A DNA stretch of 64,000 nt. Source: Pyropia yezoensis (lineage: Eukaryota; Rhodophyta; Bangiophyceae; Bangiales; Bangiaceae). The stretch covers positions 9,538,375 through 9,602,374 of the forward strand of contig CM020619.1 in NCBI GenBank assembly GCA_009829735.1. The letters run 5' to 3'. Under the pieces are notes generated by a model. It was not told the DNA's origin. It ran no database searches and was given only the letters and a program-made list of their open reading frames with translations. Positions within the stretch are counted from its first letter, which is position 1. Each line of letters starts with the position of its first letter. A program made the translations under genes and the position numbers. Shown here in pieces: positions 1 to 64,000 of the stretch.

Positions 1-167
1 CACCGTATTGGAGGGGGACGGGTGGAGCGATCCGCGCCTCTGGCCCCACGTGGGGGAACGAGGGGGCGGAGCCAGCGCGGGGGTTACGCTTCTTGCGGCC
101 GCCGGGGTGCGCGGGGGCGTCGTGGGCGACGGGAGGCTGGATCTGCCCCCCTTATATGCCACACCGA
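1..167 (+). repeat. TATA-bearing LTR-like promoter block, inverted copy at 16,504-16,670
   Basis: This block is almost base-for-base repeated, inverted, at 16,504-16,670 (position 1 pairs with 16,670). It ends in a TATA-like core within ccccttatatgccaca at about 149-164. Its place just 5' of the element A protease and the presence of a TATA core suggest the end of an LTR or an upstream promoter of a Ty3/gypsy family. The window starts inside it, so the outer boundary is not visible. No second direct copy of it was found downstream of element A. Confidence 0.5.
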
Positions 168-199
168 GCACGGTTGAGTCGACGGCGCATCAACCTTAG

Positions 200-3100
200 G
201 CTTCATCTTGGTACCAAGACGAGGACCCAAGGGGGGCGCCGGGACCCACCCCATCCGAGGGACAGGCCGACACGGCACGCGCAGCCGGAAGAAGGTCCGG
301 CCCCGCTGCCTAGTCAAGACGCCCGGGATACCCCGGAATTCAAGACTGGCCACGTCCTGTTCACCTTGGAGAACTACAAGGTCTCCGCAACACTGGGGGT
401 TAACCCCCAGTCGTCGCGGGCATACTACCCCGTACTGGATACGGGAGCCGGACCCAACCTTATCAGGAAGGATACCCTCCCTGAGAAGTGGCTGGCCCAC
501 GTCCGTGTTACCCGGGGACCAACCATCAAAGATGCCAACGGTCGCCGCATCCCGACCACGGCAGCGGTAACGCTGACCGTAGAAGCCGGGGATCTCACCA
601 CGGAAGTATACTTCCTCATATGCGAGACGTTATCAGTCCCCTGTATCTCAGGGTGTTCGTTTATCAACGTTCACGTTGCAGCCATCCGGCCGGGCCGGAG
701 TATCGTGGAGTTCCAAGAGGCCGACGAGACCCCAAGAGGGCAAACGGCAATCGTCAGGAACCTGACGTTGTCCGGAAGCCACGTCAACGTGGCAGAGGCA
801 TACGCCGACTCGGAGCCGAAACCACTTCGGCTGGCTAAGCGGACACGCTTCGAGCCCATGTCCGAGACGGTCGTATGGGTAAACTGCGACTTGGCAGGCG
901 TCTGCCAAGTCCGCGCCACCCTGCGGGCATACAAGCACCAGGGCTTGACGGTGGCCAATGGCCTCACCGACCTGCCAGTAGGATGCCCTACTCCGGTGGT
1001 GGTAGCTAACTACCGTCGACGGGTGGTCATCCTCCCCAAGGGGACCCGAATCGGCATCGCCGAACCCTTCGAGGGGGATATCCTCTCTCAGCATGAGAAC
1101 GCCCCGGGAGAGCCCCTCGAAGCCTTGGCTGTCACGGACGACTCCGCCCGAGAGGCCCCAGTTTCTGGGGACCCGACGGCAGCCTGTGGTAACAGAGACG
1201 ACCCTCCGGATGACAACAGCAAGGAGACCGTGGAGACCGAGGCTAACCTCCGTCACCTTCCCCCCTCGATGGAACAGGAGGTCCGACGCATGCTGACCAA
1301 GCACGAAGGCATGTGGAAGGGGGGAGCGTTGGGCACGATTGGGGCAACCCCACATCGTATCGACCTGGTACCAGGTGCGCGCCCAGCTCGCTCCCAACCC
1401 CATCGGGCTGGGCCCCTCCAACGAGATATCGTTGATGGGGAAGTCAAGCGTATGCAAGACGCCCGAGTAATCCGACCTTCGATGTCGGAATGGGGTGCCC
1501 CAGTTGTCATCGCACCGAAGAAGGATCAAACTCCTTGGTTCTGCATCGATTATCGACGCCTTAACTTGGTTACCAAGAAAGATTCATACCCGTTACCGAG
1601 GATGGATGAGTGCATTGACTCCCTGGGAGAGGCGACAGTGTTCACCACTATCGACTGCAATGCCGGGTACTGGCAGATCCCAGTGGCAGAGGAAGACACT
1701 CCCAAGACGGCATTCGTCTGCCATAGTGGAGTGTATGAGTTCCTAAGGATGCCCTTTGGGCTCTCCAATGCCCCCGCTACATTCCAGCGGGCCATCGACA
1801 TAATCCTGTCGGGAGTGAAGTGGCGCAATTGCCTCGTGTACCTCGATGACGTTATCGTCTTCTCACGCAACATGGATGACCATGTCGGCCCACGTTGACG
1901 AAGTCCTAACCCTGTTAAGGGACGCCGGGGTAACCCTGCGTATAAAGAAGTGTGCCTTCTTTCAGAAGATGGTCGAGTACTTGGGTCACCAAATCACCCC
2001 CGGTAAACTCGGGGTCCTCGACGCCAACATACGGGCGCTCCGGGACGCACAGTACCCAACCACCCAGACACAGCTCAAAAGCTTTCTGGGCATGTGCAAT
2101 GTGTACCGGCGGTTCGTCAAGAACTTCGCCCGGATCGCTAAGCCGCTAACGGCTCTCACTAGCAACACCTTACCTAAAGTGCTGCAGCCACCCTCAAACC
2201 TCGAGACCGAGGCTTTCGAGGAGCTCAAGCAGGCACTGCTAGCACCCCCGGTGCTCACCCTGCCCCATCGGCAGGGGACGTTCGTCATCGATGTCGATGC
2301 ATGCGATACCCAAGTCGGGTGTACCCTATTACAGAGTAAGGCCATCATCGGTAACGATGCATGCATGCCGGAGCTCCACCCGGTGGGTTATTTCAGCCGG
2401 ACACTCAACCCGGCTGAGCGCAATTATAGCGCCACCGAGCGTGAGTGCCTCGGAGTGCTATGGGCAGTTCAACTGCTCAGACCCTACCTGGAAGGCACCA
2501 GGTTCATCGTGCGTTCGGATCACGAACCACTCCGCTGGCTGCTGAACCTTGGTGACAAGGACTCAGACAGCCACGGCCGGCTTGCCCGGTGGCGGCTCAA
2601 GATGGCCGAACACGACTACCGGACTGTTTACAAGTCCGGAGCAACCCATCATTTGGGCGATGCCCTCTCCCGCTTGGATACTCTAAGCGGAGACACGCGC
2701 CCCGTTGACGAGGACATCCCGGTGGTACCGGTATGCGTGGTGGGTAACGCATCGCAGGGCATGGTTGACCATACCCGGGCAGACGCGGCGGCCCCACTCA
2801 CCCTCGCGGATTTCTGCGAGGCACAGGCCAACGATGATGACTGCAGGCGACACCGCCTGAACCTGCTAGAGGGCACTGCCGGCAACTTCTCCGAAGATGA
2901 AGATGGCCTCATATACCGGCGGGCACCCGCCGATGGCCGGAAGCAGATTGTCGTGCCGGTGTCGCTTAGACAACCCGTGATGATACGGGAACACAACAAT
3001 CCGACGGCCGGTCACCCGGGGGAGTCGCGAACGTTTGCCCCTATGAGGCGGTTCTTCTATTGGCCAGCAATGGCAATAGACGTTGCGGACCATGTCCGAG

Positions 3101-4195
3101 GGTGCCATCCGTGTGCAAGGAATCGCATGAGCCTTCATCGGAGGGCAACCCCCATGAAGCTCTTCCCACATGATGGACCCAACGAGCAGGTCGCTATCGA
3201 CATCCTGGGGCCTCTACCGGTAACGGTAGAAGGCAAATGATATGTTCTGGTCATTACTGACCGGTTCACCAAGATGGCCCGCGCCGTAGCCATCGCTAAC
3301 GATGAAGCCTACACCATCATGAACGCGGTGGTCGACCACTGGATCAGCGCTTATGGCGTGATGGCACAGCTCCTCTCCGATAACGGAGCTAACCTTACAT
3401 CCTCCTTTTGTACGAAGGTCATGGGCATGTTCGGCATCGAACCGCGTCGGACATCCGACTATCACCCGCAAACAAACGGACAAGTGGAACGGTTCAACCG
3501 TACACTGGTCAAGATGTTGCAGTGTTACGTGGCTGAGCACACGAACACTTGGGACAGACTCCTGTCCGTGCTAACCCTGGCGTACAACGCCAGGCCCCAC
3601 AGGAGAACTAACATTGCCCCACTAGAGTGGGTCATGCCGCTCGGAGTGGGTAATCTCACCCTTCCGCCGGGAAGGTGCACCCGGTACGATGTCCCCAAGG
3701 GTCGACCGGCGGAGCGCATCCACTTGGCTTGGCTATCCAAGCTGTCGTGGATGATTCCCAAGTTGAAGGGTGCCCTTGACCGTACACAACTTCGATATAA
3801 GAAGAACTTCGATGCCCGGTTACGGGTACGCAACTCCGCTTTAACCTCAGGCGACTGGGTATACGTGCGCCACCAACGGTTCCGTGGCAACAAGCTGATG
3901 CAACCCGTCAAGGGTCCGTATCAGATCCTCCACCGAGACGAACACTCGGTTATCCTGCGCTCCGATACGGAGGTACAACGCATCAGCATGAACGATGTCA
4001 CACCGGCACCTAAGCCGGAGCAACCGCAACCGATAACGGCTGAACCCCTGCGTCGGACACTCCGACCCCAAGGCACAAGGCGACTGGTACGTCAAGGTAC
4101 TGTGGGTCGGATACGACGCACCAACGTGGGAATCCGCGTCTGAGATACCTCGACACCTCCTCATGCCCTACATGAGACGCCACAGACTGCTGTGA
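200..4195 (+). pseudogene. Element A pol region (PR-RT-RH-INT-chromodomain-like)
   Basis: Parts in order: an aspartic protease active site LDTGAGPNLI at about 430-460; reverse transcriptase with FCIDYRRLN near 1,530-1,560 and the YLDDV catalytic box near 1,840; an RNase H block beginning FVIDVDACDTQVG near 2,280; an H2C2 zinc-binding integrase start near 3,000-3,130; the integrase core with the DRFTKMARA block at about 3,260 and the NGQVERFNR glutamate motif at about 3,475; and a chromodomain-like end near 4,090-4,190. This order (integrase after RNase H, chromodomain last) is that of the chromovirus branch of Ty3/gypsy. It is not intact. Confidence 0.85.
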
Positions 4196-4597
4196 CAAGG
4201 CACCCGATACCGATTGCGGTTGGGGGGGTGAGGCTTAGAGCCGAAGAGTGGAACCCCTATTCGCCCATACCAGCACCCATCAAAGATGGGCATCGGATGA
4301 GGGGGATTAACCAACTCCCGATACCGGGAGAGAGTAATCACACGATAAACAATTCGAAGGTGGAATCCGTAATCGGATTGCCCATCGACGTCCCGTGAAC
4401 ATATAGCCCATGGGTAAGGACATGACATCCACATTTCGGGCTCCGAATTTCGGAACCCGAGATGACTGAGCTTTTTGACACCTTGGAACCAAGGGAAAAA
4501 TAATGTCTAAAGCAAGAACAGGTTTATTCCCTCCTCCCGGTGGCCATAAGGGCCACCGACACACGACACACAATAAGTCGTACGACCGTAAGGTCCA

Positions 4598-7027
4598 TCA
4601 CCCCCGAGGAGGGGGACGCCCCAGTAACTGGGGCCACTCACGCGTTATCGCGTAGACGGACGAGTTCAGACTCTCCGCCGCGTCACGTCGGTCAACGATG
4701 GCACAGACCGCGGAACGCAGGTCGAGCAGGGTGCTATGCCCCCGGTCAACCGAGTCCAGGGAATCCTGGAGGCGCTCCAAGGTCTCACCTAGCACTTGGA
4801 GGGTACCCGCCAAGGCTGCAGCCGGGGGGACATCCCCCCAGCTGATTTGCAAGTCTTCACCGAGGACTCGGTCGGCGAAGGCGTCCACGCCCTCGTACAA
4901 CAAGCAGGACCCACCTAGGGTTAACCCAGGGGGGTGCGTGACACTCGCCGTCACCGGCGGAACCACCGGCGCCCCAATGGCCGCACGCCAAGCAACCCAG
5001 GGCTCGGGCGAGGGCCCCGGAAGGGCGGGCCGGACGACGGCCTGCGCCGGGGAAGGGGCAACCGCGGGAGCAGTCCCGGCCTCCTCCCGACGGGAGGAGC
5101 GACGGCGGACTGCCGCCCGGCCAGACCCCGCCGCGGCAGGGTCCCCTTCGCGACCCCGCCGCTGGGACCCCAGCGGAGCACCGGATCCAAACCAGGGGAT
5201 TAACACCTGGCTGGGGTCGGGGACGACCACGGGGATCCCCAGGTCGGCTACATACTCGGTGGATGCCCACCCCAAGTAAGCATCCTCACCGGGGGTGGCT
5301 CGGCGCACCTGCAACGAGTGACGAGGCATGGGGAGAACCCCCGCCTGCGGCGCATGGTGGGGAGGCAACCCTCCCACCGCAACCCAATTCACGGCATCGT
5401 GAACGGCCAGCAGCGAGGTTAACTCGGGACCCAATCCCGTCCTCTCCGCAACGGACTCGGGGCCGAGTTCGCGGACGTGCCGACGGACCCCGTCGGGGAG
5501 GTGGAACAAACGCCCCTGTCGGCGAACCGACAGAAGGAAGGCAGACACCTGCCCCAGCGTTACCTCCAAGGTGAAGACTCCCTGGAGCACGTGGACGGAG
5601 CACTCCGCCAGCACACTTCCGAAATACCGGAGGCACGGCCCGGTATCAAACCGGAAAGTCGGGGCGGGTTCCCACCCTTCCTGCCACCCGGTCGGGCGCA
5701 GCAGAGTGTGGACGGGGCTGCGACCGTTACCGGTCTGCAAAGCCGACGTTATGTCGGTACGCATCCCGTCAGCCACGATACCGTGGTTCCGCCTCCAACT
5801 GGAGGCGGACTTCATGCCCGCCATCGGGGGAAAGGGCCCCGTGAGAGAGAGGTAGGGGGGATCCCCGGGGTAGTAGTCCCACCCGGGCAGGGTACCCGTG
5901 CTAGGCACGGGAACACCGAACGCCACAGGTTCCTGTGACGCCACGATCCCCCGGGCCGCATCGAGGTAGTACCCCTCGTGCGGCAACGCCGAGGCCGCCA
6001 GGTCACAACGACCGAAGCCGGGCGGGATCACCGCCCCGCTGGCGCGTGCCACGCGCTGGCGCCACAACACCTCATGCCGGGCATCCGGCTGAGCCAGTAC
6101 CCACTGGTGCTCCACACGGAGAGCCGCGGGCGACCGGACTACCCGGGCGAGCTCGCAGGCCCACGAGGAGTCCAGCATACGGGACGCGGGCCGGGCATCC
6201 GGCACCCGACGAGCAACCTCGTCGTCCACCCCGGAGTCGTCGGGGGGTGCCTCAACGACCAGGACCCCTGTGGTGCCTAAGGGGGGGGCCAAGGAAAGCC
6301 GGCGGACCCCCGCCACTAGATCAGGGAGCGACCGAGGAAACTCGGCCGGCCCACCCGCGGCAAACGGGGCCACCCGGGACGAACCCGGGAGGAGAGGCTG
6401 GTCCTCGCAAACAGCGGCGGACACCGCCGCTGTAGCCGCGGGGCGCCCCCCGGGGAGCCGGGGGATCGGAGGCAACGTCATCAACGCCCCAGCCACGCCC
6501 CGGTCGACCACCATGGGCGCCGCCCCCGATACGGAGGACACCGTCCGGGAGCCCGGAGCCGGAGTCCCGCCGTCACCGGCGGGACTGCCGGAGCCCGATG
6601 CCTCCCCCGCGGTTCCGCGGGGCTCACCACCCCCACCCCCATCTGCAGCGCCTTGGCCGACGCCGCTACCGCCTGGGACGCCGTGACCGACGCCGCTCCC
6701 GCCTGGGACGCCTTGACCGACGCCGTCCCCGCCTGTGATGCCTTGCCCGCCGCCTCCTCCGTCCCCGTCCCCGGCGGCGCCACCGGCTTCGCCCGCCGGT
6801 ATCGGCCGGGCACCTCCCCCGTCGGACGACGGCACCGTCACAACCATGGCATCCGGCTCCCCCGTTGCCGAGAGAACCGTCGCCGGGGCCGGCGCTCGCT
6901 CGCCCTCCTCGGACGAACTGGCGAAATACGCCAGCGTCGCCGCGCTGGCCACGGGGATGTCCCCGATCGACCCCCCGATTGACACTTCCTCACCCAGCAC
7001 CTCCGACGACGCCGGGGGGTCCCCCAT
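4598..7027 (-). CDS. Long antisense ORF of element A (about 809 aa), homologous to the one in element E
   Basis: This open frame lies between pol and the presumed 3' LTR and runs opposite to gag-pol. The frame is open up to 7,273, but the ATG at 7,025-7,027 (protein begins MGDPPASSEV) is the likelier start because the homologous ORF in element E begins similarly (MATPGVETD). The N-terminal third is low-complexity Gly/Ala/Pro/Ser. The middle aligns with the E protein: shared features include a PPYL tripeptide, a YFGSV/HFGSV block, a RRQGRLFHLP / RRGMLWHLP block and a following helical stretch. I recognise no known domain. Conservation as an open frame in two diverged elements implies a coding role. 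Antisense ORFs 3' of pol are known in some plant Ty3/gypsy families; whether this one is related is unknown. Confidence 0.7.
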   Translation of the reverse strand: MGDPPASSEVLGEEVSIGGSIGDIPVASAATLAYFASSSEEGERAPAPATVLSATGEPDAMVVTVPSSDGGGARPIPAGEAGGAAGDGDGGGGGQGITGGDGVGQGVPGGSGVGHGVPGGSGVGQGAADGGGGGEPRGTAGEASGSGSPAGDGGTPAPGSRTVSSVSGAAPMVVDRGVAGALMTLPPIPRLPGGRPAATAAVSAAVCEDQPLLPGSSRVAPFAAGGPAEFPRSLPDLVAGVRRLSLAPPLGTTGVLVVEAPPDDSGVDDEVARRVPDARPASRMLDSSWACELARVVRSPAALRVEHQWVLAQPDARHEVLWRQRVARASGAVIPPGFGRCDLAASALPHEGYYLDAARGIVASQEPVAFGVPVPSTGTLPGWDYYPGDPPYLSLTGPFPPMAGMKSASSWRRNHGIVADGMRTDITSALQTGNGRSPVHTLLRPTGWQEGWEPAPTFRFDTGPCLRYFGSVLAECSVHVLQGVFTLEVTLGQVSAFLLSVRRQGRLFHLPDGVRRHVRELGPESVAERTGLGPELTSLLAVHDAVNWVAVGGLPPHHAPQAGVLPMPRHSLQVRRATPGEDAYLGWASTEYVADLGIPVVVPDPSQVLIPWFGSGAPLGSQRRGREGDPAAAGSGRAAVRRRSSRREEAGTAPAVAPSPAQAVVRPALPGPSPEPWVAWRAAIGAPVVPPVTASVTHPPGLTLGGSCLLYEGVDAFADRVLGEDLQISWGDVPPAAALAGTLQVLGETLERLQDSLDSVDRGHSTLLDLRSAVCAIVDRRDAAESLNSSVYAITREWPQLLGRPPPRG

Positions 7028-7548
7028 GGCGCCCAAGAGGAACAAGCAACGAGCGGAGAACCGCACGTCGTCCGCTGCACGCGGTGAGGAACCCCACCGC
7101 GTTCGCACCGGCGCGCCCGGGCGAACATATCTACCCGCCGCCGCGCCCGCCCGCGCGGGGCCGCGCGCCGCAAGAGACCCCGGCGCGAAACCCCCCGCGC
7201 AGGGCTCTACGCGACGACACGCGAACCGACGGGCGGCGGATCCCCGCCGCAGGGGACCACGCAAGCCGCTCACAGAAATCTGTGGTCACCAATCAGCGGT
7301 CGCCCAATCACCGTTCGGAACCGAACGCGCGGCACGGCCGCGCCCCATCCCGGATCGGGATAGGGCGTCACGCCGCATGCAATTCGGACCCGAATTGAGA
7401 CGACATGCAATCGCCTCCGTCCGGGTAATTCGCTCCGAATTCCGCGCACGGATTCTACGTGGCAGGTATTTGGAATCGTACACGTGTCAGCTCCGACCTT
7501 CGAATACAAAGCCATTCGACCGGAGACGGTTCGAATCTACGGGGGGGA
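7028..7548. other. Spacer between antisense ORF start and presumed 3' LTR of element A
   Basis: No gene is evident. The stretch is repetitive in short motifs around attcggacccgaatt and attcgctccgaattccg, and ends in a polypurine-like gggggggatg. It is where a promoter for the antisense ORF would have to lie if transcription starts at the ATG-proximal side. Confidence 0.4.
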
Positions 7549-8370
7549 TGTGTAGTAATATGGTTACCTATGTTACAGATCCTCGGAGGGCTACTTCCAC
7601 CTCTCCAACCGCCAAGCGGGTTCATAGAGGCTATGGTATCGGGCGGGTATTTATGGGCTAGGGACTTTTGCATGAGAGGGGAGGGGAATTAGTGGCGTCT
7701 CCGTGGGTTATTATCGTGTGGTCGGCGGCGACAACGCCGACGACGCTAGGGAGACAACAAACCCCTCCCAATTGGGCTCCCATCTTGGTCCCGTGGCCTG
7801 CGCTCCAAGGACAGCAACCTTGGCCTCCCGGTGACTTGTGTGTCGATCCCCCCTGGTGAGTGTTCCCTGAGACAGGACTAACCCGGATTCTTATTGTGCT
7901 ACAGAGGGCCAGTCCTATTTTCGACGGTCAAGACGTGCGCTGTGGGCGCCGTGTTGGGAGATCAAGACAGCCGGGCACGATGGTGTAGCCGGATCCTGAT
8001 CACTCAAGGGTAAGATTACTTATCCGCCAAGAGCAGAAGTGGCAAGCTGTTACGCTGCCTCTTCCCCACTTCCTCCGGTCCCAGAATCAAGTCAATGGAC
8101 CCGGCCGCTGGCATGTCGACCCGGAGCAAAGGCAAGCTCCGGGCCGACTAAGTACCGCAGGGGGGGGTGCGCCAAAAGGGCACCTCCGCCAGTGACGGCG
8201 ACAAGCCCGTTAAGCCTTATCGTGATCCTGGTTCGAGCCAAGACCCGAAGCTGCCCCAATAAACCACCTCAGCCCCGGCGAATACCCATAACCCAATTCA
8301 TTTAAACTCCCGACAGGTCCCCCCGAAAAGGGGGACCGCATCGGTTCCACCGGCCCCTCCTGGGGGTGCG
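7549..8370 (+). other. Candidate LTR start and leader before element B gag
   Basis: The stretch starts TGTGTAGTAATATGG right after a polypurine-like tract, as a 3' LTR of element A would. It runs without a coding region to the gag of element B, so it may combine the A LTR and the B leader; I found no second copy in the window to decide this. An intron-like stretch with GTGAGT, GACTAAC and TGTGCTACAG lies at 7,856-7,904 (49 bp), but nothing shows that it is used. Confidence 0.35.
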
Positions 8371-9990
8371 GTGTCGGCTGCTTCGCCGGCGACGGAGGAC
8401 AAACCCGTCGCCGGCAGGATCTCCGCTTACAAGGCGGCTGTCTCGGATCTCGAGGCGGCCCTCGCGAGCGAGAAGACTTCCACAATGCAGCTACAGAAGC
8501 TATTACAGAGGCAGCAAGATCAACTTGCAGCCCTGCAGACTTCCACTACGAGTGGATCCTCAGCCACCGGGTCCAAGGACCCTCTGGCTGACGAGGAAGC
8601 CACGGACGACAGCCTTGTGAAGATCAAGCGCAAGCGGACGATCCGCAGCATGCGCAAGGCCAAGGCAACGCTGCCTTCGAAAGAGCGTAAACCCAAGACG
8701 AGCCGCAAGGACATCCTCGCCATGGTACAAGCGCTTCTCGAGCTTGACTCGTCAAGCGAGGAAAGCGGAGTCGCCCCCAAGGTGACCGCGCGAGCGACTC
8801 ACCCTCGGAGTCGCAAGGTACGGGTCACTCGAAGGCCACCCTCGACGACGTCAGACCCGTCTGCCGAGGAATCTACCGAAGAGGAAGCAGGGCGAGTGAG
8901 GGTGCGGGTGCCCCTTCACACCCCGCCCCCGACTCCACCCTCTTCGCTAGACGACGACTCCTTATCTTCGTCCGATTCAGGGTGTCCCTCCGAGGAGGAA
9001 GCCCTACCTCTACCGCCGGTCAGGCGGTCACGCCTACGCAGACGCCCGGTGACCACCCGAGTGACCCACGAGGTCTACGACCGCCGGTTGGCGATCCACA
9101 CCACCAACCGACTGTTCAAGAACCTCCTCAAGTACAAGACGTACTTCCTCAGAGACACCAGCCTGGCCTACCCTCCCGTAGTGGTGGGTAGGACCTACAA
9201 GACGAACCAAGCCATGGACGGTTGCTTCCAAGGCCAAGCCCCGTTCACAGGCAAGGACCCGCTCGCCATCTTCACTTTCTTGTAAACCTTCAAGCGGGCT
9301 GGCGATACTTGCGCCGTTGCCCACGGGCAAGCCCTAACCCTGTTGGGCTACCGACTGGCCGGCGAGGCAAAGACATCTTTTGCCTCCGCAGTGGCCTCCC
9401 GAGGGCACGGGCGACGCTACGCCATCAATACGTACGGAGAGGGCGTGAACTGGCTTCTCCAGAAGTACGCGTCCCCGGACCTCTTGACGGCGGCGTACGC
9501 CGAAGTCATTGAAGCCGTGCAGGAGCGCGAGGAGTCGCCACGCGCCTTCTGTAGCCGCATCGAGAAGTATTGTGGCCGCCTTGACGGTGTCTTCCGAGCA
9601 GAAGACATCACCAACGCGTTCGAGGAAGGGCTCGACCCCTCCGTCAAAGCGCATGTGAAGACCTTCCGCATGACGATGATGAACGCTACCCTGCCGCAAG
9701 TCACAACGGCTGCCCAAATCTACTGGGAAGGCGTACAGAAGATCAAGATCGACGTACGACGCTGCGTCCGGAACACGACAACTCCCTTCCGGCCGACTAC
9801 CCCGCCTCCGACGCGGATAGTGGCGGCCGTGACGGAGTAGCAACCCCCACGCTTTGCCAGAGCAGAGAACAAGGGTGTATCCAGATCAAGGTCGCCCTCG
9901 CCGCGAAGGGCGGCGGAGCCAACCGACCTGTGCTACAACTGCAACAAGTACGGGCATTTCCGAGCAGACTGCCCGGAACCGAGGCGGCCG
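8371..9990 (+). pseudogene. Element B gag with CCHC zinc knuckle
   Basis: The N-terminal part is a predicted coiled coil (ALASEKTSTMQLQKLLQRQQ) followed by an Arg/Ser/Pro-rich linker. A capsid-like helical block follows at about 9,100-9,750 and contains SPRAFCSRIEKYCGRL. A CCHC zinc knuckle CYNCNKYGHFRADC is encoded at 9,931-9,972. The order capsid then knuckle is standard for Ty3/gypsy Gag, which packages element RNA. The region is broken into a few pieces. Confidence 0.75.
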
Positions 9991-10164
9991 CGCCGAGAGC
10001 GGGGCCCACCCGGACCTGTCAACTCCATCACCGAAGGAAGCAGTGATGAAGAAGCTGGGTCGGGAAACTAATAGGTCGGACGCCCAACACCAAGGCGTCC
10101 GACCAATTCCCCCCCCGTAGCCCCTCCCCGCTCGGAAAGACCCAAGCGGAAGTATAGCGAGATC

Positions 10165-13100
10165 TTGAAAAGACGCCACTTGCACTACACCATCCCATTG
10201 TGCCTCGGCCCGTCGCCCGACACCATGCTAGCATTACACCCCGCCTTGGACACCGGAGCGGGCATCAACCTCATCCGGCTCCAAGCCCTCACCGACAACT
10301 GGCATCACTACGCCATCACCGAACGTAAGACGCCCAAGGTCGTGGATGCCAACGATAACCCGTTGCCCATCCTAGCCGCGATCAACCTCATCGTTGACAC
10401 GGGCGACCTCAAGTGCTCGCCACCTTTCAGGTGGTCAAGGACATGGCCGTCCCCGCTATCCTCGGGACCCGCTTCATCCGCGACCACATTGAGGCCATCT
10501 AACCCGGCCGTAACCAGGTATACTGGACTACCAGCACCCGAAGCACAACGGCCGTTATGCCAATCTTGGAAACCAGGTGCGACGGAAAGCCCGTCCCCAC
10601 CTGGACACCCAAGCGGCACAAGGTAGTCCTTGCCAAGCGGGTGACGCTAGAGGCCAAGTATGAGCACATCGTACTCGCAAACTGCGATGTGCCCGGCTTG
10701 GTACTCATGTCACCCAATGCCCGCATGCACCAGAGGCACCAAGTCACCCTGGCGAACGGCTTGGCGTCTGTCTACCACAACCAACCGTTGCACGTACGGC
10801 TGTGCAATGTCGGACCAGTCCGATGCATCCTTAAGAAAGGTTCCGTCGTGGGGTACGCCGAGACGTACAGCGGCCCCGTCGTGGCCACGGTGGACAAGCC
10901 ACCGACGCCGCCACCCATCGACGACAAGCCAACACCGTCCATCAACGACGTCGACCTCACCGACGCACCGAAGAACCTTCACAAGAAGATCCGGACGATG
11001 TTGGACAAGCACCGCTCCATGTGGGATGGAACCCTAGGCACTATCCGCGCCACAACGCATCGTATTGAAACACCAGCGAATGCCTCGCCGGTGCACGAAG
11101 CGTCGATCCGCACGGGGATACGGAAGCGGGAGATCATCACCGACTGCATCTACTCGATGCTCAAGCAGCACGTGGTCAAAGCGAGCCACAGTGAGTGGTC
11201 AAGCCCTGTGGTCGTCGTCCCCGAGAAGAACGGGAAGCCGCCCTTTTGCGTGGACTACCGGCGGCTGAACGCCATCACCAAGAAGGACACCTACCCCATC
11301 CCGAGGATGGATGACTGCCTCGACTCCTTAGGAGAAGCTCTCTTCTTCTCCACGCTCGACTGCACGGCGGGGTACTGGCAAATACCCCTCAATGCAGAAG
11401 ACCGCGAGAAGACAGCCTTCACTTCCCATATGGGACTCTTCGAATGGCTAGTCATGCCATTCAGGTTGACCAACGCACCGGCCACCTTTCAATTGGCCCT
11501 TGACATCATCTTGTCCGGTCTCAAGAGGCAGTCGTGCCTCTTCTACCTTGACGACGTCATTGTCTTCTCAAAGACAGCCGAAGACCACGTGCGACACCTT
11601 GACACCATCCTCACACGCCTTCACAGCGCTGGGGTGAAGCTGAACCTTACCAAGTGCTCGTTCTTCAAGAAGGAAGTCGAGTACTTCGGGCACATGGTGT
11701 GCCCGGGCCAACTCAAGGTTCACAACAAGAACACCGAGGCATTGAAACAAGCCGTCTTCCCCAAGACGAAGACACAGATGAAGAGCTTCCTTGGAGCGTG
11801 TAACGTCTACCGGCGCTTCGTCCAGGACTTCACCAAGCGCGCGAAGTCCCTGAACGAGCTCACCAAGTGCGACGTTCCACCCGACCTTCCCGACGCCCGG
11901 GAAGACCAACTGGCAGCATTCGAAGACCTAAAGAAAGCCTTGGTCTCCCCGCCCATCCTTACGATCCCCCACCCGAACAGAAAGTTCGTAGTGGACGTGG
12001 ATGCTTGTGCGGACCAGGTCGGGTCCGCACTCCTACAAGAGCAGGAAGACCGCCACCTCCGACCCGTCGGCTACTACAGCTGGTCTCTCAACCCAGCCGA
12101 GCAGAACTACTGCACGACCGACCGAGAATGCCTTGGTCTCGTGTGGTCGGTGCTTTACCTGAGGCACTTCCTCGACGGGAACGTCTTCACCATACGCACC
12201 GACCACCAAGCACTGCGGTGGATCTACAACACCACCGACCCAAGCAGTCGCCTGATGCGATGGCGCCTGCGCCTCGCCGAGTTCACCTTCGACGTGGTTT
12301 ACAAGCCGGGCGCAAGTCACCACGCGCCGGACTTCTTGTCGCGAGCGCGCACAGACGCACTCGAAGACTTCGACCTCGAAGACGAGATACCGTGCCTCGC
12401 TCTAGCCGAGACGGCTCGAGCCTTGCAGAGGGGGCGGTATACGAATGCACCCCGGCTCACGCCGATCGCATTCGACGACTTGGTCATCGATCAAGTAACG
12501 GACGCCTTATGCAAGCTCCTTCGCACCAGAATGGCCGAAGGCAAGGCAACATCCTATTTCTTGAAGGACGCAGCACTCTACCGCAAGGCGCCAGACGGAG
12601 CGCAACTGGTCGTCCCGGCAAGGCACAAACAGCGCCTCTTGGCACTCGCGCACTACCCGACGACCGAAGGGCACCCAGGCGCGAACCGGATGTACTACGC
12701 CCTTCGCCGGCGCTTCTATTGGCCGTCGATGGCAACAGACGCGTACGGCGTGGTGACCCAGTGCGCAGCATGCGCCCAGAGCCGCCTAGCTCTCCGGAAG
12801 CACACCACCCCGATGCGCCTCTTCCCGGCCACCGAGCCGCTGACCGAGGTCAACATTGCCATCCTCGGCCCCTTGCCCAAGTCCAAGGCAAGGAACCACT
12901 TCGTCCTTGTCTTCACCGACCGCTTTTCCAAGGTGGTGCGGACCATGGCCTTGAGGACGATCACGGCCGTCACCGTAGCGTCGGCCTTGGTAGAAGTCTG
13001 GGTAGCCAGCTACGGACCACCAGACGTACTCCTCTCCGACCAAGGCGCCCAGTTCACGTCCAAGTCCTTCCTCGCCGTGTGTCGCACCTTGAACATCGAG

Positions 13101-13940
13101 CAAAAGGCCACGACACCGTACCACCCGCAGACCAACGGGCAGGTCGAGCGGTACAACCGCACCATCGTGAAGCAGGTACGCCACTACGTCCAAGACAACC
13201 CGCGAATGTGGGATGAGCTACTGCCCATCCTCACCTACGCGTACAATACGCAGCCGCACCGGTCGACCGGGATAGCCCCCTTCGAACTTGTCATCCCGCG
13301 ACGCATCCCCAACTTGGCGGTGCATAACCCACCACCGGGCGTGCCCATCCAAGCCCAAGGCGGACCCAAGGACGGGTCCCCCCTTGCGGTGAAGCGAGGA
13401 TTCATGGCACGCCTCCGCAGGATCATCCCGAAGGTCGCGGAGGCCATGTGCAAGACGCAGCAGCGCTACAAGCGCAACTACGACAAGAACGTGTCCAACC
13501 GGAGCCGGGACGTACGGACGGGCGACTACATCTACGTGAAGTCGCACCTCCGCGCCCACAAGTTGGACGGCTTGACGGTCGGACCGTTCTTGGTCCTTGA
13601 CCAGGACGACAAGACCTTCGTCATCCAACAAGGCGACGAAGAGAAGAGGGTGTCCAAGGACAAAGCGACACCCGCCCCGAAACCGGACGCCGAGGGAGGG
13701 GACTCCACCCCACACGCCCTGCTCAGGGACAACATCAACTTGTCCGAACGACCGACGGTGGAGGACAACTACCTCATCGACAAGCTCGTCGGCCTCCGCT
13801 GCGTCGACGAAGAACACGAAGCGAAGGTGCGATGGTGGGGCTACGAACGGGACGCCGACACTTGGGAGCCACTCAAGGCCACCCGTCCCTACAAGGGCGG
13901 GGCACATCGACATTTGGTGCTCCGCTACCTCCGCGCTTAG
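10165..13940 (+). pseudogene. Element B protease and pol (RT-RH-INT-chromodomain)
   Basis: The protease motif LDTGAGINLIR is at about 10,245. The long pol frame carries RT motifs FCVDYRRLN (about 11,245) and FYLDDVIVF (about 11,540), an RNase H beginning FVVDVDACADQVGS (about 11,990), a zinc-binding integrase N-terminus (HPGANR ... CAACAQSR, about 12,670-12,790), integrase core blocks DRFSKVVRT and NGQVERYNR (about 12,920 and 13,135), and a C-terminal chromodomain with VRWWGYERDADTWEPL at about 13,825-13,875. The chromodomain would tether integration to modified histones, by analogy with characterised chromoviruses. Only the protease-proximal part looks disturbed. Confidence 0.85.
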
Positions 13941-14163
13941 AACCGCACCATCCCCGGACTCGAGTGGACCCCGAAGAAGATGACACTACGGTCGCAGACC
14001 CAAGGAATCCCACCAGCCTGTCAAGTCAACATGGTGGGGACAGCAGGGCCGTCTACCACCGGGACGTCCGTCCCGGTGGTAGCCAACCGCACCCCCCCCC
14101 CACGCCGACGCCGACAGACGGACGCCAAGGATCACCACCTTCCACCAAGGGTGGGACGGACAA

Positions 14164-14650
14164 GTGCTCGCCCACGTACGGTGGACACTACGGCAGAGGC
14201 AACAGGAGGAGGCGATCCCCCTGTACTGCCTACGCAGCACGTTCCCCACCTCCTTCCCAAGGAACATCCCCGAGCACCCCGATTGGAGGGCACCGCCAGA
14301 GCTCGCAGCGAAGCTGGACGCTCGCTACGGGCCACACACCGTCGACCTATTTGCATCCACGGCCAACAAGCAGTTCGAGCGGTTTGCATCAACCGATGGC
14401 GATCCCTAAGCCGTATGGCAAGACTTCCTACGCCATAGCTGGATGGGGGAGAACGCGTGGGTGAACCCCCCACCGCACCTCCTCCCCCAGGTCGCGGAGA
14501 TCATCTCGGGTAGCCCACCATTGTCGGCAACCTTGATCGTTCCCCGATGGGAGGCGGCTGCATGGATGAGCATTTTCATCCCGCTATTCTTCGAATACCA
14601 GCAACTACCCGGCGAATTCCAATCGGGAAGTTCCGATTCGCCAAGAATGC
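14164..14650 (+). pseudogene. Dam-like adenine methylase-type domain at 3' end of element B
   Basis: The translation contains HTVDLFASTANKQFERF, then a WVNPPPHLLPQV block and a LIVPRWEAAAWM block. This three-block pattern (VDLFAS, NPP, VxPxW) is that of the Dam-like domain known from DIRS elements and some algal or animal gypsy elements; NPP corresponds to the catalytic DPPY/NPPF motif of N6-adenine methylases. It lies about 220 bp after the chromodomain stop on the same strand. Enzyme activity cannot be judged. It is not clearly a single intact frame. Confidence 0.6.
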
Positions 14651-14719
14651 CGGGGGTCAACCCGACTTGGAAAATGATGGTTTTCAGGTTCGAATCCAAT
14701 CATTGGGGCGGATAAGGTT

Positions 14720-16860
14720 TGAAAATGAAGACTTTTCAAACCTCTTCGACCTATCCCTTCCCACTCCTATCTCCCCCCGGTAGATGGGATCGGACCCGCT
14801 CACCCAAGCACCCAAGGACCCCGAGGTGCCCCCGCGAGGCGCTCGGGCGGCGTCTACCTCCGGCCAGAGGGGGCCCAGAAACTCCGCAGACAACCACTGT
14901 CCACGAGGACGTCCTCCGCTTGCCCCGCCGACAAGGCCAAGGTCCACGCCTGCGCCACCCCCAAGATACCCGCAGGGGCGCGCATTCTCCGCAGGGAGAC
15001 GACGTCTTCCTGGCGGAAGAGAGGCCATCAAAGCCGCCGCGCTGGCGGCCGAGTTGACCAGCATCACCCACGGGCGGGGTATAGCCGTACTCGAGGTGGG
15101 CTGGCGGCACCGTCCCCTGGGAGAGGCCCACCGCCGGCGAGGAACAAACCGGCGAACTGGGGACGCGGCACGGTACGTGCCGCGTCCCCCCCGCCCGGGG
15201 CCGACCTTCCGGGTCGTGGCCCGACGGCGGGGCATTAGCCCGCTCCCACCCGTCGTTGCCTGCCCCACGGTAAGCACGGATTCTGGAGCGGTCCCCCACC
15301 ATACCATCCTCCGCGGCGGGCGACCACGAGTGATCGTGGTGGGCCCGCCCCGAAAGGGCGGCGTCCGCCGCCCGCCGTCCCTTCTCGGCGATGCGCCGAG
15401 CGGCCTCTGCCGGGGCCACCTCCGACGGGCGGCGTCCGCCGCCCGCCGTACCTTCACGGAGTTGCGCCAGGCGGCCTCTTGCGAAGCCCGCCACGCGTCC
15501 TCGTCGCGACGAGCTTCGTCCACCCTCTTCGCCATCAACCACCGTGCCTCGGCAGCCTTGCGGTGGACGAACGCCGCCTCCTCCGCCGCTGCCGCGACCC
15601 GCCGACGAGCCGCCGTGGCCGCGGCAGCAGCCTCCGCTTCCCTTTCCGGGGCCGACCTTCTGGGTCGTACCCCGACGGAGGGGTATACGCCCGCTTTCAA
15701 CACTTTTCACCCCCATCTCACGTGGAGAGCGGGTGCTGGAGCTGTCCTCCTCCCCAGCACCCCCCGCGGCGGGCGACGAAAAGTGATTGCGGTGGGCCCG
15801 CCCAGAGCGGGCGGCGTCCGCCGCACGTCGTGCCCCCTCGGCGCGGCGCCGAAGCGGCCTCCGCTCCCTCCCTCTCTCCCCCAACCAACGCGTCGGTGCC
15901 ACCGCAGCCGGCCGTCGCCTTCGCCGCCTGCCGGCGGGCGTAGTCCGCCCGCAGTAGGTCAGCAGCCGCAGCAGCCCGTTCTCGCTCCCGCTCGGCTGCC
16001 TGGGTGCGCACCATCCCCGCCGACCGGGTCGTCCGGGGCAAGGAGGACGTACGCACTCGGACGAACTCTTCCCCCTCGCCCAAGGTTGCAGACCGCCTGT
16101 CCGCCCCAGCACCCCCCCCGACACCGGTGACGCCGTCTTTGCCGCCTAAGCTGCGGCCGACCGCGCCTCGGACCGCCGCCAGATCTCTTCCCTGGCAGCG
16201 GCCCGGGCATCTCATGACCCGAGGATGCCCGCCAAGGCGACGTTGGGGTAGGCCGCCAACGGGGTAGCCACGACGTCGCGGCGGGAAGCAGAAAGCACCC
16301 ACCCCGCCTTAGAGACGGCGGCGGTGCACTCCGTCTGGTACGCCCGGGCGACCGCACCTAGATGCCGGTCGACGCCAACCTGGGGGGGGCACCGGCCAAG
16401 GCCCACGACCACGCGGTGAGCGCGGAGAGAAGCACGGGGCGGGGGTAGGCGCGACAGCGGTGCATCCCCCGACGTCGGGGGACGGCGTCAAGGCAAGATG
16501 GGGGGTGTGTGGCATATAAGGGGGGCAGATCCAGCCCCCCGTTGCCCACGACGCCCCCGCGCACCCCGGCGGCCGCAAGAAGCGTAACCCCCGCGCTGGC
16601 TCCGCCCCCTCGTTCCCCCGCGTGGGGCCAGAGGCGCGGATCGCTTCACCCGTCCCCCTCCAAAACGGTGGCAGCGGTGGGAGCCGCCGAGGCATGGCAC
16701 GGGCACCCGAATCCGGGGCGGCGCGCCCTGTCTCCTGATTGGCCCCGGACGCCGCAGGCAAAGCCGCAGCAGGGGCACCCGAGGGAAGGGGCGCGATCCG
16801 CCTTCCCCTGGGGATACCTTTCGGGCCCCACTCACCCCCGGGCGGGTGATTCGGTACCCC
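14720..16860 (-). mobile_element. Inverted fragment of an element A-type retroelement (promoter block plus gag-like region)
   Basis: On the minus strand the TATA-bearing block (16,670-16,504) is followed by Arg/Ala-rich coding-like sequence with heptad-like runs, for example AEAAAAATAARRRVAAAAEE and ARRDEDAWRASQEAAWRNSV at about 15,450-15,660. This suggests a coiled-coil Gag or leader protein. The fragment lacks protease and polymerase motifs and ends near 14.7 kb. It appears to be a 5' remnant of the same family as element A. Which frame was coding is uncertain. Several breaks are likely. 16,861-17,082 shows no gene, only short repeats of the kind ggagggctctcaa. Confidence 0.5.
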
Positions 16861-17082
16861 TCCCCCACAACTTTCGGGGGCCCGCCTAATTACATGTTTA
16901 ATTGCCGCATTGGAGGGCTCTCAATGGTATTTTATCGTCTGGAGGGTTCTCAATTCTATTATCGTGCTGGAGGGAATTGGCGAGAGGCCGACCCCAATCT
17001 GCGGGTTTTCCGCCCCCAGATTGGGGTCCCAATCTCGCCCCTGCCGGCGGCGAGTGACCTTATTGTCCCTTGGCAGCCGCCG

Positions 17083-17929
17083 TGTGAGGAACCACCCACA
17101 CTTGGGCAGCCCTCAACGTACTCGTGATGGTGTCAGCGACCCGTGCCAGCCAATAGGGCGACAGGGTGCGGGGAAAAGGATGGAGGTGGTGACGGTGGTG
17201 GGTCTGGGGAAGAGGACGGCGCGACGTCGGTGGTGATCGAGAGGGTTCAAAGGGTGAAGGTCGTCTTTGGTCTGTGTCTGTGGTTGCCCTTCCGGTCTCC
17301 CCCGGTGGCGCCGACACCCACGCACTATATACTCGCGTCGGGGCACCCGAGGTGCCCCAAAGCATGCGTTTCCCCGTCGCTCCACCGGTAGGCACAAAAC
17401 GGCCCAAAAACAAAGCATGGCTCTCAGAACAAAGCATGGGCGGGCGTGCGCACTAAAGGAGTGCAGCCCCAGTTTGCCCCAAACGAAGGGGTCCGGCGTG
17501 CGGCGCCTAGGGCGCCGCCCCAGCCGGCTCCAGACGCCAGTCGGCCCGAAGGTCCGAGAGGCGTGTAAGCACGATTCGATCGAGTCGGCCGAATCGGCCA
17601 GCCGGCTAGCCAGTCACATCGCTGCAATGCTGCAGCGAGGACATTTTAACGGACTCGCCAGCTGTGGCTGATGTGGCTCGTCATGGGTGCTGACGGTGGC
17701 GCCTTTCGACAGGCCATGATGGGCTGTCGATGGCTGCTGTCGTGCGGCCGGCAGACACCGTGAGACAGCGGCTGACTCATCTTGCGTCTGGAAGGTACAC
17801 CGCGTCATGCCCCACAATACAAGTAGTTGATCCATGTTGCCAGGAGTTGATTCGGCAGGATCTGTAAGGAGAGGTCCCAGATATTATCCCTTAAGTATTA
17901 GGCATGGGATTAGGGGGCAAATCCTTTCA
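17083..17929 (-). repeat. Element C 3' LTR
   Basis: Direct repeat of 23,689-24,535 at a constant offset of 6,606 bp. On the element strand it begins TGAAAGGATTTG and ends CCTCACA. A TATA-like core (plus-strand ctatatac at 17,326-17,333) could be the start-site box for minus-strand transcription. Confidence 0.92.
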
Positions 17930-17943
17930 CCTCCCCCCCTTAG
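17930..17943 (-). other. Element C polypurine tract
   Basis: Immediately upstream of the 3' LTR, the element strand reads aagggggggagg, a typical primer tract for second-strand DNA synthesis. Confidence 0.75.
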
Positions 17944-20900
17944 GACGTGCGTCGAAGGAAGGCGTCGAGAACCTCAGGTGCGTTGTCGAGGTCTTGCGTG
18001 GTTAGCCAGGTGTTCTCACTGACATCGCAGCCTTTCCACTTGACCAGGTACTGCAGTCGTCCACGGCGTTTTCGTGACCGAATAATGGAGTCCACTTCGT
18101 ACTCAACCGATCCGTCCGGAAATGCTACCGGAGCTGGAGCGGGAGGAAGTCGACCATACAGATCAGCGTTGTACGGCTTGAGTAGACTGGCGTGAAAGGC
18201 GTTGTGCACCTTTCGATCAAGGACTGCTTGAGGCAGATCCAGACGGAACGTAACATCATTGATGTTTTCAGTGACTCGTTATGGTCCCGAAAACTTGGAC
18301 ATCAACTTGCGAGCGCCCTGGAAGGCGTCCGGCATAAGGTTCTTGGTGCTCAGGAGCACGAAGTCGTCGACAGCAATCGTACATGGTCGGCGTCGACGGT
18401 TAGCGTACGCCGAGCGCGTCTCATTGGCCTTCTTGATAGCGGTAATGGCAGTCTCCTGAGCTTTTTGCAGACTGCTTAGCCAATCTGAGACTGCTGGTAG
18501 TTTCGATTCCTTGCTCTCGACGATGTCGACAGGTATTGTCCTTGGTTCAAAGCCGTAGTTCAGGAAGAATGGGGAGTACGACGTGACCGCATTGGGTGAC
18601 CGGTTGTAAGCTACTTCTGCAGCAACAAGGAAGAGGTCCCAATCACCCTGATGATGGTTCACGAAGTTTCGCAGGATTTCTTCAATCTTCTTGTTCATGA
18701 TCTCGGTTTGTCCGTCCGTCTGGGGATGATAGGCTGAAGATGCCTTGATCTTGACCTTGAGAATTTCGGTGAGCGACTGCCAGAAGTTGGAGAAGAAGAT
18801 ACGGTCTCGGTCGCAGACGAAGTCGGATGGTAGACCGTGATGACGGTAGACGTGATCATGGTAGAGTTGCGCTACGACTGGTGCAGTACAGTCGGGCTTC
18901 ATTGGTGCTAGTCGAATCATCTTCGACAGTCTGTCCACAATGACGTAAATGCCGTTGTGGCCCCTTTGAGTTAGTGGAAGAGGGGTGATAAAGTCCATGG
19001 AGACACTTGCCCATCGTTGGTTCGGTGGATCTAGTGGTTTGAGGTGACCCAGAGGTGAATGGGTGCCAGCTTTGTTCCGCTGGCACAAATCACATGATTG
19101 TACGTATCTTTGGATGTCCTTCCGCATTGTCTTCCAGTAGTATTTGGAAGCAATAGCGTTGGTGGTTTTCTTAACTCCCATATGTCCTTAGCTTGGGATG
19201 TCGTGGTAGTCATGGAGTAGTCTTTGGCGTAGAGTACCAACGGGGATGCACGTATGGTCACCTCGTTTCAACAACCTCATGTGAAGCCGGTAGGGAGATA
19301 CCGGATCTTTGACTAGGTCGGCAAACTCGGGATCCGCGTTGTACTCTTGGTCTAGGGTGGCAAGGTCTTGATCACTTTGGCTTATGGTCATTATGTTGTT
19401 GATTTCAGTTTTCTTGGGTAGGCTTTCGATGGTCTTGGTTAGCACGCGACTAAGGAGATATTGATTGGGAGCGTGCTTATCGGGGGCGTCTTGTGGTTGC
19501 CTTGAAAGAGCATCAACTACGGGGTTGGAAGTGCCCTGAATGGGAATGATCTTGAAATCGAATTGCTCCAACAGCTCTAGCCACTTGACTTGGCGGTCGT
19601 TGAGCTTCTCTTGGGTTTTCAAGTACCTTAGGGACTCATGGTCGGTGTGCACCTCGAACGACCTTCCATGGAGGTAGCAGCGCCAGTGTCGAATGGCTTG
19701 TACAACTGCGAGCAGTTCGCGCTCACGGATACTGTAGCGCTGTTCGTGGATGTTCAGCGTCAATGAGAAGTAGGCCACTGGGCGTCGTCCTTTTCCGTCA
19801 TCTTGTTCAAGGACAGCGCCAACAGCATACCCACTGGCATCTGTGGCGACGAAGATTGGGTACCTCTTGTCGAATGGCCTCAGTACTGGTGCACTTGTCG
19901 TCAGGGTTTGTAGTTGCTCAAAAGCCTTCTGGGCGTCAGAGTTCCATTCGAAGTCGACGTTCCCAGTAAGCCTTGTGAGGGGTGCAGCCACGGATGCCAT
20001 TCCCTTAATAAATCGACGATAGAAGTTGACCATGCCGAGGAAAGATTGCACATCTTTTTTGCTCAGTGGCGTTGCCCATGATCGAATGGCTTGGACCTTG
20101 TAGTCCTCCATAGAGAAGCCTTCGTTGGAAATGACATGGCCGAGGTAGTCCACAGTTGTTCGCGCAAATTGGCATTTGCTGAGTTTGGCGTAGAGCTTAT
20201 GCTCTCGCAGCTTGTCCAGGGCTTGCCTTAGGTGCTTTAGATGATCTTCGTAAGCTTCACTGTAGACCAGGATGTCGTCGAGGTAGACGCAGATAAACTC
20301 GTAGAGATAGGGTCGGAAGACGTCATTCATTTGGTTCATGAAGACCGCGGGGGCATTTGTTAGCCCAAAGGGTAGCACGGTAAATTCGTAGAACCCGTAT
20401 TTTGTTCGGAACGCCGTCAGTGGGGTAGTATCAGGGTCAAACCGGATCTGGTGGTAACCTGATCGGAGGTCGATCTTCGTGAAGTACTTGGCCTTTCGCA
20501 GTTGGTCGAAGATGTCGTCAATCCTTGGTAAGGGATATGCGTTCTTGATAGTGGCTTTGTTCAAGGCTCGATAATCGATGCACATTCGCCAGCCACCGTC
20601 CTTCTTTGGGCAAAGAGTACAGAAGAGCCCCACGGTGAGGCACTTGGTTGGATGAACCCCTTTCGTATGAGGGTTGCAAGTTGTGTCTTGAGTTCATCGA
20701 GTTCCCATTCAGATAGGCGATAAATGCCACTGCGACGTGGTTGAGCGTCCTCCGTAAGCTTGACGCTAAACTTGTGACTGCGTTCAAAAGGAAGTCCATC
20801 GGGAAGCTCTTCCGGGAAGACGTCGGCGTACTCGTTGAGAATCTCTTGGACGTCATTTTTGTCTTCAGCTTCTCCCATTTTGATCGCATTGATGTCAAAG

Positions 20901-21430
20901 GTGCTGGAAGGATCTTCGGATTGCACGTAAATGGCGAAGACAGGAACTTTTTGAATAAGGTCCTTGGCGAGGCGTTGCCTACTAATCAGGCCATGGGGTT
21001 TTTTGAGGGAGGCAGTGATGGAGATGTTCTTTTGGTTAAACTTGAAGGAGATCTTGTTCTTCTTGTTGTTGATTTTGGCGTCCTTGTCGTCACGCCATTT
21101 CTTTCCGAGGATGATGTCGTACGCACTGAGGTCGCATACAGCAAACCAAAGACGTTCTTGGTATGGGCCGATGTGAATCTCTAAGGGTTCAATGGTCTCT
21201 GCGAGGACGTGGGAGCAACCATCGGGCATGTTAGCCGCGAAGTCCGTTTCTTTCGTGGTCACATTCAGGGTATTCACGAGGCGCCTTGATACGACGTTAA
21301 TGGGAGATCCGTCGTCAAACAGCACCTTAACAAGATGTCCATTGACAGAGGCAGTAGAAAGCAGAAGCCCGAGACGCGGGCCTTCAAATGGTGACGACAT
21401 GTTTTCAGGAACCGAAGAAGCGTCTGGCAC
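17940..21430 (-). pseudogene. Element C pol region (PR-RT-RH-INT-chromodomain)
   Basis: Read on the minus strand: a protease with VLFDDGSPINVV at about 21,330; RT with MCIDYRALNKATIKN (about 20,575) and VYLDDILVYSE (about 20,275); RNase H with IFVATDASGYAVGAVL (about 19,850); an integrase zinc region (CDLCQRNKAG, about 19,080) and core with MDFITPLPLTQRG and the HPQTDGQTEIMNK motif (about 18,710); and a chromodomain, YEVDSIIRSRKRRGRLQYLV then WKG, near 17,960-18,100. This matches a canonical chromovirus. It has a few breaks. Confidence 0.88.
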
Positions 21431-21453
21431 CGGTTTTGATGACGGTTGCTGCT

Positions 21454-22323
21454 TCAGTTCCGCTGGCCTTTTCGGCAGTCCTTGGCCATATGTCCTTTCT
21501 CACGGCAGCGGAGGCAGAGGCCTTCACGCATGCAGCGCTGACGCTCTTCAGGCGTGAGTTTCTCGACTTTGATGCTGGAGATTTCCATGGGAATGACACC
21601 CGTCGTGGATGGCCTCGCAGATGTGCCGCCGAGGTGCGTCGAGGCACCAGCCTTGGCAGCCTCCACGCGCAGAGCGTCAGTCATGACAGATTCAAGATCC
21701 GAGTAGGTCTTGAGACAAAGAGCCTGCCAGATGTCCCGCTTCAAGCCTCGGGTGTAGCGGTCAATCTTCTCGGCTTCCGTGATGTCAGGGATGTCCAAGA
21801 GGACGCTCAGAAACGTCCTGTTGAACGTTCCGACGTCTTCGATTTGGCGCCACGAGTGCAGCTTGTCTCGTGCCGCTTGTGTCTTGTTCAGTGGACTGAA
21901 GCGGCGAATTAGAGCAGAACGGAAGGATTCCCAGTTCGGGACAGCTGTAGTCTGACTGTAGACCTTTCACCAGTCGAACGCTTCGCCGTCGAGGAAGGTG
22001 CAAGCAATACTGCACGCATCGTCGGGGTCACTCAGTCGCACATGGAAATCCATATGCGAGCACCACGCTTCAACCGTCCCAGGTTTACCGGAGAAAGCAA
22101 GGGGTTTGTTCGGCCTCGCGGATTTCAAGCCACTAGTAGTGGCCCTGGCCTTGGCTTCGGACAGTTGCTGCTTAGCGTCGGCTAATTCCATCTTATGAGC
22201 CTCGAGTTGTTCGCTCATTTGCGCGACAAACGCTGTAAGCTGGGTCCAGGCTTCCATGGTCGGTGCGTTCGAGCCCGAGCCCGGATTGGCCGGGTTGACA
22301 CCCCCTGGGATTGGTACATCCAT
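21454..22323 (-). pseudogene. Element C gag with zinc knuckle
   Basis: The protein begins MDVPIPGGVNPANPGSG and has a coiled-coil stretch EQLEAHKMELADAKQQLSEA, a capsid-like region and a knuckle CLRCREKGHMAKDC near 21,490. The order and knuckle are typical of Ty3/gypsy Gag. It is not intact. The 5' part between this gag and the C2H2 ORF (22,324-22,669) has no other coding sign. Confidence 0.8.
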
Positions 22324-22669
22324 GGTGTCTTGGGTTCAAGTCCGAGGCAAACAAACTTACAACCCAGATTTCACAAGACTTGCTTGGGGAGGACCCCAAG
22401 GAAGATCTCGGAGATGTGGGATAGGAGTTTGTCTGCAGCAGTAGTGGTGTACACGATTTGAATAAGTGCTGCGCTAGTTGCTGCAACGTTCCAAATGATG
22501 TACAGCACTACTTCGAGAAGCACAAGAAATTCGGTTGAAATCACACAAACGGATTATTCAGAAGCGTTCGTGCACAGGCCCGAGTCGGGTCGTGTCGGAT
22601 TTCCAAGCGGGGCGATCAATGGGGGAAAATCGGGCTCCTAGGCCAGATCCAGGGGCGTGTCAACAGGTG

Positions 22670-23449
22670 TCAATCGGTGCGGCGCGCCAGCGTGCGGTGA
22701 TGATCCTTGCCACGTGTGTGCCGCTCGAAATGTTCCACCGACTCAAATTCGCGACCGCAGGGTTCGCAACGGGGAAGGGTGTCCGGGCGGTTAATTACGT
22801 ATCGGTGGCGAAGGGATCCGCGGTGATCACGCAGCACAGTGAGGCTGTTGCACCGCACACCGCACGGATTGCAAAGGAATTTCCGTTGCGCCCCACGGTG
22901 GCTCTTGGCAATTCGGCGTTGCTCACGCTGCTCAACCGCGCGCGCGGTGGTTGGCTTGATGTGACCAATCACCGGTGGCGGCGGGGCGGTGTAACGGCGC
23001 CCCGATTCTTGGGGGGGCAGTAACAGGCGACGGTTGATGCGGGCTGCCGTGTCCTTGGTGGCAGGGCCCTTGCCCTTGCCCGACAGGGGGGGCTTGGGTG
23101 CGGCCCGGCCCGCCGAGGCGAGGCGGACTGGGACCGCCGGGGTAGGAATCGAGTGGGCGCCCGCCGGGGGGTTGTGTGTCCTCGGGCGGGCGTGTGCCTG
23201 CGGGGAGCCGCGTGCCGACAGGGGGCCGCGTGCCGACGGGGGGCCGCGTGCCGACGGACCGTGGGCCGTGAAGGCGCCACGGGTCGTCGGGGGTGCGCGG
23301 ACCGTCGGGGGTGCGCGGATCGTCGAGGGTGTGCGCACCGGGGGGGTGCCACGGGACGTGGACCCGGTATCGCGCGCCGAGGCCGCCGAGGATGTCGGGC
23401 CGGCCGCCAGTGCTGAGGAAGAGTATTCCGAATCTGATGTGGATCTCAC
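22670..23449 (-). CDS. C2H2 zinc-finger ORF between 5' LTR and gag of element C
   Basis: A 259-aa open frame on the element strand. The first half is Pro/Arg/Ala-rich with a short repeat (PPTVRAPPTTRG, PPSARGPLSARG). The C-terminal half has two Cys2His2 fingers: CNPCGVRCNSLTVLRDHRGS followed by LRH, and CEPCGREFESVEHFERHTRG followed by KDH. Both have the two-residue Cys spacing and the longer His spacing of U1/matrin-type fingers. The GC content is higher than in the rest of the element. It may be an accessory nucleic-acid-binding protein, or a host gene piece captured by the element. 23,450-23,688 is the remaining leader and shows no gene. Confidence 0.6.
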   Translation of the reverse strand: MRSTSDSEYSSSALAAGPTSSAASARDTGSTSRGTPPVRTPSTIRAPPTVRAPPTTRGAFTAHGPSARGPPSARGPLSARGSPQAHARPRTHNPPAGAHSIPTPAVPVRLASAGRAAPKPPLSGKGKGPATKDTAARINRRLLLPPQESGRRYTAPPPPVIGHIKPTTARAVEQREQRRIAKSHRGAQRKFLCNPCGVRCNSLTVLRDHRGSLRHRYVINRPDTLPRCEPCGREFESVEHFERHTRGKDHHRTLARRTD

Positions 23450-23688
23450 TGGGATTCAACAATCGGTTGACCAAAAGAAAAATTCCGTGAAAAAAAAACC
23501 ACAAGGGTTGTGTCAGGAAATTGTTCGTTCGGTGTGATTCGTGGAACCCGCTACGTTCGTATTACAATGCCCGTGGCAAGCCGAACGTAGGGGGCAACAC
23601 GACTGCACAATCGCAGGGAGAGCCAAATCAAAAACGTAATCGCAAGTCACCGCCAGGTAGAAAAGCCAAACTATCTGAAGCTACCACA

Positions 23689-24535
23689 TGTGAGGAACCA
23701 CCCACACTTGGGCAGCCCTCAACGTACTCGTGATGGTGTCAGCGACCCGTGCCAGCCAATAGGGCGACAGGGTGCGGGGAAGAGGATGGAGGTGGTGACG
23801 GTGGTGGGTCTGGGGAAGAGGACGGCGCGACGTCGGTGGTGATCGAGAGGGTTCAAAGGGTGAAGGTCGTCTTTGGTCTGTGTCTGTGGTTGCCCTTCCG
23901 GTCTCCCCCGGTGGCGCCGACACCCACGCACTATATACTCGCGTCGGGGCACCCGAGGTGCCCCAAAGCATGCGTTTCCCCGTCGCTCCACCGGTAGGCA
24001 CAAAACGGCCCAAAAACAAAGCATGGCTCTCAGAACAAAGCATGGGCGGGCGTGCGCACTAAAGGAGTGCAGCCCCAGTTTGCCCCAAACGAAGGGGTCC
24101 GGCGTGCGGCGCCTAGGGCGCCGCCCCAGCCGGCTCCAGACGCCAGTCGGCCCGAAGGTCCGAGAGGCGTGTAAGCACGATTCGATCGAGTCGGCCGAAT
24201 CGGCCAGCCGGCTAGCCAGTCACATCGCTGCAATGCTGCAGCGAGGACATTTTAACGGACTCGCCAGCTGTGGCTGATGTGGCTCGTCATGGGTGCTGAC
24301 GGTGGCGCCTTTCGACAGGCCATGATGGGCTGTCGATGGCTGCTGTCGTGCGGCCGGCAGACACCGTGAGACAGCGGCTGACTCATCTTGCGTCTGGAAG
24401 GTACACCGCGTCATGCCCCACAATACAAGTAGTTGATCCATGTTGCCAGGAGTTGATTCGGCAGGATCTGTAAGGAGAGGTCCCAGATATTATCCCTTAA
24501 GTATTAGGCATGGGATTAGGGGGGAAATCCTTACA
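23689..24535 (-). repeat. Element C 5' LTR
   Basis: Pairs with 17,083-17,929. On the element strand it begins TGTAAGGATTTC and ends CCTCACA, followed by tgtggtagcttcag where a primer-binding site would lie. A TATA-like core is at 23,932-23,939 on the plus strand. Confidence 0.92.
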
Positions 24536-24772
24536 CGCCGGCCCCTCGATCTCACCCCTGGATCGGTAGGTCTAAAGGTGATATGCTTTGTACTGTTTAC
24601 TTGCCTTTGTTTAAGGCACTGCAGCAACGGGCGTAGGCTTCACGCCTCCTCTTGTGTTACGGCCCCCGGCTACCCGGGGCACCGTCTTGCCACACTCGGC
24701 GCGGTGCTCGCCCTGTGGTTACGCGGTCTCGAGTAATCGAGCCGGCCCAGGGACCACGCCGTGCCCTCCCGC
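24536..24772. other. Spacer between element C and gag fragment F
   Basis: It starts with the CGCCG target duplication of element C. No gene is seen. Confidence 0.5.
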
Positions 24773-26388
24773 CTACGCGTTTCCCGCGTTCTTATCCTCG
24801 GTCGGCGGGGCCTCTTCCGTCTGAGAGGGAGTTACCTCCTCCTCGACGGCCATCACTGCTCCGGGTTGAGCGTGCCGTCCCGGCCCTGCCGGGGGCCGAG
24901 GGGGATACCCCCCCAAGGAGGCCTTGCGTTGGGCTGCGGCGCGTCGTGCCCCCTCCGGTATGAGTGGACACGTGGACACCCAATGCTGCGGATCTCCGCA
25001 TAGCATACACCCAGCTGGCCCCGCCGGACTAGCCGATGTCACCATCGGCGGCCCGTAGTTACGGGGGGCATGCCCAACCGGTCGGATACCCGCGCCTTGG
25101 AACGCCTTTGGGCCCTGGGTAACCCGGAACATGGACTCGCCCAGGCGGGTGGGTCTACCTGTCCCCTTGGGAGGTACCTCCGTCCGCACGGCCCGTGTCG
25201 GCCTGGGTTGGTAGGGGTTACCCGTAACCGGGGTGTACCCCGTGGTCCTGACGTACAGGATGCGGTTCCCGCCGCCTTCGTTGACGTGGAACTGCGTCCC
25301 CGCCGGGGCGATGTACGCCACCATGCCCTGGCCATCCGTTACCGGAGTGGCCGGGACCAGTGTGTGTCCGTCCCGATCCACCAATGTGGCGGGCTGTTCG
25401 GGGTGACCCTCGGAGTAAGCTTCGGGATACCCCGCGGCTACCAGCACCGGGGTTGCCCGGGCTGCGATCTTGGGTGGCGTTGCCGCCTGGATCTCCTTGG
25501 ACTTGCCCCCGTCTGCCTTAGGCTTGGGGGCAAGAGCGCAATCCGGGTGCAACACCCGGTACGCATCACCTAGCGACTTGCACAGGTGCATGAGCCGGCT
25601 GAAGTTTGTTCTAGCCGTGCTTGCCCCGCGTGCGGAAATTCGCACGTAGTTCGGCACTCCTGCGAACAGGATGGAGCGCAGCTCCCCTTCACAGAGGAGC
25701 TTGCCCAGCTCGTAATCGAGCTCTTGAATTCGGCGTCCGAACATCTCCTCGTCCTCCCAGGGCTGGGCGGTCGCCGTGCGTAGCGCACGGTAGTGCTCCT
25801 CGCACTTGTCCTCATTGAGGTAGCTGCTTAGCAACTCCTTGAGGATCCCACGGTAATCCATGGGGCTGGCGGCCACCCTCATCCCCGGCATCGGGGATGC
25901 CTGACGTAGGATGCCCCTAACCCTTTCGTCCACAAAGAACGGGAGGATCTCCATAGCAAGACCCTCGTTAACGAGGGCCTTGTCGGCTGCGGCCTTGAAA
26001 CTCGTCAAGAACCCGATGATAGCCAGCGGGCGTCCGCCCGGGCCACCAAACATCGGGACTCCCTTCATAAGGGTTTGCAATCGACCGGATGGCCCGGTGC
26101 GAGGTATCTCGCATGACCTCCGACACTGCGGACGAGCGGTCTTGCAGTCGGTAGCGTTCCGGTGTGAGCACAGATCGGAACACTTCGTTCACAATCTCCG
26201 AATCCGTGTCCTGGGTTTCCAGGCGCTTGGCGAGACAAAGGGTAAACTCATCCGTCTCCATCTTCTTCAAGAGACTCTCAGTGACCTGGGTACTCATAGC
26301 CTGGAAGAGGGCGGTCGGCAGATAGTCGGGGTCTGTATCCGACCGCGGTACCTGGTTGGGGACTCCCCCAAGTGGAGGAAGTACGGGG
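24773..26388 (-). pseudogene. Fragment F: Ty3/gypsy-type gag with zinc knuckle
   Basis: A minus-strand Gag: helical capsid-like part (DYRGILKELLSSYLNEDKCE, RIQELDYELGKLLCEGELRS), a Pro/Thr linker, and a knuckle CMLCGDPQHWVSTC near 25,000. Its upstream part runs to the left edge of the element E LTR at 26,389, suggesting that E inserted in or recombined with it. No pol of this family follows, because element C and older debris lie on that side. It is a fragment with at least one break. It is distinct from the gags of B, C and E. Confidence 0.7.
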
Positions 26389-26858
26389 TGTGGCAAAAAA
26401 CCACATGCACACACGGCACCCAAGTTGGGGCGGTGTGCAAGGGCTGCCTCCCGTGTCGGGGGAACCGGAAGAAGTGCAAGTCGCACACACTCTGTCCCTG
26501 TTGTGGGGCAAACCCCCCAAGGACAAACAAGAGGATGGTGTGTGGTCCAACAGTTTCTTGGTCGGGACGGGGACGCAGGGCCAAGCCCCGCTGTCCCTCC
26601 CCTTATCCCCCCAGGGTCCCCTCAGAATCTCGCCACTCAGAATCTCCCACCCCAGCACCTGCCCACCGGGCCACACGAAAATTCAAGACGACAAATGCAG
26701 AAAACCCTCAAATCCAAGTTTGATTTACTACTAAGCTAACTATCCCAAACTTAGGGAGTATGGACCCAAATGCAGGGGGAGGAACGGATCAGGCTAGTGG
26801 CCTGCCGCCCCTTGCATGGCACGTGTTGCCCCCCTACCTGGGGGTCAATACTGCCACA
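26389..26858 (-). repeat. Element E 3' LTR
   Basis: Perfect 7-bp terminal inverted repeat TGTGGCA/TGCCACA. Direct copies lie at 35,299-35,767 and 44,574-45,042. In the antisense direction it holds conserved open frames, one rich in cysteines. Confidence 0.92.
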
Positions 26859-27196
26859 CTCCCCTCTCCTCAGTTCCGACCGACCCGGTCGGCCCTGTGA
26901 GGGGGTGCGTAAACGCACGTCTCGGCGTTGGGGGCGCGGCTTGCTGTCCCCCATCGAGTACGTAACGCGGATGTGGAGGCGGTCACGTTGACCGCCCCTC
27001 TCCTCAAGCTTGCCCACTCGGCAGCTTGCTCTCCTCAGTTCACACTTCACCATCACTACCAACTCCCCTTCACCTTTCACTGGGCCGCCCCACGCTGGGG
27101 AGGCCACCCGTATACCCACGATCCGAGTCCCCCTCAACTCGAGGCGGGTCTCGTGCCGCGATAGCCAGAGCGTTTCTCCCCAACTTGGGGAGAGCC

Positions 27197-29140
27197 ATGG
27201 CGACCCCGGGAGTGGAGACGGACTCACTAGATGAGCGTATGGAGGACACCACCTACGGTGCAGCACCCGCCGGGACTTCCGGCGGGGGCTCCGCGATCGC
27301 TCCGGGGGATGGAACTCCCGCGTCACCCGGCTTTGGGTTGACGGCGGGATCTCCCCGGGAGGCGGGACAAGTTGTCCCGCGTGAGGCCTTGGGGCGGTGG
27401 TTTTACCCCGCTTGGCCTCTCTATGAGGAGGGGTTGACTGTTCTTCGCTGTGGCCGACTTGGCGCAGCGATGGGTCGGGTATGGGACCGCCTACGGGAGA
27501 AGTATCCCCGTAGGGTCGGGTTCCCTGCCGGCTTCAGGACGGACCAGTTTGCCTTCCTGGACGATGAGAAGGTTGAGGACGTTCAGCGTGCCAAGGCCAT
27601 GGTGGACCGCGGGGGAACTATCCCGGGTCCCGGCGACTTGCCGACCTTTACTTGGGACGCTGTGGCAACTCGCCCCCCGTACCTCCACGAGGCCGATCCG
27701 CACACTCATCACTTTGATGTGCGGATTGAGAAAGACTTCCGGCAAGGTCCCTACTTGGTGACCTCGGCTCAACTTGAGTTTCCTCAACAGTCTGCTGCCA
27801 GTAAGGAGCAGTACTATCCGAAGAAGCCCGAGTGGTGGCCTCAAGTTGAGGTCCCCTACGGGTTCCCGGCGTTGCTGCCACGGTTGCTTGACCACTTCGG
27901 CTCCGTCATGTTGACGGCTGGCCCTGATCACCTGGTGTGGGCCATGTTGGCCACCCAGTGGCTCCTCGAGGTCATGTCGACCTGGGTGTCCTGTGTTCAG
28001 CGGCGGGGGATGCTCTGGCATCTCCCCCTCCGGCTCATCCAAGGTTTGGAACAGCTCACCCCCCAGCTAGTTGCTGAGGGGTGCTCATCAGGACAACTCA
28101 CTCTACTTGAGGAGATGCTCCGGCTCCATAAGTTCATCGAGTGGGAGAGCATTGAGCACAAGTTGCGCCGCCCCACTCGTGGGCCCAAGGACGATGGCGC
28201 ACTTCGCCAGTTCGTGTGGGTCGCTCGTGAACTTCACGACGGCCGTGTGGTCCTACGAGAGGGGTTGGGCATCGGGGACTACCCGTATGCCCCGGGGGTG
28301 GATCGCCACACTGCGCCGCCCACGGACAAGCCCATAGTTATGGCCGTGCCGTCCTATGATGACCACATGACTCAACCCACTGCGGGGGCCCCAAGTCGGG
28401 GTCGCAGTTACACCCGGGTACCACCACCTCGGCGTGCCCCTCCGCTTCCTCCTGTTCCTTTCCAGCCTCACGGGAGCATCCCGATCAGCGTGGCCGTGGA
28501 GTCATCCACCCCGGTGTCCCCCAACTTGGGGGCCACCCTCCTGACGGTATACCCCAGGTTGGTGTTACCGCCCACGCCTCTAACCTCAGAGATGATGATC
28601 ACCACGTTGGTGCGCACCATTTCCTGGTTGGCCGCGTCGACTGCAACCCTCCAGAGTTCCGAGACTCCTCAACTTGAGGAGCGCGTTCGTACTGCAGTGG
28701 CGACCGCGAGTTGCGAGTCGGTGGCGGAGTTTATGACAGCCAAGTTGGCTCGCATTGGGGCTATTATGCCCCAGCCAGCCCCACTTCGGCGTGGCAAACG
28801 TCGCGCGAGCCGGGCATACTCGCCTCCTCGCCGTCGTCGCCGACACTCGCGGCGCTCTCCCTCCGTGGCGGAAGACGAGTCGTCTTACTCCGTCTCGGAG
28901 TCCTCTACCCCGTCGGAGACGGAGTCTGTCCAGCGTCTGCGTCGCAAACTTGCGCGCAAGACCAGGCAGAAGAGTAGCCACGGTCGGCGCCACTTGCGCG
29001 ACCGTGAAGGGCGCGACGGTTCCGACTTGGAGCCGCCGCCCCTTCCAACGAGTGGAGACCGTTATCGGCGTGGGTCTCGCCGCTCGCCTCCACGTGAAGG
29101 CGAGGGCCGTGGAGTGGGAGAGTCTAGCATGCGTGCCTAG
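27197..29140 (+). CDS. Antisense ORF of element E (about 648 aa), homologous to that of element A
   Basis: An open frame on the strand opposite gag-pol, between the 3' end of pol and the 3' LTR. The frame is open from 27,026, but the ATG at 27,197 follows a likely leader and gives MATPGVETDSLDERMED. The central part (HFGSVMLTAG, QRRGMLWHLPLRLIQGLEQL, LLEEMLRLHKF) matches the element A antisense protein. The C-terminal 130 residues are an Arg/Ser-rich SR-like tail (PPRRRRRHSRRSPS, RRGSRRSPPREGEG). It could be a nuclear RNA- or chromatin-interacting accessory factor, but no known domain is recognised. It would be transcribed from a promoter in or next to the 3' LTR. No breaks are evident. Confidence 0.75.
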   Translation: MATPGVETDSLDERMEDTTYGAAPAGTSGGGSAIAPGDGTPASPGFGLTAGSPREAGQVVPREALGRWFYPAWPLYEEGLTVLRCGRLGAAMGRVWDRLREKYPRRVGFPAGFRTDQFAFLDDEKVEDVQRAKAMVDRGGTIPGPGDLPTFTWDAVATRPPYLHEADPHTHHFDVRIEKDFRQGPYLVTSAQLEFPQQSAASKEQYYPKKPEWWPQVEVPYGFPALLPRLLDHFGSVMLTAGPDHLVWAMLATQWLLEVMSTWVSCVQRRGMLWHLPLRLIQGLEQLTPQLVAEGCSSGQLTLLEEMLRLHKFIEWESIEHKLRRPTRGPKDDGALRQFVWVARELHDGRVVLREGLGIGDYPYAPGVDRHTAPPTDKPIVMAVPSYDDHMTQPTAGAPSRGRSYTRVPPPRRAPPLPPVPFQPHGSIPISVAVESSTPVSPNLGATLLTVYPRLVLPPTPLTSEMMITTLVRTISWLAASTATLQSSETPQLEERVRTAVATASCESVAEFMTAKLARIGAIMPQPAPLRRGKRRASRAYSPPRRRRRHSRRSPSVAEDESSYSVSESSTPSETESVQRLRRKLARKTRQKSSHGRRHLRDREGRDGSDLEPPPLPTSGDRYRRGSRRSPPREGEGRGVGESSMRA

Positions 29141-29251
29141 TTTGCAGCTGCCTTTGTTGTGAGAGTGTGAGGGTTAGGGCTGTAGTTATAAGCCACTCTG
29201 CGTACCACTTCGACTTGAAGCACTCTCTTGGCACTGTTGCTCGGCCTTCCC

Positions 29252-32200
29252 TCACGTTAAGGGAGGGCTGTTAGGGTCTATCTCATTCCGGGCACAGTAC
29301 GCCCGGACCTTCTCAGCGGGAAGATCCTCCACATACTCCCACGTATCATCCTTGGCTTTGTAGCCAAACCAACGCACCCTCAACATGAGGCGGTTAGTGT
29401 CCCCATCCCATCCGTGGTCGATGAACTTATCGAACACGTACTCCTGCGGGCCCTGTTTGGCCGCAGGCAGTGAGGGGAGGCGCCACGCTTCCAAAGCACG
29501 CGCCCAAGCTGGGTCGCCTGCAGGCGGTGGTGCAACTTTGACCACGTCCTGTCCGTTCACTGTGCGGACCCCATCGTCACTTTCGATGGTGAAGCGTCGC
29601 TCATCAGTACGAAGGACCTGGTACGGCCCCTTCGTCTGGAATACCAACTTACCCCCAGTTGGGGTGTGTGAGTGAACCAGCACCCAGTCACCCTGTTCGG
29701 GGACATGCTTAGCATTGCGCACCTTTTTGTCAAAGGTACGCTTGTAGCGCTTTTGTGCTTTGTCCATCTCAGCCCTGACTTTAGGGATGAGGTGTTCCAG
29801 CCTAGCAGCGAACTCCGCCTTACTCTCAGTAGGAGTAGGCGTACTGCCACTATCCTCCCTAGTTGGGAGCGACCGCCGCACGGCAATAGACCGCACACGA
29901 CGGGGGGTCACAAAAGCGAGGGGGACTTCCCCGGTAGATGAGTGAACCTGCGAATTGTAGGCGGTAGTAAGAATAGAAATGTATTGGTCCCACGTCTTCA
30001 CGTGCTCACTCACATAGTGGCGCAGCTGCCTAACAATAGTTTTGTTGAAGCGCTCCACCTGCCCATTAGTTTGTGGGTGGTAGGGGGTGGCATAGTTTGC
30101 CTTTACCCCCAACATATCCAGCACTCCCTGATACAGTTCGGACGCCAATTGCGGTCCATTTTCTGACAGTGTACGGTCGGGGATGCCATACGCGGCAACC
30201 CAGTGATCTAGGAAGGCTGACACGACCGACATGGCCGTGATCTCTGCCAGTGGGATCGCTCGCGTAAGTTTCGTGAAGCGGTCACAGATGACCAGGAGGT
30301 ACTGGTTGCCCTCCTCGGTCACTGGCAGTGGCCCAAGGATTTCCATCGCCAATGCAGCGAAGGGCTCCTTGGCCGGGAACAATAGCATAGCCGTACTAGG
30401 CCGCCGTTCCATCAGACGGTTCTGTGCACAACTTGTGCAGGCAGCCACCCAACTGTAGATGTCCACCACCATGGACGGTCAGTAGTATCTGGTCCTCAGG
30501 GTCTGGTACAGTTTACTAGACCCCAGGTGTCCACCCGTGGGAGCGTTGTGCTCCCTCTCAAGGATACTGTCCTTGAGGGATGCGGGGACGACAAGTTGTT
30601 CGGTCCCCTGGAATACCCCCCTCCTCATGAGGAGGCCATCGTCTCCCAGAAAGAAACGCGTCTCCACCACTGTATCCAGTGTATCCCTCTGCGACTTGCA
30701 GAAGGGATCCTCGGCCTGGGCCTTCACCACCTCGTCTAGGGACAGGGGCAAGTACTTCTTGTTCCCTGGCGCCTCGGGGTTCAACGCTTGACCCGAGCGC
30801 GTGACTACCCCCACGATGGGGATGTCCTCATCGACTGGGTTAGTGTCCAGCCCCTCGGTAGATACCCGAGAGAGGCCGTCGGCAAGGGCATGTTGCCTGC
30901 CAGGTCGGTACTCAATATCAAAGTTGAAGGGTGCCAGTCGCACCCTCCACCGATTGAGACGAGTGTTCGTACAGTCCGTCTTGAAGATGAACTGCAACGC
31001 GCGGTCGTCACAGCGGATGAGGAACTTCTCACCCTCTAGGTAGTGACGAAGTGACGTCACCGCCCACACCACTGCGAGTCCTTCCAACTCGGTGACTCCG
31101 TAGTTCTTCTCGGCCGAGTTCAGCCCCTTACTGAAGTATCCCACCGGCAAGTACTCCTTGTCCGGCTGCTGCTGAAGCAACACACAACCAAGTTGGTCGT
31201 AGCTAGCGTCCACATCCAGGATGTAGTGGCCTCCCAACCTGGGAATAGCCAAGATGGGGGGCTTCAGCAGAAGGTCCCGAAGAGTCTCAAAGGACTCCTG
31301 CTCCACCCGACTTGGGGGAGGCAGGTTCTTCGGTAGCGTTGGGCTCACTAGCTCATTCAACGGCTTCGCCACCTTGGCGAAGCCCTTGGTGAAACTTCGG
31401 TAAACGTTACACATCCCGAGGAAGCTCCTCATCTGGGTCTGGGTCCGGGGGTACTGAGCCTTACGAATGGCCCTCAATTTCTTCTCGTTAACACTGAGAC
31501 GCCCCGGACGGACAACATGTCCCAAGTGCTCCACCTCTTGAGTGAAGAGGTGGCACTTATTCGCCTTCAGCGACACACCGGCGTCAGCAAGTAGCTTGAA
31601 CACCTGGCCAAGATGGCCAATGTGTTCCTCCGGACTTCGGGAGAACACAATGATATCGTCTAGGTACACAAGACAGATCTGCCACCGTACTCCGGCCAGA
31701 ATCATGTCCATAGCGCGCTGGAAAGTTGCCGGCGCGTTACACAGACCAAACGGTAGGCGCTTGCACTGGTAGGTACCACAGTGACAGGTAAAGGTAGTTT
31801 GATGCCTGTCCTCCGGGGCAATGGGAATTTGCCAGTACCCCGCGTTACAGTCCAGGGTAGAGAACACGTTTGCCTCCCCCAGAGAGTCCAGACAGTCGTC
31901 CATCCTAGGTAGAGGATAACTGTCCTTCACCGTGCTCTCGTTGAGCTTACGGTAGTCGATACAAAACCGGGGGGTCCCATCAACTTTGGGGACGATAACC
32001 ACCGGACTCGCCCACTCGGCGTTGCTGGCCTCGATCACATCGAGGGCCTCCATGCGAGCAACTTGCTCCTTAACGTGGGCCCTTGAACGAGGTCCTCCCC
32101 TATACGGTTGTTGGCGTATAGGGGGTGCACCGGGCTTCAACTCGATCCGGTGCTGGGTGGCTCTCATGAGTCCCAATTGACCATCCCACAACTTGTGATA

Positions 32201-33230
32201 TTGGTCCAAGAGGCGTTCAACTTGAACCCTCAACCTGGGGGGGACACCCTCCATGTTCACATGGGGTCGAGGAGAGGCGGCCGACTTGGCTTGATGCTTC
32301 TCCTTTCCGGACTTCGGGTCGCTACTTGCGCCCGCGTTGAGGGTGACCGCTACTACCGGTCCCTCGTGTTGGTCGATATAGCCGAACTTGGCTCCCGACT
32401 TGAAGTACTTGGGCGTCGGGCTCAGGTTCATCACCTGTATCCTCCACGGGACTCCGGCTTTGGAGTCCATCGTGCCAAGGGCAACATGCACTTGGTGCTT
32501 GCGAGCAAGACGGGGGTGAGGGTGCACCAACCCGTTCCCCGTACAATCAGTTACAACGTCAACGTGCGCCACCGAGTTGGGGGGCAATGTGACTTTACGG
32601 GCTAGACGCAGGGTAGCAGTGAGCCCTTCCCTCACCGAGCAAACAGGCTTCGACTGTGAGACTGTCACAGGAGCCACAGACTTTCCCTTACCAAGGATGG
32701 GGATAGTCTCCCCATTCATCAACTTGACCCAGTACTCAGGGCCACAAATCAAAGGCACTTGTGTAACAACATAAGGGGTACCCAGAAGCAGGGGTACCGA
32801 TATATTCTCAACTACACCATAGGTCACGTCGACCTCATGGGTCCCCAACCTGGTTGGTAGGGTCACGGCACCAACGATGGGAAGTACCCCACCATTGATG
32901 TCAATCATATGGTCAGCTTTGGACCTCCAGCGTTGGAGCTTCACCTCCTTGGGTAATAGCGACTTGCGTATCAAGGAGGCTCCTTACCCGGTATCAAGTA
33001 CAATACGGGCACAACAGGCGCGGCCGGGGGCAAGTTGCACCCGTCCAGCCACCTGGAAATTCTCACCCGTCAGCACCGCGATGACCCGACGTGGGTTTAC
33101 GTTCTTGGGGAGTCCTACCCGAGGTGGGCGGACTCCCTTAGGTCGCTGCAGTATCCGGCACGGTTGGCTCGTCCTCCTGGCCCACTTGGCCGAGGCTGCC
33201 GTTGTGAGCTTCGGACGACCAGCCCCAACG
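29252..33230 (-). pseudogene. Element E pol region (PR-RT-RH-INT-chromodomain)
   Basis: Minus strand: protease (ARIVLDTG motif near 33,000); RT with FCIDYRKLN (about 31,950) and VYLDDIIVFS (about 31,660); RNase H with YILDVDASYDQLGCVLL (about 31,220); integrase zinc part (CTSCAQNRLM, about 30,430), core (CDRFTKLTRA, HPQTNGQVERFNK near 30,050) and a chromodomain (VRWFGYKAKDDTWEYVEDLP near 29,340). It is a canonical chromovirus arrangement and close to whole, with about two breaks. Confidence 0.87.
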
Positions 33231-33231
33231 G

Positions 33232-35106
33232 TCATTCGTTTCCCGCCGACTTGGCGTCCGAATCTGAGGGCGGGGAGGAAGACGACGAGTCCGAGGACGA
33301 CGTGTCCGCCTCCTCCGCCGAGGGTGTGGCGACCGCGACGACCGGTCGAGACCCACCCTCGCGGCGTGAACGTACTTCGTTCGTAGCCGACTTCTTACTC
33401 GCATTCCTAACAAGTTGTTGGATGCGTTTACTCAACTTGGGGCAATCATATGCCCAGTGTCCATCGGAGTTGCAGTTCCAACACCGATGGTCTGTTCCGG
33501 GAGGGGTCTTCCCAACTGGGGAAGACGAAGGGATTTCCTGGGAAGTTCCCACGGCAGCTACCACCCTCTCCTTGCAGATTCGGCGTGCCTCTCTCAACTC
33601 TCTGGCCTGGCGCGCCTCCCCCCGTTCCTTGGCCAACTCGGCCCGACGCTCCTGGCGTTGTTCCTCTCGCAACTTGCTGTAGGCCTCGCCTCTGCGATAG
33701 GCGAACCTGGCCAACTCGGCCAGGGTCGCCCGGGCAGTGTTATGCTCCCGGGTCTCCATCCGGACTGACCAATGGAGTCCCTCCACAAACCGACTCTTCA
33801 CCACAGCTTGTGGATGAAGAAACCCACAAAGATTGTTGATCTTACGGACTCGCTCCGCAAAGGACAACTCGTCCTTCGCCTCTTCCTGATGGGCTTGCGT
33901 AAACTCCTCGACTTGAGAAGCCAACGCAGCCTCATCAACCATGGCTCTCAACAACCAGTTGACGAGCTCCAAATAGGACGTCACCTCTCCAGCGCCTCCA
34001 CTTGAGGAGCTGGGCATGACGGACATAAGTTCTGTCCGCAGGTCGCCCTTCGTAAACTCCTGTAGCATGTAAAAAGCCATGCCTTCACTTATGGCATTGT
34101 CGTCACAGGCTTTTGTGAAACGACGTAGGAACTCAAAGACACGGAGGGGGGGAGTTCCATCCCACTCCGCTTTGTGCCCAAGAGAATGAAGTGCATTCTT
34201 CTTGGCACGGCCCATGGCTCGGGCCTTGTCAGGACCATACGCCACCGACTTGTTGTGGAGGGCGTAGGTCTCAAAGTCAAAGATCCGCTGGTAGACCGGG
34301 TTGGCTACCTGGATCTTGGGCGGCACCTCACGTTGAGGGAACAGCCGCTGTGGCACTGGGGTAAGTTGACCCCCAGCGCCTGTAGTCTGGTACGGCGAGC
34401 TTGGTGTAGCCGCCGGCATTTCCGAGGGGAACTCCCCCGTGAAGGGCGTACGCCCCACCGAGAATGGTGCGGCTTCCACGTTGGGAGTCACAGGGGTCCC
34501 CCCCTGTTCGGGGCGACCCGGAATAGGCGTCAGGAGAGATTCCCCCTGCGCCTGCGGGCTCGAAGGCCCCAATCCGGTCTGGACATTAAGGCCATTTGGC
34601 AAACTCGCCACAATCTGATTCAGAATAGTATTCGTCATCGTGACCACCAGGTCCGGCAAAGTCTGCCGCAACACATTGGTCGCCTCCCGACGGACAGTTT
34701 CCGCGAGGAGTGGATTGACAACTCCACTTGAGTCTCGGTCCGCCTCCGGGAGTCCACCTGAGGGGTAACCACGTTCCTCAGGGGTCTCAACCGGGGGCAT
34801 GGGCGCGAGCCCATCGCCGACCAACGGAGGTCCGCCGTCCTCCGAAAGCCTAGTTCGCGACGGCTCCAAGCCAAAATTGGCTCCAACCCGAGTGGAACCC
34901 GCGGAGACAGTCCTCACCCCTTGGGACGTTCCCGTTGAGTATACCACACGGTGGCCAGACTTCGGCCCACCCACATCAGAAGTGTCACCCGAATGAACTC
35001 CCGACTGAGTCGGGGTGGCCTGTTGCCCGCCCGTACTTCCAGTCCTGCTGGCTTGAGGGACCTCTAGTCCCTCTGCGACTCCAGAAAAAACCCACCTGTG
35101 TCTCAC
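33232..35106 (-). CDS. Element E gag
   Basis: A 624-aa open frame: a Gly/Ser/Pro-rich N-terminus, then a helical capsid-like region (about residues 285-450), a long charged helix (KLREEQRQERRAELAKERGE) and a CCHC knuckle CWNCNSDGHWAYDC near residue 560, with an acidic Ser-rich tail (SSSDSSSSSPPSDSDAKS). It would form the particle and bind RNA. The N-terminal part is also preserved in the truncated copy at 43,986-44,573. The frame is open throughout. Confidence 0.8.
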   Translation of the reverse strand: MRHRWVFSGVAEGLEVPQASRTGSTGGQQATPTQSGVHSGDTSDVGGPKSGHRVVYSTGTSQGVRTVSAGSTRVGANFGLEPSRTRLSEDGGPPLVGDGLAPMPPVETPEERGYPSGGLPEADRDSSGVVNPLLAETVRREATNVLRQTLPDLVVTMTNTILNQIVASLPNGLNVQTGLGPSSPQAQGESLLTPIPGRPEQGGTPVTPNVEAAPFSVGRTPFTGEFPSEMPAATPSSPYQTTGAGGQLTPVPQRLFPQREVPPKIQVANPVYQRIFDFETYALHNKSVAYGPDKARAMGRAKKNALHSLGHKAEWDGTPPLRVFEFLRRFTKACDDNAISEGMAFYMLQEFTKGDLRTELMSVMPSSSSGGAGEVTSYLELVNWLLRAMVDEAALASQVEEFTQAHQEEAKDELSFAERVRKINNLCGFLHPQAVVKSRFVEGLHWSVRMETREHNTARATLAELARFAYRRGEAYSKLREEQRQERRAELAKERGEARQARELREARRICKERVVAAVGTSQEIPSSSPVGKTPPGTDHRCWNCNSDGHWAYDCPKLSKRIQQLVRNASKKSATNEVRSRREGGSRPVVAVATPSAEEADTSSSDSSSSSPPSDSDAKSAGNE

Positions 35107-35298
35107 CAGTATTCAAAGGCACTGAAGTACGTGCGTCACCCGTGTACTCCCCGGACGACGGGGGGTCCGAACCGGCCATGTTGGCTGACGATCCGTATGA
35201 CACGGTCCAAGACCACCGTCCCTCTGAGACGGAGGGCCCCGTACACCCGGGTGCACCCGGAGGTAAAGTTTACCTCTATCCCCTGCTGCTCCACCAAA

Positions 35299-35767
35299 TG
35301 TGGCAAAAACCACATGCACACACGGCACCCAAGTTGGGGCGGTGTGCAAGGGCTGCCTCCCGTGTCGGGGGAACCGGAAGAAGTGCAAGTCGCACACACT
35401 CTGTCCCTGTTGTGGGGCAAACCCCGCACGGACAAACAAGAGAATGGTGTGTGGTCCAACAGTTTCTTGGTCGGGACGGGGACGCAGGGCCAAGCCCCGC
35501 TGTCCCTCCCCTTATCCCCCCAGGGTCCCCTCAGAATCTCGCCACTCAGAATCTCCCACCCCAGCACCTGCCCGCCGGGCCACACGAAAATTCAAGACGA
35601 TAAATGCAGAAAACCCTCAAATCCAAGTTTGATTTACTACTAAGCTAACTATCCCAAACTTAGGGAATATGGACCCAAATGCAGGGGGAGGAACGGATCA
35701 GGCTAGTGGCCTGCCGCCCCTTGCATGGCACGTGTTGCCCCCCTACCTGGGGGTTAATACTGCCACA
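35299..35767 (-). repeat. Element E 5' LTR
   Basis: Copy of 26,389-26,858 with about eight differences; termini TGTGGCA/TGCCACA. It is followed on the element strand by the leader and gag. Confidence 0.92.
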
Positions 35768-36739
35768 CCGCTGCCTGTGGAAGGGGGGTGGCACGGCGGC
35801 GACGCTTTTCGCGGGCGCCGCGCGGCGGCTTGCCGCTGCGCTCCCCCAGTCGCTGCTTGTGCGGCAGCCGGCGCGGTTCGAGTCCTCCGCCGCCACGCGC
35901 AACGCGCGGCGCCGTCGACGCCATCCGCGGGCTGGTTCACGTGGCAGGCGCCGCCGCCGCCCACGTCCCTGCCGCAGCAGCCGCGCCGACCGGCGGCGGC
36001 GGCGGCGGCGGCGGCGACGGCGGTGGCTGCGTCGGTGGCGCCGCCTCGCCTCGGCCATTTGACTGCGGCGGGGGTGGCGGCGGGGGCTGAGGTCGCAGAT
36101 TGCAGCCCGCGGCGGGGACGGGAGCGGCAGCGGTCGCTGCAGACAAACGCGCAGCGGGACAGCGGGGACGGCGGCTCGCAAGTGGCTGGGTTCGTGGGGG
36201 GTCAGCCCGCAGGAAAGAGGGGGCATCCGCCGGGCGGAGGCCCGCAGCCGGCGAGAACGGTGGCCAGCCGCGGGTGGCAGCCGGCGTGGGACGGCCCAGC
36301 CGGCAGCCGGCAGCCGGCGCGGGGGCGGCCCGCCGCCGCCGGCAGTCGGCTGGAGCGGTGGCCACGCGCGGCCGGCGGCGGGCGGCAGCGGCGGTTGTCG
36401 GCGACAGTGCCGGAGGACAGCTGCGGGTGGCGCGGCGCTGGGGAGGGGCCCGCCAGCTGGTGCGGTCGATGAGCGTCTTAGGTGGTAGGGGACCAGAGCA
36501 CGGGCGGGGAAAGGCAAGGCGTGGACCGAGGAGGGCGCGGCGTGGGCGGGGGGGGGAGCGGCGCCAGTGGTGCGGGGCGGGGCGTCGCCGGCGTTGGGGG
36601 GGTAGCGCGGTGGCGGGAGTGGATTTGCCGAAGGGCCACACGAGCAATCTTTGTGCTCGCCCTGCCTCAGATCGGCCGACCCCGCGGTGCCCCCGCCGGC
36701 ATGTTTCAAGCTGTAACAAAAAGAAGGATGAAAATGAGC
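35768..36739. repeat. GC-rich low-complexity tract with CAGCCGGC and GGCGGC motifs
   Basis: No convincing gene. The tract is dominated by GCC/GGC triplets and degenerate copies of GCAGCCGGC (for example near 36,230-36,330). Similar motif-rich tracts occur at 37,790-37,960, 45,930-46,340 and 47,610-48,150. Open frames on both strands here are compositional. Confidence 0.55.
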
Positions 36740-37690
36740 TCACGACTGCGCGCTCTTTGAGGCTCTCGCCTCATGCTCGAGCATCACACGAATCGCCTTC
36801 AAGGTACGCGTCTTGCCTCCACTGTCCACCTCATAGCGGACGCGAAACTGCTCACGACCGATGCCCTCCACGCTACCGCCCCCCAGCACCTTGCGCGCGA
36901 TGCGCGCGTGGTCATTCAGCTGCTTGCGCTCCGCGCGATCCAGCTTGATGGTTGGGTGCTTGTTCCCAACGAACGAACGGATGGGAAGCAGCCCATCCAA
37001 CCCATCCTCCCATGCGGTTAAAACGCCGTCGACCGTCGTCAGACCCTTCGGAAGGTTCTGGCGCGCAATAACCTTGTTTGGGGCCTCACGGTTTGCCCCA
37101 CCCCCAGACATGCCATGCGACTGAGCTGCGACAATAGGCAGACGTTGGGGGACGCCAGAAGGGGTGGCACGGGGCGCGTTGCCCACGAGAGATGGCATGG
37201 TGGGGCACGCCTCACGCGCGTGCTCGGCAGGCGCTGCATCGGTGGAGGGTGCCCCGCGCAGGTGGTTGACAGGCGGTGACTCGGATGCAGGCCCTCTATC
37301 CGACGGCGCTGGAGCACAACCGGTCGAGAATCCAGTCGTGTCACGTTGCCCGTCACCGTCAATCAAGTGGTTCATCTTCGCGGCGTTGCCAGGCGCAGCC
37401 AAGAACGTAGCGCGGAGCATGGAGTCCAGCCAGTCGTCCATGGCGCCATCCGGCGGGGCCCTGCTCTGGTCAACGTAAAGGGCAACGTCGGCGTCCGTCA
37501 GGGGTGCGCGTAAGTAGACCCGGGCCGCTGCGACGTCGTCCAGATGGCTGCCTTGTCCGGGAGACCACATGCTGATCGCGTGTCGTGTGGCCAATACAGG
37601 GGCGGGCGTGTCCCCAAAGGGATTGACAAAATGGAAGGTGAGCGTCGGGAGCGAGAGAAGTGGCGTCGCGCCAAGTGGGGGTGATTCCAG
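36740..37690 (-). CDS. Protein with GCR1_C-like C-terminal domain, possible Crypton partner
   Basis: A minus-strand open frame that is open from 37,963, though residues before about 37,690 are read from inverted-repeat sequence and are doubtful. The middle contains VYLRAPLTDADVALYVDQSR. The C-terminal block TTVDGVLTAWEDGLDGLLPI ... NKHPTIKLDRAERKQLNDHA ... IARKVL resembles the W-x-E-W-x-x-G ... P-x-I ... pattern of the GCR1_C DNA-binding domain, which is often found in Crypton-type proteins and derived transcription factors. The stop is at about 36,740. It lies divergent to the tyrosine recombinase gene across a palindrome. The resemblance is by eye and moderate, so an unrelated host protein is possible. 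Confidence 0.4.
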   Translation of the reverse strand: MESPPLGATPLLSLPTLTFHFVNPFGDTPAPVLATRHAISMWSPGQGSHLDDVAAARVYLRAPLTDADVALYVDQSRAPPDGAMDDWLDSMLRATFLAAPGNAAKMNHLIDGDGQRDTTGFSTGCAPAPSDRGPASESPPVNHLRGAPSTDAAPAEHAREACPTMPSLVGNAPRATPSGVPQRLPIVAAQSHGMSGGGANREAPNKVIARQNLPKGLTTVDGVLTAWEDGLDGLLPIRSFVGNKHPTIKLDRAERKQLNDHARIARKVLGGGSVEGIGREQFRVRYEVDSGGKTRTLKAIRVMLEHEARASKSAQS

Positions 37691-37815
37691 TTGAGGTGCA
37701 CCGCCGCCGCCAAGGCAGAAGAAGCGAGACACACTCGAGGCAGTCGGGCGTGCTCGCAGCTCACTCGGCACGTCGACAGCGGCTGTGGCGGCGGCGAGCC
37801 AGCGACGGCCACACG

Positions 37816-38213
37816 ACAGCGGCTGCGTCGGCGGCGAGCCAGCGGCAGCCAGCCGTCGCAGGCCAGGGTAGTGGGGCAGCGGGGGTCGAAGGCCGGCGGC
37901 AGAGGCAGCGGTGGAGTGGCGGCCAGCCGGCGGCAGCGGGCCCCCCTCGGTCCAGCACCCCAACCCCCTTACCGGCGGGGCACACGTGTGCAGCGAGAGC
38001 TAATTTTGTGCTACTTACGAACCCATGGACTGACACGTCCATTACCCCCGTGCCACGAAAGGGGTGGTGACCCCCCCCGTCCGCGCGCCGGGCACCCGAC
38101 CTCGCCAGGCTAGGCCCCTTCCCCCCCCCCCGCCCCCGCCACCTCGCCCCTCTCCCCCGTCCCCCGCTTCACGTCACCCCGCCCGCCGCCACTCTCGCTG
38201 CCGCCGCTGTACA
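37816..38213 (+). repeat. Left arm of foldback inverted repeat
   Basis: Pairs with 38,495-38,892 in inverted orientation (coordinates sum to 76,708) over about 398 bp with high identity. The arm includes a CACACGTGTG palindrome and an internal ATGGAC...GTCCAT near-palindrome (38,023-38,042). The 281-bp centre is unique. Confidence 0.85.
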
Positions 38214-38494
38214 TCGCAGCCGCCAGCTGCGGTCGCCGCGGGCGGTCGCCCACGCTCCAGCTGACGCTGCTGCTGAGGCCGCCGTTGCCGCCGTCGGCGC
38301 GCATAAAATGGCGGCTGTTCTTTCCGTCGTGGCCAGCGGCGACTGTGGCGAGACTGGGGGCGACAGGGCGAAGAGGCAGCGACGGCGGCAGTGGGGGCCG
38401 CAACCGGCGGCGCACCCGAAACTTTCGGAACCTGACAACGGTGGCATGGGACACAGCACGTACGACGAGTTGCGGCAGAAGGTAGTGGCCGAGA

Positions 38495-38892
38495 TGGGCG
38501 GCGGCGGCGGCGAGAGTGGCGGTGGCCGGGGTGACGTGAAGCGGGAGACGGGGGAGAGGGGCGAGGTGGCGGGGGCGGGGGGGGGGGAAGGGGCCTAGCC
38601 TGGCGAGGTCGGGTGCCCGGCGCGCGGACGGGGGGGGTCACCACCCCTTTCGTGGCACGGGGGTAATGGACGTGTCAGTCCATGGGTTCGTAAGTAGCAC
38701 AAAATTAGCTCTCGCTGCACACGTGTGCCCCGCCGGTAAGGGGGTTGGGGTGCTGGACCGAGGGGGGCCCGCTGCCGCCGGCTGGCCGCCACTCCACCGC
38801 TGCCTCTGCCGCCGGCCTTCGACCCCCGCTGCCCCACTACCCTCGCCTGCGACGGCTGGCTGCCGCTGGCTCGCCGCCGACGCAGCCGCTGT
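38495..38892 (-). repeat. Right arm of foldback inverted repeat
   Basis: Inverted partner of 37,816-38,213. Identity fades just inside 38,495 and stops outside 38,892. Together the arms can form a long hairpin between the GCR1_C-like gene and the recombinase gene. Confidence 0.85.
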
Positions 38893-39107
38893 CTTTTGGC
38901 CGCCGCTTTCTGGCTGGCTGCCACCCCCGCCGACCACATCGCCGAGGAGGGCAGGCTGACGTGTAGCGAGATGGACGCCGGCAGCGGAAGGTGGCAGCAT
39001 TGACCGGTGCTGTGAGCAAGAGCGTGGCCATCGATGAGCCTGTGTCGACCTCTGCAGTCTCCCTCGCCGCAAAGGCCACGACGAAAAAAATCGCGTATGC
39101 CCGATAA

Positions 39108-40260
39108 GTGACTGGGAAGGACGGGTGGCTTGCGTGGACCGAGGCGCAGGGAGTATCTAGCACGGGATTGGACGAGCGCGCGGCGGACCGCGTGGCGCAG
39201 TTTCTCTACTTTTGCACCTGCGCCTTTTCCCTGGGCGTGTCGACTGCTGGTCAGGTGCTCGCCGCCGTTGGGCAGTACTATGATGAAGCGACCAGCTGCG
39301 GAAAAGGGACATGGGCTGTCATCGCGAGAGAGGGGGAGGCGAGCTCGACGGCCGGCAACCCGGTGCACTCAACCGCGGTGAAGGACATGCGACGCGCCAC
39401 AAGCAGTCCAAGGCCCGCGCTGGTGAGGGCGAGGTTGACTCGGTGGACGTGATTGAGCCTGTGCATATCCGTACTTTTTTTTCGCGCCATTTCTCTGGTC
39501 GTCCTTTGAGTGCGTGCGATCCTGACGCCGTCATGCTTCATGCCGCGGTGTTAATGGGAATGTGCTTGATGCTGCGGTTCAACGAGCTGTCATCATTGAC
39601 CATGGAGCATCTCGGACGCTCGGAGGGGCACTTTACCCTCAGTATTCCGACCGGGACGAAGACCCAGCACCGGAAGCAGAAGTACGAGCTAACGCCGTGG
39701 CCGACGTGCATCCAGCTTGACCCTAGGTACGTTTTCGAGCACTCAATATTGCTGTCGTGTTGAGTGGTGCTCGCGGACTGCCAGAAGCGTTTCGGAACCC
39801 GGGCCGACCTGTGTCAACCATTGTGTCATTGTCCATTCTGACATGTCGGCATCTTCGGGTGTGTGCATTGTTTTTTGTTTTGTTTTGTCCGACGGCACAT
39901 GTAGATTGGATCCTGTGCTCGCGTTTGCGACCTGGATGCGGCTGCGCGGGGCAGCGGACGGGTACATCTTCTGCGACCTGAAGCAGATTGGCGGGCGCTG
40001 GCGACTGTACCAGACAGAGCCCATGAGCTCTAACAACCTTGTCTTCTTGCTGCGCAAGCTGTACGCGCCGTGTGGGGTGCTCGACGCCCATGAGTTGGCC
40101 ACCCACACGGCGAAGCGGTCGGGCGTCCAGTTCTACGAGGCGATCCAGCAGATTCCTGCCTGGATAATGGACAAGGGCGGCTGGACGGACCCCGCGTCCT
40201 TCATGCGATACAGGGGCTTATGCAACAGATTGGAGCAGCGCACGGCATACTCGACGAAGG
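39108..40260 (+). CDS. Crypton-like tyrosine recombinase, spliced
   Basis: Exon 1 runs to 39,726 and exon 2 starts at 39,905. The 178-bp intron (39,727-39,904) begins GTACGTTTTC, ends ACATGTAG and keeps frame (phase 2). Catalytic pattern: Arg in LMLRFNELSSLTMEHL (about 39,570), HTAKR as the H-x-x-K/R box (about 40,110), Trp of DKGGW (about 40,180) and Tyr of FMRYRG (about 40,206). This is a tyrosine-recombinase fold, which cuts and rejoins DNA through a 3'-phosphotyrosine. No reverse transcriptase accompanies it, favouring a Crypton over a DIRS/Ngaro element. The reading frame shifts once near 39.39 kb, so the gene is probably damaged there. The 3' end is unclear, since the frame runs into the next gene's GC-rich region. 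Confidence 0.65.
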
Positions 40261-40399
40261 CCTCTTGGTGGATGTGCGTGGCTTCTTACGCCGGCGGCGG
40301 CGGCCGCAGCCGGCGCCGCGGCTGGCGGCGGTGCGTTGCGGGGCTGGGCGGCAGCGGCGCCGGCGGCGGGCTGGCCGCGGGCGCCCCCCCCCCCCCCCC

Positions 40400-41945
40400 C
40401 GCGCTCTCTCCCCCCGACGACTCGCTCCACGACGAGGCGCGCGGCATCGCGCGCCTGTCGGCAGTGCTGTCCCGGCCCGCCGCCGCCGCCTCCGCCGCCG
40501 CCGCCGCCGACGAGCCGCTCGGTCGGGTGTGGGCGGCGTTTGCCGCGTCGCGGGCGGGCGTGGCGCGCGCGGCGGCGGCGCTGCTCGAGGCCCCCGCCCG
40601 GTCGCTGCGGGCGGTGGATGGGTTGGCGGCGGTGGGTGGGGGGGGCGGGGGGGGGGGGGGCACGCCGGCGCGGTCGGCTTTGTCGGCGGCGCGGGGGGCG
40701 CGGCCGCGGCGGCGGGGTGGGCGGCGGCGGTGGGGAGGGGAGGGGGGGGCGCGGCCGGGGTAGTGCCAGGGGTGGCGCTGGGCGACCGGGTGGCCGCGGC
40801 GGGCGGGGTGCCGGTGAAGGCGGCGGCGGTGGGGGGGGGGGGGGTTGCCGCCGCTGCTGGTGGGTGATGTGGCGGTGGTGGCGGCGTTGGTGGGGGTGGT
40901 TGTGGCGCCGCCGACACCGGCCGTGCGGCCGCGTACACCGACGCGCTGGCGGTCTTTGACGTGCACGCCGAGGCGGCGGTGGTGTTCGCCTGCACGGGCG
41001 GCGCGGCCGTCCTCGTCCGCCTCGTCGAGGCGGTCGACGTAGCGGCGCCGCCGCGGCCGATCCCGGGCGGCTGGAGGGATGGCGGCGGGGGGCGGCGCGG
41101 TGGCGGCGTCACCGATGGCGCCGGCGGCGGTAGCGGCGGCGGGGAGTCGGCCGAGCTGGCGGCGGCGGCGGCGGCGGCAGCGGCGGTGGCGGCGCTGCGG
41201 GCGGCCGCGACGGCGATGGCTGCGCGTGGCCGCCTGCGGCGGCAGACGCGGCCGCCGCGCTCGCGCACGCGGCCGGCGCGGCGCTCGCGGCGCTCGCCCC
41301 CCCCCCCCACCTCGGTCCCGCCGTCGCCGCGGCGGTCGCGCCCGCCGCGGCCGGCGCCGTCGACCCGCCGCAGCTGCTGGCGGAGCTCGCGAAGGCGCCG
41401 CCGTCGCGAACGACGCGCAGCGGGGGGGGAAGGGGGCGGCGGCTCAGCCGGCGGCGGCGGCGGCGGCGCCAGTGTGGGGGGGGGGGGGTTGGGCGCGCTT
41501 GCTTCAGCCGCGGATGGGCTTCGGCGAGTGGTAGCGACGTGTGGGGGGTGGGGGGGGACGGTGGGCGGGGTGGGGGTGGACGGGGGGGGGGTTGGCCGTC
41601 GGGGGGGGGGGGGGGCCCCCGCCCGGGGCGGGGGGGGGGGTTTCGGCGCATGGCGGGGACGCGCCGCCCGCGGAGGTGGTTGCCGCCGCGGGCGGCTGCC
41701 TGCTCTTCTCCCCGGCAGCTGCCGGCACGTGCGGTGCCGCCGCGGCCGCCGCCGCTGAGGCCTTTTCCTCTACCGTCGCCGCCGCTGCGGATTGCGGCAA
41801 GAGCGGCAGCGGCGGCCGCCGCGGTGCCGCCGACGATGTCGCCGCCGCCGCCGCCGCTGTCGTCGCGGCCGGCGGCGGCGGCGGCGACGCGGCCGCTGGG
41901 GTGTGGATGGGGAGGGGGGTAGGGCGGCAGCTGTGGGGAGTGTGA
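40400..41945 (+). CDS. Unidentified Ala-rich host gene, several coding-like blocks
   Basis: Plus-strand blocks with non-random, GC3-rich coding character: 40,410-40,640 (contains SLHDEARGIARLSAVLSRPA and EPLGRVWAAFAASRAGVARA); 40,925-41,215 (AAYTDALAVFDVHAEAAVVF, TGGAAVLVRLVEAVDVAAPP); 41,225-41,415 (DPPQLLAELAKAPPS); 41,650-41,945 (APPAEVVAAAGGCLLFSPAA). Long G runs separate them and either lie in introns or cause frame slips. I could not settle the exon joins and do not recognise the family. The gene converges on SPC25, with 3' ends within about 300 bp. Codon style matches SPC25, suggesting a host gene. The block at 41,650 could instead belong to a different transcript. Confidence 0.4.
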
Positions 41946-42255
41946 GGTTAGGGGGGGGGCTGGAGGTGGGGGCTGGGGGTACTGGGAGGCGAGGAGGGGG
42001 AGGGAGGGGGGGACCAGTCGGGAACGTAGGGGGGCGGCGGCCAAGTTCTCGTTCTATTTTTTTGCCCGAGCGGGTACCGGGGGAGAAGGGGCAGCCGACG
42101 CCTCTTGCGTCGCGGGGCGGCATCGTCCGCAGCGGCACAGGGGTGCCTAGCGGGGGACGAGACCGTGAGGGGGTGGGGCTGGAGCGGCAGCCAGCCGCCG
42201 AGGCCGGCGCGCCCCCCCCGCGCCCCCCCCGCTCCTCCCACCCCCCCCCCCCACC

Positions 42256-42744
42256 TCAGCCCGCGGCGGGCGGCGGCGACAGCGGCGACCCCGCGGCGGC
42301 GGCGGCGACAAGCGCGGCGCGGACGGCGAGGAGGACCGCGGCCACGTCCGCGTCGGCGGCGAGGCGCGCGGCGAGCACCGGCAGCGCCGGCACCCGCGGC
42401 TCGCAGTGGGTGACTGCCGGGGGGAGGGACGGGGGGAGGGTGCAGTGAGGACGGGCAAGCGGGGGATTGGGGGGGGGGGGGAAATGACGCACTCATGGAC
42501 CCGGGCGGGTATTAGGGTCGGCGGGTGGGGGTGCCGCGGCGGGGGTGGGGGGCGGGGCGGGCCCGCCCCCGCCGCCGCCGCCCGCCGCTGGCGGCTGCGG
42601 CCGCGGCGGCGGGTGGCCACGCGGCGCGCGTACCCGTCTCCGCCCCCGGGACCCCCCGGTCGGCCACCTCAACAGCTTTCCACCCCCCCCCCCCTCGACG
42701 GTCCCCCTCCCCCTTCCCTCCCCCCCCGGTGTGCCTGAGCGCAC

Positions 42745-42776
<32 letters not shown>

Positions 42777-43464
42777 GACGAACCCCGCAGCGCCGCGTCA
42801 AAGCCGACCGTCGCGACCGCCGCCGGCGCCCGTGGGTCCACGTACGTAAACCGAAAAACGAGCGCCGCCGCAGCCGCCGCGTTGCCGACCGCCACGCCCA
42901 GCAACGCCGCGTAGTGGTCGGCGCGGCGGGCCGCCGCCGCCTCAATCGCGTCGGTCTCTGGGTGGGAGGGGGCGGTTGCGGAGGGGGGGAGGAAGCAGAG
43001 GGGGTGATGACAGAGGGCGGAGGGAGGGGTGGGGTGTGTCAGTCGATGCGGCAACCAGACGGAGGGGTGGGGGGCGTCGGACGGTGGCGCTCACTTGCCG
43101 CGGCGGCTGGGGCGCGGCAGTGCGCGCGCGGTGCGCCGCCCGCCCACCCAGGCCATCACAGCCCCCAGGAGCGCCCAAACCCACCCACCAACAGAACAGA
43201 TAACGGGGAGGCGCTCCCCTTCACCCGGTCCGGAAGCCCCCCCGCCCTCCCCTCATCACCTTCCCCCCCCCACCCCCACCCTCCGTCCAACGTACCCCGC
43301 TCGTACGCTTTGGCGTCCGCCTCGGCCGCTTCCTCCCGCAGCCGCGTCGCGGCCGTCGCGGCCGCTGCCGCCGCGGCCTTGACTGGCAACACCGCCCGCC
43401 CCTCCCGCACGGCCCGCAGCTCCTCCGCCTCCGCCGCCCGCATCGCGGCCAGCAACGCCGCCGC

Positions 43465-43512
<48 letters not shown>

Positions 43513-43833
43513 GGACCGGAGGTGGCTTCCCCCGTCCGCCACCGCTGCCGCCACCGCCGCGTCCACCGCATCTCCACGAAAGGCGGCAGCGGCGGTGGTG
43601 GCGGCGGCGGCGGTGGTGGCGGCGGCCCAGGCGGTGGCGTTGGCGCCCACGGCGGCGGCGGGGGCGGCGGGAAGGGCGGCAGCGGCGGCGGCGCCCAAGG
43701 CTGGGGTCGAAAACGCGGTGGCGGTAGCGTGTACGCTAGGTGAGGGGCAGAGGTGGACGAGGGCATAGGAACGACTTGAGACAGCATTTCCTCCAGACTT
43801 ATGAGGCATGACGGCATACGCAGTAGTACCCAC
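42256..43833 (-). CDS. SPC25: Kinetochore protein Spc25 homologue (NDC80 complex)
   Basis: Three exons on the minus strand: up to 43,833 to 43,296; 42,957-42,784; 42,413-42,256. Intron 1 (338 bp) starts GTACGTTGG and ends CCACCCAG; intron 2 (370 bp) starts GTTCGT and ends CCGGCAG. Both joins keep frame. Exon 1 encodes an Ala-rich N-terminus and a helical coiled-coil-like stretch (AMRAAEAEELRAVREGRAVL, LREEAAEADAKAYER). Exons 2-3 give the globular RWD domain: DHYAALLGVAVGN, VFRFTYVDPRAPAAV, then VTHCEPRVPALPVLAARLAA and VLLAVRAALV, matching the LGL ... FxFTxIDP ... CxPxL ... VRKAF pattern of Spc25. Spc25 dimerises with Spc24 to anchor the NDC80 complex at kinetochores. The start codon is uncertain. 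It is the clearest host gene here. Confidence 0.72.
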
Positions 43834-43985
43834 TTACACAAACCTTAGTAGAGGAACTATTCAGCGTCTAATGTGTCCAATATTTCCTTAGTATCTGGGG
43901 GGACCGCTTGAGCTGGGGGGACCGCGGGGGACCACCCCCAGAGACGCAATTTGGGGGGGTTGCGGTCCCCCCATGCCGGATGAGG

Positions 43986-45042
43986 GTGGATTATCGAGTC
44001 CAGTTGAGTCTCGGTTCGCCTCCGGGAGTCCACCTGAGGGGTAACCACGATCCTCAGGGGTATCAACCGGGGGCATGGGCGCGAGCCCATCGCCGACCAA
44101 CGGAGGTCCGCCGTCCTCCGAAAGCCTAGTTGCCGACGTCTCCAAGCCAAAATTGGCTCCAACCGGAGTGGAACCCGCGGGGACAATCCTCTCACCTTGA
44201 GACGTTCCCTTTGAGTGTACCACACGGTGGCCAGACTTCGGCCCACCAACATCAGAAGTGTCACCCGAATGAACTCCCGACTGAGTCGGGGTGGCCTGTT
44301 GCCCGCCCACACTCCCAGTCCTGCTGGCTTGCGGGACGTCTAGGCCCTCTGCGACCCCAGGTACACCTACCTGTGTCTCACCAGTATTCAAAGGCACTGA
44401 GGTACGTGCGTCACCCGTGTACTCCCCAGACGACGGGGGGTCCGAACCGGCCATGTTGGCTAACGATCCGTATGACACGGTCCAAGTCCACCGTTTCTCT
44501 GAGACAGAGGGCCCCCGGCACCCGAGTGCACCCGGAGGTAAAGTTTACCTCTGTCCCCTCCTGCTCCACCAAATGTGGCAAAAACCACTCGCACACGCGA
44601 CATTCAAGTTGGGGCGGTGCGCAAGGGCTGCCTCCCGTGTCGGGGGAACCGGAAGAAGTGCAAGTCGCACACACTCTGTCCCTGTTGTGGGGCAATCCCC
44701 CTACTGACAAACAAGAAGGTGGTGTGTGGGCCAACAGTTTCTTGGTCGGGACAGGGAAGCAAGGCCAAGCCCCGCTGTCCCTCCCCTTATCCCCCCAGGG
44801 TCCCCTCAGAATCTCGCCACTCAGAATCTCCCACCCCAGCACCTGCCCACCGGGCCACACGAAAATTCAAGACGATAAATGCAGAAAACCCTCAAATCCA
44901 AGTTGGATTTACTACTAAGCTAACTATCCCAAACTTAGGGAATATGGACCCATATGCAGGGGCAGTAACGGGTCAGGCTAGTGGCCTGCCGCCCCTTGCA
45001 TGGCACGTGTTGCCCCCATACCTGGGGGTCAATACTGCCACA
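43986..45042 (-). mobile_element. Truncated relative of element E (5' LTR plus gag start)
   Basis: The LTR at 44,574-45,042 (TGTGGCA...TGCCACA) is followed on the minus strand by leader and the N-terminal gag region homologous to element E. Homology stops near 43,986, about 150 bp from the presumed SPC25 start. It is more diverged from the two E LTRs than they are from each other, so it is older. It is a remnant lacking pol. An 11-bp inverted pair GGGGGGACCGC/GCGGTCCCCCC at about 43,914-43,973 lies just beyond its end. Confidence 0.85.
44574..45042 (-). repeat. LTR of the truncated E relative
   Basis: Third copy of the 470-bp E LTR, with intact TGTGGCA/TGCCACA termini. Confidence 0.9.
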
Positions 45043-45929
45043 ACCGAGACCTGCGTTGTGCGGGGTAACATGACATCAACATAAGTGGACTACTGGTTCG
45101 TGGCCCCTTTACATCGCGGGTGTACCGGATTAGGAACGATAACAAGCATGACAGGGACCCCAATGATCCCGTCCACGAAGATCAAGGCGTCGATTGAGCC
45201 AAAGATAGTGGGCAATCGATGAGAAAAAAGGCAGTCTATTCAAGTCTTCGACAATCGAACAGGTCGATGACGTGCAACGCAACCAGAGACACAGACGAGA
45301 TGAGGCGCTCCCCACGCGTGGGCGTGTCGAGACGGAGACACTTTGAGCCGTGTCGGTTGGCCTGGGCCCCTCTTGGCCTGCCCTATGGCACACCGACGGC
45401 ATCGTGTCATGCCTGAGAGCTCGACAGGACAGTTAGATCGCGATCTAGCCTATTAGTGATAATTGGGCATGATAGAGCCGTGACATACAGCTCTCTAGCC
45501 AGCCAATGCCTCGTGCTTCGTCTTCATGGCCCACTTTAGAGCCCCCATGGCGGCCTGAAGGGCAAGGCTGCGGCGACTGAGGTCGCACGGCGTTGCCCTG
45601 GTGTCGAGAGCGCACTGTCACGAAGTCTCATTGGTTCACGGACTCGTGCTGTGGCACCGGAAAAAATTTCTGGGTGGATCGCCGAGGGCGGCCCATATAC
45701 CGTGCACGACCAACGAACTTTTTTTTGAATCTTGAGTCTTGATAACCGTCTAGATACCCCCTATAGTACAGCGTATCCGTCACTGATTGGCACATTCATG
45801 TCGAAATAGTACTTATTAGCATACAAATATACTGCATGTAGTTAATACTGTTTCTCGGAATTGAAAATGACGAGGCGGTCGGAGACATACCTGGAGCAAT
45901 ATAAAGAGCCTGGAGAAGCACTTTGGGCA
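45043..45929. other. Intergenic stretch, moderate GC
   Basis: No gene is supported. It contains a perfect 14-bp palindrome TAGATCGCGATCTA (about 45,434-45,447) and AT-richer sequence near 45,720-45,870. Base composition is clearly lower in GC than both neighbours. Confidence 0.5.
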
Positions 45930-46340
45930 GCTGTCAGCCCGCGGCAGCGGCAGCCCCGGTCTGGGAGCGGCCCGCTGACGGTCACGGTGGCGGCGGCGGC
46001 CGCGGTGGTACCAGCGGCGGCGACCGCCGCGGCGGGACCGGCGGCGATAGCGATGGAGGCGGCGGCGGCGGCGGCGGCGGCGGCGGCTGCGGTGGTAGCG
46101 GCGGCAGCGGCGATGGCGGCAGCGGCAAGCGGGCGAGCAGCAGCTGGGGGGCCCTGGCCAGCTGGCTGCAGTGCTGGCGGCGGCCGGCCGGGAGCGGTCT
46201 CGGCGGAGTCGCGGCTGCCAGCCGGGGGCGGTAGCGGCAGGGGGCCCGTCGTCAGCCGGCAGCGGCGGTGGCGGCAGGGGCGGCCTGCGGCGGCTAGCCA
46301 GTGGCCTTGGCGGCAGCGGGGGTGGCAGCGCCGACTCGGT
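45930..46340 (+). repeat. GGC/GCA triplet-rich low-complexity tract
   Basis: Runs of GGCGGC, with CAGCCGG motifs in the second half. The open frames reading poly-Gly/Ala are compositional. I see no domain. 46,341-46,624 holds no recognisable gene. Confidence 0.5.
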
Positions 46341-46624
46341 GGGCGTCAGGGTTCACGTCGGTGGCGACAGATTAGGGAACAGTAGGGGAGAATGGTCGAC
46401 TTGGTGTCGACAGAGTAGGGGTCAGGTGTGCATACAGTTGTGTTATGCCTCCGGAGTTGCTCAGGCAATTACAACATCGGAGGCTTTAGGCCTTCAACTG
46501 CATCTCTACAGTTGCAAAAAGCAACAAACCGGCTGGACAAAGCCGTCGACACGTAACAAAATTCTCAAACGACGTGGCACCCGCCCCGGTGCGTGCTAAG
46601 CACCGAAATCCATTGGCGAGAGAT

Positions 46625-46681
46625 GGGCGGCTCCTGGCCTGTCGTTAGAGGCGGTCACTAACGACAGGCCAGCAGCCGCCC
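46625..46681. other. Long hairpin: 24-bp arms, 9-nt loop
   Basis: 46,625-46,648 pairs with 46,658-46,681 with one mismatch; the loop is about 9 nt. The stem core is GGCCTGTCGTTAG/CTAACGACAGGCC. It sits about 330 bp outside the left end of the KDZ element. A transcript hairpin, a small-RNA precursor or a mobile-element end structure are all possible. Confidence 0.8.
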
Positions 46682-47010
46682 GTGGTGGGCGAGGCCCGAC
46701 TAGGATACCCAATGAGATACTTTGGTTACTTGAATTATCCGGTATCGTTTGTCGTGCATTGTCATGGGCCCCGAGGGCTGCCGTTCTGGTAGAACGGGTG
46801 CCCGATCGAAGATGCGCTCGATCTTCCGTTCTATGTCGATCTACTTTGTTCTTGTTGTCTCACTTACTAATGATGCCACGCACCAGCACAGCATCGATGC
46901 TGGTGCTGGCGAGCGGTCTGGCCGGCGCGTGTTGGGCCCAACACGGACATGCCCATGGGAAGGTGGTGGTGGTTGTACGGACGGGGTGGCCGCCCTCCCC
47001 CCGCAACATA
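46682..47010. other. Spacer left of the KDZ element
   Basis: No gene is supported. It includes a CAGCATCGATGCTG palindrome near 46,890. Confidence 0.4.
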
Positions 47011-47029
47011 GATAATAGCAGGGTACGAT
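47011..47029 (+). repeat. Left terminal inverted repeat of KDZ element
   Basis: GATAATAGCAGGGTACGAT, followed directly by CGTACCC, which makes a palindrome centred on GATC. Confidence 0.55.
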
Positions 47030-47609
47030 CGTACCCCTCCGCTGTAAGACCTCGGATCGTAGGGTCGGCCCCGGCCTCCCATTGGTCCAATCTACGTCCG
47101 TTCCCAGCCCTTCCGAGTCCCAGCCCTTCCGAGCCCTCCCAGGCGTGCCCCAAAGCAGCCACGTGCAAGTCTTAATGAAAACAAACCACGTGGCCGCACC
47201 GTCCCGACCGCCGCCGCGACCGCGCCGCCCCGTCGCGTCCGCCACCATCGCCGCCGCGCTGCCCGACGCCTCCGCCATCGCCGCCGTGCTGCCCGACGCC
47301 TCTGCCGTCGCCGCCACCGCCGGCCGCTCCCCGCTACATCTGGCCCTCAGCAGCTGGCTTTTGCGTCGCTGATCCCGCGTGCCGTCGCGGCGACCCGCGG
47401 TGGCCGCGATCCGTCGACGTGACAGCTGCCTCCCGTCCCCCGTGCGGCCGACGGGGCCGGTGTGGCGCGCGCGCCACCGCTGCCGCTGGCCACGGGCACG
47501 GATCTGGCGGCTCCGCTCCCGCTGCTGGCTTCCGGAGCCGCAGCCGGTGCAAACAAGGCGCGAGTGGCAACGCTGCCGCTGGTCGGCAGAGCGGCGCGGG
47601 CGGCGCCAA

Positions 47610-48150
47610 AGCGGCTGCTGGCCGGCGGCGTGGCGCGGGAGCGGCGGCGGTGCGGCTGCTGGCCGGCTGCGCGGCGCGGGAGCGGCGGCGGTGCGGCTGC
47701 TGGCCGGCTGGTGCGGCCGCTGGCCGGCCGCGCCCGGCGTGGGCGGCGCCCGTGCGGCTGCTGGCCGGCAACGCGACGCGGGAGCGGCGCCGGTGCGGCT
47801 GCTGGCGGGCTGCGCTGCGCGGGAGCGGCGCCGGTGCGGCTGCTGGCGGGCTGCGCTGCGCGGGAGCGGCGCCGGTGCGGCTGCTGGCCGGCCGGTCCGG
47901 CTGCTCGCCAGCCGCGCGGCGTGGGCGGCGCCGGTGCGGCTGCTGGCCGGCGGCGCGGCGCGGGAGCGGCGGCGGTGCGTCTACTGGCCGGCGGCGGGGC
48001 GCGCGAGCGGCGGCGGTGCGGCTGCTGGCCGGCTGCGCGGCGCGGGAGCGGCGGCGGTGCGGCTGCTGGCCGGCTGGTGCGGCCGCTGGCCGGCCGCTCG
48101 CGGCGTGGGCGGCGCCCGTGCGGCTGCTGGCTGGCTGCGCGGCACGGGGG
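47610..48150. repeat. 41-bp minisatellite, about 13 copies
   Basis: The unit contains GTGCGGCTGCTGGCCGGC then TGCGCGGCGCGGGAGCGG. The period of 41 is not a multiple of three, so every frame cycles through the same three peptides (RLLAGCAARER, GCWPAARRGSG, AAAGRLRGAGA) and stays open on both strands. The long ORFs seen here are therefore artefacts. 47,030-47,609 shows no supported gene. Confidence 0.85.
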
Positions 48151-48177
48151 CGTCCGGTGCTGGCGTCGGCTTGCAAG

Positions 48178-50511
48178 ATGTTGGACGTGTTGGCCTCCGC
48201 TGAGGACGCTGGCAGCATGTTCGGTTTGCAGGCAACCCACCCTTTTGTCTGCCTCGCTCGGATATTGCAAGCGTCGTGCGACGAGATTGAGAGGTGCACC
48301 TCGTCGGAGGATCTTCTCACCGTCACTGCTTCTCAAGTGGACGTCCCAGGCGGCGTCCTCCTTTTTGCATCGGGCTTTCTTGACCGTGCTCCTGCGTTGC
48401 GGCCGTCTGCTCAAGTAGAGGCTCAGTTGGCCGTAGGTGTCGACAGCATGGTGAGCGCCGTTCGGCAGGTCGCTACCGAGAACAAGAGGCGAGCTGCTGA
48501 TGGCATCAACGGTGACGCAGGTGCGCCTGAAAAGGACGCAATGGCGGATGGTCGTGTCACTGGCGCTGATGGTGTTGCTGCCGGCCCGTTTCGAGGCGGT
48601 ACTGACGGCAAAGATACCGACCGCTTTGGAGACGACGGTATCGGTCGCGCTGGCGGCGTCAGTGACGATCAGGGTGCTGCAGCGGACGATGAATTCGGGG
48701 ATGTTGCCGACCTGACGGATCTGTTCGGTCCGAGCGATGGAGGCGATGCCGGGCCGAGTGTCTCTGTTGAGCGCACGCGTGACCAGCCTGCACGACCACC
48801 CGACACGCCTTCTGCTGCTCCAGAGAAGCCAGCACGGAGCGACTCTGCGGCAGCTCCTGCAGCTCGTGCAAGCGGCAACGCGGCAGGCGTCTCCGGCTCC
48901 GGCGCTCACGCGCCTATTTCTGACTACGTTCTTCCTTCCACGTTTGTGGTTCCCGGGTTGACTGTCGCGCCAGCGCGCATTCAACTGCCCAGCACTCGTG
49001 GGGGTGTCCGGTTTGTGCCCCAAGAGCCCGCTGAGGAAGTAGTCAACATCCCTGACTTGACTGTGCAGGAGACTATCAAGCAGCTGAGCGTGCCGACGCG
49101 GGACGACTCGCTGCGCAACAGGCTTGTGGAGTTTACGTCTCTGTACAAGTACGTGATCGACCATCTTGTCAAGCGGTCTTGTGTGGACCCTGAGATGCGG
49201 GACACGGTCAACCACCCCTACGTGGATGTCACGCCTGATGCCGTCAGGGGAAAGAAGGTGAACTTCCTATTCACCGAGGCCAAGCGCGTGTCCGTTTTGT
49301 TCCCGACGTTTCGAAACAGCCGCGCCACCAAGGTGACTTCCTCATTGGCTGTGGTTCAGCTCATGAAGCATCGTGGCGATCCTTTTTTTTTGTGGCTTCT
49401 GGGCCTGTTCTCAGGTGGTGCAATCGCGCCTGTCGACTACGCCTAGGCGCACAAGGGCGGTCAGGGGTCCGACGAGAAGCTCAACGCGCCTGCAGCACCT
49501 GCCAGCCGCTCGAAGGGCAAGAAGCGGGCCCGAGATTCTCCTCGGAAGGGCACTAACAGCGTGCTGGAGAGCCAGGACGGGTCATCGGGCGCGGCAGCAG
49601 CATCTTCTTTGCAGAACCAGTCGGTTGTATCTGGAGAGCGCCCGGAAGCCCCGGGAGTTGTTGCGCCCCCTGGAGTGCCAAGCCAGACCACCGCCAACGA
49701 CGACACTGTTGCTTTCATCTCTGCCGGATCGGCTCGCGTTCAAGTGGCGGGCCAGCTGCTGAGAGACGGGAAGATTGTCGGCACTGGCACGGTGCATCCA
49801 GAGTTTGACCTGTTCCACTCGTTCCCCTCACGGCCTTCAATCGTCACTGTGCTTCTGCAGCACGTGGTGGCTGGGTGTGGCGACATCATCTACCCGTTTG
49901 GCCAAGATGCACTGCTTTGTCTGGAGCGAGGCAATCCTTCCTCAGTTCCTGTTCCATTGAGCTCCATCATGTCCGGGTACCGCATCGCATGGCCCGTGTC
50001 TGACATAGGGTACGTTTTTTCGACGAATGATGGTATGTGTGCTATCCAGAGAGCCGCGCCTGGTGCATGCGTCCATTCCGATGCTTTGCTTTGAGTACTA
50101 ACCAGGTATTGCGATCACTTTCCAAGCCTCAGGCCACGCTTGCGACTGTTTGATCGTCCACCTGCGGAAACTCAAGCGGTCCTGCTGGGGACTGCTTGTG
50201 TCTCGAGAAAGGCTGCGCCGACGCTGGCGACAGACGCAGGACACCAGTCTCAGGAGGTGCAGCTTGCGTCGTTTGAGGAGAGCATGCCGGCTGTGGAGGT
50301 GTTTGCACTGGTGTGTGCGACTGGACATGCTTCGTCGGACTACCCGTTCACCTCGGCGTTTTATGAGAGCAGCGCGTACCGTGTGTACAGGAAGAGGCAC
50401 TTCCCAGACATGATGCTTCCTTCCACCATGGGAGATTTACCGTGTGTCGAGGGGTCGACTAGGGGAGGTCGCCACTTGGTGCTGTGGGATGCGAGATTCA
50501 TCGCGCACTGA
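48178..50511 (+). CDS. Spliced accessory gene of the KDZ element, function unknown
   Basis: The start is taken at the ATG at 48,178, just after the minisatellite (protein starts MLDVLASAEDAGSMFGLQ). Exon 1 ends at 50,009 and exon 2 starts at 50,106. The 96-bp intron begins GTACGTTTTTTCG and ends GAGTACTAACCAG, a textbook branch site, and the join keeps frame. An in-frame TAG at 49,444-49,446 interrupts exon 1; a CCTAG there could instead be an unrecognised acceptor. The region has an Asp/Gly/Pro-rich linker (about 48,480-48,900), a basic patch SRSKGKKRARDSPRKG, and a C-terminal fold with DGKIVGTGTVHPEFDLF and SGYRIAWPVSDI. That part recalls, weakly, domains accompanying plant CACTA-type transposases. 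It converges on the helicase gene, with a 59-bp gap. Confidence 0.5.
50010..50105 (+). other. Spliceosomal intron with TACTAAC branch site
   Basis: 96 bp, GTACGT donor, TACTAACCAG acceptor region. Frame is preserved across the join and both flanking frames stop inside or near it if unspliced. Confidence 0.75.
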
Positions 50512-50570
50512 TGCCAAGCACGTGACGGACAAGACAACAAAACAGGCGAGCGCCTCGTCAAGAAAGAGAC

Positions 50571-53197
50571 CTATGCAGCGGTGTGCGCACAATAAAAGCT
50601 CAATGCGTCTTGGCAAGTTGCCACATGCTCACGCCGCAGCCCTCGTACCAAAAGGCCATCCAGCAAGCGACACCGAGAGAGCGCCGAGTACACCAGGCCA
50701 TTCTCCCGCCATCGCAGCTGAGAGAAGTCAACGGCCAGGGTGTCCAGCGTAGACCCTTGAGCACGGTGAATCGTCATGGCCCGCCCCAGAGTCAGAGGGA
50801 TGCACGCTCGAGAAGCAAGCCGCTGATTTGTGTTGTCCACGAAGTCAAACGCGACGTAGCCAACGTTGACGCGTTTCCCATTGAAGCGGCACTCGACATG
50901 GGACGGCATGCACCTCCACACCACCCCCTGGGTGGCAGTAGGCACGCCCGCAACGGCGCGAGTGGTCAATACAACAGCTCCTGGCTTGACGGTGACGCTG
51001 TCTGGCGCCAGGTCGCGCACCTTCCTGCGCGCGTACGCTTGCCTTCCGGGTGCGTGATCACGTCGTTGAGCGCGTCCTGACAACGGTAGGTCGTCTCGCA
51101 ACCAGGCAGCGCCTGCATGCTGCTGCGATTGAAGTGCTCGACTTGGCTCCTCAATGCACACAGTTGAGTGTGCTTGCGCCATTGCTCGTCTGAGACGCCA
51201 ACAGACGTCGAGTTAAGCACCACCGGGTCCGAGTCCGTGAAAGTTCCAGTCCGAATGCGATCAAGGCAGTCTGCAAACCAGGAGTTGCCCGTCTGTCTGT
51301 GCGTACCAGACAACATAACAAGCACCCCGAAACGCGACAGCAACGAGTCTCGAAAAGTGCGACACATGTACACAGGATGGTCGTTGTTCTGCGCCGGAGA
51401 AGCAACAGGACCAAGCTGGAGCGGGTCTCCACCCCCTGAACAGCAAAGAGCATCCAACGACCGGGAGAGTAATTGGAAATCAGTTGGCTGTCCGAGGTGA
51501 TGCCACCACTCACGGTCTGCAGTGACGCACAATATCCACATGGAAGCCAAACGAGCAGACTTCGAAAAGCCGGCCAGATATGCTAACGTACCAACAACTT
51601 GGCAGCCACCCCACGGTAGGGCCTGCTTATGCGCCGCAGCCAGTTGTCTCACGACGTACTCCAGCACCACGAACCAGCGTGTTGGCACTTGTGGTAGCTC
51701 GTCAATAAAGATGACTGTCACGTTCTTGATGCGCTCCTTCACGCGGAACTTGGAGCGCACGCTCGCCAGGATGACGTCCTTGGGCAACGGGGCAATCCCC
51801 ACCTGCAAGAACTTGTGCAGCGTCTCCCCGTCCGAAAGCTTGGCGGCGTGCGTGGTCCACGACAGGACGCCCACGCGGTCGGCGCCATGCAAACGCTGCG
51901 CGTGCTGAATCGCCCGACGTAGGATAACAGACTTCCCGCTCCCTGCCCGGCCAAACAGACCCACATTCTTGCCGCTCAGGAATGCCTCCCACGCCGTCTG
52001 CTGCGACGTATCTAGGTCAAACGCGATACTGCTCAGCAATAGGACGCAGAAAGAACAGGAGCACACGTGGAGAAGACCTTGAAGGGAGGCGCACTCAGGA
52101 TGCGCACAGTGGATGGCGGTGGCCAGCGCACGCAGGGCGAAAAGCGGAAACCGATGAAGGCACCAAACGTGAGGATGGTGGCGGCCACTGCGGCAAGAAG
52201 CGGGGATGCAGGAACACAAGAGGCCATCGACGCGGGATCGGTATGAACCGCCGTGGAAGGGCGGGGGGGGGGGGACGGGAGATGTCGCAGTACCACACCG
52301 GTGCGGATGGGGGACGTAGACAGACGCCTCTGCGAGCTCTGACAGCGGCAAACAGGCAGTGGACCTCGCCGCCCTGCGTGAGGCTGGAACGAGCGAGTTC
52401 CTGCTGAGGATCAGTGGGGGGAAGGTGGCACGACCGGCAGTCCTCTGTTGTCAAGGGAACGAGGGAGCCGCTACGTGGCGCGTGCACAGCATGCCCACCA
52501 CAGCTCGACTACAAACAGCGGAGGACACCAGAAGGGGAGCCTACGTGCGTCAGCAAGCCCCATCGCGCTCGTGCCCCGGAGGGTGGGCATTGACAGAAGC
52601 TGGCGCGAGTTGACGAGAGACACACACGTCAACAGAGGTGCGCTGGACACGTCCTAGCAAGGCAAAAATTCCTCCCGACTGTTACCTGAAGGCGCGCTCT
52701 GCGTACACAGCAAACAGGCGAGCGACCGTGCGGAGAAGGCCGTTCCCGCGAAAACCTACGAAGCGCGCGAGCTCAGAAAGGCTCAGCTGGCCAGTTGATG
52801 GAAGCGGATGTACTTCAACGGCGGCATACGGACAGAAATTACACCCAATTGACGTCATCCACGCTCCATCGATGCAGGACCGTGTGATCCACGGCGCTCC
52901 AGGGCATGATTTTGGGGCTTCTGGGGCATCGTTCAGGCTGGTGTTGGAGCCGATCGGAAGACCATTGATCTGTGGGAAGGGTGCTGGCCTGCGCGCTACA
53001 CACGGGCTGGCCGGTAGTCGTGAGGCAGGGGACACAGTGAGCGGCTGCCGCGCCGTACGGCAGTACTGAGGAGCCCGGGGCAGTGGGGTGCCGATTTGCT
53101 GCTGGCGCGCACCACCTCCCGCATGCCCGACGGCCACCCGCCCGAGAGCAGGCGCCACCGAGTGGTGCGCCCGCGAGTCGGTCACCGCCAACTGCAT
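50571..53197 (-). CDS. Pif1-family DNA helicase, spliced
   Basis: Exons on the minus strand: about 53,197-52,686; 52,028-51,592; 51,435-50,571. Intron 1 (657 bp) runs from GTAACAG to GCTGAGCAG and intron 2 (156 bp) from GTACGTTAGC to GCTGTTCAG; both joins keep frame. Intron 2 removes an open 52-codon insert and restores GGCQVV-GGGDPLQLGPV. Helicase motifs: Walker A GRAGSGKSVILRRA, Walker B VIFIDELPQ, motif III GDPLQLGPV, a GTHRQT block, AMTIHRAQGSTLDTL and VYSALSRC. Pif1 enzymes unwind DNA 5'-3'. One frame offset lies near 51.04 kb between PEGKRTR and RKVRDLAPDS. The N-terminal exon has a CxxC but no recognised nuclease. No Rep domain is seen, so this is not an obvious Helitron. Confidence 0.75.
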
Positions 53198-54856
53198 GCA
53201 CTCGAGCCGGTCAGCGGTGGAGGCGGCGGGAACGGCCAGGCCCCGACGGGAGAGGTGGAGGGGGCGGGGTGGGGGGGAGGGGGGGCGTTGCCCATCCCGC
53301 GGCCTGCCGCCGCCGTGTCACCGACCGCAGGCGGGGCCGGCGGCGGCGCCAGTCCCTGGATTGTTGGCCGTGTGGGACCGAGCACACAACTGGCACTGCC
53401 GTCCCCCCGTTGACCGGGCTCACCAGTGGAGGTCGCCAGATGTCAGAATTGGGCACGTGCTGCGGCACGGCCACCACACAGAAGTGCAGGCCGCTCCATG
53501 CAGCGCTTGGCCACCGCGACCAAGCGAACCTGTGCCAACGCACCGCAGTCAGCGCCCACAGAGTACGGCCCAGGCCACCACTGCTAGTACCAATAGGAGC
53601 GTTACAACGACGCGCGTGCGTCGTGGCCGACAGCTGGACGCTGCGACGGCGCGCGGTGCGGTGAACGGGCGGGAGCAGCCGCACCACGCGCATCCGCTAG
53701 AACGACCAAACGAACCGCTCTCGTCTGCAAGGGACACCGCGGTTGGCGCCCGCCACACTGCCGCACCCTTCCTGGCCACTGGGGGCAGGGGCAGCACGTG
53801 CCACCGACGGATCACGGTAGTGGCCGCAGCAGCCGTAGTGCTCTCGCGGGCTGTGGCGATGTCGTGCAGCCCGTCGAGCGCATAGGACCAGCTGTACCAG
53901 TCGACAGTGTCAGCGGTACCGCTTATGGCTGTTATTCATGGGGGCTGGGAGTGACTGCCACGGCTGGCCCTGTGATCCACGCTACCACCTCAGTTAGCGT
54001 CCTTTATCAATCGTTGCACTGTCTTTGTCTTTTGCACAGGCATCTACTACCAGTGCGGGTCTTCGGCGATCGGCTGGCACATCCCCCACTTCGTGCAGTC
54101 CCACCGATAGCACTCAATACGCAGCCACCCCCCCTCCACATTGCGCTCACCCCACTCACCAACGGCCAAGCCGCTCAACACCTGTTGCAGCACACTCGCG
54201 CACGAGTCGTCCGCCAGTGGTAAAAACATATCGACCAGCAACGCAGCGACGAGCCTCCACCCGGGTGTACAAACCGCAACTGCACCCAGCACGCACCCCC
54301 TACCCTTTCCACCTACTGACGCCACCCGCACCATTCCGGGGTACGCCCTCCCCGGACGCCCGTGCTTGCCCCCACTCGCCGACACCGACCACCAGGTCCC
54401 TAGCAGCCCCGAACACGCACCCCCTACCCACTCCACGTACTGAAGCCACCCTCACCCTCCCGGGTTATGCCCTCCCAGGACGCTCGTACTTGCCTCCACT
54501 TGCCGCCACTGACCTCCAGGTCCCCAGACGGCACCTGCACATCCTCCACCTCCCAAGCATGCCATGCGCCTCTCCCGCAGCTTGGTACAGAGGTGGTGAC
54601 CAAAACAGAGCGGGTCGCATGTGCTCAGCGGTCTGCTACAATCCCTGGCGTGAACTTCACCGCTGCGAAGGTGGAACGGCGGACTGGGTAATCCCTCAGG
54701 GGACGGGCTTTCGCAGAAAATCAACAGCAAGAAGTTGTGAGAGCTTCGGTGCCAACATCGCAACAAACTGATTCAACGCAAGAGAACACGCGCCGTACGG
54801 CAAAGACTACACTACTCCAAAAAATGGAGCGCCTGCTAGAGAGAAAGCCTCTTTTG
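53198..54856. other. Stretch without recognisable gene, with a two-copy 124-bp repeat
   Basis: Open frames occur on both strands but lack domain or convincing codon signal. A tandem duplication of about 124 bp starts at 54,291 and 54,415 (each opens acgcaccccctaccc). It could hold further 5' exons of the helicase or be non-coding interior of the element. Confidence 0.4.
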
Positions 54857-55198
54857 TCACATGCCACTGAGCAGACGATGCACCAGGTGCAGCGTCGACT
54901 CCTTCTGGATGCTGCAGTCCGACAGCATCCACCCGTCCTCCAGCTGCTTGCCCGCAAAGATGAGGCGCTGCTGGTCCGGCGGGATTCCCTCCTTGTCCTG
55001 GATCTTGGACTTGACGTTGTCAATCGTGTCCGACGACTCCACCTCGAGGGTGATCGTCTTGCCCGTCAGTGTCTTGACGACACTCTGCATCCCGCCACAC
55101 AGGCGCAGCACCAGTTGCAGCGTCAACGCCTTATGGATGTCGTAGTCAGACAGCGTCAGCCTGTCCTGCAGCTCCGTGCGTGGGCTACCACTCCCCAT
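54857..55198 (-). pseudogene. Degenerate ubiquitin tail (1.4 units) at the transposase 3' end
   Basis: Minus strand. The first, partial unit reads [20 protein letters not shown] then CGG. The second is full length: [20 protein letters not shown] ... [20 protein letters not shown] ... [11 protein letters not shown]. It keeps the lysines at 6, 11, 27, 29, 33, 48 and 63 and Ile44, but differs at positions 54-60 (WMLSDCS for RTLSDYN) and ends RLLSGM instead of RLRGG, so it could not be conjugated or cleaved in the normal way. The frame is offset from the transposase frame, and the two ORFs overlap by about 14 bp. It is either a captured polyubiquitin piece or a decayed C-terminal ubiquitin fusion of the transposase. 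Confidence 0.85.
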
Positions 55199-58100
55199 CC
55201 AGGTCCCATTCCTGGTCGCTCAGGACGTCCGCGTCGTCAAACTCGCGCTCCTCGGCAGCCGGCGGCACTGCAGGCTCAGCAGGCGAGTAACCACAGCCGC
55301 AGCAGCAAGGATTGCGAGAGAAGTAAAACTGGCGGTAGTTGTACTCCTCTGGCAGGCGGTCGCGAGTGGTAGCGCGGGCGTGCGCCATGACATTGTAGAA
55401 GATGTTTTCGAGCTGCAGGACGTTCAGGTACTCGTCTTGGCCGCACGACCGCAGCGTCCTGCGCATGAGGTTGATCGGTGCGTTTCGCTGCTCGTGCGCG
55501 ACGGTGTTGGTGCCGTCCAAGCCCGTGTACGAGCGCGGGTGCAGCGCGTCGCTGCACAGATGGTTGACGATATGAAACAGGTCCGACACAATGGTGACGA
55601 GCGCCAAGAAAAACGCCAGCTTCCCGAGCGCCGAGCGCAAAGCACCACACCCAAAATCATACACGATGAAAGAGAGCAATAGGGCGAAGCGACTCAAGAT
55701 TGTGTTGATCGCGGCCGGTGGACCCTCGCGCTTGTCGAGCACAACGAAGCCAGTCATTTTCGGATGCGCACACCCGCAGCAAAAGGTGAGCGTACCAGGA
55801 GAGAAGTCTTTGTGGATGTCTTGGTAGTTCTTTGCACACGTGCCGAGCTGTCCCTCTTCAGTTGCGCCGAAAGCTCCCGGACGACAAAGCGGCATCCCCG
55901 GAAAGAACGCGCCTGTGACCGCAGGGTCGTCCACCGCGTCCGGAAAGTCCTGCTTGAAGCAGCTCCGCAGCTCCGCCGCACTCAAAGACGGGAGGCCGTA
56001 CCGGCTGCGATACGCAGCAGCACTCCCATTCTGACCAAGCCGCACTACGTCGTAGTCCTCCACCACCGACTTGATCGACAGCAGCATGTCGACGACTGGC
56101 CGTCGAATCCGCTCGAAAAGGGAGCTCTCGGACGTCACCGCCATGAGGAACGAGTAAGGCATCCGGTTCTCGCGCAGCAGCTCGGTGACGAGCTTATCGT
56201 TCTCATCTACGTCGTCCGCGTAGTCCTCACGCGACGAGGCAAGCTCAAACACAGATCCCATCTTCTGGACTGCCCCGTTCATGCTCAGAAAGTCGCTGAG
56301 CTTCGACAGTGCTTGGCAGTGACAGGGCTTGAACATATTCACCACAGGGTCCACAGCGACCGCCAAGCAAGAAGAGGACACGTCCTTGTAGGACGTCACA
56401 CCCAGACGCAGTATTTCAAGAAGAACGCAGCGGGGGTCCCCAGGTTCGTTCGTTGTCCGGTCAATGTGCCGTTGCCTTGCAGTCGAAGCAGGAACCCGTT
56501 CCGGCAGATTCCCGACGACAACGCGACCCCCTACGGCATTGCCTAAAGCTGCGTGCCTTAAACGTGCACGAGCATTCCCACCCAGTGCATTGGCAGTAGG
56601 CGCCACGCCTCCAGCGCCTCCAGCCGCAACGCCACCAGCACCAGCTCCGGCAACAGCACCAGGCCCGCCCACGGCATGGGCAGCAGGCGCCGCGCCTCCA
56701 GCGCCCTCACCTGCAGCACCACCAGCATCTGCACCGGCAACAGCCCCAGGCCCGCTCACGGCACCTGCGGCAGGTACGTGGCCTGGATGGCCAGCAGCGG
56801 CAATACCGCCAGGACCTGCAACACCAGGACCGCCCGGGCCATTCACCACACCAGCTGCGGGCGCAAGACCGTCGTTGCCGCCAACGGCGCCGCCTCCGTG
56901 GCCACCAGCGGGAAGCTCCCCTCTCACCAAATTTGCTCTCCACGTCTCGAGACGCACAAGAGTTGCCCGATGAGTAGCAATGGCTTTGTTGGTGAGACCG
57001 CGTTTGCCAAGCAGTCGCCTGGTGAACGCTACAATAGCGTCGCACAGGGAAACAGAAGCATGCGGCAGCGACCACACGCACGAAATGAGAGAGTGGAGGC
57101 TGCTCAAGTTGCTCTTGGTGGTGGAGGACATTATTTCCTCGCTTGGCAGAGCCTCGGGGCAGAGAAACGAGAAGGCCCTCTTCGCGGAGTTGAGTTGGCC
57201 ATCTTTGATAACGATGGCCTTGGACGGCTGCTTCAGCACCATGCGAATGAAGCGCCGCCCCCACTCAGACGAGTGAATAGAGGCGGCGTCAACAGTTGCC
57301 TTGACGGAAGACACAGGTTGACTTGGCTGGGAGTACCTACTGGACGCCAGCCGCTTGAGGAAGCCAAGCCAGATCCCGTCCGCCGTTACAACACGGTAGC
57401 ACCCGTCTTTGTCCTGACACACGGAACAGCGAAAAGCCCGCATAGGTGGGTCATTGCACAAAAGGCGTACGGCCAGAAAGAAGAGCGAGGTGATGTTCTG
57501 GCGTGACTTGAACTTGACGTTGTTCGGGAAGCACTCAGCGTCTCGAAGGTCCATGTACCTGTTGTACCACCGCCTGTAGCAGGCCCCGAATGTGGAACCG
57601 CTTGTTGCCATCTCACGTGCCATGTCGCGCAGGACGGCGGCGGTCCCCGCCGTTGAGCAGGTCCATATGACGACTCCAGCGCCTCGCCCGTCGGGGTAGA
57701 TCCGTCGTTGTCAGTGAGGGCTGGAACACACGAATGACTGCAGCTCCATTGCGCAATAGCCCAAGCTGCACATGATTTCCCCGGCCTCGCTCGTGATGGT
57801 TGAGGGGTCAGGAGTCGCGCCGCAGGTCGGACAAATCTTGGCAGCCTCGACGACCAGCGCCTTGCCCTCCTTCATGAGCTGGCACACACGCGCATCCACA
57901 GTCACCGACTTGGGGCAGTTGTAGAGAGGAATCGGAAGCTGCGACCGGGCCGCGTCCATGCCCGCGTCGTCCTTGGTGCCGGCAGGTAGCTTTCTAGATG
58001 CAGCGTCACCACGCCGGATGCTGCGGCAACGCACGGCGTGAACACATGAGAACCCTCCAGCGGTGTCGCAGAACGAGCACGAAGTTGTCTTGCGAGCGCA

Positions 58101-59123
58101 GATCACAGGAGCTACAACCTTGCAGGGTCCAAGCCCAGACACAACAACGGCGAGAACCCCTTGGCCTGCGCGGAAAGTCTCAATAGGCCCCTCGACGTCC
58201 CATTTCCCCGTCTCGGGTGCTTGGGCAGCAGATGCTGGGCCGGCTGCGCCTGCACCCGCTCCACCCAAGTTGAACACTTGCGGGATCTGCACGCGGAAGC
58301 TGCTGGAAGACACACCCATACGAGAGCAAAGGCGATGAAGAGCTTGGATGAAGTTCTTGGAGTGTACGCACGTCGCGTCCTTGGAGCTTGAGCGAAGACG
58401 ACCGACATGAGCAGTCCTCCTCACGCACGAGCAGCAGACGACTCCGACGTCGCTGAGCCAGGTGGTCACCACCGTTGGTGACCGGCTTTTTCTCTCCCCA
58501 TTAGCGTTAGCAGCGGTTCCAGCAACGTAGCGCGACAGAACGCCGAAGGCATGCTTCAACGCCCAAACTTCTCCGCGATAGAACTGATCAGCGCGACTTC
58601 TCAGCATGGAGGCCAACTTCTTCTTGACCTCGGGCGGCGGGGGGGTAGCGTACAGGCGCCTGACGCACATGTCAAAACCGCACCGCATGATGGCATCACA
58701 CATAGCTCGAGATATGCCGACGCCGAGGGTTTTCAGCGTGTCACGTCGCGTGTCAATGGGCCGACCCCCCTGGCCCTTACGTCCCCCGGTCCGTCGTTGC
58801 TCCACTCGTCCATTCGCGTCCCCCGCCACAGGAGGCAGGATGACGCCGGCCTTGTCGTACGCGGCCCTCGACACAGCGGCCACCCGACGCTTGGCAGTGG
58901 GCGGCAACGACTTGACCCGGTACACTTTTACTGACAGTAGCGCGGTCGACGACGGCAATGGTAACTGAGGCGGCAGCTCCCCAGCCAAGTGGGCCGCCAG
59001 CGCAGGAGATACAGCCAAGAAGCAGGAAGACCGTCGAAGCGTCCCATAGTTGGCCATGCGTTGGTGCTGGGATTGTTGAGCCCTTGTCACAGGGTTGCCT
59101 GAGCTACTCGGCTTGAGTGCCAT
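55185..59123 (-). CDS. KDZ-superfamily transposase with cysteine clusters, one in-frame TGA
   Basis: Two ORFs (59,123-57,711, 470 aa; 57,623-55,185, 812 aa) share one frame and are separated by a TGA at 57,711-57,713; the 87 bp after it stays open ([20 protein letters not shown]). The N-terminal part has cysteine clusters [30 protein letters not shown] and ICPTCGAT. The C-terminal part carries the catalytic core: [10 protein letters not shown] (Asp about 656), [13 protein letters not shown] (Asp about 681) and NTVAHEQRN (Glu about 711), the D-D-E arrangement with D-x-F-H-x-x-N-H typical of KDZ (Kyakuja-Dileera-Zisupton) transposases. A Gly/Ala/Pro linker spans about residues 235-350 and a Cys tail NPCCCGCGY is near the end. 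The TGA may be a mutation, since no good intron explains it. Confidence 0.75.
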
Positions 59124-59299
59124 AGGGAGTTACGAACGTTGAGATCCGCAGCCCAAGCACCCGCCTTCACGTTCAGAAGTGGGGACGCAGCGGCATGAGG
59201 TGCGCGGGAAGCGTCCCCCAGTCGAAGGATGAACCCCAAAAACCTGCCTGTCAGCGGAGCAAGAGAACGCACTCATGGCAGGATGACGCCGCAGCATCG

Positions 59300-59815
59300 C
59301 CCAGCAGCTCGTCCCAGCACGCAGAGGAGGAGCCTCCACCCAAAGATAGCGAGAGGGGGATGCAGGACAGCTAGGTGGAGGGGGGGCGGGCACAGACCGC
59401 AGCGTGCCGCGGCCGCTCGCCCAAGGCCGCAGAGGACGAGGAACCACCCACGGACAGCAAGAAGGGGATGCCGGACAGCTAGGGGGGGGGGGCGGGCACA
59501 GATCGCAGCGCGCCGCGGCCGCTCACCCAAGGCCACACGACGAGCCACCACCCACAGACAGCGAGAGGGGGATGCCGGACAGCTAGGTGGATGGGGGGCG
59601 GGCACAGACCGCAGCGCGCCGCGGCCGCTCGCCCAAGGACACACGACGAGCCGCCACCCACAGACAGCGAGAGGGGGATGCCGGACAGCCAGGTGGATGG
59701 GGGGCGGGCACAGACCGCAGCGCACCGCGGCCGCTCGCCCAAGGCCACACGACGAGCCACCACCCACAGACAGTGAGAAGGGGATGCCGGACAGCTAGTG
59801 AGGGAGGGCGGATAC
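59300..59815. repeat. 104-108-bp minisatellite, about 4.5 copies
   Basis: The marker GGACAGC recurs at 59,365, 59,473, 59,577, 59,683 and 59,789. Units carry GCCGCGGCCGCTCGCCCAAG. It lies between the transposase 5' end and the right terminus. No gene is supported in 59,124-60,143. Confidence 0.85.
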
Positions 59816-60143
59816 AGATCGCACCTCGTCGCGCCCTGCCGGACGTGGAGAAGAGTGAACAGGTGTTGGCGGAGGGGGGGGTATGCGGATCGCACGCGGA
59901 CTGGAAGGGCACGTCCGCGACCAAGACCGGCGTGCACGCGAACAAGACCAAGGCGATGTGCGCGGCGCAGTGGCCGCGTGCGACGGCAAGTCGCTGGACC
60001 CCCCCCGTCGAGGTACCGAAAATGACCCCAATCATGTGCATGAGTGACCACCTGTGTGGAAGCTGCTGTCAGCATGCCACGTACACGCCGACCCGCAATC
60101 TCCACCTGATCTCCCCTAATTACCGTTAGTCACCCTTAACCCG

Positions 60144-60199
60144 GAATCGTACCCTCTTAGTCCAGAATCGTACCCTCTTAACCCAGAATCGTACCCTGC
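60144..60199. repeat. 21-bp subterminal tandem repeats (three copies)
   Basis: GAATCGTACCCT begins at 60,144, 60,165 and 60,186; the last copy runs into the right terminal inverted repeat. They are plausible transposase-binding sites. Confidence 0.8.
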
Positions 60200-60206
60200 T
60201 TTTATC
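60188..60206 (-). repeat. Right terminal inverted repeat of KDZ element
   Basis: Reverse complement reads GATAAAAGCAGGGTACGAT, one mismatch from the left end. Confidence 0.55.
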
Positions 60207-60880
60207 GGGACTCCCCCCCATGCCCCCCTCTCCCCAGCTGGGCCGACCGTTGGGGGCGGAAAGGGGGGGGGGGGGGTGTGGTGATCATCATTCCCGGTGG
60301 GTGCAAGATCATGATGATTCCGCGCTCGCCCCTGGCTGCGGGGTGTGGGAGACGAGCGACAGTGGACAGGCCCTTGGTGGCTGGGGGGAGGGTCCCCTCT
60401 TCGAAACGCAGCAACCGCCAGCTGCCCTGCCCCCTCTCTCCTTTGCTCTTCCCCTCTCTCCGTTCCTCTTCCCCTCTCCCCCCCCCCCGTCCCACCCCCA
60501 GTTAAGACGCCCGGAGAGCGGACACTAGGGTTCAGAGCGATTCCGGATCAGCCATTGGCCCAGAGCGCTGTGTCAGGAGCAAATATGGCATATATTGAAA
60601 CTTGTGACCCTATTCCAAGGTTCAAACGACGTGTCTGATGAGAATTGGGGCACAGCTGCCTAAGGCGCCTGCGGTGGGCCTCTCGGGTTGAAAGTCGACA
60701 TGGAATCGGCACATTTCTTCTTGATGGAAGAGCGCCTAGAGCTTTGTGGGCATCAGCACAGCAATGGCTAAGTCACACAGGGGAGCCCAAGAGAGGGAGA
60801 GCAGGTCGTCTGAGGCGGAACGGGGTACTTGCACGGAAACAAGAGCAGCTTGATCATTCCCCCGTATCCCAGGAGGTCTC
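60207..60880. other. Spacer right of the KDZ element
   Basis: C/T-rich tracts (60,420-60,500) and a poly-G run. No gene is supported except that minus-strand sequence down to about 60,740 may hold the 3' end of the next gene in another frame. Confidence 0.4.
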
Positions 60881-62035
60881 TTACAAGGGTTGGTCGTCCT
60901 TCCGACATGGGAAGGCCCCAAAGAGGATGGTGTTCTCCCGGCTGCAGGGATGCTCCTGGTTGCCACACCCCAAGACCGCCTTGCACGTGCTCTGGGTCCC
61001 CCCCTTGTCCATCCCGAAGAGCACAATGACGGCGTTCGTAGACTTGCCCGCCAGCTCGCGCTCGATGAACATCCCACTCCGCCACAGGCGCTCAACCATC
61101 GCCTCCAGCGCTGCCCGAACGCTAGCGAGCGTCGCTCCAACCTCCGTCGAGGTCATGAGGGTTCTGCTCTTGGTGTACTCAGTCTTCAACCCCGCACGCA
61201 TCACCTCTCGGCTGGCCAGGCCGCTGGCGGGTCCTCCTTGGAGACGACGCAGAGCCGCCCACGTCTCCTGGGTCAAGTTCCGAGCAACAACGAACTTGGC
61301 CTGCACATCGACCGGAAGAGGAGCCAGCGCGCGTCGTGGCACCACCGCAATGACGCCGTCACGTGCCGCCCTCCGGCTGAGGTCGCCAATCAACGTCTGG
61401 TACGAGTCCACGCGGGACTCGCACAGGCTCGACAGAGTGTCCCAAGCGAACGAGGAGCGACGCCGCAGCTGGCGACGACCCACATCTGCACCAAGAGGGA
61501 CGCTCAGGCGCCGGTACAGCATCGGTCGGCCGTTGCCCCAGCGCGCCCGCACCTCCAGGGGCTCCATCAGCTCCAGGTTCATCCGCACGATGCCCAGCAT
61601 CTCCTCACGCTGCGCGGCGTCCATCCAGGCAAAAGATGACCGTACGACTGTGATCGCCTCACCAGCCGTGCGGGTGGGGGGAGCGGGCGCCACGTCCAGC
61701 GCGCATGCTCCTACCGTCGTAACGAGACGCGGGGCGGCAGCGGAGGCCTCACACGCGGCGCAAGGCAGCGCAGCTGCACGTGTACGCAGCCCATCCACAG
61801 GTGCCAACCCACAGCCGCTGTGAGGAGCCTCTCCGGGGCCACCGTGCTGGGAAGCAAGAGCCCGTCGGGTAGCCAGAGACCTGCATGCACGACAGACCAT
61901 CATCCGGTCTTGCGGAGCGCGCGCCGCCTGCTCCAGCGCCACCTGCGGTCCCCAAAGGAGTGCGAGGATACCCGGTGTGGGGGTGATGGTGGGGGCCCAT
62001 CGGTCGAAACCGACGGGTGCAGAAGTGAACAGCAC
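60881..62035 (-). CDS. Unidentified protein with Cys pairs and DKGG motif
   Basis: A 384-aa open frame with coding-like composition. The N-terminus has CRACRS and CAACEAS Cys pairs; a helical middle includes AWMDAAQREEMLGIVRMNLE and VDSYQTLIGDLSRRAAR. The C-terminal block VIVLFGMDKGGTQSTCKAVL ... NTILFGAF has a D-K-G-G-x-x-T/S-K-type pattern that I have seen in uncharacterised, transposon-rich animal and protist protein families, but I cannot name it. It is on the same strand as the KDZ transposase and upstream of it, yet outside the proposed right terminus. It could be host, a neighbouring element, or a part of the KDZ system if the terminus call is wrong. The 3' end may continue in another frame or exon. 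Confidence 0.45.
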   Translation of the reverse strand: MLFTSAPVGFDRWAPTITPTPGILALLWGPQVALEQAARAPQDRMMVCRACRSLATRRALASQHGGPGEAPHSGCGLAPVDGLRTRAAALPCAACEASAAAPRLVTTVGACALDVAPAPPTRTAGEAITVVRSSFAWMDAAQREEMLGIVRMNLELMEPLEVRARWGNGRPMLYRRLSVPLGADVGRRQLRRRSSFAWDTLSSLCESRVDSYQTLIGDLSRRAARDGVIAVVPRRALAPLPVDVQAKFVVARNLTQETWAALRRLQGGPASGLASREVMRAGLKTEYTKSRTLMTSTEVGATLASVRAALEAMVERLWRSGMFIERELAGKSTNAVIVLFGMDKGGTQSTCKAVLGCGNQEHPCSRENTILFGAFPCRKDDQPL

Positions 62036-62265
62036 GCACCAGGGGGAGTGGGGACATCATGTGGGGCCATGGCGGCGGACCCGACGTTCACCCGGTAGGA
62101 TGCCACGGTGCTCGGCGGACGTCACGATGTCTGATCTGACGGGGAGAGGGAAGGCGCCGCGTGTGACGCTCTGATGTCCGGATCTGAACGTGGGCTAAAG
62201 CAGGAGCGGGTGGGGCCGTTTGATTTGCGCTCCGGATCAGACCGATTCCCGAAAGAGTGTGAATT

Positions 62266-63465
62266 TTACATGCAAGGGCAAGAGCCCCTGAAAGTTGCAT
62301 TCGCGCTCGGGGTAATTGCCGAAGCACTCTGAGGTAACGCCTTTTTTTGAATGGAAAAAAAGGCCCGCATTATGGGGCATTTTTTGGGTCTATGAGAAGG
62401 ACAGTGCCGTATGGTACGTTGCACAAAAAAGATACATCGAGCATTATTTTCTTTCTTCTCCGGCGTTGTTCGGGCCACACCCCTCGGCCAATCAGGTGCC
62501 TCGGGAATTTGCCCCGGTGCAATGGACTGGTCCTGCTTGATGGCGGGCTCCTTTCGGGTGTGGTGTGCACGCTCATTAGTCAGGCTTTTGGGAAAGTGTG
62601 CAGGGTTTTGACGGCCGCCGCGGTGGCCACGCCAGGGGTGTCGCCGGTGCTGCGGTCGGCGTCGGCGACGGCGGCGACGGTGGCGACGGTGGCGACGGGG
62701 GTGGCAGTGACGGCGGCGGCGTCGGTGGCGACGGCCGTGGCGGTGGCGACGGTAGCGCCTGGGGCGGCGGTGGCGACGCGGGCGGGGGCGACGGCGGCCG
62801 GTGGCGACGGCCGTGGCGACGCGGTGGCGGGGGCGACGGCCGTGGCGGTGGCGACGGCGGTGGCGACGCGGTGGTGGGGGCGACGGCCGTGGCGGAGGCG
62901 ACGGCGGTGGCGACTGGGGTGGCGGTGGCGACGGGGTGGCGGGGGCGACGGCGGCGGCGGCGGCGTCGGTGGCGACGGCCGTGGTGGTGGCGACGGCGGT
63001 GGCGACGGGCGTGGTGGTGGCGACGGGGGTGGCCGTGGCGACGGGTGTGGCCGTGGCGACGGGGTTATTCGTGGCGACGGGGGTGTTGGTAGCTTTGGCT
63101 GTGGAGTGGGGGGCTTGCGTTGGTGGCGGTGGAGACGGAGAGCTTTTTCTGACGGTGGGGTCGGCCACGTGATTGGGAGAGGGGGGGAGAGGTTGGCAGT
63201 ATGCGGGGGGGGGGAGTCGTGGGCGGTGTGATTTATGTGACGGGATGGGAAGCGTAGGTGGTGGCGGTGTTGCTGGTGGGGTTGTTAGGGGCGGTGATGC
63301 CGCCAGCGCTGGGTGAATCGCCGGCGTCGGCACGATCGTTTTTTTATAGTAAAGGAGGGCGGTCATGGGTGCCTTGTCGACGATGTCATAGCCAGGCAAG
63401 GTATCCCAGAATGTCTCGTGCAGGAAATCGGTGGCGGGAGTGCGGGGCGCGGCGGAGCAACGCAC
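62266..63465 (-). CDS. Hypothetical Pro/Thr/Ala-rich protein with tandem VAT repeats
   Basis: A minus-strand open frame. The first about 45 residues look coding (TDFLHETFWDTLPGYDIVDK, PMTALLYYKKT). A Pro-rich linker and a repeat region (NTPVATNNPVATATPVATAT) follow, then Arg/His-rich sequence that is probably the repeat read in a wrong frame. No domain is recognised. The true C-terminus may lie before about 62,950. The companion plus-strand open frames are produced by the same repeat. 62,036-62,265 shows no gene. Confidence 0.3.
   Translation of the reverse strand: MRCSAAPRTPATDFLHETFWDTLPGYDIVDKAPMTALLYYKKTIVPTPAIHPALAASPPLTTPPATPPPPTLPIPSHKSHRPRLPPPAYCQPLPPSPNHVADPTVRKSSPSPPPPTQAPHSTAKATNTPVATNNPVATATPVATATPVATTTPVATAVATTTAVATDAAAAAVAPATPSPPPPQSPPPSPPPRPSPPPPRRHRRRHRHGRRPRHRVATAVATGRRRPRPRRHRRPRRYRRHRHGRRHRRRRRHCHPRRHRRHRRRRRRRRPQHRRHPWRGHRGGRQNPAHFPKSLTNERAHHTRKEPAIKQDQSIAPGQIPEAPDWPRGVARTTPEKKENNARCIFFVQRTIRHCPSHRPKKCPIMRAFFSIQKKALPQSASAITPSANATFRGSCPCM
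62620..63090. repeat. Degenerate GTGGCGACGG tandem repeat
   Basis: Imperfect 6-, 9- and 12-bp units built on GTGGCGACG over about 470 bp, all open in several frames. Confidence 0.8.
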
Positions 63466-64000
63466 AATGCATGCAGACTACCCCCTCTCTCGCACCCCCG
63501 CGCAAAAGAGAACAGGCGCTTCTTTTCCCTATTTTCTTTTGCAGCCCGGCCCTAGACCACAAGAGCCATGCAGACCGTCGCGTTCCGCTTTTTTTTTTTT
63601 TCCCTCCCGTCTGCCTCCCATTATCATCCCCCTCCCCCCGCCTCGCCCACACGCCCGGGGTGCGTTTTCCTCACCCTGGCACGCCCACCACAGCTCATCT
63701 AACGTTGAGGCTGGCGGCACCTTCTCCCTGGTTACCCCGTCCCCCCATCCCCCGAGCCACGTTGGATGCACCGAGGCTGGCACCACCTAAGTCGCCAACA
63801 ATGGACCTGTCGTGCCAGGCGGGAGGAAAGGGTGGAAGGGGTTGCTTGGCACTGGCTGGCGGGAGGGGCAGGACGATGAGAGGGAACCAGAAGGCGAGAG
63901 AGGCGCTCTCCGCTTCCTCATCGGGGACCGTCGGGGCGCACGCTAACGGTCTCGAAGCATGACTAACGCATGAGCACCAGTCTTGCTCATCGACCAATCA
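63466..64000. other. Right edge, no gene recognised
   Basis: Contains a poly-T run (about 63,590-63,602) and C/T-rich sequence. Short open frames on both strands have no recognisable features. Confidence 0.4.

Follow-up and report, generated by a model that had tools for sequence, protein, structure and literature searches.

The window analysed here, a stretch of 64,000 nucleotides from the red alga Pyropia yezoensis, contains a set of genes lying between two short inverted ends, which raises the question of whether they form a single mobile element, to which group of transposons it would belong, and whether the genes next to its transposase are working parts or passengers. An earlier note, made from the letters alone, had read the interval 47011-60206 as a KDZ-type transposon with cargo. 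In our reading, the locus is probably one copy, now dead, of a large DNA transposon of the cut-and-paste type that belongs to a red-alga lineage and has a KDZ-like transposase and a three-gene layout. Its features are collected in Table 1.

Table 1. Features of the element and its flanks, in window coordinates.
Feature	Position	Strand	Remarks
Left target-site duplication	46997..47003	.	CCCCCCG; 6/7 against right CCCCCCA
A end	47004..47036	+	tip CAACATA; core GATAATAGCAGGGTACGAT (47011-47029); palindrome GGGTACGATCGTACCC (47021-47036)
GC-rich tandem repeats	47578..48160	.	unit about 41 bp; inside the stretch differing most between the two copies
+ strand accessory gene	48178..50511	+	homologs P0010-P0014
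Pif1-type helicase gene	50571..52027	-	PF05970, E=1.7e-12; convergent with + gene
Captured polyubiquitin fragment (putative)	54857..55198	-	about 1.4 units; PF00240, E=7.2e-32; just 3' of transposase gene
KDZ-like transposase gene	55185..59123	-	about 1.3 kaa; nonsense codon 57713-57711 in window copy
106-bp tandem repeat	59330..59823	.	4.7 copies; subterminal, B side
B end	60135..60213	-	three 21-bp units (60135-60197); core 60188-60206; tip GAGTCCC read inward (60207-60213)
Right target-site duplication	60214..60220	.	CCCCCCA; 6/7 against left CCCCCCG

Ends, extent and target sites

The 19-bp inverted ends are present as first described, the left one being repeated in inverted orientation at the right with one mismatch (18/19). 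The caution that such a match could arise by chance can be dropped, since the 19-mer (up to 3 mismatches) has 29 matches genome-wide against 3 for a control with the pattern reversed; 8 inverted pairs lying 3.4-13.2 kb apart account for 16 of the 29. Chance is also ruled out by a second copy on another contig, 97% identical across 13.2 kb, whose identity stops abruptly at both ends; agreement between the two copies, both of them broken, spans 47003-60213, and the flanking 2 kb on each side do not align. A single unit of about 13.2 kb is upheld by this copy, but its limits had to be moved: the two-copy alignment and the tips of relatives, by which the element extends 7 bp beyond each 19-mer, set the element at 47004-60213, replacing 47011 and 60206. 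Reiteration of the end motif, claimed for both ends, holds at the right end with its three 21-bp units (the 21-mer, with up to 3 mismatches, occurs three times in the window against 0.00 expected by chance), whereas the left end has one unit copy overlapping its own inverted repeat and no reiteration.

Two end types are common to the relatives, A with a CAAnAnA-like tip and B with a GAGTnnn-like tip followed by reiterated units of about 21 bp, and short elements with the same A and B ends also exist. The follow-up proposed in the earlier note, a search for the ends near other transposase genes, gave a positive answer: other loci show the ends, and ends, transposase, Pif1 and + gene co-occur. 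Beside the end motif at C1:3153373, 19.8 kb were read without a match to transposase, Pif1 or + gene, K4 (C1:22.48-22.51M) had no gene match to a 601-base probe, and among the viral contigs scanned 16 stretches matched, none of which was confirmed as a relative.

Nine A/B pairs are flanked by 7-bp target-site duplications (TSDs) that match at 52 of 63 positions, compared with 14/54 for a length of 6 bp and 30/72 for 8 bp in the same nine elements. An initial reading of 8 bp was given up on this result; E5 is the sole element with an 8/8 match at that length. When a one-base shift is allowed, the elements' own pairs average 6.2/7 and mismatched pairs 2.6, none of the 72 mismatched pairs reaches 6/7, and none of 200,000 random pairings does as well as the own pairs. 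K3 and E3 match at just 5/7 positions. The length of 7 bp is taken from these nine elements rather than from the window's own pair, which is C-rich, imperfect and weak alone. Inverted ends common to several copies and accompanied by TSDs are what characterizes a TIR DNA transposon, and both were found here.

The transposase and its possible KDZ affiliation

The transposase carries a D/D/E-like pattern, with candidate residues at aa 111, 685 and 740 of its 3' ORF. The first is conserved in all ten aligned rows and the other two in 8/10 each, the misses being P0008 and P0009, sequences that end or cannot be aligned there; a catalytic role for these residues is plausible. CxC4 (PF18717), a cysteine cluster that goes with KDZ transposases, is matched by 6/10 family members at E<=10, all below the curated cut-off (best E=1.8e-5, 25.1 bits against 26.9), with no match for the window transposase ORF nor, in one profile search, for P0002 and P0007. 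The KDZ catalytic domain, which we take to be Pfam PF18758, is matched by 0/10 members at E<=10 and by none of the window pieces, a result limited by profile sensitivity. In a PDB sequence search the transposase gave two weak matches without meaning (E 0.2 and 0.51), and its dN/dS between the two copies is about 1. A TGA at a conserved cysteine was considered as selenocysteine and rejected, the second copy having an ordinary Cys codon there as well as other lesions.

The KDZ assignment of the earlier note is therefore kept in a weakened form. The D/D/E-like pattern and the sub-cut-off cysteine cluster lead us to regard the transposase as KDZ-like, and the qualified label is used because the domain profile went unmatched, CxC4 stayed below its cut-off and the TSD measures 7 bp, not 8. 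That the KDZ label is wrong, and that the enzyme comes from a different superfamily or from a new one whose zinc cluster is similar, seems improbable to us: the unmatched KDZ domain speaks for it, as do the 7-bp TSDs known for hAT7, according to parts of PMC12730594, and the 6-7 bp ones of Dada in parts of PMC3706591, but six of the ten members match a cluster associated with KDZ transposases, and no other transposase profile was matched by the scanned ORFs and family members.

Pif1 and its convergent partner

All the genes named in the earlier note, the transposase, Pif1, ubiquitin and the convergent + gene, were confirmed, and its view of them as cargo was borne out in part, for the ubiquitin piece, but not for the other two. 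In the window copy Pif1 has lost its start codon and carries a frameshift near 51044, and the + gene has an in-frame stop at 49444-49446. Homologs point to an intron at roughly 51437-51595 in Pif1, and the + gene probably has one of about 70 nt, ending at TACTAACCAG (50096-50105). The + gene found no match in a PDB sequence search. Pif1 homologs are separate genes 331-508 aa long, and Porphyra umbilicalis has two relatives, P0022 and P0023. Between the two copies dN/dS is 0.42 for Pif1 (p=0.02, uncorrected for three genes) and 1.06 for the + gene.

The + gene lies tail to tail with Pif1 at all six Pif1 loci from a DNA search, and the four loci (4/4) that have diverged to about 50-60% aa identity retain both the order and the orientation of this pair. 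The transposase follows in the same order at 4/6 (2/4 diverged), namely the two copies, C1:35.94M and C2:7.90M, giving the layout A - (+ gene) -> <- Pif1 <- transposase - B. At C1:35.94M the three genes have 43-65% aa identity and the ends are at 35931194 (A) and 35956369 (B), and at C2:7.90M the distance from transposase to Pif1 is 3.2 kb, the same as in the window element. What was read of C1:27.44M and C1:29.40M showed no transposase, and at the latter the pair is inverted relative to the ends. The module may not be universal: beyond the transposase locus C1:18.54M, 6.9 kb were read that showed neither Pif1 nor the + gene. Because both genes recur in diverged relatives, they are, as far as such comparisons tell, no random cargo peculiar to the window element, and the recurring order suggests that Pif1 helps the element to move or helps DNA repair afterwards.

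The ubiquitin piece appears to be a fragment captured from a host polyubiquitin gene and an incidental part of the element, as it shares 85-90% DNA identity with host ubiquitin loci and turned up in just the two near-identical copies. Its open frame and the end of the transposase gene overlap but are read in different frames; a ubiquitin-transposase fusion was rejected on this difference of frame and because most homologous transposases end alike (...DW).

Pif1 and the + gene might still be passengers that an ancestor picked up once and its descendants inherited, without any role in transposition, a serious rival that we nevertheless consider unlikely. Accessory genes are said to occur in fungal and brown-algal KDZ elements in the parts consulted of PMC12477816, both genes are missing from what was read of C1:18.54M, and the dN/dS of the + gene fits such an origin; but neutral cargo should scatter or decay, and the pair, in contrast to the ubiquitin piece, keeps its arrangement at every diverged locus, at two of them together with the transposase. 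Helitrons contain Pif1-type helicases, use a Rep nuclease and are not known to make a TSD. A Helitron remnant inside or beside a KDZ element is very improbable, given that no Rep profile matched in the 20 ORFs tested and that Pif1 is a separate gene at a fixed place in diverged elements. Very improbable, too, is the idea that one unit is mimicked by a duplicated segment of the host genome or by elements nested in one another: Ty3/Gypsy pieces are abundant in the window, but the two copies align in one piece with nothing else aligning within 2 kb of either side, and other inserts with TSDs have these ends as their limits.

Returning to the KDZ-like transposon that we favor, its transposase would bind the reiterated GGGTA(C/G)GAT-type units and cut with a 7-nt stagger, while Pif1, perhaps with the + gene protein, may unwind or clear DNA, either at the ends or while these long GC-rich elements undergo repair synthesis. 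Short elements would be moved in trans, and the ubiquitin piece would simply ride along. We propose, tentatively and with slightly more doubt than belief, that in a red-alga lineage of DDE-type transposons Pif1 and a partner that fits no known protein family are constrained core parts of the mobile machinery; such elements would move by helicase-assisted cut-and-paste with cuts staggered by 7 bp, and would stand outside the KDZ subgroups known so far.

Comparison with known transposons

The main new point is the recurring association of Pif1 with the + gene; KDZ-type elements with accessory genes are already known from parts of PMC12477816. In giant transposons of eukaryotes, accessory genes can readily be mistaken for passengers, and here a helicase and a gene of unknown family adjoin in kept order and orientation at diverged loci, with the transposase beside them at some, so that a part in transposition can be put to a direct test. 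Ends, target-site length and gene order are now defined for KDZ-like elements of a red alga, of which no published case was found in the literature searched.

KDZ elements (Zisupton, Dileera and Kyakuja, from fungi, fish, and green and brown algae) are, in the sources as far as consulted, likewise large DNA transposons with inverted ends, accessory genes, giant size and a very large transposase; theirs has a CxC-type cysteine cluster, which six of ten members of the red-alga family matched below the cut-off. Passages of PMC12477816 give up to 30.3 kb in Ectocarpus and an active 31.7-kb element in Chlamydomonas. The red-alga element differs in its recurring Pif1 and partner protein of no known family, its unmatched KDZ domain profile, the lack of a TET/JBP profile match in the ORFs scanned, and its TSDs, which fit 7 bp (52/63) better than the 8 bp (30/72) reported for Zisupton and Dileera (for Zisupton and Zisupton-1_PGr in parts of PMC12730594). 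The giant Ectocarpus elements share great length, an often broken transposase, presumed movement in trans and accessory genes mostly of unknown function (PMC12477816, in part), but the main text of that source does not contain the word Pif1, and the host here is a red alga. The Pif1-type helicase is common to Helitrons, but a RepHel protein and absence of TSDs, by which those are recognized, were not what we found: the red-alga element has inverted ends, 7-bp TSDs and a separate Pif1 gene. No tRNA genes were found in the window. Dada resembles it in a 6-7 bp TSD and a large transposase with zinc motifs (PMC3706591, in part), but Dada families target small RNA genes, and here the two may differ, the flanks of the nine red-alga elements being diverse.

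Paired ends and flanking duplications of a KDZ-like transposon

The inverted 19-bp ends that an earlier note placed at 47011..60206, as the termini of a KDZ-type transposon, lie at those positions, but the motif reiteration it described at both ends holds for the right end only (three 21-bp units), the left end carrying a single copy inside a palindrome. The genome, that of the red alga Pyropia yezoensis, has 107,475,971 bases in 11 contigs, and the window covers C2:9538375-9602374. The earlier note reckoned with a possible chance match of the inverted ends. Genome-wide, the exact 12-mer GCAGGGTACGAT occurs seven times against six for the control, and four of the seven form the inverted pairs of the element and of a second copy on contig C1. 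When up to three mismatches are allowed, the 19-mer is matched 29 times and its reversed pattern 3 times, and 16 of the 29 fall into eight inverted pairs, so that the search proposed in the earlier note did yield paired ends elsewhere. A degenerate form of the motif gave 58 matches against 16 in the control.

Aligned side by side, the ends of the relatives sort into two kinds. End A, on the left of the element, has a CAAnAnA-like tip, the 19-mer core and a palindromic or TTGCCCGA-type continuation, while end B, on the right, has a GAGTnnn-like tip, the core and then ~21 bp units. A is paired with B in all nine elements with both ends read, a subset of the genome end matches from the 19-mer and degenerate searches. 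The 25.2-kb and 16.6-kb elements each had one end found at three mismatches, where the control is non-empty, and were retained on tip, continuation and flank.

Features of the window and the nine A/B elements (TSD, target-site duplication, matches at 7 bp)
Feature	Position	Strand or orientation	Length or content	TSD
Element, window copy	47004-60213			6/7
Accessory gene	48178-50511	plus		
Pif1	50571-52027	minus		
Transposase	55185-59123	minus		
C1 copy	C1:3747621-3760801			6/7
E1	C1:23.438M		4.2 kb	6/7
E3	C1:32.872M		3.9 kb	5/7
E4	C1:40.687M		3.4 kb	7/7
E5	C2:3.110M		4.9 kb	3/7 (8/8 at 8 bp)
K3	C1:35931194-35956369		25.2 kb	5/7
K4 (L087, L088)	C1:22483531-22511326	B...A	27.8 kb	7/7
Further element (L077, L085)	C1:29394634-29411242	A...B	16.6 kb	7/7
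Ty3/Gypsy-type retroelement pieces	1819-3240, 10503-13940, 19188-20693, 29252-35112		RT, RNase H, integrase	

When the flanks at the tips are compared over 7 bp, 52 of 63 positions agree across the nine elements, against 14/54 over 6 bp and 30/72 over 8 bp. When a one-base shift is allowed, an element's own flanks average 6.2 of 7 against 2.6 for mismatched pairs, none of the 72 mismatched pairs reaches 6, and none of 200,000 random pairings matched the score of the true one.

E3 shares long stretches with E4 and E5 at 95-99% identity, and these three look non-autonomous because a search for the element's proteins gave no match in them. The 601 bases probed in the interior of K4 had no gene match. 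In K3, ~12.7 kb separate the A end from the first accessory-gene match (C1:35931194-35943963), a stretch that may hold a nested insertion. A lone GCAGGGTACGAT followed by a degenerate unit was seen at C1:3153373 (L001, L044, L045), and the adjoining 19.8 kb matched none of the element's proteins. At C2:21128269-21143496 the end motifs at 21129538 and 21142210 form an inverted pair. Matches to the left repeats of the element (L030, L031) flank this pair as mirror images, and a shorter end pair (21138108-21141874) lies between the outer ends; the arrangement looks like nested or palindromic elements.

A recurrent three-gene order

Searching the genome with the Pif1 DNA sequence gave at least six Pif1 loci, and at all six found the last exon of the accessory gene adjoins Pif1 tail to tail. 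Two loci are the near-identical copies; in the four diverged ones this exon is 45-54% identical. The transposase lies upstream of Pif1 in the same orientation at four of the six (the two copies, C1:35.94M and C2:7.90M), a recurrence of gene order of the kind that the earlier note proposed to check for. No transposase was found in the 4.4 kb examined upstream of Pif1 at C1:29.40M or in the 2.0 kb at C1:27.44M; at the former end A intervenes, and any transposase would therefore sit on the other side, in an 11.4-kb stretch. With respect to its ends, this element (C1:29394634-29411242) carries the Pif1/accessory gene pair in inverted orientation. At C1:18.54M a transposase and a B end are 0.4 kb apart, and the 6.9 kb past the transposase showed neither Pif1 nor the accessory gene. 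Recurrence of the three-gene order argues for a function, without telling which.

CxC4 is a cysteine cluster tied to KDZ transposases. Scoring of 8000 candidates gave nine transposase relatives, one being I4F81_001800 of Pyropia yezoensis (P0003). At E<=10, Pfam CxC4 hits six of the ten members (the best, at E=1.8e-5, is still under the curated cut-off) and the Pfam KDZ domain hits none, and we therefore call the transposase KDZ-like, without filing it under Zisupton, Dileera or Kyakuja. D, D and E within conserved alignment blocks are candidates for the catalytic triad. The accessory gene has five homologs out of 8000 candidates scored, one from P. yezoensis, and no significant match in Pfam or PDB; two Porphyra umbilicalis proteins are among ten Pif1 homologs.

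Two decayed copies and a ubiquitin piece

The C1 copy aligns in one piece with window 47003-60213 at 96.8% (341 differences at 13,134 aligned positions in a base-by-base count), and no further alignment was found in ~2 kb on each side. Both copies are fossils, broken differently: the window copy has a nonsense codon in the transposase and in the accessory gene, and a lost start and frameshift in Pif1, while in the C1 copy the transposase is interrupted by two nonsense codons and a frameshift, the accessory gene by a frameshift and Pif1 by a late nonsense codon. The transposase shows a dN/dS of 0.91 between the copies, the accessory gene 1.06 and Pif1 0.42 (p=0.02, uncorrected).

Directly 3' of the transposase stop lies the ubiquitin piece, 99% identical between the copies. 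Polyubiquitin arrays of the host, located on three contigs, match the piece over ~320 bases at 86-87%, with shorter matches at 85-90%, and its second unit terminates in LLSGM, not the conjugating Gly-Gly. The piece looks like a captured remnant; it was not found in 15 kb at C1:35.94M.

Possible mode of movement and genomic setting

The ends, the target-site duplications, the gene layout and the short relatives are observed. In the proposed mode of movement the transposase would cut and paste with a 7-nt stagger, short relatives would be moved in trans, and Pif1 may help unwinding or repair synthesis of long GC-rich elements. KDZ elements are described as known giants carrying accessory genes, and red algae are said to have giant EnSpm elements with accessory genes (PMC12477816). 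The titles and abstract openings surveyed, a set without subscription papers such as Iyer et al. (2014), describe neither Pif1 in a KDZ element nor KDZ in a red alga; a fungal genome paper (PMC6396904) contains both words.

Outside the element the window holds many Ty3/Gypsy pieces, one with a chromodomain and zinc-knuckle ORF. Contig C5 (10333 bases) holds tandem units of ~718 bp, which match ~120 bases from the GC-rich left portion of the element at 76-77%.
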